A DNA stretch of 32,425 nt, from contig JACMOW010000194.1 of the NCBI GenBank assembly GCA_014377775.1, positions 1 to 32,425 on the forward strand, written 5' to 3'. The DNA comes from Pedobacter sp. (GTDB lineage: Bacteria > Bacteroidota > Bacteroidia > Sphingobacteriales > Sphingobacteriaceae). Shown piece by piece: positions 1 to 32,425 of the stretch. The notes below the pieces were generated by a model that was given only the letters and a program-made list of their open reading frames with translations, made no database searches and was not told where the DNA came from. A program made the translations under genes and the position numbers. Position 1 is the stretch's first letter, and the number at the start of each line of letters is the position of its first letter.

Positions 1-1218
1 ATTTAGCGCCAGTTCTTCGATCTCTTTAGGTATTTTTTTTCCATCGATGTAAGGCTGCATTAAGCCAATGGCGATTAAATAATCTTGCCGATGACGATCG
101 GAACCCAATGTAACTACCCCTTTTATAATCTCACCCGTACGTGGATCGGTATACGAAGATCCAAAAGAAAATGCACGAGCTGGACTACCCGAGCGCGTAA
201 TCCAATTTACCACGTTATAACGAATATCCATCGGATCAGCACCTTCTGGTAATTCTTTAAACTGGAATGCATTTTTAAAACCTGCCGCTTCAAAAGCTTG
301 GTTCCACCACATCCCACCGCTTAACAAGGCCGTTTTTATGGGTTCTGGCACACCTCGCGAAAGGTAATATACAATGGGCTTTATGGCTTCGCTCATGGCA
401 GCATTTGGGTTTTTCTTCTGTAAGCGATGCCTACTTATGGTGCGTTTCACAATCGGCTCGGCCATAGGGGCAGAAAAGTCCATATATCTAAACTGAACCG
501 ACGACGACCGTGGATCGAACTTACGCATCTCGAAGCCATCTTCTGGTAATGCTACAAAAGATTGATGCATATTTACGGTAACGGCTTGCACATCAGGCGT
601 TGCGCCCACAAAAGTAATTAAGGCTTCAAACTCTGTATTTTTTGGAAAGTTTTTGGTATTGGCCAAGTACACTACCGAACGGGTATCATCAACCCTATAC
701 GAAGCTGTTGCTGCTGCACCACGCGCTTGGCTAGCACCCAGTCTTGGTCCTATGGCTTGGCTATCACGAATTATAAAAGGGGTTAGATCGATCAGGTAAG
801 TATCTCCCGTAGTAGAAATGGGTGTAAAACCAAATATTACCGACTTGGCAAAATTTTGCGCTACCGCATTCACCTCATCCTTATCTTTAGAATCGGCCCT
901 AAAATTGGTAACCGGTTGAATTAACAAAATTTTTGTTCCTTCCTTTATAAATTTAAACATAGCGGAAGAAGCTTGCCCACGTTCTGGACCGCCATTTCCT
1001 ACGCCAGTAGATAAAGAATTAAAATATAAAAATTCTCGCTCCAGTTGATCAACTTCTAAATAAATTTTCCCAGTTTTATCATCGTAATAGAAATTAAAAT
1101 AGCCTTCAAATTTTTTAAAGCTTTGTGTAAACTCTAATACACTCGGTACTTTAGTTTGGGCAAAAGAGAAACTGCTTAATAAAAGCAATGTGATAATTAA
1201 GACTGTAAATCGTTTCAT
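1..1218 (-). CDS. Secreted zinc-dependent metalloprotease, DUF5117/DUF4953 type (5' part only)
   Basis: The frame is open from an ATG at 1218 to the window edge and gives 406 residues, so this is the N-terminal part of a larger protein. It begins with a clear Sec signal peptide (MKRFTVLIITLLLLSSFSFA, cleavage probably before Gln21). The following sequence, with segments such as LEREFLYFNSL, GNGGPERGQ and DFSAPMAEP, resembles the DUF5117 N-terminal domain of the large secreted metalloproteases common in Bacteroidota, which usually exceed 800 residues. The HExxH zinc site is expected beyond the window and cannot be checked here. The gene follows the response regulator by 38 bases on the same strand, so co-transcription with the sensor pair is possible. 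Family assignment is by recalled similarity; the substrate is unknown. Confidence 0.8.
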   Translation of the reverse strand, partial: MKRFTVLIITLLLLSSFSFAQTKVPSVLEFTQSFKKFEGYFNFYYDDKTGKIYLEVDQLEREFLYFNSLSTGVGNGGPERGQASSAMFKFIKEGTKILLIQPVTNFRADSKDKDEVNAVAQNFAKSVIFGFTPISTTGDTYLIDLTPFIIRDSQAIGPRLGASQARGAAATASYRVDDTRSVVYLANTKNFPKNTEFEALITFVGATPDVQAVTVNMHQSFVALPEDGFEMRKFDPRSSSVQFRYMDFSAPMAEPIVKRTISRHRLQKKNPNAAMSEAIKPIVYYLSRGVPEPIKTALLSGGMWWNQAFEAAGFKNAFQFKELPEGADPMDIRYNVVNWITRSGSPARAFSFGSSYTDPRTGEIIKGVVTLGSDRHRQDYLIAIGLMQPYIDGKKIPKEIEELALN

Positions 1219-1256
1219 TAGTGAGGATTAATTTCTTGATAGCTAAAGATATAAAT

Positions 1257-1664
1257 TTATTTGAAGGGTCTAAAAAATCTTCCCACCTTTTTATGTGACT
1301 GCAAGGCCACAAAATCCGCCACTTTAATCGGCTTGGTTAAATACTCATATACTTGTTTATAAGTTCGCGCCTTAGTTCTGTCAGATTCGTTTATAGACGA
1401 GGTAACCATTACCACATTAATATTTTCTTTAAATGCGCAATCCTTTAAAATATCGAGCAATTCCCAACCATTCATAGTTGGCATATTAATATCTAACAGT
1501 AATAAAAAGTTACATGTATCTTTATGTTTCATAATATATTCAAGCGCAACTTCAGCGCTTAAAAAATAGTCAACACTAACAGTGATGCCACTGTTTTTAA
1601 TCATCGTTCTGTGAATAAACAAAATAATGCTATCATCATCAATCACTAAAATTTTCGAATCCAT
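1257..1664 (-). CDS. Single-domain response regulator (CheY-like receiver)
   Basis: This 135-residue protein is a stand-alone receiver domain without an output domain. The expected residues are present: acidic cluster Asp9-Asp10-Asp11, phospho-acceptor Asp58 in LLLLDINMP, Thr88 in VMVTSS and Lys111 in LTKP. It starts 6 bases after the stop of the multi-PAS sensor, so the two are almost certainly co-transcribed. Receivers of this type relay a phosphoryl group or act by protein contact. Its neighbour lacks a kinase ATPase domain, so the phosphate donor is probably another kinase, or regulation is non-canonical. The C-terminal tail (about residues 120-135, ending RFFRPFK) is basic. Confidence 0.93.
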   Translation of the reverse strand: MDSKILVIDDDSIILFIHRTMIKNSGITVSVDYFLSAEVALEYIMKHKDTCNFLLLLDINMPTMNGWELLDILKDCAFKENINVVMVTSSINESDRTKARTYKQVYEYLTKPIKVADFVALQSHKKVGRFFRPFK

Positions 1665-1670
1665 CGGTGT

Positions 1671-4600
1671 TTAGATTTCTTTATGGTCAGATTTTTCTAT
1701 AATTTCTCTTATCTTAGAATCAAGTTCTTCGGCAGAATGCTCAATGTGTCCAATAATCGATTCTTCACTAAGTTCAGTTTGTGCACTTTTATCCTTTAAT
1801 AAGTAGATTAGCCCCATTAACCTAGCCAACGGCGCTCTGATGATATGCGATTGAATCCATGATATTTCTTGTAATTTTTTATTCTGTTGCTCTAGGGTAT
1901 TAAAATAGGCGATTCGCTCGGTAATATCGTTCGCTACAATTACCTTAGCCTTTTTACCTTTAAATAAAATTATATTGCTTTTGACTTCTACATTTAAGTA
2001 TGCTCCTTTTTTGTTTTGATGTACAAAAACACCCTCATAAAAGAGCGCTCCACTTTCTGTTGATGTTTGTATTGCTTCTTTTAAATGTGGTATTTCTTCG
2101 ACTGGCCTAATGTCTTCGAGGGTCATGCTTAAAAACTCATCATAACTATACCCATAATGTTTTAGTGCAGTTTGGTTTACATCCAAAAACCTCATCGTTT
2201 CTGTGTCATATACCCACATCGAAAGCGGACTGAGGTGAAACAAATCGCTATAGCGTTTTTCAGATTCTTCGAGTTCTATAACGGCTTGTCTTACCTTTAA
2301 TTCTGCCTTTTTCCTCTCGTCTATATCTTGGAAACTACCATAAATTCGAATGCATTTTCCATCCACCATTTCGGCTTGCCCAATGGTACGTATCCATTTC
2401 AAGTTGCCTTTAAAGGTAATAATCTGTAATTCCTCATCCCACGGAATTCCATTGGCTTTACAGTCGTTTACCTTCTGCGTGATCGTTTCTTTATCTCTAC
2501 CTTCTTTAAAATAGTGTATACCCGTTTCTAGGCTAGGTATAAAACTGGCCTCCGTTTCACGAATTTCGTGGGTAATTTCCGACCAATACACATTGCCGCT
2601 AATAATATCGATTTCCCAACTCCCTACCTTGCCCATGCTATTCGATTTTAGTAAAAGATTGCGGAGATTTTTTTCATCGGTAATATCTTTTGCAACCGAA
2701 AAAATCAACCCTTCTTCTACAATCGTATTCGAAGCCCAAGCCAGCCATTTAATTCTGCCCGATTTGGTGATATACCTATTCTCATAATAAGTGGTTTCGG
2801 AATTTTTTCGATCTGTGTTAATTTGATAAATTAAATTTTCTCGATCTTCGGGATGTAAAAAATTTGTAATTGGTCGACCTAAAAATTCCTCTAAAGAGTA
2901 TTCTAACAAATCACAAGCTGCTGGGTTTATTTTTTTAAAGTATCCTTCAAAATTAGAAATAGCAATAATATCGGGTGCAAAACTAAAAAGTTGATTCAGT
3001 TCTTGCTCTATTTGTTTCCGTTTAATCTCGGCACCTAGGTGCTGCCCAAAATTTTCAGATAGTACAATAGAACCACTTATTTTTTCACGTTCTCGTGTAC
3101 CTAACATTAATACTCCGTTTATTTCATCGTTATTAAATAACGGTAAACCAATTCCTTTTGTAATTTGTGCCTTTTGGGCGGCTTTTTTAAAAGTATAAAG
3201 ATTATTTGCGTTTACCTCCCAAATCTGACGCATCTTGCTTTCCCAAACCTCACCCGGTAATCCTTCGCCAAATTTATATTTGACCCGCTCTTTAGTTTCG
3301 ACATAAAATTGCTCCATTTTTTTATCAACCGAATATTTGGTTAATAAGTTCAACTCGTGTTTATCTTCGTCTACTAGCCAAATTTCTGCAGCGCAATAAT
3401 TTCCAACAGAAATAATGGTTTGTAACACCTTACTTAGCGTTTCAGTTAGGGTTTGGGTCTTGTTAAACAGTTGGCTAATATCGGTCAATAGTATTTTTTG
3501 GATTTCCTGATTTTTCCTTTCCGTTACATCTCTTTCTATCCAAATCCAATGTGTAAACCAACCCTTTTCATCAGCCACTGGAGTAATCGATAAGTTACAC
3601 CAAAACTCTTCTCCATTTTTTTTGTAATTAACTAGGGTAATTTCACATGGTTCCCAATTTTTCAAATGCGCTTTTAGCCGATCTAGCTCTATCCTATCGG
3701 TTTTTGGCCCCTGAAAAATACGAGGTGTTTTTCCAATTACTTGATCTGCAGTGTAACCTGTCATTTTTGTAAAAGCATCATTTACATATAAAATAAGAGG
3801 TCCATCTCCATGAATAGGTTCTGCTTCAGTAATTAATACTGAATCTGTAGTGTTAGTAATCACCGATTCGAGAAGCTTGCGTTGTTGCTCTTCTCTTCTG
3901 CGTTTACTAATGTCTTGCACAGCCCCTACCATTCGGATGACTTTACCCTGCTCGTCTCGTATTACAAAGCCCTTATCTTGTACATAGGCATAATCGCCAT
4001 TAGCATTTAAATACCTATACTCATCCATCCAATTGGTTTGGTCTGTACTTGCTATTACTCTATTAACCCCCTTCATAACTTTTTTCAAATCTTTCGGATG
4101 GATTTTTTCCAACCAAGAGCTTATATCAGTTGACAAATCAGATGACTTGTATCCAAAAAGGAATTGAAATCCTTCACCCCAATACAGTTCGTTGGTAACC
4201 AGATCCCAATCCCATATGGCATCAGATGTGGCCTTGGTTACATATTTATAGCGTTCGTTAATGAGTAAGGATTCTTTTTGAGCATTTATTTTATGGGTTA
4301 CATCCCTCGAATTTGTAACAATACCCTTAATAGAAGGGTCATCTAACAAATCGGTTGCTACCGTTTCAATCCATCGCCAATCACCATTTTTATGCTTAAA
4401 ACGAAATGGGCTTAAGAATACCTTTATTTCTTTCCTTACTCTGTCAAAATTAGCAAATACACCTTCAACATCATCAGGATGTATAAAATTGAAGGCACTT
4501 TTTCCGATAAATTCTTCGGGCAACATACCTAAAACAGCCATCGACGTAGGACTAACGTATTGATAGTTGCCTTCAACATCTAAAATCCCTATCATATCAG

Positions 4601-6143
4601 AGCCCTCTTGAACTAGGCTTTTAAAACGCTGTTCGCTTTCGTGTAACTCCTTTTCCGATTTTACACTGTCGGTACCATCTTTAGCCGTACAGTACATCAT
4701 CTCTTCTTGTTTATCCCAACGGGCCGACCAAATGATTGGAATAATTGAGCCATCATTTCTGATGTACCTGTTTTCAAAATTTGTTGTTTCGAGACCCTCC
4801 ATTACCAATTGTGCAATTCTGGTAGTCAATGCCCGATCGTCTTCATGAACAAACTCGATATAAGATTTACCGACCAACATTGCTGGGATATAACCCCATA
4901 TTCTTTCCGCAGCAGCACTTACTGTCACAAATTCCCCATCTTTATTTATGGCACAAATTATATCAAGTGATGAGTCCATAATTTTGCCCAGCAGCTCATT
5001 AGCTATCTGCTTATCATGCTCAGCATTTACTCTTTCAGTGATATCATATACCGAACCAATAAGTTCAATGCAGTTGCCTTGGTTATCGAAAATGGGGTTG
5101 ATCGAAATAATACCTGTTTTTTTACTGGAAGCATACATAAAGGCTTCCTCCCAACTTACATGCAACTTAGTGGCTATAGCTTGCTTATACTTACTCAGCA
5201 TCGTACTTAATATGGGCTCAGATATAATTTCTTCTACATACTTACCCTCCACTTGAGCCTCGGTAAGACCCGAAGCTAACGTAAAAGCTTTATTGATAGA
5301 AATAAATTTAAACCGCTTATTATCTTCCACGCCAATCAGAAAAATAATTTCGACCAGGTTATCATAAATGAGTGATAATTCTTGCTCACGGATCTTCAGT
5401 TGCACTTCGAAATTGGTAGTCGCTATAATATCTGTTACCGTAACAAATACGCCTATTACATGCTGCTGCTCGTCGGTAAGGGGGCTGTATTTAAACGAAA
5501 TTTTTTTAATTTCGCTCTCACAAACAAAATCAATTGTTGAATGCTCTATGTTACCCTCAAGCACACTTTGATATATCTTTTTTAAAAGGACTATACGTTT
5601 GGACTGTGCATAAGCTAAAATCGATTCGCCTTCTACCACCTCAATTCCAAAATAAGTAAAATATAATTTACAGAATTTTTCGTTAAATGATGTAATTAAT
5701 AAATCCCTATTCAACACAATGAATGCTTCTTCAGTATTACTTATTATGGAAGAAAGAAGCTTTTCGGTTAGTTGATAAATGCCTACACGCTTAACTACGT
5801 GCATGATAAATTTCAACTTACCATTTTCAGCTAGGATAGGCGTATTTTGTACTTCTAAACTTTTTAACTTAAGGTTAATCGAATTTTCCTTCCTAGTTTT
5901 AAGAACGTGGTTAATCGATTTATTAATTGCTAATCCATACAGATGCAAAGTTGGATTTTCAGATTCATTTTCCATGAAAGCTGTGAAATCCTTTCCTACA
6001 ACAGTTGTTGCTGTAATTCCAACAAAATCTAAATAAGCAAGATTGGCTTCAATTACAGTTACTACTTCCTCCTGTACCGATAGCAAAACAGTAGGCACAG
6101 GTGTTAACCTAAATAGTTCATGGTATGGGTTATTGGTTAGCAT
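1671..6143 (-). CDS. Giant multi-PAS/GAF sensor ending in a bare H-box, no ATPase domain
   Basis: The protein has 1490 residues, no signal peptide and no membrane segment, so it is a cytoplasmic sensor. I count ten PAS-like modules (roughly residues 5-118, 127-245, 255-372, 384-495, 505-617, 628-746, 755-873, 1053-1156, 1165-1277 and 1298-1410) and one GAF domain at about 880-1040. PAS C-terminal signatures (DITER, DITDE, DVTER, RDVTH) recur. PAS 7 is LOV-like (FTKMTGYTADQVIGKTP, then RIFQGPKTD) but lacks the flavin-binding Cys, so it is not a canonical light sensor. The C-terminus is a coiled-coil and H-box around His1433 (QSHIIRAPLARLMGLI). The acidic residue normally next to that His is Ile, and the protein ends 57 residues later with no N, G1 or G2 boxes. 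It may be a phosphotransfer or phosphatase partner, or a dimeric scaffold. It starts at 6143 and is followed after 6 bases by the receiver gene. Confidence 0.92.
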   Translation of the reverse strand: MLTNNPYHELFRLTPVPTVLLSVQEEVVTVIEANLAYLDFVGITATTVVGKDFTAFMENESENPTLHLYGLAINKSINHVLKTRKENSINLKLKSLEVQNTPILAENGKLKFIMHVVKRVGIYQLTEKLLSSIISNTEEAFIVLNRDLLITSFNEKFCKLYFTYFGIEVVEGESILAYAQSKRIVLLKKIYQSVLEGNIEHSTIDFVCESEIKKISFKYSPLTDEQQHVIGVFVTVTDIIATTNFEVQLKIREQELSLIYDNLVEIIFLIGVEDNKRFKFISINKAFTLASGLTEAQVEGKYVEEIISEPILSTMLSKYKQAIATKLHVSWEEAFMYASSKKTGIISINPIFDNQGNCIELIGSVYDITERVNAEHDKQIANELLGKIMDSSLDIICAINKDGEFVTVSAAAERIWGYIPAMLVGKSYIEFVHEDDRALTTRIAQLVMEGLETTNFENRYIRNDGSIIPIIWSARWDKQEEMMYCTAKDGTDSVKSEKELHESEQRFKSLVQEGSDMIGILDVEGNYQYVSPTSMAVLGMLPEEFIGKSAFNFIHPDDVEGVFANFDRVRKEIKVFLSPFRFKHKNGDWRWIETVATDLLDDPSIKGIVTNSRDVTHKINAQKESLLINERYKYVTKATSDAIWDWDLVTNELYWGEGFQFLFGYKSSDLSTDISSWLEKIHPKDLKKVMKGVNRVIASTDQTNWMDEYRYLNANGDYAYVQDKGFVIRDEQGKVIRMVGAVQDISKRRREEQQRKLLESVITNTTDSVLITEAEPIHGDGPLILYVNDAFTKMTGYTADQVIGKTPRIFQGPKTDRIELDRLKAHLKNWEPCEITLVNYKKNGEEFWCNLSITPVADEKGWFTHWIWIERDVTERKNQEIQKILLTDISQLFNKTQTLTETLSKVLQTIISVGNYCAAEIWLVDEDKHELNLLTKYSVDKKMEQFYVETKERVKYKFGEGLPGEVWESKMRQIWEVNANNLYTFKKAAQKAQITKGIGLPLFNNDEINGVLMLGTREREKISGSIVLSENFGQHLGAEIKRKQIEQELNQLFSFAPDIIAISNFEGYFKKINPAACDLLEYSLEEFLGRPITNFLHPEDRENLIYQINTDRKNSETTYYENRYITKSGRIKWLAWASNTIVEEGLIFSVAKDITDEKNLRNLLLKSNSMGKVGSWEIDIISGNVYWSEITHEIRETEASFIPSLETGIHYFKEGRDKETITQKVNDCKANGIPWDEELQIITFKGNLKWIRTIGQAEMVDGKCIRIYGSFQDIDERKKAELKVRQAVIELEESEKRYSDLFHLSPLSMWVYDTETMRFLDVNQTALKHYGYSYDEFLSMTLEDIRPVEEIPHLKEAIQTSTESGALFYEGVFVHQNKKGAYLNVEVKSNIILFKGKKAKVIVANDITERIAYFNTLEQQNKKLQEISWIQSHIIRAPLARLMGLIYLLKDKSAQTELSEESIIGHIEHSAEELDSKIREIIEKSDHKEI

Positions 6144-6850
6144 TGGTTTGATTATAATATAATATCATTTATAGAATTAACAATGATTTATATACGCCCT
6201 ATTTTGTAAAACGATTTCAATTTAAATAAAATTTAACAACAATTTTAATGATTAAATCAAAAAAAACAACTACTAATTAATTAGTTATCAATTAAAAAAA
6301 GTAATTAATTACCAATCAAATAATTAGAATAAACATCCTAATGAGATGAAATGCAGAACAATTCATAATAAAATCGCTAGCTTGTGAATAAGGCAAGGAA
6401 AAATAATTTAAACCTTATAAATCGAAGATTTTGTATGAAAGAAAGTAATGCAATATTAGCCGATCATGTTTTTTTTTTAGAAAGTTGATAAAGAATAGTA
6501 GCGAAGGAATTTCATTGTTGGATAGGGCCTTTAATGTTACCTGCAATATTCATTCCTCACAAATAATTAACGGCTTTGGCACAAAAGCCGAGTAAAATGC
6601 CAAACTTGTGTAATTCCAATTCATAATCATCTTATGTTATTTAGAACACAAAAGGCGGCACTGCATTTCAAGAATCAGAGCCATCATATAGATTCTTAAA
6701 ACTCCCCATGTTGTGTAAACAAAGCAACTACATAACTTTCATAATTGTAACGATATGTTAATAAGCTGTAATTTAACAAATTTGTTTCTTTGGATTTGAT
6801 TAACTTATTCCGTTACTATAATTGTTATAAACACCTTAAAAGATCGTATT
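6144..6850. other. AT-rich intergenic region with no recognised gene
   Basis: These 707 bases separate two genes that point away from each other. No convincing reading frame or coding remnant was seen on either strand. A small hairpin lies at 6571-6590 (arms CGGCTTT and AAAGCCG, 6-base loop) without a clear T-run. The stretch must hold the promoters for the multi-PAS gene (left end) and for the small secreted-protein gene (right end), but no perfect TAnnTTTG element was found near either start. Confidence 0.6.
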
Positions 6851-7236
6851 ATGAAAAACCAAAGCATCACTACAACATTCAAAAGAGGTATAGTTACCTT
6901 TTTAATTATTGGAACTAGCTCAATGGTTATGTCTCTTAAAACCATCACGCCTAATGCTAACACTTATGAAATTGTAAGTTCTCAGATTTTTTTTGAGGTA
7001 CTAAAAAAATTAACGACTGGAATTTAAAAGTTGATACCGCTAACTGCGAAGGTAAATTTAGGTTTAAAGTTTATCTTCCCTATCAACAAATTGTATTCAT
7101 CAAATCAACAAGTAGAAGAAATGTTGAAAGCATCATTTAAAGTTAATAACTGTGGTGAAATCGCTTTTACTCAAAAAAGCCTGATGATACTCCTATTTAT
7201 AAAGTATTTAAAATTTATTTAGATATTAGCAGATGA
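6851..7236 (+). pseudogene. Small secreted protein gene broken by three frameshifts
   Basis: The ATG at 6851 opens a 58-codon frame (MKNQSITTTFKRGIVTFLII..., an N-terminal export signal) that stops at 7027. Coding sense continues in other frames. From the A-run at 7003-7009 the -1 frame reads INDWNLKVDTANCEGKF and then VYLPYQQIVFI. Near 7099 it returns to the first frame (NQQVEEMLKASFKVNNCGE, then IAFTQK). At the A-run 7173-7178 it shifts again to KPDDTPIYKVFKIYLDISR and the stop at 7234-7236. Joined, this makes an exported protein of about 128 residues with a consistent composition, directly followed by a terminator. I do not recognise a domain. The first shift lies on an in-frame A-AAA-AAA heptamer, so slippage is conceivable, but three shifts make decay or sequencing error in homopolymers likelier. 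Confidence 0.7.
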
Positions 7237-7263
7237 ACCATTGCTAATGGCATCATTTTTTTT
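7232..7263 (+). terminator. Rho-independent terminator of the broken secreted-protein gene
   Basis: GATG pairs with CATC and CCATT with AATGG around a GCT loop, with a two-base bulge on the left side. The stem is followed by a run of eight T (7256-7263). It overlaps the restored stop codon at 7234-7236, which supports that stop as the original gene end. Confidence 0.65.
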
Positions 7264-7600
7264 CCTTCCGAATAACCAAAAGGCATCCAATGATAAATTT
7301 AATTAATTTTAGTTTAATCACATCTGAGTGAAAATCATACACCTTAGTCCTATTTAAAGAGCATAAAAATATAAGAACAAGACACATTTAAATAAAAATC
7401 AATTTAAATGCTGCCTTAAGAATTAAATTTTAAGTGCTTTTATCAATCCTACAGCAGCAATTGTAACTTTTTTGGCACAGGATACTAAATACCAATTCTA
7501 ATCGAGGCATCCGCTTTGCATACTGGTTGACACTGGAGGTTTTTAATCGAATAATCGATTATTTAAAATTCAACCCCTTCCTTTCTAATCATAATCAATA
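7264..7600. other. AT-rich leader region upstream of the adhesin gene
   Basis: No gene or coding remnant was recognised in these 337 bases. Apart from the palindrome at 7544-7561, nothing structured was found. The promoter of the adhesin gene must lie here, but no perfect TAnnTTTG element is visible. Confidence 0.5.
7544..7561. promoter_or_regulatory. 18-bp palindrome 40 bases upstream of the adhesin start
   Basis: Two perfect 7-base arms, TAATCGA and TCGATTA, are separated by ATAA. The size and position would suit an operator or part of the leader. AT-rich palindromes of this length can arise by chance, and no matching regulator is encoded nearby. Confidence 0.35.
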
Positions 7601-9664
7601 ATGAAAAACCAGTTTACCTCACCTCAGGGCAGTAATTATTTGCGCAGGTATGCGCGCTACCCAAAAATCTTTACCCTAACGCTCTTTTGTGCGGTTCTCC
7701 TCACATCGTTCGTTACAGGATGTAAAAAAGATAATTTTAAAGATGAAGTCGTTGGACTTTGTCCTATTGTTGTTTCTACCGACCCCATGGATAAGGCGGT
7801 AGATGTAGTACTAGATAAGCTAATCTCTATCACCTTTAATACAGGTATGGATGCTTCAACTATTAACGCTCAAACCTTAATTATTAAGCAAGGCACAACG
7901 GTAATTAGCGGCACTTACGCCGCTACTGCAGATCCTAAAGTATTTACTTTTAAACCAAGCGCCGCGCTTAGTCCTTTTATAGTTTATACTGGAACCGTAA
8001 CTACAGGTGCTAAAGACACCTTCCAAACGGCAATGCAAAAAAATTATGTTTGGAGCTTTACCACTATTCCTGTAGTTTCTTTAACGGCAAACCCCGTTGC
8101 AGGAGGTACAGTTTCTGGCGCTGGAGCATTTGCACAAGGATCGTCAGTAACGGTTAATGCAACTCCACTTAATGGCTATTCATTTGCCAATTGGACAGAT
8201 AATGGTGTTGTCGTTTCTAGCAGTTCGAGTTATCAATTTACGATGGCTGGCAATAGAGCATTGGTAGCTAATTTTACTCTAGCACCAGTTGGTAATTTTG
8301 TAGTGATACTATCTTCTAACCCAGCAGCAGGTGGTACAAATTTTGGATCAGGCGCCTATTCGGCCAACGCCTTAGTTACAGTTACAGCAGCCGCAAATGC
8401 GGGTTATACTTTTGTAAGTTGGACTGAAAGTGGCACAATAGTGTCCACCAGTGCGAGCTATCAATTTACAATTACTGGAAACAGAACACTTGTTGCAAAT
8501 TATAGATTGATACCATCATCTCAACTTTCAGTAACCTTGTCATCTAATCCGGCAGCGGGTGGTAGTACAGATGGAGAGGGCGCGTATGCTTCAGGATCGT
8601 CAGTTACCATCTTGGCCACTAGAAATGTAGGTTATACCTTCGTTAATTGGACAGATAAAACAACGGGATTAGTTGCATCCACAAGTGCAAGTTATACATT
8701 TGCATTAACTACTAATCGTTCTTTTGTAGCCAACTTTGTACTAAATACATATACCTTAACGGTAAATGCAACCAATGGAACAGTAACTAAAAACCCGAAC
8801 CAAACTACCTATAATCATGGTACTTCGGTGGTGCTTACAGCTACACCAAATGCAGGTTACGTGTTTACCTCTTGGAGTGGCGATGCCTCTGGTTCATCGA
8901 ACCCATTAACAGTGATAATGACATCCGATAAAAACATAACAGCTAATTTTACCGCTATTCCTCCAGTAATTCCTCCTTCAACCGGAGTTGGGCCGGGACA
9001 AGTTAATTTAGGAGGCGCAGGTAGTTTTGCTATATTAACGAAAGCTGGTATTTCTACAACAGGAGTAACTTCAATAACAGGCGATATAGGCGTTAGTCCT
9101 GCTGCCGCCACTTCAATTACTGGTTTCGGATTAATTATGGATACCAATGGTCAATCATCACAAACGCCTATTGTTAGCGGAAAGGTGTATGCGGCAGATT
9201 ATGCAGTTCCTACCCCAGCTAAAATGACCACAGCTGTAAGTGATATGGAAACTGCGTTTACCACAGCTAATGGATTGGTTACCCCTGCACCTATTGTAGG
9301 CTTATACGCTGGTGATATTAGCGGACGTATACTACCTCCTGGACTTTACAAATGGTCAACAGGTGTACTTATCTCTAATGCAGGCGTTACACTAACAGGT
9401 GGACCAAATGATACTTGGGTTTTCCAGATTGCACAAGACCTAACCGTTAACAATGGCGCTAACATTACCCTTTTAGGTGGAGCGCAAGCAAAAAACATTG
9501 TATGGGTAGTGAGTGGTCAAGCAACGCTTGGCAGCAACACTAATTTTAGTGGAATTATCTTAAGTAAAACACTGATCTCTTTAAACATAGGGGCCCGCGT
9601 TAATGGAAGATTATTAGCTCAAACTGCTGTCACTTTAATTGGAAGTACGGTTACCACACCATAA
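7601..9664 (+). CDS. Surface lipoprotein adhesin: Ig-like, four InlB-type B-repeats, DUF3494 (ice-binding-like)
   Basis: This 687-residue protein carries a lipoprotein signal with lipobox VTGC and Cys41, preceded by an unusually long polar N-region of about 22 residues. Next come a Big_5/SbsA-like Ig domain (about 53-155, with STDPMDKAVDV and ITFNTGMDAST) and four tandem B-repeats at about 157-228, 232-303, 308-381 and 382-452. Each repeat has the pattern NPAAGG, G-(Y/S)-x-F-x-x-W and VANF/TANF. A Pro-rich linker leads to a C-terminal DUF3494 domain (about 466-687; VNLGGAGSFAILTKAGIS, TGDIGVSP, LPPGLYKW, NIVWVVSG). DUF3494 is the fold of many ice-binding proteins, but in Bacteroidota it also occurs in non-cold adhesins, so ice binding is not claimed. 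A hairpin and the OmpA-family gene follow on the same strand, suggesting a functional pair at the cell surface. Confidence 0.88.
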   Translation: MKNQFTSPQGSNYLRRYARYPKIFTLTLFCAVLLTSFVTGCKKDNFKDEVVGLCPIVVSTDPMDKAVDVVLDKLISITFNTGMDASTINAQTLIIKQGTTVISGTYAATADPKVFTFKPSAALSPFIVYTGTVTTGAKDTFQTAMQKNYVWSFTTIPVVSLTANPVAGGTVSGAGAFAQGSSVTVNATPLNGYSFANWTDNGVVVSSSSSYQFTMAGNRALVANFTLAPVGNFVVILSSNPAAGGTNFGSGAYSANALVTVTAAANAGYTFVSWTESGTIVSTSASYQFTITGNRTLVANYRLIPSSQLSVTLSSNPAAGGSTDGEGAYASGSSVTILATRNVGYTFVNWTDKTTGLVASTSASYTFALTTNRSFVANFVLNTYTLTVNATNGTVTKNPNQTTYNHGTSVVLTATPNAGYVFTSWSGDASGSSNPLTVIMTSDKNITANFTAIPPVIPPSTGVGPGQVNLGGAGSFAILTKAGISTTGVTSITGDIGVSPAAATSITGFGLIMDTNGQSSQTPIVSGKVYAADYAVPTPAKMTTAVSDMETAFTTANGLVTPAPIVGLYAGDISGRILPPGLYKWSTGVLISNAGVTLTGGPNDTWVFQIAQDLTVNNGANITLLGGAQAKNIVWVVSGQATLGSNTNFSGIILSKTLISLNIGARVNGRLLAQTAVTLIGSTVTTP

Positions 9665-9677
9665 ATCAATCTCATCG

Positions 9678-9703
9678 GCCTATATTCTTCGGAATATAGG
9701 CTT
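9678..9703 (+). terminator. 10-bp perfect hairpin with UUCG tetraloop between adhesin and OmpA genes
   Basis: Arms GCCTATATTC (9678-9687) and GAATATAGGC (9692-9701) are perfectly complementary and close on a C(UUCG)G loop, an exceptionally stable tetraloop. Only TTT follows, so full termination is uncertain. It starts 13 bases after the adhesin stop and may act as a partial terminator or 3'-end protector, setting unequal levels of the two products. Confidence 0.7.
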
Positions 9704-9746
9704 TAAATAAACTCATTAAATAAACATGTTAGTTATACATAAAATC

Positions 9747-11672
9747 ATGAAAAAAATTATCATCTGTTGCGTATTGGCATTGCTTATGCAAACCAACGTT
9801 AACGCACAGCAAACAACACAACCTACTTGGTGGTTCGGTGTATCGGGAGGAGCAAATGCTAACTTCTTTGATGGCACAACACAAAGGTTAAACAATTCGT
9901 TAATTGTTCCTGCGGCCTTTCATAAAGGTAAAGGAATACGCCCATTTGGATCAGTATTGCTCGAATATCGACCTAGTGCGGTTTGGGGAGGAAGTTTAAA
10001 CCTTGGCTATGATGGTCGTGGCGGAAAGTTCGACGGCGTAATTGCACCATGCAATTGTCCGGCTACTTTAAAAACCAACAACAGTTATATTACCATCGAA
10101 CCTAGTTTGCGTTTGAGCCCCGGAGCAGGTAATTTCTATCTTTTTGCTGGTCCACGTATCGGGATTAACTTACAAAAAGGTTTCAATTACACGCAACTTC
10201 AGCAGCCAAATACAGATGCCGATTTTAGCGAGATGCGTAAAACTGTACTCTCAGGTCAAGTAGGTATAGGCTATGATATTGTTGCCTCAGCACCAAGCAA
10301 TACATCCAAATTTATCATTTCACCATTTGTTTCTTACCACCCTTATTTCGGTCAGGATGTACGAAACATAGAAAGTTGGTCGCTTCAAACCGTAAGAGCT
10401 GGGATTGCCTTTAAATTTGGAACTGGAAAAGCTATTGCAGCGGTAAAAGAACCAGTTAGTGTTCCTGTTAAAGCTTTAGATGTAAGTTTTACAGTACTTG
10501 CACCTAAACCAATCTTATACAAACAAATGGTTAGCGAAACGCTTCCGCTATTAAGTTATGTGTTTTTTGATGAGGGCTCAACAGCTATCCCAACACGTTA
10601 TAACTTGCTTTCAAAAAATCAGGCATCAGCATTTAAAGAAGTACAATTGCAAAATGCGAGTATGGAGAACAATAACCTACGTTCTAGCAGACAAATGGAA
10701 ACCTATTATCATGTATTAAATATCATTGGTGATAGAATGAGGTCGAACTCTAATATTATGATTACCCTAAGTGGAGCATCATTAAATGGGCCAACCGAAG
10801 GAAAAGCATTTGCCTCTGTAATTAAAGATTATTTGACAAATACATTTGACATTGCTGAATCGAGAATAGCCACTAATGGCCGTACAAAACCGATTATTCC
10901 TTCAGAACAACCTGGTGGAAAAAAAGAGTTAACCTTACTTAGAGCGGGCGATCGTAGAGTAGATATTCAAAGCACTTCTGAAGCGCTAATGATGGAAGTT
11001 GGTGGCGGAATGATGAAACCAATACAAATTAATGCTGTTAATTATAACGAAAATGATCGTAAAGTTGTTTTCAATGTTGTTAACGCAACAGAAGCACTGA
11101 GTTCTTATACCATTGATTTAACCGATCAAGCTGGAGTAGTTCAACACTATGGCCCTTTTACAAAAAACCAGGAAAGTATAATGGGCGACCAAATTCTTGG
11201 AACTAGCGTGAGTAACGATTATAAAGTAGTAATGTTGGGTACAAGCAAACTAGGTACCACTATTAGAAAGGAAAGCACATTGCGTTTAGAATCTCAACAA
11301 GAACAATTAGAGAATAGCCAACGTTACAGCATTTTATTTAATTTTAACAAAGAGAATACAAATGCTACTTACAACAGGTTTCTTACAGACGTAGTTGCAC
11401 CTTTAATAGCAGACGGTTCTACAGTAATGATCCATGGCCATACCGATGTTATCGGTGAAGAGCAATATAACTTAGAATTATCGAATAAAAGAGCACAAGA
11501 TGGTCTTCAAATTTTAAAATCAGCCTTATCAAAAGTTGGCAAAAATAATGTGAAATTTGAAACATCAGGCTTTGGTGAAGCATTAGATCATGCACCATTC
11601 GAAAACAATTTACCAGAAGAACGTTTCTATAATAGAACGGTAATTATTGATATTATGCCTCAAAAAAAATAG
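9747..11672 (+). CDS. OmpA-family outer-membrane protein
   Basis: I choose the ATG at 9747 (641 residues) because it places a standard signal peptide at the start (MKKIIICCVLALLMQTNVNA, then QQTTQ). The in-frame ATG at 9726 would add seven residues, MLVIHKI. The first 240 or so residues look like an outer-membrane beta-barrel (WWFGVSGGANANFF, SVLLEYRPSAVWGGSLNLGY). A degenerate OmpA-like module follows in the middle (YVFFDEGSTAIPTRY ... GDRRVDIQ). The C-terminus is a canonical OmpA_C peptidoglycan-binding domain (YSILFNFNKENT, VMIHGHTDVIGEE, LSNKRAQ, FYNRTVIID). The protein probably anchors the outer membrane to peptidoglycan and may display or export the upstream DUF3494 lipoprotein. A terminator follows 25 bases after the stop. 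Confidence 0.88.
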   Translation: MKKIIICCVLALLMQTNVNAQQTTQPTWWFGVSGGANANFFDGTTQRLNNSLIVPAAFHKGKGIRPFGSVLLEYRPSAVWGGSLNLGYDGRGGKFDGVIAPCNCPATLKTNNSYITIEPSLRLSPGAGNFYLFAGPRIGINLQKGFNYTQLQQPNTDADFSEMRKTVLSGQVGIGYDIVASAPSNTSKFIISPFVSYHPYFGQDVRNIESWSLQTVRAGIAFKFGTGKAIAAVKEPVSVPVKALDVSFTVLAPKPILYKQMVSETLPLLSYVFFDEGSTAIPTRYNLLSKNQASAFKEVQLQNASMENNNLRSSRQMETYYHVLNIIGDRMRSNSNIMITLSGASLNGPTEGKAFASVIKDYLTNTFDIAESRIATNGRTKPIIPSEQPGGKKELTLLRAGDRRVDIQSTSEALMMEVGGGMMKPIQINAVNYNENDRKVVFNVVNATEALSSYTIDLTDQAGVVQHYGPFTKNQESIMGDQILGTSVSNDYKVVMLGTSKLGTTIRKESTLRLESQQEQLENSQRYSILFNFNKENTNATYNRFLTDVVAPLIADGSTVMIHGHTDVIGEEQYNLELSNKRAQDGLQILKSALSKVGKNNVKFETSGFGEALDHAPFENNLPEERFYNRTVIIDIMPQKK

Positions 11673-11697
11673 GTAATTATTAATTTTACATCCTCTA

Positions 11698-11731
11698 AAC
11701 CCTGTTTCTTTAATTGGAAGCAGGGTTCTTT
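11698..11731 (+). terminator. Intrinsic terminator after the OmpA-family gene
   Basis: AACCCTGTTTC pairs with GAAGCAGGGTT (11 pairs including one G-T wobble) around an eight-base loop, followed by CTTTGTG. The T-tract is weak. It lies 25 bases after the stop and closes the adhesin-OmpA unit. Confidence 0.6.
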
Positions 11732-11773
11732 GTGTTAACATGGGCTATTCCTAATATAATGATAAAGCTAATT

Positions 11774-12440
11774 TTACTTCAATCGATCAAAATGTGGTTG
11801 TAAATGCCGTTCTTTAAAATTTCTATTAAGTCTAAATGGTTTACCAACCCACGTGTTGGTTTTTTCTCTAAAGTAACCACATAATCAAAAGTAGGAAGTA
11901 GCATAATTTGAAATCGCTTCAAAGTATCGTTGCCAGACATTTGATATAATTTACCATGAAAGGCGATCTCATTTTTAATTCGGAATGAGTTATCTAGATT
12001 AACTTCCTTTTTAGCAATATTTTCCAATTCTTGAATATCCTTTTCCGTTTTCCTGATGTATAACAGTTCGGCTATTCCCATCTCTAACACCAATCTGAGT
12101 TCGAAGATATCTTGTAACGTGTTTTTATCTATAATTAAAGGATCCAATACGCGTTTAATGTGCCTAGTATATCTGGTCTGGCAAGTACCATTCCTCGTTT
12201 TTTCTTTGTTTCAATCATTCCAAGCATCCGCAGCCGACTAAGTGCTTCTCTTAAAACGTTTCTACTCACACCTAAGGCTTCCGCCAATTCCAATTCCTTT
12301 GGTAACGTATCTCCGGGCCTAAAAGATTTTTTCTTTAGATACACTCTTAGCCTAACTTCAACAACATCTGCCATAGTATTGGAAATGATTGGAGGGAGGT
12401 CTTTACTTAAATCATTAATATCCATAAATCTAATATCCAT
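11774..12440 (-). pseudogene. GntR/FadR-family (FCD) transcriptional regulator, broken by two lesions
   Basis: From ATG 12440 the frame encodes a GntR winged helix (about residues 15-92; RPGDTLPKELELAEALGVSR, then NVLREALSRLRMLGM) and stops after 101 codons. The next 121 codons continue one frame over with an FCD ligand-binding domain (LDPLIIDKNTLQDIFELRLV, FHGKLYQMSGNDTLKRF). Adding one A to the AAA near 12145 would restore LGTLKRVLDPLII, so lesion one is a single-base deletion. Near 11807 the frame runs out as ILKNGIYNHILID, while another frame gives HLQPHFDRLK and a stop at 11774. That is the usual FCD C-terminus, so lesion two is an internal deletion of roughly ten codons that is not a multiple of three. 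Two independent lesions argue for a true pseudogene rather than one sequencing error. Such regulators sense carboxylates or sugar acids; the target here is unknown. Confidence 0.85.
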
Positions 12441-12466
12441 CGAAAATGAAATATTTTTTCATTAAT

Positions 12467-12493
12467 ATGTAGTACATGTAAAATATATTTTAC
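12467..12493. promoter_or_regulatory. Two abutting palindromes upstream of the GntR gene (probable operator)
   Basis: ATGTA-G-TACAT (12467-12477) is a perfect 11-bp palindrome with the GT-N3-AC core typical of FadR/GntR-FCD operators. Directly next to it, GTAAAATATATTTTAC (12478-12493) is a perfect 16-bp palindrome. They lie 27-53 bases upstream of the regulator start, as expected for autoregulation. The site is intact although the regulator gene is not. Confidence 0.5.
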
Positions 12494-12531
12494 TAAAATG
12501 AAAATAAATAGGTGTATTTCCAATTGCAGAA

Positions 12532-14157
12532 TCAATAAGACCCATCTCCAGAAATAATCATTGAAGCCAATCGCTCATCAAGTTTATAAATATCTTTTCT
12601 AAAGTTCAACCTATTATCACGGTCTATAAAAGCAGTAAAATAGGCAATAAATACCGGAACCTTTTCACTAAGCAACACATACTTCTCTTTACCGTTATGC
12701 ATTGCTTTATTGATCGCTGTTTCACTCCACTTATTGTTATCTTTAAGCAAAAAAGCCGCCAATTTTGCAGGCTCAGCTATGCGTATACAACCGTGACTAA
12801 ATGCCCTATCCGTTTCATTAAACAATGATTTGCTTGGAGTATCATGCAGATAAATATTATAGCTGTTGGGGAAAAGAAATTTAACGAGCCCTAATGAATT
12901 CGACGGACCTGGTCGCTGTCTCACTATTGGAAGTCCGTTTCTTTCGCCCACAATTTCCATCTCGTGCTTGTTTAGATAATTTGCGTGTTTTTTCATTCCT
13001 GGGATAATTTCCTTGGCAACAATCGTCTCAGGGATGTTCCAATACGGACTAAAAACCACCTGATTAATCTCTCCGTAAAAGAGTGTAGTAGGGTGTACCG
13101 TTTGACCCACTACGGCATTACAACTCCACAAAATGTTTTCGCCATGGTAAACATGTAATTTAAACTCTGGTATATTAACCGCTAAGTAATCTCCTTTTGA
13201 GGTTGCGGGAAGCCATCTATTCCTTTCCATATTTACTAAAATTTGTTTGATTCTGGTTTTAATGGGTACATTCAATTCAAAGATGGTTTCCTTATTAATT
13301 AGTCCATTTGTATCCAATCCATGCCTTTGCTGGAATCGAATCAGTGCCAGATTTAGCTGTTCATCTAATAAGGTATCCTGTAATTCTCCTTCATAATCTT
13401 CGAGGTAGAACAGTCTTTTTTTAACCTGACTAATAATAAGGGCCTTATTGGCATTTTTGTTGATCGGAAACCAATCTGATTGAGCATCAATCTTGCGGTA
13501 TTTTCTGAGATAGGTTTTTAGCAGCTCGTATTGCCTATAAACAGGTTCCTTTTCTGATAGATTTTTGGCAGGCAATTTCAACAAACTATCCAGATACAAA
13601 TCGTACGGGATTTTTTTTCTTGGCAAAAACCAACTGTTAGTTTTGCTAACCACGGGGTTCATACCCTCCCAAGCTAGGTTAAAGAACACAAAATATTCGG
13701 AGGTAAGCAACAGTTCAAGTTTAATATTCGGTTTCGTTTTTTTTGAACCTATACCCGATACATAGCTCAGTGAATCGAGCGTATTGGTATAAGAAAGCCT
13801 TTTAAATATGCCTTCATCTTCGAGATTCTTTAACCTATTGATCAAATTCCCAGCTTGTTCAATCAATTTACTATTCTCAAACCAGACATAAGAAAAATTT
13901 CTTTTACGATAAAAACTCCTTAAGTCATTTTCGTATCTTTTCAATTTTGGATATTCCAATAAAAAAGTATCGATCTGTGTACTATCAAAACTGATACGCA
14001 ATTGTGAGCTAAAATTCCCTGCAATAGTTTCATTTTGAGCCTTCTTTAAAGAGTCCATTTTTTTTACTTCCTTTTCCATTTGCCCGCAACCTGTAAATGA
14101 AAAAGTAAGATTAAACAGCAAAAGGCAAAATAGTTTCAGGTATTTGTCGTTCATCAT
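12532..14157 (-). CDS. L,D-transpeptidase of the YcbB/LdtD type, lipoprotein
   Basis: The protein has 541 residues and a lipoprotein signal (FSFTGC, Cys24), so it is probably membrane-anchored and faces the peptidoglycan. An N-terminal scaffold domain (about 60-240) is followed by a peptidoglycan-binding module (about 265-297; ALIRFQQRHGLDTNGLINKE) and the YkuD catalytic domain (about 323-480). The active-site signature is complete: His438 in YLHDTP and the S-H-G-C-I-R motif with nucleophile Cys457. It forms 3-3 cross-links between stem peptides, a beta-lactam-tolerant form of wall strengthening associated with envelope stress. It starts 9 bases after cbpM and is the last gene of the long minus-strand unit. 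I chose the first of two adjacent Met codons; the second would fit as well. Confidence 0.9.
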   Translation of the reverse strand: MMNDKYLKLFCLLLFNLTFSFTGCGQMEKEVKKMDSLKKAQNETIAGNFSSQLRISFDSTQIDTFLLEYPKLKRYENDLRSFYRKRNFSYVWFENSKLIEQAGNLINRLKNLEDEGIFKRLSYTNTLDSLSYVSGIGSKKTKPNIKLELLLTSEYFVFFNLAWEGMNPVVSKTNSWFLPRKKIPYDLYLDSLLKLPAKNLSEKEPVYRQYELLKTYLRKYRKIDAQSDWFPINKNANKALIISQVKKRLFYLEDYEGELQDTLLDEQLNLALIRFQQRHGLDTNGLINKETIFELNVPIKTRIKQILVNMERNRWLPATSKGDYLAVNIPEFKLHVYHGENILWSCNAVVGQTVHPTTLFYGEINQVVFSPYWNIPETIVAKEIIPGMKKHANYLNKHEMEIVGERNGLPIVRQRPGPSNSLGLVKFLFPNSYNIYLHDTPSKSLFNETDRAFSHGCIRIAEPAKLAAFLLKDNNKWSETAINKAMHNGKEKYVLLSEKVPVFIAYFTAFIDRDNRLNFRKDIYKLDERLASMIISGDGSY

Positions 14158-14166
14158 TGAAAAAAA

Positions 14167-14466
14167 TTAAAATAAAGGTGCAAAAGTATCCAGTCTATTT
14201 CTGGCCATCATTAGTTCCTGTTGTAAGGTTGCAATCTGTTTCAACAAATTGGCAACCGCATCAACTCCCTCTAAGTTGATGCCCAATTCGTAGTGCAGAC
14301 GAGCCATTTTTTCTACCTCTATTATTTCATCGATAGAGAGGTAATGTTCATCTTCCAGTTCCAATATATTTATCAATCCAAACTGATGAAGAGAAGAGAT
14401 AAACGATAACTCAACATTGTGGTGCATACAGAATTGTGCAATCAGTACCAAATTCTCATTTTTCAT
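14167..14466 (-). CDS. cbpM: Chaperone modulator CbpM
   Basis: This 99-residue, mostly helical protein matches the CbpM/MerR-like modulator family in size and sequence (MARLHYELGINLEGVDAVAN). It ends with a coiled-coil (LLKQIATLQQELMMARNRLD). In E. coli, CbpM binds the J domain of CbpA and blocks both its DnaK co-chaperone and DNA-binding activities. Here its start overlaps the end of cbpA by 11 bases, the usual translationally coupled arrangement, which strongly supports the call. Confidence 0.87.
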   Translation of the reverse strand: MKNENLVLIAQFCMHHNVELSFISSLHQFGLINILELEDEHYLSIDEIIEVEKMARLHYELGINLEGVDAVANLLKQIATLQQELMMARNRLDTFAPLF

Positions 14467-15337
14467 TTTTGATGTTGCTTAACTCGGTGAATAGTTCTAT
14501 TTCTTTAGGCGAAAGATTAGTGGGCAGCTTAATCTGATAGGTAATAAAAAGATCGCCAAACTCATTTTCCTTTTTATAAGCAGGGAAGCCCTTTCCCTTT
14601 AGCTTAACATTTGTGCCAGCCTGAGTTTCGGGAGGCACTTTTAGCTTTACCTTCCCATCAAAAGTATTAACTAGTACTTCTCCACCTAAAAGGGCGATGT
14701 ACAAGTCGAGCTCTACATCGGCATATAAATTTTTTCCATCTCTTTTAAATTTGGTATCGTTGGTAATAGAAAAAGTAATATAGAGATCCCCTTTAGGCCC
14801 TCCATTAGCACCTGGCAAACCGTGATCTTTAATTTTGATGACTTGTCCATTTTCTATTCCGGCTGGAAAAGTTAAGCGAATGTTTTTCCCGTTAATGGTT
14901 ATGGTTTGTTGCTTACTTTGATACACGTCACTCAGCTTAAGATTGAGTGATGCATTAAGGTCCTGTCCTCTAAAATTTGCCTGCCTACCTTGATTACCAG
15001 CACCACCAAACATGGATCCAAAAATATCCGAAAAGTCTTCACCTGCAAACTGCTGACCAGTATTTCTTGGTGGTCGATTTTGTTGTTGACTTGCCTTTTC
15101 AAATTCCTCAGCATGTTTCCAATCCTTGCCATGCGCATCGTATTTCTTCCTTTTATCGGGATCACTTAACACCTCATTGGCCTCATTAATCTCCTTAAAT
15201 TTTTTCTCCGCCTCCTTATTATTAGGATTAAGATCGGGATGATGTTTTCTAGCTAACTTGCGGTATGCCGTTTTAATCTCTGCAACACTTGCCGATTTGT
15301 TTATTTCCAGTAATTTATAATAATCTATATAATCCAT
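14456..15337 (-). CDS. cbpA: DnaJ-type co-chaperone / curved-DNA-binding protein CbpA
   Basis: The 293-residue protein has an N-terminal J domain with the HPD motif (His33-Pro34-Asp35 in KHHPDL). A Gly/Phe/Gln-rich linker at about 75-125 follows, then two class-II J-protein C-terminal domains (about 127-285; LTFPAGIENGQVIKIKDHG, LKVPPETQAGTNVKLKGKGF). There is no zinc-finger region, which separates it from DnaJ and fits CbpA. It stimulates DnaK and may bind curved DNA in stationary phase. It overlaps cbpM and lies 27 bases after the DUF1275 gene in the same direction. Confidence 0.92.
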   Translation of the reverse strand: MDYIDYYKLLEINKSASVAEIKTAYRKLARKHHPDLNPNNKEAEKKFKEINEANEVLSDPDKRKKYDAHGKDWKHAEEFEKASQQQNRPPRNTGQQFAGEDFSDIFGSMFGGAGNQGRQANFRGQDLNASLNLKLSDVYQSKQQTITINGKNIRLTFPAGIENGQVIKIKDHGLPGANGGPKGDLYITFSITNDTKFKRDGKNLYADVELDLYIALLGGEVLVNTFDGKVKLKVPPETQAGTNVKLKGKGFPAYKKENEFGDLFITYQIKLPTNLSPKEIELFTELSNIKNEK

Positions 15338-15364
15338 TTGATAAATTGTAGCCTGTTTGTTAAA

Positions 15365-16102
15365 TTATTTATTACTTTTTAGCTGATGCATTAGATTAGC
15401 ATAATAGCGTTTTACGTTAAGTCTAAAAATATCGTAAAATAAAGCAAAACCTAAAAATGAGATGGGAACCAGAAAAGACATAAAATCTATTCGTCCGAAT
15501 AAATAAGCACCAACTAGCGCACCAAGCATAAAGCAAAAAATAATGGCTAGTCGTAATCTAATTCTCGAAAAAAGTGCATGCTGTACGCCATATCCCTCCA
15601 TTTTTAATTGAGCAAGGTCTATACCAAGATCAGTAAAGGTACCTGTAAGATGAGTTGTCCTAACCACCGAACCCGATATCACAGAAACCAGTGCATTCTG
15701 AAGACCCATCGCAAAAAGAAGGCTTCCAGCAAAAATTTTGTTTGGATATAAAAAATGTCCATCAAACCCCTTCATTGCACAAGCCAATAAGATGATCATT
15801 TCTATAAGAATTGGGATAACATAAGAAAACCTTTGGTGGTGACCTACCCTATTGATGATTAAGCTAGAACTGAATGCCCCGACGAGAAAAAGTAACATCC
15901 AGAGCGCAACAACTCCTGCGTCGCTCCAATTTTGTAAGGCAATTCTTTCTGCAAACAAAGCCGCATGGCCAGTTACATTAGTGGTTAATGCCGAAAAACC
16001 TAAAAAACCTGCTGCATTTACAAAACCAGCAGTAAAACTTAACAAAATTGCCAACCTTAAGTTATGGGTTGCAGTACGTTTTTCTCCAAAATGCCTTAAC
16101 AT
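15365..16102 (-). CDS. DUF1275 (YoaK-like) membrane protein
   Basis: The protein has 245 residues with about six hydrophobic segments. It carries typical YoaK features: an early SFTAGFVNAAGFLGFSALTT followed by NVTGH, and a later GLQNALVSVISGSVVRTTHL then TGTFTDLGIDL. The family is widespread and its transport substrate is not established. It is predicted in the inner membrane. It sits between a P-type ATPase (26 bases upstream) and cbpA (27 bases downstream), so it is probably co-transcribed with them. Confidence 0.85.
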   Translation of the reverse strand: MLRHFGEKRTATHNLRLAILLSFTAGFVNAAGFLGFSALTTNVTGHAALFAERIALQNWSDAGVVALWMLLFLVGAFSSSLIINRVGHHQRFSYVIPILIEMIILLACAMKGFDGHFLYPNKIFAGSLLFAMGLQNALVSVISGSVVRTTHLTGTFTDLGIDLAQLKMEGYGVQHALFSRIRLRLAIIFCFMLGALVGAYLFGRIDFMSFLVPISFLGFALFYDIFRLNVKRYYANLMHQLKSNK

Positions 16103-16128
16103 TAAATTCTAATTTATACTTTATCTCA

Positions 16129-18639
16129 TTAAAATAGTTTAGCGGGAAAATTTCTTTTTATAAACTTCATCCCTTCCATCCATATTACCGATAAAAAACC
16201 AATTACAATACAATATAGCAACTGTTTGGTATTTAAACTATGTAACTGAAAAAATCTTGCTATAGGATTCACATAGAGCAGCAATATTGTTAAAAAGACG
16301 GTAGCACCAATGATCATCCCTACTAGCTTATTTTTATACTTCAAGGTTTCAAAAATATAAAAATAAAAAGAACGATTAACCAACGTAAGAAATATATTAG
16401 CAACAATAAGCATAGTGAAAACCATTGTTCTAACTGTAATTTCATTATAGTTAAGCTCAATAGCATAGCGGTAGATTAATAGGGCGCCTAGTGCAATGGC
16501 CAAGCCTTGAGCAATACTGATGAAGAGCTCATTGAGGTTAAAGAAAGTAGCTGATAACTTTCTTGGTTTTTGTAACATTGTATTTTCTTCCATTGGTTCA
16601 TTTTCATAGATGATAGAGCAGGTTGGCCCCATAATCAGCTCAAGAAAGATAATGTGTACTGGAGAAAAAATATTTGGATATTGCCATCCCAGGGCTAATG
16701 GAACGCATACGGTTAGTATAATTGGAATATGGATGGATATAATATACTGAATGGCCTTTTTCAAGTTTTTATAAATTTTTCTTCCCATGGCAACTGCATC
16801 AACCATTTTCGAAAGATCATCATCTAAAAGAATCAGTGAAGCTGCCTGTTTAGCTAGTTCTGTTCCTTTTTTACCCATTGCAATACCAATGTGAGCAGCT
16901 TTTAAAGCTGGGCCATCATTTACGCCATCCCCTGTCATGGCTACAATTTCTCCGTTGGCTTTTAGTGCATTGATGATCTTTAGTTTTGCTTCTGGAAACA
17001 TCCGCGTAAAAATCTGAGTTTGCTTAACGGCAGCTTGCAGTGCCGAAGCATTTAAATTCATTAACTCATCACCACTAATGCATTTTTCATACCCTTTAAA
17101 GTCTATTTTTTTTGCAATGGCGCTTGTCGTTTCGGCATTGTCGCCTGTAATGATCTTTACATTAATTCCGGCATTATAAAAATTTTGCAACACCGCTTGA
17201 ATATTCTGTTTTGGTGGATCATTAAAGGCAATGAGCCCTAGCAGCTTCATCTTAAAGTTTTGCTGTTTTTTTGGAAAGTGATCTCCTTCAAATAGCGATA
17301 CTCCTACACCAAGCACACGATAACCATCTTTTGCCAGGGCTTTTACTGCATGTTCAACTTTTTGTTTATCAGTAAAATTTAAAGCACTAACCGCCATCAT
17401 GGCTTCGGGCGCACCTTTAGCAGCCACAATCCTTTTCCCCTGTGCATTCTCAAAAATATGTGTCATCATTGGCGGCTTGCCATCCAGCGGATATTCATGT
17501 CTCATAAAGAACGTTGCTCTTTCGTCAACTTTTATAAACTTACTATATGCCTCATGTATAGCTTTTTCCATTGGATCAAAAGCAATAGGTTCACTCGCCC
17601 ACATCGCATTTTCAACTAAGTTCCTCATTTGTGGGCTCAGCTCATCACCAATGGACGAAATTTGATCAGATTCAAAAAGATAGGCTTTGGCCAAGCTCAT
17701 TTTATTTTCGGTTAAGGTGCCCGTTTTATCAGTGCAGATCACGGTAGCACTCCCCAATGTTTCTACGGTTTTCATTTGTTTAACCACAATCCCGATCTTC
17801 ATCATCCGCCAGGCACCCAAAGCCATAAAAGTGGTAAAGGCTACTGGAATTTCTTCTGGAATAATACTCATCGCCAGTGTAAGTGATTTCAGCAAACTAT
17901 CAAAAACATTAAGGGTATTGAGGTAATTGATAAGCCAAACGGCCAAGAAAACGACACCTCCAATAATTACCATTTTCTTTACGAAATTATTGATCTGTTG
18001 TTCTAAAGGAGTTTTTTCTTCCTTTATCAACATAAGGCTGTTACCAATTTTACCTAATTTCGTGTCATGGCCTATAGCCGTAACTACTGCAATGGCAAGT
18101 CCTGTTGCTACATTTGTACCACTAAAAATTTTGTTGTCTTTACTATTAAAATCTTTAAATACAGATAGAGATTCGCCAGTAAGAATAGACTCGTTTACTG
18201 AAAAATCGTTCGAGTTTATGATCATTGCATCAGCAGGAACGGTTGTTCCCTCCTCTACCATCACATAGTCTCCTACCACAAGATCCGCAGTATTTATATC
18301 CTCCATTTTACCGTTTCGGATTACTTTGGAGTTTGGCTGCGAAAAAGATTTTAGCTTTTCTAAAGCATTTCTACTTCTCGAATCTTGATAAAGCGAAATA
18401 GTAGAAATTAGAACAACGGCAAAAGCCAAGAAAATGCCATTAGCGAAATCTCCACTAATCAGATAAATAGCGATGGCAACTAGCAATAAGATTACCATTG
18501 GCTCTTTAAATAAGCTTAGGAATATCCTGAAAAAGGCATGTTCCTTTTTGTATGACAAAAGATTAAGGCCGTATTCTTTCCTCGCCAACAGCACTTGATA
18601 GCTTGTTAAACCTGGCGTTTTTTTAATATCAAAAGCCAT
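16129..18639 (-). CDS. P-type cation-transporting ATPase (PII-like, PEEIP variant)
   Basis: This 836-residue pump has all the P-type signatures: actuator loop TGES (154-157), phosphorylation motif DKTGT with Asp304, KGAPEAM nucleotide-binding segment, ITGDN and MTGDGVNDGPAL. About ten membrane segments are arranged 2+2+6. The M4 motif is PEEIP (261-265) instead of the PEGLP of Ca pumps, leaving an extra acidic residue at the ion site, so the transported ion (Ca, Mn, Mg or monovalent) cannot be assigned. There is no N-terminal heavy-metal domain. It starts 12 bases after the BON-domain gene and shares the minus-strand unit with a second, different P-type ATPase. Confidence 0.92.
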   Translation of the reverse strand: MAFDIKKTPGLTSYQVLLARKEYGLNLLSYKKEHAFFRIFLSLFKEPMVILLLVAIAIYLISGDFANGIFLAFAVVLISTISLYQDSRSRNALEKLKSFSQPNSKVIRNGKMEDINTADLVVGDYVMVEEGTTVPADAMIINSNDFSVNESILTGESLSVFKDFNSKDNKIFSGTNVATGLAIAVVTAIGHDTKLGKIGNSLMLIKEEKTPLEQQINNFVKKMVIIGGVVFLAVWLINYLNTLNVFDSLLKSLTLAMSIIPEEIPVAFTTFMALGAWRMMKIGIVVKQMKTVETLGSATVICTDKTGTLTENKMSLAKAYLFESDQISSIGDELSPQMRNLVENAMWASEPIAFDPMEKAIHEAYSKFIKVDERATFFMRHEYPLDGKPPMMTHIFENAQGKRIVAAKGAPEAMMAVSALNFTDKQKVEHAVKALAKDGYRVLGVGVSLFEGDHFPKKQQNFKMKLLGLIAFNDPPKQNIQAVLQNFYNAGINVKIITGDNAETTSAIAKKIDFKGYEKCISGDELMNLNASALQAAVKQTQIFTRMFPEAKLKIINALKANGEIVAMTGDGVNDGPALKAAHIGIAMGKKGTELAKQAASLILLDDDLSKMVDAVAMGRKIYKNLKKAIQYIISIHIPIILTVCVPLALGWQYPNIFSPVHIIFLELIMGPTCSIIYENEPMEENTMLQKPRKLSATFFNLNELFISIAQGLAIALGALLIYRYAIELNYNEITVRTMVFTMLIVANIFLTLVNRSFYFYIFETLKYKNKLVGMIIGATVFLTILLLYVNPIARFFQLHSLNTKQLLYCIVIGFLSVIWMEGMKFIKRNFPAKLF

Positions 18640-18651
18640 TTATTTGAATTA

Positions 18652-19314
18652 CTAGCTTACCATATAATCAATAACCAGCTCGTTATGCACGGTCCAAACC
18701 CCAGGTGCATTCCATGCCATACGCTCTGCTTCATCCTTTTGGAAAATGGAATGAACCGTTCCACTTAAAATTACCGTATTTTCAAAAACGCTTACCTTAA
18801 TATTATTTTCATCAATGGCCCAATTTCTGATTAACGCATCTTGTATCCCCAGTTTTTCTACTTCATCTGCGGTTGCAGATTTGATTATAATATGATTGGC
18901 GATTGCTTTGATGCCACCGATGTGTTCTATACATTTTATAGCTGCCTGCTTTTGGGCGTTCCATTTTACAGTTCCCTCTAGCATAACCCAACCATTTTCT
19001 ACTTGTACCTGGATTTTGTCTTCCGGAACTTCCAGGTTAAACTTTAGCGCACCAAGCACCTCACTGGCAATTAAAGAGTCTGATTTTTGTTTATCACTCG
19101 CAAACTTTACTTCAATTTTTTCGATTACGGCTTTCACTCCTTTCACGGTTTTAGTGGCGTGATCTGCACCTCTTTTCTTTGCATAAGTATCTACCGTTCC
19201 TGTAAGGGTAACTATACCATCGCGAGAAGTTACCGCTATTTCGGCACCAACCAATAGTGGTTCCCATTTTAGGGCTTTTTCTACATCATTCTGTAGTTTT
19301 TCATCATTGCTCAT
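18652..19314 (-). CDS. Triple BON-domain protein (OsmY-like, no signal peptide)
   Basis: The 220-residue protein consists of three BON modules at about 3-70, 77-145 and 148-217. Each has the repeating pattern V-x-(L/V)-x-G-x-V (VTLTGTVDTYAKK, VMLEGTVKWNAQK, VILSGTVHSIFQK). BON domains bind lipid or membrane surfaces and occur in osmotic-stress proteins such as OsmY. No signal peptide is visible, so it is predicted cytoplasmic and could act at the inner face of the membrane, perhaps on the pump encoded 12 bases downstream. It follows the SHOCT gene by 6 bases. Confidence 0.9.
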   Translation of the reverse strand: MSNDEKLQNDVEKALKWEPLLVGAEIAVTSRDGIVTLTGTVDTYAKKRGADHATKTVKGVKAVIEKIEVKFASDKQKSDSLIASEVLGALKFNLEVPEDKIQVQVENGWVMLEGTVKWNAQKQAAIKCIEHIGGIKAIANHIIIKSATADEVEKLGIQDALIRNWAIDENNIKVSVFENTVILSGTVHSIFQKDEAERMAWNAPGVWTVHNELVIDYMVS

Positions 19315-19320
19315 TACTTT

Positions 19321-19581
19321 CTATTTAGGTGTGTCTATCTTAATTATTTTTTGATAGGGCTTATTGCCTGGATCCCCTTTTAATAAATTGCTATCTCTTT
19401 TAAACGCTTCGGCAGTAATGTCTCCAGCTGCAAATCGCTTCTTTAGAATGTCTAATGGAGAATTTTTCTCTTTCCGTTGTCCGGGAATATCAAAAGGAAG
19501 AATAAATATCCAAACAAGGATTATCACAAAAACGATCCACCATATAAAGTCCATTCCTAAAAAACTACCAGCGTAAAACAT
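19321..19581 (-). CDS. Small membrane protein with SHOCT domain
   Basis: This 86-residue protein has one N-terminal membrane helix (about 10-31; FIWWIVFVIILVWIFILPF). A C-terminal SHOCT motif follows at about 42-67 (PLDILKKRFAAGDITAEAFK). SHOCT is a short oligomerisation-type domain found at the ends of membrane and stress proteins. It appears to be the first gene of the unit running to the L,D-transpeptidase. A CRP/FNR-like half-palindrome lies about 58 bases upstream of its start. Confidence 0.85.
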   Translation of the reverse strand: MFYAGSFLGMDFIWWIVFVIILVWIFILPFDIPGQRKEKNSPLDILKKRFAAGDITAEAFKRDSNLLKGDPGNKPYQKIIKIDTPK

Positions 19582-19632
19582 AATTTATTTTATTTAATTC
19601 AGTAAAAATCGACATTAAAAGGATACTGGTTC

Positions 19633-19646
19633 TTGATTGCGATCAC
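19633..19646. promoter_or_regulatory. CRP/FNR-like site upstream of the SHOCT-BON-ATPase unit
   Basis: TTGAT-TGCG-ATCAC matches the FNR-type layout TTGAT-N4-ATCAA at all but the last base. It shares its right half-site ATCAC with the larger palindrome at 22426-22447. Its centre is about 58 bases before the SHOCT start codon. Binding by the regulator encoded at 23349-24401 is inferred, not shown. Confidence 0.5.
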
Positions 19647-19664
19647 CTATTAAATTGATTCACA

Positions 19665-22334
19665 TCATCGAATAGACTTATAAAGCTGAACAATTACAAT
19701 CGGTAAAAGACTTGCCAATATAGCCACTAACCAAATATTTGCAGGCACAATAACTAGTCCGAGCGCTGCTCTGCTTTGTGAGAAAACATATACACCGATT
19801 ATAAGGACCGCGCAGAGCAGCAAAGCCAGCCAAACAAACTTATTTTTGGTTACTTCGTTTATCCATATTCCAGAATGTACCGACGACATATTGAAAACAT
19901 GGAATAGCTGCGAAAATGCAAGAGTAATAAAGGCGATGTTGTTGATAAGATGCGGATTGGTGGTTATAAAATATTTACAGTAGAATACAGCTACTAATAC
20001 CGATAAAGTCATTAGGCAGGCGTAGATAAAGATCATCACCCAGTTTTTATTAGAGATAATTTCTAATTTGGGATCTCGTGGTGGTTTTAGCATCACCGAT
20101 TGGTCTCCTTTTCCCAGACCTAGCGCCAAAGCAGGGAAAACGTCGGTTATCATATTTAGAAATAAGATTTGCAAAGGAAGCAGCATGGAGCCAGAAGCTA
20201 CAAAACCAAGAATGGTTACGATAAATATTTCGCTCAGATTACAAGAAACCAGATAAATTACAAACCGTTGAATGTTCTGGAAAATTTCCCTACCATGGGC
20301 AACGGCTCCCGCAATTGAAGTAAAAGAATCGTCTTTAAGTACGATGCTTGCCGTTTCTTTTGCCACCTGCGTACCACGCAGCCCCATCGCTATGCCAATA
20401 TCTGCCTTTTTTAAAGCTGGAGCATCATTTACGCCATCTCCGGTCATCGCTACAACAAAACCCGCCTTCTGATAAACATTAACAATCTCCAATTTCTGTT
20501 TAGGCGTAGTTCGAGCAAACACCGCTGTAGAGAGAATTTTTTCCCTCCATTTTTTACTGATCGATTCCATTTTCGGCAGCTCTTTCCCTGCAATCACCTG
20601 ATCATCATTATCTACCAGCATTCCAATACGCTGAGCAACATTCAGTGCCGTCATCGGATGGTCTCCAGTAATCATTACAATTTTTATTCCTGCTTTTCTG
20701 CAGGCAATAATTGCTGGTTTGATATCCAACCTAGGTGGATCCAGAAAACCTATCATCCCAACATAGATTAACTGTTGTAAAAAATTTTCCTTTTCAGTTT
20801 TTTTTTCTTCACGGTAGGCAAATGCCAATACCCGAAGCCCATCTGCAGCCATCTTTTCCGATTCTGCTAAAATGGCTTTTTTTTGGGTTGGAGTAATTTT
20901 TTCAATTTTATCACCTATCTGAATAGTGCTACACTTTAAAAGCAGGTCTTCAACCGATCCCTTTGCCGAAATAAAATAATTTTTGTCCCTTTGATGAAGA
21001 GTTCCCATTATTTTTGTTTCTGAACTGAAGGGAACTTCAGATAAACGCTTGTATTTATTATTAATTGTTGTTGGCTTTAATGCCATCGCATTTGCCAAAC
21101 CAATGAGGGCAATCTCTATCGGATCTCCAACCGCCTTTTTCTTTTCTTCCACTTGTTCCATTGGCGCGTTGTTGCACAATACACCAATTAAAGTCATTTT
21201 TTCGAAATTCTCCTTATTTTTTAATACTGCTTCATTTTTATAGGTTATGATCCCTTTTCTGATGGAAACAGCGACTTCCTCATCTGGGAAAGAGAGCTGT
21301 GCGATGTGTATTTTATTTTCTGTAAGTGTTCCCGTTTTATCGGTAAGTATTACATTTACTCCGCCAAGGGTTTCTACGGCGGAGAGTTTTTTTACAATGG
21401 CATTTTTGTTGGCCATTAGTAACATGCCATATGCAAGGGCAACAGTGGCCACAATAGGTAAGCCCTCTGGAAATGCGGCTACCGCTAAGGCGATAGAAGT
21501 TTCCAAAATCAATAACCACGACCTTCCTTCTATAACGCCCGAAAGGGAAAATATAGCAGTCATACCTAAGGTAATCCAAATCAGTTTTCGAGTAAGCGCA
21601 CTTATCTTTTTGTCTAAAGGCGTTGCGGTACTGGTAGCACTATCAACCATAATTGTGATTTTTCCCAGCTCCGTATTTTCCCCAATACCCGTAACTACAA
21701 ATTTACCATTACCGTTCATAATGGCTGTTCCCTTAAACACCATGTTTATGCGATCTGCAAGATCAACATCTGAAGTTAGTGTATCTATATTTTTAAGCAC
21801 GGGAAAAGATTCGCCCGTGAGGGAAGACTCATCGCAAGCTAGCTGATTGCACTCCACAATCCTTCCATCTGCCGACACCAAATCACCAGCTTCGAGCAGC
21901 ATCAAATCTCCAGGCACTACTTGATCCGAAGGCACATCAACAACCTTACCCCCGTGAATAACTTTGGAAAAGGAAATATCCATTTTTCTAAGCGCCATCA
22001 TAGAACTTCTGGCCTGTAATTCCATAAAAAATCCAATTAGGGCATTTACCAAGATCACAATCAAAATAGCAACAGACTCGATTGTATTCTGAAAATAAAA
22101 AGAAACGCCTGCTGCAACAAAAAGCAGGTACACGATTGGGCTTTTGAACTGTCCAACCAGCATTTTCAAAATACTTTTCTTTTTTTGCGATTGATGGCTA
22201 TTCAGCCCAAATTGGATGGAACGGCTGGCTGATTCTGCCTTTGAAATTCCTTGGGATAAGTCCGTTTGCAACGTTTTAAAAATTTCTTCAACTGTTAATG
22301 TATGTGGAGCGGGTATGGGATATTTAATTTTCAT
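19665..22334 (-). CDS. P-type cation-transporting ATPase (PII, PEGLP, Ca-pump-like)
   Basis: I place the start at the ATG at 22334 (889 residues). The frame could extend to a TTG at 22370, but that adds twelve residues without family character. It has an N-terminal cation-ATPase domain (about 11-65), TGES at 173-176, PEGLP at 289-293 as in Ca pumps, phosphorylation Asp332 in TDKTGT, KGSVED, ITGDHP and MTGDGVNDAPAL. Ten membrane segments are expected. Ca or a similar divalent cation is the likely substrate. It stands first and divergent from the histidine-kinase operon, with the 22-bp CRP/FNR palindrome about 100 bases upstream, and is 83 bases before the SHOCT gene in the same direction. Confidence 0.92.
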   Translation of the reverse strand: MKIKYPIPAPHTLTVEEIFKTLQTDLSQGISKAESASRSIQFGLNSHQSQKKKSILKMLVGQFKSPIVYLLFVAAGVSFYFQNTIESVAILIVILVNALIGFFMELQARSSMMALRKMDISFSKVIHGGKVVDVPSDQVVPGDLMLLEAGDLVSADGRIVECNQLACDESSLTGESFPVLKNIDTLTSDVDLADRINMVFKGTAIMNGNGKFVVTGIGENTELGKITIMVDSATSTATPLDKKISALTRKLIWITLGMTAIFSLSGVIEGRSWLLILETSIALAVAAFPEGLPIVATVALAYGMLLMANKNAIVKKLSAVETLGGVNVILTDKTGTLTENKIHIAQLSFPDEEVAVSIRKGIITYKNEAVLKNKENFEKMTLIGVLCNNAPMEQVEEKKKAVGDPIEIALIGLANAMALKPTTINNKYKRLSEVPFSSETKIMGTLHQRDKNYFISAKGSVEDLLLKCSTIQIGDKIEKITPTQKKAILAESEKMAADGLRVLAFAYREEKKTEKENFLQQLIYVGMIGFLDPPRLDIKPAIIACRKAGIKIVMITGDHPMTALNVAQRIGMLVDNDDQVIAGKELPKMESISKKWREKILSTAVFARTTPKQKLEIVNVYQKAGFVVAMTGDGVNDAPALKKADIGIAMGLRGTQVAKETASIVLKDDSFTSIAGAVAHGREIFQNIQRFVIYLVSCNLSEIFIVTILGFVASGSMLLPLQILFLNMITDVFPALALGLGKGDQSVMLKPPRDPKLEIISNKNWVMIFIYACLMTLSVLVAVFYCKYFITTNPHLINNIAFITLAFSQLFHVFNMSSVHSGIWINEVTKNKFVWLALLLCAVLIIGVYVFSQSRAALGLVIVPANIWLVAILASLLPIVIVQLYKSIR

Positions 22335-22425
22335 ATAAATTACTGCTTGCCCAAATGAAGTTAAAGGCAATTTTTTTCTAATTTAAGTAGATCAGAAAGT
22401 TTAAAGAATGATACACCCACAACTG

Positions 22426-22447
22426 ATTAGTGATGAAGATCACTAAT
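22426..22447. promoter_or_regulatory. 22-bp CRP/FNR-family palindrome in the divergent promoter region
   Basis: Two perfect 9-base arms, ATTAGTGAT and ATCACTAAT, flank GAAG. The core can be read as AGTGA-N6-TCACT, the spacing of CRP sites (TGTGA-N6-TCACA), or as GTGAT-N4-ATCAC, the spacing of FNR sites. It lies midway between the ATPase start (about 102 bases) and the histidine-kinase start (about 109 bases). A CRP/FNR-type regulator is encoded in the second operon, so autoregulation and co-regulation are the natural inference. Confidence 0.75.
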
Positions 22448-22545
22448 ATCTTTATTATCCAAACAAAAGGGCGTAATTAATTGTCTTTATACTGAGGGTA
22501 GAGAATAATTAGCTATCTTGATACCGAGTTCAAATTCTTTAAGAA

Positions 22546-23367
22546 ATGATAGCTAGCCTAGTTGGTGTTGAAGAACAGGTGCATGAACGAACTACTTCCT
22601 TACAGGAAACCGTTCAAATTTTACAGAGAACAAAAGAAGAGCTAAGCCTATCCCTCCAAAAAGAAAAGGAACTGGGTAAGCTTAAGAGTCGTTTTGTATC
22701 CATCGCTTCGCACGAATTTCGTACACCATTAAGCACAATTCAGCTTTCGGCCGCTTTGATTGAACGGTACGCCATTCCTAGTGAAAATGAAAACATCGGC
22801 AAACATGTGTTAAAAATTAAAGATGCTGTGCTAAATATTACGGCCATTTTGAATGATTTTCTTTCGCTAGAAAAACTCAATGCAGGAAAGGTACTGGTAG
22901 AGCCCAGCCTCTTTAACCTCATGGAAATGGCCGAAGAAATTGCAGAAGAGATGCAAGTTACGCTTAAAGGTGGGCAGAAAATTATCTTTAAACATTGCGG
23001 CGAAAACAAAATGATCAGGTTAGACCAGAACCTACTAAAAAACTGTATCATTATCTTGATAGACAATGCCATCAAATACTCAGGCGAAAAAACATTAATA
23101 CAGTTCTACACTAAAACTACTGAAAAAGGCTGCACAGTTAGAATTTGTGACAATGGTATTGGCATACCCGATATAGACCATAAGCACCTATTTGAGGCGT
23201 TTTTTAGAGCCCACAATACTGGAAAGATTTCGGGAAATGGCCTTGGTTTAAGTATTCTTTCGAGATATACAGGGCTGATGAAGGGGACGATAAATTTTAA
23301 GAGCAGAATTAATAAGGGTACACTATTCACACTTACATTCCCACAAGCATGTGTAAAACAGTCCTAA
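22546..23367 (+). CDS. Soluble histidine kinase without sensor domain
   Basis: The 273-residue protein starts with a coiled-coil (about 8-48) that runs straight into HisKA with phospho-acceptor His56 (IASHEFRTP). A complete HATPase follows: Asn174 in the N-box (LIDNAIKYS), G1 DNGIGIP from Asp202, and G2 GNGLGLS near 220. There is no signal peptide, membrane segment or PAS domain. An in-frame TAA lies just upstream of the ATG, so no longer form exists here. The coiled-coil resembles the linker that normally follows a PAS domain, which suggests an ancestral sensor domain was lost or that input comes from a partner. It overlaps the receiver-CRP gene by 19 bases and is its likely cognate kinase. 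Confidence 0.92.
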   Translation: MIASLVGVEEQVHERTTSLQETVQILQRTKEELSLSLQKEKELGKLKSRFVSIASHEFRTPLSTIQLSAALIERYAIPSENENIGKHVLKIKDAVLNITAILNDFLSLEKLNAGKVLVEPSLFNLMEMAEEIAEEMQVTLKGGQKIIFKHCGENKMIRLDQNLLKNCIIILIDNAIKYSGEKTLIQFYTKTTEKGCTVRICDNGIGIPDIDHKHLFEAFFRAHNTGKISGNGLGLSILSRYTGLMKGTINFKSRINKGTLFTLTFPQACVKQS

Positions 23368-24401
23368 TTATAGAAGACCATGACGAAATAAGGAGTAACT
23401 TAATTGAGATCCTTGAAATGGCTTTATATACTGTTATTGAGGCAGATAATGGCAAAACTGGCGTAGAAATGGCCATAAAGTATCTGCCAGACATCATCTT
23501 GTGTGACATCATGATGCCAGAACTCGATGGGTATGGCGTGCTTTACATACTCAATAAACATGTAGAAACAGCGGGTATACCTTTTATATTTTTAACTGCT
23601 AAAGCCGAACACACCGACCTGCGCAAGGGTATGGAACTTGGGGCCGACGACTATTTGGTTAAACCTTTTGATGATATGGAGCTTTTAAATGCGATAGACA
23701 TTAGGCTTAAAAAAAAGGCAGCACAGGACAGCCATCGAGAAGTTAAAAAAGAAGAATTTAAGGCGCCTGTAACCGAAGCTGATGGCTTAATCGCATTTAA
23801 AAAGATTATAGACTGCCGTAAAACACGTGATTTTAAAAAGAACCAAGTGATTTACTATGAGGGCGATCATGGAAAAGGTCTTTATCTGATTATTTCGGGT
23901 AAGATAAAAACAATCAGACTATCTGAGGATGGTAGAGAACTGATGACTGGCTTGCATATAGCAGGCGATTACATTGGCATTAATGCCATTTTTAACAATA
24001 GCGCTTATACCGATACTGCCACTACGATTGAGGATAGCCAACTCTGTCTGATACCAAAAGAAGAAATGGACTCAATGCTCAGTCTCCATCCCGAAGTGGC
24101 TCGAAAATTTATTCAGCTCTTGTCGCATGATAATCAGGAAAAAGAAGAACAACTCTTGCAGCTAGCCTATCATTCGGTTAGAAAGAAAATGGCTGGCACT
24201 TTAATCAAACTGCATCATCAACTTATTGATAATCAGGTTGGCTTTCATGTAAGTAGAGAAGATTTGGCCGCGATGGCTTGCATGGCCACAGAAACGGTAA
24301 GCAGAACCTTAACTGATTTTAAGGACGAAAAACTGATAGATCGTTTGGGCACCAACATTAGGGTGCTGGATTTTGATGGCCTTTCAAAAATGAAAAATTA
24401 A
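23349..24401 (+). CDS. Response regulator fused to a CRP/FNR-type transcription factor
   Basis: This 350-residue fusion has a receiver at about 4-120 (Glu9-Asp10 acidic pocket, phospho-acceptor Asp53 in LCDIMMPE, Thr83, Lys105). A cNMP-binding-like beta-roll follows at about 150-248 (DFKKNQVIYYEGDHGKGLYL) and then a CRP-family helix-turn-helix at about 270-345. The recognition helix reads M-A-T-E-T-V-S-R (Glu315, Ser318, Arg319), matching the FNR pattern E-x-x-S-R that reads TGAT half-sites. There is no FNR-style N-terminal Cys cluster, so oxygen sensing through an iron-sulphur centre is not indicated. Phosphorylation by the overlapping upstream kinase is the likely input. It lies 9 bases before mlaE, and its predicted half-site matches the palindromes at 22426 and 19633. 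Confidence 0.92.
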   Translation: MCKTVLIIEDHDEIRSNLIEILEMALYTVIEADNGKTGVEMAIKYLPDIILCDIMMPELDGYGVLYILNKHVETAGIPFIFLTAKAEHTDLRKGMELGADDYLVKPFDDMELLNAIDIRLKKKAAQDSHREVKKEEFKAPVTEADGLIAFKKIIDCRKTRDFKKNQVIYYEGDHGKGLYLIISGKIKTIRLSEDGRELMTGLHIAGDYIGINAIFNNSAYTDTATTIEDSQLCLIPKEEMDSMLSLHPEVARKFIQLLSHDNQEKEEQLLQLAYHSVRKKMAGTLIKLHHQLIDNQVGFHVSREDLAAMACMATETVSRTLTDFKDEKLIDRLGTNIRVLDFDGLSKMKN

Positions 24402-24410
24402 CACCAACTC

Positions 24411-25163
24411 ATGAATTTTACGTGGTTTTTATCTGTTTATAACGTTTATCGTTTCATTGCCAGGTTTTTTAGAGAAGCCTTTTTACCGCCTTATGAGTTC
24501 AAAGAGCTGATGAGGCAATGCTATGAGATCGGGTACCGATCTGCACTATTAATCTCCACTACAGGTTTTATTACTGGGCTAGTGTTTACTAAACAATCCA
24601 GGCCGTCATTGTCTGAATTCGGGGCCACCTCATGGCTACCATCACTTGTTGGAATTGCGCTAATAAGAACTTTGGCTCCATTGTTAACGGGGCTAATTGC
24701 TGCCGGAAAAGTGGGCTCGAGTATTGGGGCAGAACTCGGCTCGATGAATGTGACTGAGCAGATTGATGCGATGGAAGTTTCGGCTACAAATCCATTTAAA
24801 TATTTAGTGGTAACTAGGGTGCTAGCTGCAACCATTACCATGCCTATACTTACCTTTTATACCGCAATGATCGGTATGCTCGGTTCACTATTAAATGTAG
24901 CTACAAACGAAGGCACCAGTGCCAGTGCATTTTTTCAGAGTTCTTTGGAGAGCATCACCTTTTTAGACGTTACGGCTTCAACGGTAAAAGCCATCCTATT
25001 TGGATTTACCATAGGAATTGTTGGTTGCTATCAGGGCTATAACTCTTCAAAGGGTACCGAAGGAGTAGGGAAAGCGGCCAATGCCTCGGTAGTGATTGCT
25101 ATGTTCCTCATTTTTGTAGAAGAGGTAATTTGCGTTCAGTTTTTTAGTTTTTTCTTAACCTAA
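24411..25163 (+). CDS. mlaE: MlaE-family ABC transporter permease
   Basis: The 250-residue inner-membrane protein has about five hydrophobic segments. It carries the MlaE/YrbE signature EQIDAMEVSATNPFKYLVV, followed by the conserved C-terminal GTEGVGKAAN. In proteobacteria MlaE is the permease of the MlaFEDB complex, which moves phospholipids between inner and outer membranes. It starts 9 bases after the regulator gene and 7 bases before the ATPase gene, so it belongs to the same operon. No MlaB (STAS) or MlaC gene is present in the window. Confidence 0.92.
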   Translation: MNFTWFLSVYNVYRFIARFFREAFLPPYEFKELMRQCYEIGYRSALLISTTGFITGLVFTKQSRPSLSEFGATSWLPSLVGIALIRTLAPLLTGLIAAGKVGSSIGAELGSMNVTEQIDAMEVSATNPFKYLVVTRVLAATITMPILTFYTAMIGMLGSLLNVATNEGTSASAFFQSSLESITFLDVTASTVKAILFGFTIGIVGCYQGYNSSKGTEGVGKAANASVVIAMFLIFVEEVICVQFFSFFLT

Positions 25164-25170
25164 GCCATCA

Positions 25171-25944
25171 ATGGAACAAAAAAAAATAACCGATTTAAGC
25201 CAAGAAAAAGTAATAGAGATTAAAGAATTGGATAAATCTTTTGGCGAATTAAAAGTGCTTTCGTCGGCAGACCTTAATTTAATTAAAGGAGAAAATTTAG
25301 TTGTACTTGGTAAATCGGGTACAGGCAAATCAGTACTCATCAAAATCATTATAGGACTTTTAAAACCTGATAAGGGCATGGTAAACGTATTGGGCAACAC
25401 AGTTGATCAGATTACCTATAAGGAGCTTTTAGCACTAAGGCTTCGTGTGGGCTTTTCTTTTCAGAGCAGCGCACTGTATGATAGTATGACGGTTAAGCAA
25501 AACCTTGAATTCCCGTTGGTACGCAATCAGCGATCGCTAACCAAAGCCGAAACGGCCAAGCGTGTAGACGAAATGTTAGATGCAGTAGGGTTACTAAAAA
25601 CACTCCATCAAATGCCCTCTGAGCTTTCTGGAGGCCAACGCAAGCGTATAGGCATTGCCAGAACACTTATTCTTCAGCCAGAAATTATGTTGTACGACGA
25701 GCCATCAGCAGGGCTAGACCCAATAACTTGCATGGAAATCAACAAACTCATTAATGATGTTCAAGAACGTTTCCACACCAGTGCGATTATTATTACACAC
25801 GATTTGACCTGCGCAAAAGAGGTAGGAAATAGGTTTGCCATGCTTACAGATGGGCGTTTCGAAAAACAGGGAACTTTCGAAGAAGTTTTTAACTCGGGCA
25901 ACAAACAAGCACAACCATTTTATGATTATAATTTTATTCAATAG
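25171..25944 (+). CDS. mlaF: MlaF-family ABC transporter ATPase
   Basis: The 257-residue ATPase is complete: Walker A GKSGTGKS (47-54), Q-loop around SFQSSALYDSM, signature LSGGQRKR, Walker B IMLYDEPSAGLDP and a switch His in IITHDL. The FQSSALYDSMTV region and the following NLEFPL are characteristic of the Mkl/MlaF subfamily. It powers the MlaE permease encoded 7 bases upstream and precedes the MCE-protein gene by 3 bases. Confidence 0.93.
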   Translation: MEQKKITDLSQEKVIEIKELDKSFGELKVLSSADLNLIKGENLVVLGKSGTGKSVLIKIIIGLLKPDKGMVNVLGNTVDQITYKELLALRLRVGFSFQSSALYDSMTVKQNLEFPLVRNQRSLTKAETAKRVDEMLDAVGLLKTLHQMPSELSGGQRKRIGIARTLILQPEIMLYDEPSAGLDPITCMEINKLINDVQERFHTSAIIITHDLTCAKEVGNRFAMLTDGRFEKQGTFEEVFNSGNKQAQPFYDYNFIQ

Positions 25945-25947
25945 CAA

Positions 25948-26934
25948 ATGCCATTAACAGACAACCGCCGCAAAATAACTGTGGGCTTATTCATCACATT
26001 AGGTCTACTGATTTTTATCCTAGCCATTTTTACGCTGGGATCACAGAAAAAAACATTCGTAAAAAGTTTTACGTTAAATGTAATCTTTCACAACATACAG
26101 GGTCTTAAGAAAGGCAATAATGTGTGGTTTTCAGGCGTAAAAATCGGAACCATTAAAAAAATCGAATTCTTCGGGAGCTCGCAAGTTAGAATCTTTTTAA
26201 GCATAGAAGAAGACGTGCAAAAGTATATCCATAAAGACGCTGGAGCTAGCATTAGTGCCGATGGACTAATTGGCAACAAGATTGTGGTAATTACTGGTGG
26301 AAGTTTAAAATTCCCCTTTGTAGAAGATGGCGATCAACTAAAAGTTGATGCTTCCTTATCTACAGACGATGTGATGAAGACCTTGCAAGTGAACAACAAG
26401 AATTTGTTAGAGATTACCACAGATTTCAAACTGCTGGCTAAAAACCTAGTAAACGGCAAGGGTGCAGCTGGGGCACTATTATCAGACGAGCAGATCGCAT
26501 CAGACTTCAAAGCCATGGTTGCCAATTTGAACAAAACTGCGCAGGCCAGCAACAAAACTGCGCAAGAGTTAAGCAAATTCTCTACCACATTGAATACAAA
26601 AAACGGACTAATGGGCAAAATAATGACGGATACTGTTGTATTTGGTAAGTTTCAGCAATCTGCAGCTTCCTTACAACGTTCCGCCCAATCTGCAGAAACG
26701 ATGGCTGCAAATCTGAATGCAGCTTCGGCTAAACTAAAATCTAGTGATAACGCAGCAGGACTATTCCTAAACGACCCAAAAACTGCTATGCAAATTAAGG
26801 CCATCATGACCAATTTGGAGCTTGGTAGTAAAAAGTTAGATGAGAATTTGGAAGCTTTGCAAAGTAATTTTCTTTTGAGAGGATTCTTCAAAAAAAGAGC
26901 AAGGGAGGAAGCGAAAAAAGTGGAGCAACCATAA
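25948..26934 (+). CDS. mlaD: MlaD-like MCE-domain lipid transport protein
   Basis: This 328-residue protein has one N-terminal membrane helix (about 9-30) and an MCE domain at about 38-118 (IQGLKKGNNVWFSGVKIGTI, SADGLIGNKIVVITGG). A long Ala/Lys/Asn-rich helical tail follows (about 130-310) with repeated QASNKTAQE-like heptads. MCE proteins form hexameric rings that bind the permease and carry lipids through the periplasm. It is longer than E. coli MlaD (183 residues), as is usual in Bacteroidota, so the tail may form a conduit. It is the last gene of the kinase-regulator-Mla operon. Confidence 0.9.
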   Translation: MPLTDNRRKITVGLFITLGLLIFILAIFTLGSQKKTFVKSFTLNVIFHNIQGLKKGNNVWFSGVKIGTIKKIEFFGSSQVRIFLSIEEDVQKYIHKDAGASISADGLIGNKIVVITGGSLKFPFVEDGDQLKVDASLSTDDVMKTLQVNNKNLLEITTDFKLLAKNLVNGKGAAGALLSDEQIASDFKAMVANLNKTAQASNKTAQELSKFSTTLNTKNGLMGKIMTDTVVFGKFQQSAASLQRSAQSAETMAANLNAASAKLKSSDNAAGLFLNDPKTAMQIKAIMTNLELGSKKLDENLEALQSNFLLRGFFKKRAREEAKKVEQP

Positions 26935-26961
26935 CTATAAAAAAAAAGCTGATCTGAATTG

Positions 26962-27453
26962 TTACCTAATCTCGTTAGCTAAACTCGCTAAATCCAAACG
27001 GTGTGTAAACATTTCTATTGTTCCATCTGCCTTGTAAGTCCACTGCTCTTTTGGTTTATCCCAATATAGTTCTACCCCATTATCATCAGGATCATTTAAA
27101 TAAATGGCTTCCGAAACACCATGATCACTTGCGCCTGTTAGTGGATAATGTGCCTTTAGCAACCTATCATAAATAATAGCTAAATCTTTTCTTGTTGGAT
27201 ATAAAATAGCGGTGTGATATAGCCCAACTCCATGCGGAGATGCCGGAGGTGCGTCTTTACTTTGCCATGTATTTAAGCCGATGTGATGATGATAACCGCC
27301 CGCCGAAATAAATGCAGCTTGATCACCATACATTGTCGTGATTTCAAAGCCTAACAAATCGTGATAAAATTTAAGCGAACGTTGTAAGTTAGCTACTTTT
27401 AAATGCACATGGCCAATTTTTGTTTGTGCAGGAATGATATAACCCTCTTTCAT
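26962..27453 (-). CDS. VOC-family dioxygenase (CatE/glyoxalase-like)
   Basis: The 163-residue protein has two beta-alpha-beta-beta-beta modules of the vicinal oxygen chelate fold (about 11-58 and 75-132). Candidate metal ligands are His17 (GHVHLKV), His80 (LYHTAIL) and Glu128 (NGVELYW), the set expected for catechol-2,3-dioxygenase-like and related enzymes. It is about half the length of a full extradiol dioxygenase such as CatE, so it probably works as a dimer, and the substrate is unknown. It converges on the mlaD gene and lies 44 bases downstream of the four-helix membrane protein gene. Confidence 0.85.
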   Translation of the reverse strand: MKEGYIIPAQTKIGHVHLKVANLQRSLKFYHDLLGFEITTMYGDQAAFISAGGYHHHIGLNTWQSKDAPPASPHGVGLYHTAILYPTRKDLAIIYDRLLKAHYPLTGASDHGVSEAIYLNDPDDNGVELYWDKPKEQWTYKADGTIEMFTHRLDLASLANEIR

Positions 27454-27497
27454 TTTATTCTTGAATATTATTTGTCTTTTGTAGTATCAAGGGTATA

Positions 27498-27935
27498 TTA
27501 TCTGATCTCAATATGTTTGATTTCACCACCTGTTGTACCGGTTTGTTTGGCGTAATATAGAGTAACAATACAAATTAGAATTGTTATGTAAGAGATAATA
27601 GTAGACAACGATTTTTTATAAAAGTTAGCCCATAGGCCTAATAGTGAAATTCCGCCCAATACATAACAAAGAATTGCAAATTTTTCAGCTATTTCTTCGT
27701 GCGTTTTAATTAGATTTTCATCAACTCCTGCTAATTTTTCAATAACTTCTTCAGCACCTTCACCTGTTGCAAACGTTGGTATTGCCGTTAATGCGGCCAA
27801 CATAAAAACAAAATAAGCTGTACGTTTTAGTAGTTCGGATTTAATTATTAGTCCACCAACCATTATTAATAATCCAATTACAGGAATAATAATTGGAAGA
27901 TGATTTAAAATTAAATGTAAGTGTGCATCATTCAT
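27498..27935 (-). CDS. Conserved four-helix membrane protein of Bacteroidota (DUF2231-like)
   Basis: The 145-residue protein has four predicted membrane helices (about 11-31, 38-57, 86-105 and 110-128). Conserved-looking polar motifs lie at the membrane edges: N-terminal HLHLILNHLP, TGEGAEEVIEKL in the loop, and C-terminal QTGTTGGEIKH. The His pattern recalls DUF2231-type membrane proteins that may hold haem, but no CxxCH is present. Function is unknown. A palindromic CRP/FNR-like site and a near-consensus -7 element lie upstream. Confidence 0.75.
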   Translation of the reverse strand: MNDAHLHLILNHLPIIIPVIGLLIMVGGLIIKSELLKRTAYFVFMLAALTAIPTFATGEGAEEVIEKLAGVDENLIKTHEEIAEKFAILCYVLGGISLLGLWANFYKKSLSTIISYITILICIVTLYYAKQTGTTGGEIKHIEIR

Positions 27936-27985
27936 AATATTTATTTTTAAATTAATTAATAATTAATCATAACATAATTACCAGG

Positions 27986-28021
27986 CAAATATTGTCTTTT
28001 TAAATGTAATAAGCATTACAT
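27986..28021 (-). promoter_or_regulatory. Promoter and CRP/FNR-like palindrome of the four-helix membrane protein gene
   Basis: ATGTAAT and ATTACAT (28004-28010 and 28015-28021) are perfect 7-base arms around AAGC, with the TGTAA-N6-TTACA spacing of CRP/FNR sites. On the minus strand a -7-like AATATTTG (27986-27993, one mismatch to TAnnTTTG) lies about 20 bases downstream, so the palindrome overlaps the -33 zone. The half-site differs from the GTGAT sites at 19633 and 22426, so another family member is the likelier binder. Confidence 0.45.
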
Positions 28022-28167
28022 GATTAAATAAAAGAATTACATCATTCACATATTTTAAGGTTAATCACATAGGCATTTACTATTCCTAATTTTGTGCCTC
28101 TTTTCTACAAAACTTAAATTCACTTTTTTACTATTTATATTATATTGGTGATGGGGATTGCAGTTTT

Positions 28168-28890
28168 TTAAACTTTTTTATACACTTCGTCAAATGGAAT
28201 TCTCATTCTATCTCCCCAAACTCCTTGTTCATCTCTAATTCCGCACGATATAATCATATTGATTTCTGCTCCATACGGTAATTTTAAGATAGCTTTCACT
28301 TTTCTGCTATCAAAACCTTCCATTGGACAAGTATCATAATTTTCGTTTGCCATTGCCAACATAAATGTTTGGGCTGCCAAAGCACATGTTTTGTGGACAA
28401 CCACGCTCATGTCATTTTCAGATACTTGATAAACAATTGGTCTGAAAAGCCCAATGATGTTTACTATAATTTTTCTGAAAATTCCGAAAAGCCCAAAAAA
28501 GCGTACATATAGAAATGGCATTATTTTTCCATAGTACATTTTCCAGCTTTTGACTCTTTTCTCTTGTTTCAACGTAGGACTGTTTTTTAACACATTTTGA
28601 GTTTCTAACTCCATCATTTTTTTTGCTCGTTTTCTGTACAAATCCTGCCTTGTTACAAAAACTACAATTTGTTGGGCAGTGGTTGCCGATTCTTGATTTA
28701 AACAAGCTGTAGCAATTTTCATTAAAATTTCTGGGTTTATAACATGGTAAAATTCCCAAAGCTGTAAGTTTGAACTATTGGGAGCTAAAGTTGCCAGTTC
28801 AATACAATGCTTAACTTTCTGTTCATCAATCGGCTGCTTTTTATAATGTCGTACCGAACGTCTATAATTTATTATTTCTTCTAAAGTCAT
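28168..28890 (-). CDS. Nitroreductase-family FMN oxidoreductase
   Basis: The 240-residue protein begins with the nitroreductase signature (EIINYRRSVRHYKKQPID) whose Arg and Ser residues bind the FMN phosphate. Further family features are LATLAPNSSNLQLWEFYHV, AQTFMLAMANENYDTCPMEG and a C-terminal IISCGIRDE. Enzymes of this family reduce nitro groups, quinones or flavins with NAD(P)H; the physiological substrate is not evident. A segment rich in basic and aromatic residues at about 105-145 (KSWKMYYGKIMPFLYVRFFG) is an insertion relative to short members. The start at 28890 gives the expected N-terminus. Confidence 0.88.
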   Translation of the reverse strand: MTLEEIINYRRSVRHYKKQPIDEQKVKHCIELATLAPNSSNLQLWEFYHVINPEILMKIATACLNQESATTAQQIVVFVTRQDLYRKRAKKMMELETQNVLKNSPTLKQEKRVKSWKMYYGKIMPFLYVRFFGLFGIFRKIIVNIIGLFRPIVYQVSENDMSVVVHKTCALAAQTFMLAMANENYDTCPMEGFDSRKVKAILKLPYGAEINMIISCGIRDEQGVWGDRMRIPFDEVYKKV

Positions 28891-28934
28891 TTTATTTTAG
28901 ATTATTTCAGTCATACCCAGTTGCATTAGGTTTT

Positions 28935-29534
28935 TTATGTTCGAACAAATTGCTCAACCGAACGTATCAATTTAATTATTTGTGGCATGGGATGAAGAGA
29001 AACCTCTTTCTCTCGCATTTCACCATCAAAAACTACTTTTATGTTTTTAACTTTGGGTTTGTTTAAAACATTGCAGTAGCGCAGGTATTTTTGTACGGGC
29101 AATGGTAAGGATTGGATATCTGCTTCGGTTAATAAATCTGTGCTTTGGGTATTTGTATGTTGTAAGTGTAATTTTACATCTTTAACAAAATTGGCTTCAA
29201 ACCGCTGACTACCGAGAGCTGCAACAGCTACCAATATTACAATTACGTTGGCTATGGTGCCAAACTTAGCATCCTGCCAAACTGTTAAAATTAAAATTTG
29301 TGAAATAACGGCAGCAATAATTACGATGTAAGGCCAGCTCTCTTTTTTCATTAAGAATAAAACTGTTGCCACCACAAAAAGTATCGTAACTAAAAACCAA
29401 AGTAAACCATTGGTTTTTGAAATGTCTTTCGTTAACTGTGTAATGTTACCATAGCGATACGCTTTTGCAAAACCCATTAAATGAATAAGGCCATGAATGA
29501 GCATCACGAATGCGAAAATATATTTTAGCAGCAT
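28935..29534 (-). pseudogene. DUF6544-family membrane protein, truncated at the C-terminus
   Basis: I place the start at the ATG at 29534 (MLLKYIFAFVMLIHGLIHLM); an in-frame ATG at 29597 would add 21 residues. Four membrane helices (about 3-20, 46-63, 67-87 and 93-112) are followed by the start of the soluble domain (LPLPVQKYLRYCNVLNKPKV, VVFDGEMREK). From memory of the family, FDGEMR is normally followed by a further 150 or more residues. Here the sequence changes after MREK to an unrelated 23-residue tail and stops. I read this as a deletion or rearrangement junction near 29005. The fragment may still be expressed. Confidence 0.6.
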
Positions 29535-29747
29535 GTCTGTTTTAATAATCAGTAGGTAAAATTGACTATTTAAAACCCAATAGAATATGATAAGCATTAC
29601 TGTTGCCGATGATCAAAATCACGATGGCTTTGCTAATTTGCTAAACTACACTTAAAAATCGACGCTAACTTTAATTCCGCCTTGTAACCTGTTTACTTAT
29701 AGAACGAGAATAATTGATTTTCCGTGACAGGGAGGGGACGTTAATTT

Positions 29748-29933
29748 TTAAAAGCTTATAAAATCTTTTTGCATTGCTGCGATAATATACTCAGGAATAC
29801 CAAGTTGTTGCGCATACTTGAGCCAAATGGCAATACCTTGGTTTACTTTTTCAATCACTTGCTTTGGACTTTTGATTGTATAGCTGTCTGCGATTTTCAG
29901 TAAGTCGGTGAAAGTAATGTTTGTTTGAACGAA
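29748..29933 (-). pseudogene. Remnant of a HipA-like toxin C-terminus
   Basis: After a TAG at 29934-29936 the minus strand reads an open 61-codon frame: TNITFTDLLKIADSYTIKSP, then KQVIEKVNQGIAIWLKYAQQ, then LGIPEYIIAAMQKDFISF and a stop. The spacing of the DLL, A-x-x-Y-x-I-K, I-I/V-E-x-V, W and Y-A-x-x-x-G-I-P elements fits the C-terminal helical end of HipA-family kinases. The kinase core is absent. The HipB-like fragment directly upstream in the same direction fits a collapsed hipBA operon. Confidence 0.5.
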
Positions 29934-30042
29934 CTAGCGTGGCAATATATTCGTGGAAGCTATCGAGCAAATCAAAATACAGGAAAACTTTTAGCAGGGT
30001 ATCCAAGGTAACGTTGCTTCCTTGTTCTGGTCTGTATGTATG
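29932..30042 (-). pseudogene. Remnant of a HipB/XRE-type antitoxin C-terminus
   Basis: The minus strand reads HTYRPEQGSNVTLDTLLKVF, then LYFDLLDSFHEYIATLV. The E-x-G-x-x-V-T-L-D-T-L-L-K-V-x-x-x-x-x-L-L-D pattern matches the last helices of HipB-type XRE regulators. An in-frame TGA just upstream and the lack of the first helices mark it as a fragment. It abuts the HipA-like tail, so the intervening toxin body has been deleted. Confidence 0.42.
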
Positions 30043-30126
30043 TCACCTGTCAAAATGGTTTGTCTTTGTTAATTCGTTTATGTTTTTAGTCGTCTGTTAA
30101 TGGTTGCACTGTCGTCTTTTAGGCTT

Positions 30127-30230
30127 GCCTATAACGTTTTGCGGCTTTGCGAAGAAGCGGATTTCGGAACACTAAACTGTCTGGGCGCAAATTGGTAGAG
30201 AAATGGGAGAAACGCTGTAAAGTTATAGGC
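30127..30230. repeat. 104-bp element bounded by 9-bp perfect inverted repeats
   Basis: GCCTATAAC (30127-30135) and GTTATAGGC (30222-30230) are exact inverted repeats. Just inside the left end lies GTTTTGCGGCTTTGCG, and inside the right end GAAACGCTGT, which is only partly complementary. The end pairs outward as AAC...GTT, as integron attC sites do, but the boxes do not fit the strict RYYYAAC / GTTRRRY consensus. I recall similar AACGTTTTGCGGCTTTGCG elements between genes of other Bacteroidota genomes, so a dispersed repeat is the best present reading. It separates the hipBA remnant from the small ORF at 30440. Confidence 0.5.
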
Positions 30231-30439
30231 GTATAAGACCTCATGACAAGTAATTTCAGGACTAGACTGCCTCCCACCCATGGCATAAAAGTGCAATAAA
30301 ATTAATCTCTTCGTATATTGAAGTTCATTCTCAATATATATGCCCATGATTACAGTAACGGGCAGCAGCAGCAAAGTTTCTTAGAAAATAGGGTAAAAAT
30401 ACCCTTGGAAGTTATTGTAACGTATGCTACCTTTCCCGT

Positions 30440-30682
30440 ATGAAAACAACAATCACTTTCAGTCTTCCCGAAGATAAAGAAGAATATGAACAAGCGATGA
30501 ATGTAGGTAAGTATTACACAGCAGTATCAGGTTTCGCACAGCTGTTACAGGAAAAAATTGCTTCAGATGAACCTGAGTCAGAACATGCAAAATGGGCATA
30601 TGATCGTTTGATAGAAGAGTTACATGGAAGCGGATTGTGGGTTCCGCTAATTTTATTAAGCCTTTATTTGGAGTTTGGGTAG
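30440..30682 (+). CDS. Small hypothetical protein, phage/mobile-gene-like
   Basis: The 80-residue product starts MKTTITFSLPEDKEEYEQAM, which resembles the opening (MKATLTFNLPE...) of small phage or plasmid proteins of unknown function. The rest is a helical, acidic stretch ending in a hydrophobic WVPLILLSLYLEF. That ending is unlike the charged tail I would expect, so the last 15 residues may come from a frameshift or a junction. It lies in a zone of gene debris next to the inverted-repeat element. No function is proposed. Confidence 0.45.
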   Translation: MKTTITFSLPEDKEEYEQAMNVGKYYTAVSGFAQLLQEKIASDEPESEHAKWAYDRLIEELHGSGLWVPLILLSLYLEFG

Positions 30683-30717
30683 GTTAGCTAAGTTATTCTT
30701 AGTATTGTAATACTTAA

Positions 30718-30867
30718 TTATTTAATTCCATAATGCTCAATTTGATTTAGGGACTTCAAGCGGAGTTTGACTAGGTCCAAACAATTGGCTAAATCATATC
30801 CTTTTACAATCATAGCTATAAAAGGGGTATCGTAAAATTGACATATAACACAAGAACCTAGGGTATG
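30718..30867 (-). pseudogene. Unassigned coding-like fragment
   Basis: The minus strand reads HTLGSCVICQFYDTPFIAMI, then VKGYDLANCLDLVKLRLKSL, then NQIEHYGIK and a stop at 30718-30720. It is preceded by an in-frame TGA and has no good start codon. Composition looks protein-like, with balanced charges and hydrophobic spacing, in a region where random frames are Lys/Ile/Asn rich. I do not recognise the family. It may be the C-terminal end of a deleted gene. Confidence 0.3.
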
Positions 30868-30980
30868 TCATTTCGATGATGTTAAAATGTAATATATGAT
30901 TCATTACTTTTTATAGAAAAATCAATTTAAAGATTGTAAATAAAATACGATATTTAGATTTAAACAAGCCAAGTATTACT

Positions 30981-31091
30981 ATGGATAGCAAGAAGTTAAA
31001 ACAGATTACAAACCAACTCAAAAAATCTTTTGATAATTGGGATTTCAATTATTTCCTAATTACTCGAACTGTTTTTATTTCTGTTCCCTGA
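30981..31091 (+). pseudogene. 5' fragment of a small Bacteroidota gene, fused to unrelated DNA
   Basis: The ATG at 30981 begins MDSKKLKQITNQLKKS, the kind of Lys-rich start seen in small conserved Bacteroidota proteins. After residue 16 the frame (FDNWDFNYFLITRTVF) runs antisense through the stop and final codons of the T9SS fragment on the other strand, so it is not coding there. The junction between the two fragments lies at about 31028-31048. Confidence 0.4.
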
Positions 31092-31171
31092 TTTATGATA
31101 ATATTGTAAGTACCTGCTGGATAATTTTCTCCTATTCTCTGGCTTGAAACCTCAATTGGTTTCTTTATTAC
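31049..31171 (-). pseudogene. C-terminal T9SS type A sorting domain fragment
   Basis: The minus strand reads VIKKPIEVSSQRIGENYPAG, then TYNIIINQGTEIKTVRVIRK and a stop at 31049-31051. This is the end of a type IX secretion sorting domain: the Y-P-A-G-T-Y/I turn and the terminal K-T-x-R-V-I-R/K-K strand are diagnostic. The in-frame TGA upstream and the absence of any cargo domain show it is a fragment. It implies that the lineage has, or had, a type IX secretion system. Confidence 0.7.
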
Positions 31172-31219
31172 TCAAAAACGACACATTTAAATAGGAAAGC
31201 TCTCTTTCCAGAATTAGTT

Positions 31220-31227
31220 TAAATTTG
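31220..31227 (+). promoter_or_regulatory. Bacteroidota -7 element of the mnmH-selD operon
   Basis: TAAATTTG is a perfect match to the TAnnTTTG element read by the Bacteroidota housekeeping sigma factor. It lies 21 bases before the ATG at 31249 and overlaps an in-frame TTG at 31225, which excludes the TTG as the start. A clear -33 TTTG is not seen. Confidence 0.6.
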
Positions 31228-31248
31228 CAGCATTATATAAACTTTATA

Positions 31249-32271
31249 ATGAAACAAATCATTTCCATAGACTTTTATTTTGAAAATTTAAACCATATTC
31301 CACTTATTGACGTGAGGTCGCCTGGAGAATTTTTTATAGGACATATTCCAAATGCTATTAATCTTGAATTATTTACTGATGAAGAACGAGCAGTAGTGGG
31401 CACCGCTTACAAAAAAGAATCGAAAGAAAGAGCCATTGAAATTGGGTTTGAGTATGTAAAACCCAAACTGAATGATTTTATAACTAAATCGGTTGCAACT
31501 GCACCTAACAAAGAAGTTGCTATATATTGTTGGCGTGGGGGAATGAGAAGCAATGCTTTTGCCGATCATCTTATCGAGAATGGTTTTGAAAAGGTTTATG
31601 TTATTGAAAAAGGGTACAAAGCTTTCCGCAATTATGTGCTACAATTTTTTGAGCAACCCTTTAATCTTAAAGTTCTAGGCGGATATACTGGCACAGGTAA
31701 AACTGAAATACTCCATTCTTTAAAAAAGAAAGGGCAACAAGTGATTGATTTGGAAGGATTGGCAAATCATAGAGGTTCTGTTTTTGGTGGGATAGACCTT
31801 CCGCCACAGCCAACAACGGAGAAATTTGAAAACAATCTATTTTCCATACTTCAGAACTTAAATCATAACCTACCCATCTGGGTTGAAGATGAAAGCAGAT
31901 TGATTGGCCAAGTAGCGATTCCAAACGTTTTTTTTAATAAAATGCGTGAGATGCCAGTCTATTTTTTAGACGTGCCTCTGGAAGAAAGGACAAAACACCT
32001 TGTTAGCACTTACGCAAGTCTTAGCCATCATAAATTAGGAGATGCCATTAGTCGAATCACTAAAAGGCTTGGATACGATAATGCCAAATTTGCTCAAGAA
32101 GCGCTTGAAAAAAGAAATTATCATAAAGTAGTAGAGATTACATTAATATATTACGACAAATACTATTTAAAAGGATTACAAAAACGTCAAAATTCTGGAA
32201 TTCTAGAATTTATAACTCCTTCCGTCAATCCTGAGGAAACGGCCGATTTTTTAATAAACTTACTAAATTAA
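31249..32271 (+). CDS. mnmH: tRNA 2-selenouridine synthase
   Basis: I place the start at the ATG at 31249 (340 residues), because an upstream TTG sits inside the promoter. The N-terminus is a rhodanese domain (about 5-135; PLIDVRSPGEFFIGHIPNAI) with the catalytic Cys94 in YCWRGGMRS. The C-terminal half is a P-loop domain with Walker A GGYTGTGKT (144-152). The enzyme (SelU/YbbB) replaces sulphur with selenium in wobble 2-thiouridine of tRNAs for Lys, Glu and Gln, using selenophosphate. The selD gene begins 6 bases downstream, supplying that donor, so the pair forms an operon. Confidence 0.95.
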   Translation: MKQIISIDFYFENLNHIPLIDVRSPGEFFIGHIPNAINLELFTDEERAVVGTAYKKESKERAIEIGFEYVKPKLNDFITKSVATAPNKEVAIYCWRGGMRSNAFADHLIENGFEKVYVIEKGYKAFRNYVLQFFEQPFNLKVLGGYTGTGKTEILHSLKKKGQQVIDLEGLANHRGSVFGGIDLPPQPTTEKFENNLFSILQNLNHNLPIWVEDESRLIGQVAIPNVFFNKMREMPVYFLDVPLEERTKHLVSTYASLSHHKLGDAISRITKRLGYDNAKFAQEALEKRNYHKVVEITLIYYDKYYLKGLQKRQNSGILEFITPSVNPEETADFLINLLN

Positions 32272-32277
32272 ATAAAA

Positions 32278-32425
32278 ATGAACAAAGGTATAAAACTAAC
32301 AAGTTTTAGTCATGGTGCAGGTTGCGGATGCAAATTATCACCAAAAGTATTAACTACAATATTAGAATCTAACAGCCCAAAAATGCAAGACACCCGCCTA
32401 TTGGTGGGAAACGATACTAGAGATG
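32278..32425 (+). CDS. selD: Selenide, water dikinase SelD (5' end only)
   Basis: Forty-nine codons are visible before the window ends. They match the SelD N-terminus closely ([19 protein letters not shown], then LLVGNDTRD). The active position is a Cys codon (TGC) in G-C-G-C-K, not selenocysteine (TGA). The enzyme makes selenophosphate from selenide and ATP. With mnmH just upstream, its main role here is probably tRNA selenation; whether the organism makes selenoproteins cannot be judged from this window. Confidence 0.93.

Follow-up and report, generated by a model that had tools for sequence, protein, structure and literature searches.

We identified the perfect 22-bp palindrome at positions 22426-22447 of the window (the whole 32,425-nucleotide stretch of Pedobacter DNA that was analysed) as the predicted distal box of a tandem promoter, in which a strong RTGAT-N4-ATCAY box is followed 22 bp on by a weaker box and then by a -7 box of the form TAnnTTTG. 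We consider it probable that this is an activator promoter under the control of proteins that combine a receiver with a CRP-type DNA-binding part (receiver-CRP proteins), that it belongs to a low-oxygen regulon, and that the oxygen signal enters through a second kinase/regulator pair on another contig of the host, C141. The features of the window on which the argument depends are as follows.

12532-19581, minus strand: co-directional genes for SHOCT-like, BON, ATPase2, YoaK-like, CbpA/DnaJ, MerR_2 (CbpM-like) and L,D-transpeptidase proteins; the SHOCT-like gene is under the Pfam cut-off and the YoaK-like gene is named from sequence
19633-19646, minus strand: proximal box of the SHOCT-BON promoter, GTGATCGCAATCAA = TTGATTGCGATCAC, its centre 22 bp from that of the distal box
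19655-19668, minus strand: distal box of the SHOCT-BON promoter, ATGATGTGAATCAA = TTGATTCACATCAT, exact core
19665-22334, minus strand: ATPase1, a P-type cation ATPase whose best NCBIfam match, calcium PMR1-type, is under the model cut-off
22378-22385, minus strand: -7 box of the ATPase1 promoter, TAAATTAG, which departs from TAnnTTTG at one base and lies at +51 counted from the distal centre
22408-22421, minus strand: proximal weak box of the ATPase1 promoter, TGTGGGTGTATCAT, predicted centre -41.5, 22 bp from the distal box
22426-22447, no strand assigned: perfect palindrome ATTAGTGAT-GAAG-ATCACTAAT, with 9-nt arms, 100% complementary, and a 4-nt gap
22430-22443, read on the minus strand: distal box of the ATPase1 promoter, the palindrome core GTGATCTTCATCAC, predicted centre -63.5
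22546-23367, plus strand: histidine kinase (HisKA, HATPase_c) of 273 aa, without the FixL-type PAS of its orthologues
23349-24401, plus strand: Receiver-cNMP_binding-HTH_Crp regulator with an E-T-V-S-R recognition helix
24411-25163, plus strand: MlaE (Pfam)
25171-25944, plus strand: MlaF-like, named from sequence
25948-26934, plus strand: MlaD-like, named from sequence

Elsewhere in the window, two overlapping minus-strand ORFs (11779-12147 and 12135-12440) resemble the two halves of one GntR/FadR-type regulator (named from sequence), an arrangement that suggests a frameshift. At 31225-32425 a selenouridine-synthase-like gene precedes a SelD-like gene that the contig end cuts off after its beginning; both are named from sequence.

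The palindrome reported in the earlier note is present with fully complementary arms, its centre 102 bp from the ATPase1 start codon and 109 bp from that of the kinase. The same note took it for a simple operator shared midway between divergent units, and here the geometry fits the ATPase1 side, where the proximal box is a good match in its ATCAT half (22408-22412) only. Toward the kinase, neither TAnnTTTG nor TAnnTTGY was found within 80 bp of the box in the window, and autoregulation is therefore unsupported by the geometry. A fixed operator geometry in the kinase direction was rejected, since the element is absent in the window and its position varies in the relatives: TAnnTTGT occurs at +28/+29 in four and at +53 in one, and TAnnTTGC at +26 in one. 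The TAnnTTGT of loci L033-L036, on the kinase side of the box and 28-29 bp from its centre, resembles TAnnTTGY, the SM5 alternative promoter motif given in PMC9723704.

Exact GTGATN4ATCAC occurs twice in the host genome, the second time inside a gene, against four occurrences of the reversed control; the genome scan proposed earlier thus found no enrichment, and we rejected this form as a genome-wide signal. The broader RTGATN4ATCAY occurs 28 times against 20, with five intergenic sites (the window palindrome and four others) and the other 23 inside called ORFs, and it was rejected as a host genome-wide signal as well. Within the window, 21 matches to GTGATN4ATCAC with at most two mismatches compare with 12.1 expected. 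Given the lack of enrichment of GTGATN4ATCAC in the host, the motif alone proves little. What argues against chance is the conservation of the core, its position and the promoter geometry, all read from sequence, and not the number of motifs.

The regulator was searched for in 118 genomes, 70 of them of the host's genus besides the host, and matches at 66-74% identity defined 15 orthologous loci in 14 genus genomes, around each of which 15 kb was taken. Relatives of ATPase1, SHOCT, BON and YoaK recur near the orthologous regulators in varied order. The comparison of upstream regions suggested in the earlier note bore out a conserved CRP/FNR-type box: TGAT-N4-ATCA is exact upstream of the kinase/regulator genes in 14 of the 15 loci and has one mismatch in L045. 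Its position was scored upstream of the kinase, except in L042, which has no adjacent kinase and was scored upstream of the regulator; L040 and L041, two of the 15, are near-identical at the box region. We also counted dyads without a preset motif, taking all 4- and 5-base dyads with spacings of 0-11 over the 23.6 kb of 92 intergenic regions, those of the window among them. TGAT-N4-ATCA ranked first, seen 35 times against a shuffle mean of 1.15, and A or G precedes TGAT in 59 of 68 half-sites. The exact 22-bp sequence was rejected as the conserved unit; the TGAT core alone is conserved, and the outer arm bases ATTA/TAAT are not kept in the relatives.

The tandem arrangement emerged when 17 sites, window included, were aligned by their centres and read away from the kinase. 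RTCA[TC] stands at +24 in 14 of them, and 12 have a -7-like element between +50 and +52, nine with TAnnTTTG exactly and the other three with one mismatch to it. L043, L044 and L046 have neither the second half-site nor the -7 element on that side, and L043 and L044 have a weaker partner box 22 bp away on the opposite side. Counting all sites and both directions, exact TAnnTTTG was found 12 times within 80 nt: seven times at +51, four at +50 and once at +29. Nineteen of 28 pairs of boxes, allowing one mismatch in each, are exactly 22 bp apart, against at most one in 300 shuffles. In a flavobacterium, TAnnTTTG serves as the sigma-A -7 box and spans -12 to -5 (PMC9723704). The predicted box centres of -63.5 and -41.5 are counted from this flavobacterial -7 box and not from a mapped start.

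To follow the arrangement across the genus we wrote it as a composite pattern (box, N18, RTCAT, N21-23, TAnnTTTG) and searched 99 genus genomes. The composite has 38 matches in 29 of the 99, against none for the reversed composite and none when the second box was moved by half a turn. A single box with a -7 box at the -41.5 distance is more widespread, with 120 matches in 72 of the 99 genomes against five reversed. Of the 90 genomes with the kinase 29 have the tandem composite, and of the nine without the kinase none, a comparison of small numbers; eight of those nine have single -41.5 sites, which shows that the single box also exists outside this system. In L107, L108, L124, L127, L130, L132, L134 and L135, a near-identical single-box promoter stops 3-4 nt short of the start codon for a protein of 216 aa (PdxH-like, named from sequence), which hints at leaderless or very short-leader transcripts there.

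A profile of 22 non-redundant composites from other genomes, scored at every window position on both strands, placed two minus-strand sites at the top: 22436.5, before ATPase1, with 22.0, and 19661.5, before SHOCT-BON, with 17.0. The best of 30 shuffles reached 13.3, and the lowest leave-one-out training score was 23.9, a little above that of the ATPase1 promoter. With this cluster's promoters removed, the 18 composites left gave the same two leading places (17.6 and 18.4) and a third at 13.2; one of 60 shuffled windows reached 16.0, against 17.6 for the ATPase1 promoter. The third position, 25925.5 on the plus strand, lies inside the Mla genes, and its scores of 12.8 and 13.2 are within the shuffle range. 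The profile ranks and the 22-bp pairs agree with the earlier proposal that the ATPase1 and SHOCT-BON-ATPase2-CbpA promoters both carry the box. The weaker site noted before SHOCT is indeed there (19633-19646); a second box with an exact core at 19655-19668, exactly 22 bp away, had been overlooked. The predicted -7 box of the SHOCT-BON promoter is poor (GATTTTTA).

The genes behind the composites extend well beyond the cluster. Loci around 30 of the 38 composites were covered, and a downstream ORF was called in 29 of them; these ORFs encode YceI-like proteins (11), cbb3 subunit I-like proteins (four), ATPase1 (three), acetate kinase (three), CoA hydrolase/transferase (three), Usp (one) and others (four). 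Pfam confirmed a single representative from each of five groups: YceI, oxidase (COX1), acetate kinase, CoA-transferase and Usp. The regulon had been described as local; that the same composite precedes cbb3 oxidase, acetate kinase, YceI, Usp and CoA-transferase genes throughout the genus argues for a wider one. The host has a single strict composite, which stands upstream of a YceI-like gene on contig C141, and an intergenic box next to a nosZ operon on contig C106.

The kinases of the orthologous loci point to the signal. In 14 of these loci the kinase has about 400 residues and an N-terminal PAS, and the best solved relatives of the L039 kinase are FixL structures (1dp6, 1.6e-30, for the whole kinase; 8js5, 8.8e-32, for the PAS alone). 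We assigned the heme His and Arg positions by FixL numbering. All 14 genus orthologues and the C141 kinase have His at the proximal position, as do 55 of the 57 named relatives whose PAS is at least 50% identical; the distal position is Arg in all 57, and the intermediate Arg after the heme His is kept in 42 of the 57 and in five of the 14 genus orthologues. The orthologous and C141 kinases are thus predicted to carry a heme-binding PAS with a proximal His, as FixL does. The best 80 loci of the named search extend the kinase/regulator pair to Mucilaginibacter, Flavobacterium, Chryseobacterium, Arcticibacter and Daejeonella. In 67 of these 80 loci the neighbouring kinase gives a PAS match, weak in some; six have a kinase with no such match, and seven no adjacent kinase. 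The box lies within 450 nt upstream in 26 of the 67 PAS-matched loci.

The kinase of the window has the HisKA and HATPase_c core, and its frame holds no PAS and hence no proximal heme His. It begins in the coiled linker, two codons past an in-frame TAA, and its frame has 274 codons, whereas each of 111 other matches (E <= 1e-80) from the 99 genus genomes searched, 90 of which, counting the host, have the kinase, reaches at least 390; the PAS itself was checked in a subset of loci. With 72-76% identity between the kinase core and its 19 closest matches, and 67-74% between the regulator and 14 orthologues, neither protein looks decayed. As the host genome is in 339 contigs and 88% complete, the absence of the PAS could be an assembly error or deletion. 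The sole PAS match found in the host is on C141.

That contig carries a PAS-bearing kinase with a regulator 52% identical to that of the window, and also a radical-SAM protein (HemN-like, named from sequence), a metal-binding P-type ATPase, a FixG-type protein, a fused cbb3 subunit I/II protein over the cut-off and a CcoP-like subunit below it. At 6650-7069 (L075), a 140-aa ORF resembles only the N-terminal part of D-lactate dehydrogenase, with a box directly before it and the HemN-like gene after it. In the host, at 88% completeness, three CRP-type HTH proteins score above the family cut-off. The FNR-type E-x-x-S-R helix attributed to the window regulator was recovered as E-T-V-S-R, a helix that presumably suits TGAT half-sites; the C141 regulator carries E-T-V-S-R as well, and the protein on contig C274 has V at the E position. 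Where a single factor had been proposed, the host therefore has two regulators with the same recognition helix, and sequence cannot decide between them.

In the mechanism that we favour, a phosphorylated dimer of a receiver-CRP protein, which joins a FixJ-like receiver to a FixK-like DNA-binding part, would bind the strong box at -63.5, and a second dimer would bind the weak box at -41.5, two helical turns off and on the same face of the DNA. Together, the two dimers would recruit RNA polymerase at the -7 box for transcription of ATPase1. A second tandem promoter, with two full boxes, would drive the SHOCT-BON-ATPase2-YoaK-CbpA-CbpM-L,D-transpeptidase unit. The regulon looks like a FixL/FixJ-K-like one that answers low oxygen, which we consider a likelier signal than the general stress suggested earlier because the orthologous kinases beside the regulator have a FixL-type heme-PAS and the paralogous pair lies in a cbb3 cluster. 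Since the local kinase has no PAS, oxygen would probably be sensed through the C141 pair, and the window kinase may act as an oxygen-blind kinase or phosphatase.

Other readings of the same data were weighed. The tandem promoters could be read by the C141 paralogue only, the window pair being a decaying duplicate with a sensor-less kinase. The lack of a PAS in the window kinase fits this, and so does C141, where the host's sole PAS match and a second regulator with this helix are found; we nevertheless regard it as unlikely, because the kinase core (72-76% identical to relatives) and the regulator (67-74%) are both intact and give no sign of decay. It is improbable that the palindrome is a shared midpoint operator serving the locally encoded regulator as sole controller of a local stress regulon and of its own operon. 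The box does lie between divergent units and recurs upstream of orthologous kinase/regulator genes, and the regulator's helix would suit its half-sites. Such a model is difficult to reconcile with composite promoters before many unlinked genes, with a paralogue of the same helix on C141, with composites in genomes whose best regulator match is only about 50% identical (e.g. G033, G037, G044 and G062) and with a kinase side that has no -7 element in the window.

The boxes could also belong to another CRP-family regulator, the receiver-CRP neighbours being incidental, as the single -41.5 sites in eight of nine kinase-less genomes might indicate. The tandem composites, present in 29 of 90 genomes with the kinase and none of the nine without (small numbers), speak against this, as does the V at the E position of the one remaining CRP-type protein above the cut-off (host genome 88% complete), and we find this reading decidedly improbable. 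That the palindrome arose by chance, or is a terminator or hairpin with no regulator, agrees with the lack of GTGATN4ATCAC enrichment in the host; it is scarcely credible for a palindrome placed between divergent genes and not after one, with the conservation and geometry described above.

If a tandem activator promoter of a low-oxygen regulon is the correct reading, the composite is a base-exact signature by which the regulon can be listed across the genus, and it connects P-type pumps, chaperone and cell-wall genes with both cbb3 respiration and the metabolism of acetate. More tentatively, and with some doubt on our part, Pedobacter and its relatives may have a shortened FixL-J-K cascade with a -63.5/-41.5 operator, of which the host has a duplicated, oxygen-blind branch whose sensorless kinase tunes the low-oxygen regulon. 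Such a cascade would consist of a heme-PAS kinase and one fused receiver/FixK-like protein acting on a dedicated tandem operator, and the low-oxygen regulon of the sensorless branch would comprise ion pumps, chaperone and cell-wall genes. The PAS-less kinase, whether a natural variant or an assembly deletion, would offer a natural test of FixL-type kinase function without its sensor.

The nearest known system is FixLJ-FixK2 of Bradyrhizobium diazoefficiens, which shares the FixL-type heme-PAS kinase (in the orthologous loci and on C141), the TGA-N6-TCA core and the cbb3- and nosZ-linked targets. According to PMC5582078, the FixK2 box is TTG(A/C)-N6-(T/G)CAA and nos is under FixK2 control. Set against the FixK/FNR-type box TTGA-N6-TCAA, the sites described here match in the TGA-N6-TCA core, whereas the flanking T is mostly replaced by A or G (59 of 68 half-sites). 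The window regulator has the CRP-type HTH with the E-x-x-S-R recognition helix expected of FixK/FNR-type proteins. It has a receiver and a CRP-type output and no LuxR/GerE-type output of the FixJ kind, so that receiver and CRP-type DNA-binding part form a single protein, unlike in FixLJ-FixK2. The tandem 22-bp arrangement and the window kinase without PAS are further differences. Neither a Bacteroidota FixL-type system with this operator nor a Bacteroidota paper on the tandem -63.5/-41.5 geometry was recognised in the open-licence literature, outside which most subscription papers lie.

In E. coli, the FNR/CRP class II and tandem-site promoters have a box at -41.5 and an upstream box in phase with it. 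The promoters predicted here resemble them in both respects. The N-terminal Fe-S cysteine cluster of FNR is absent from the window regulator, which has a receiver at its N-terminus and cysteines at positions 2, 52, 156, 233 and 311. The promoters differ from those of E. coli in that the upstream box is placed at -63.5 and that the positions are deduced from the flavobacterial -7 box (PMC9723704).
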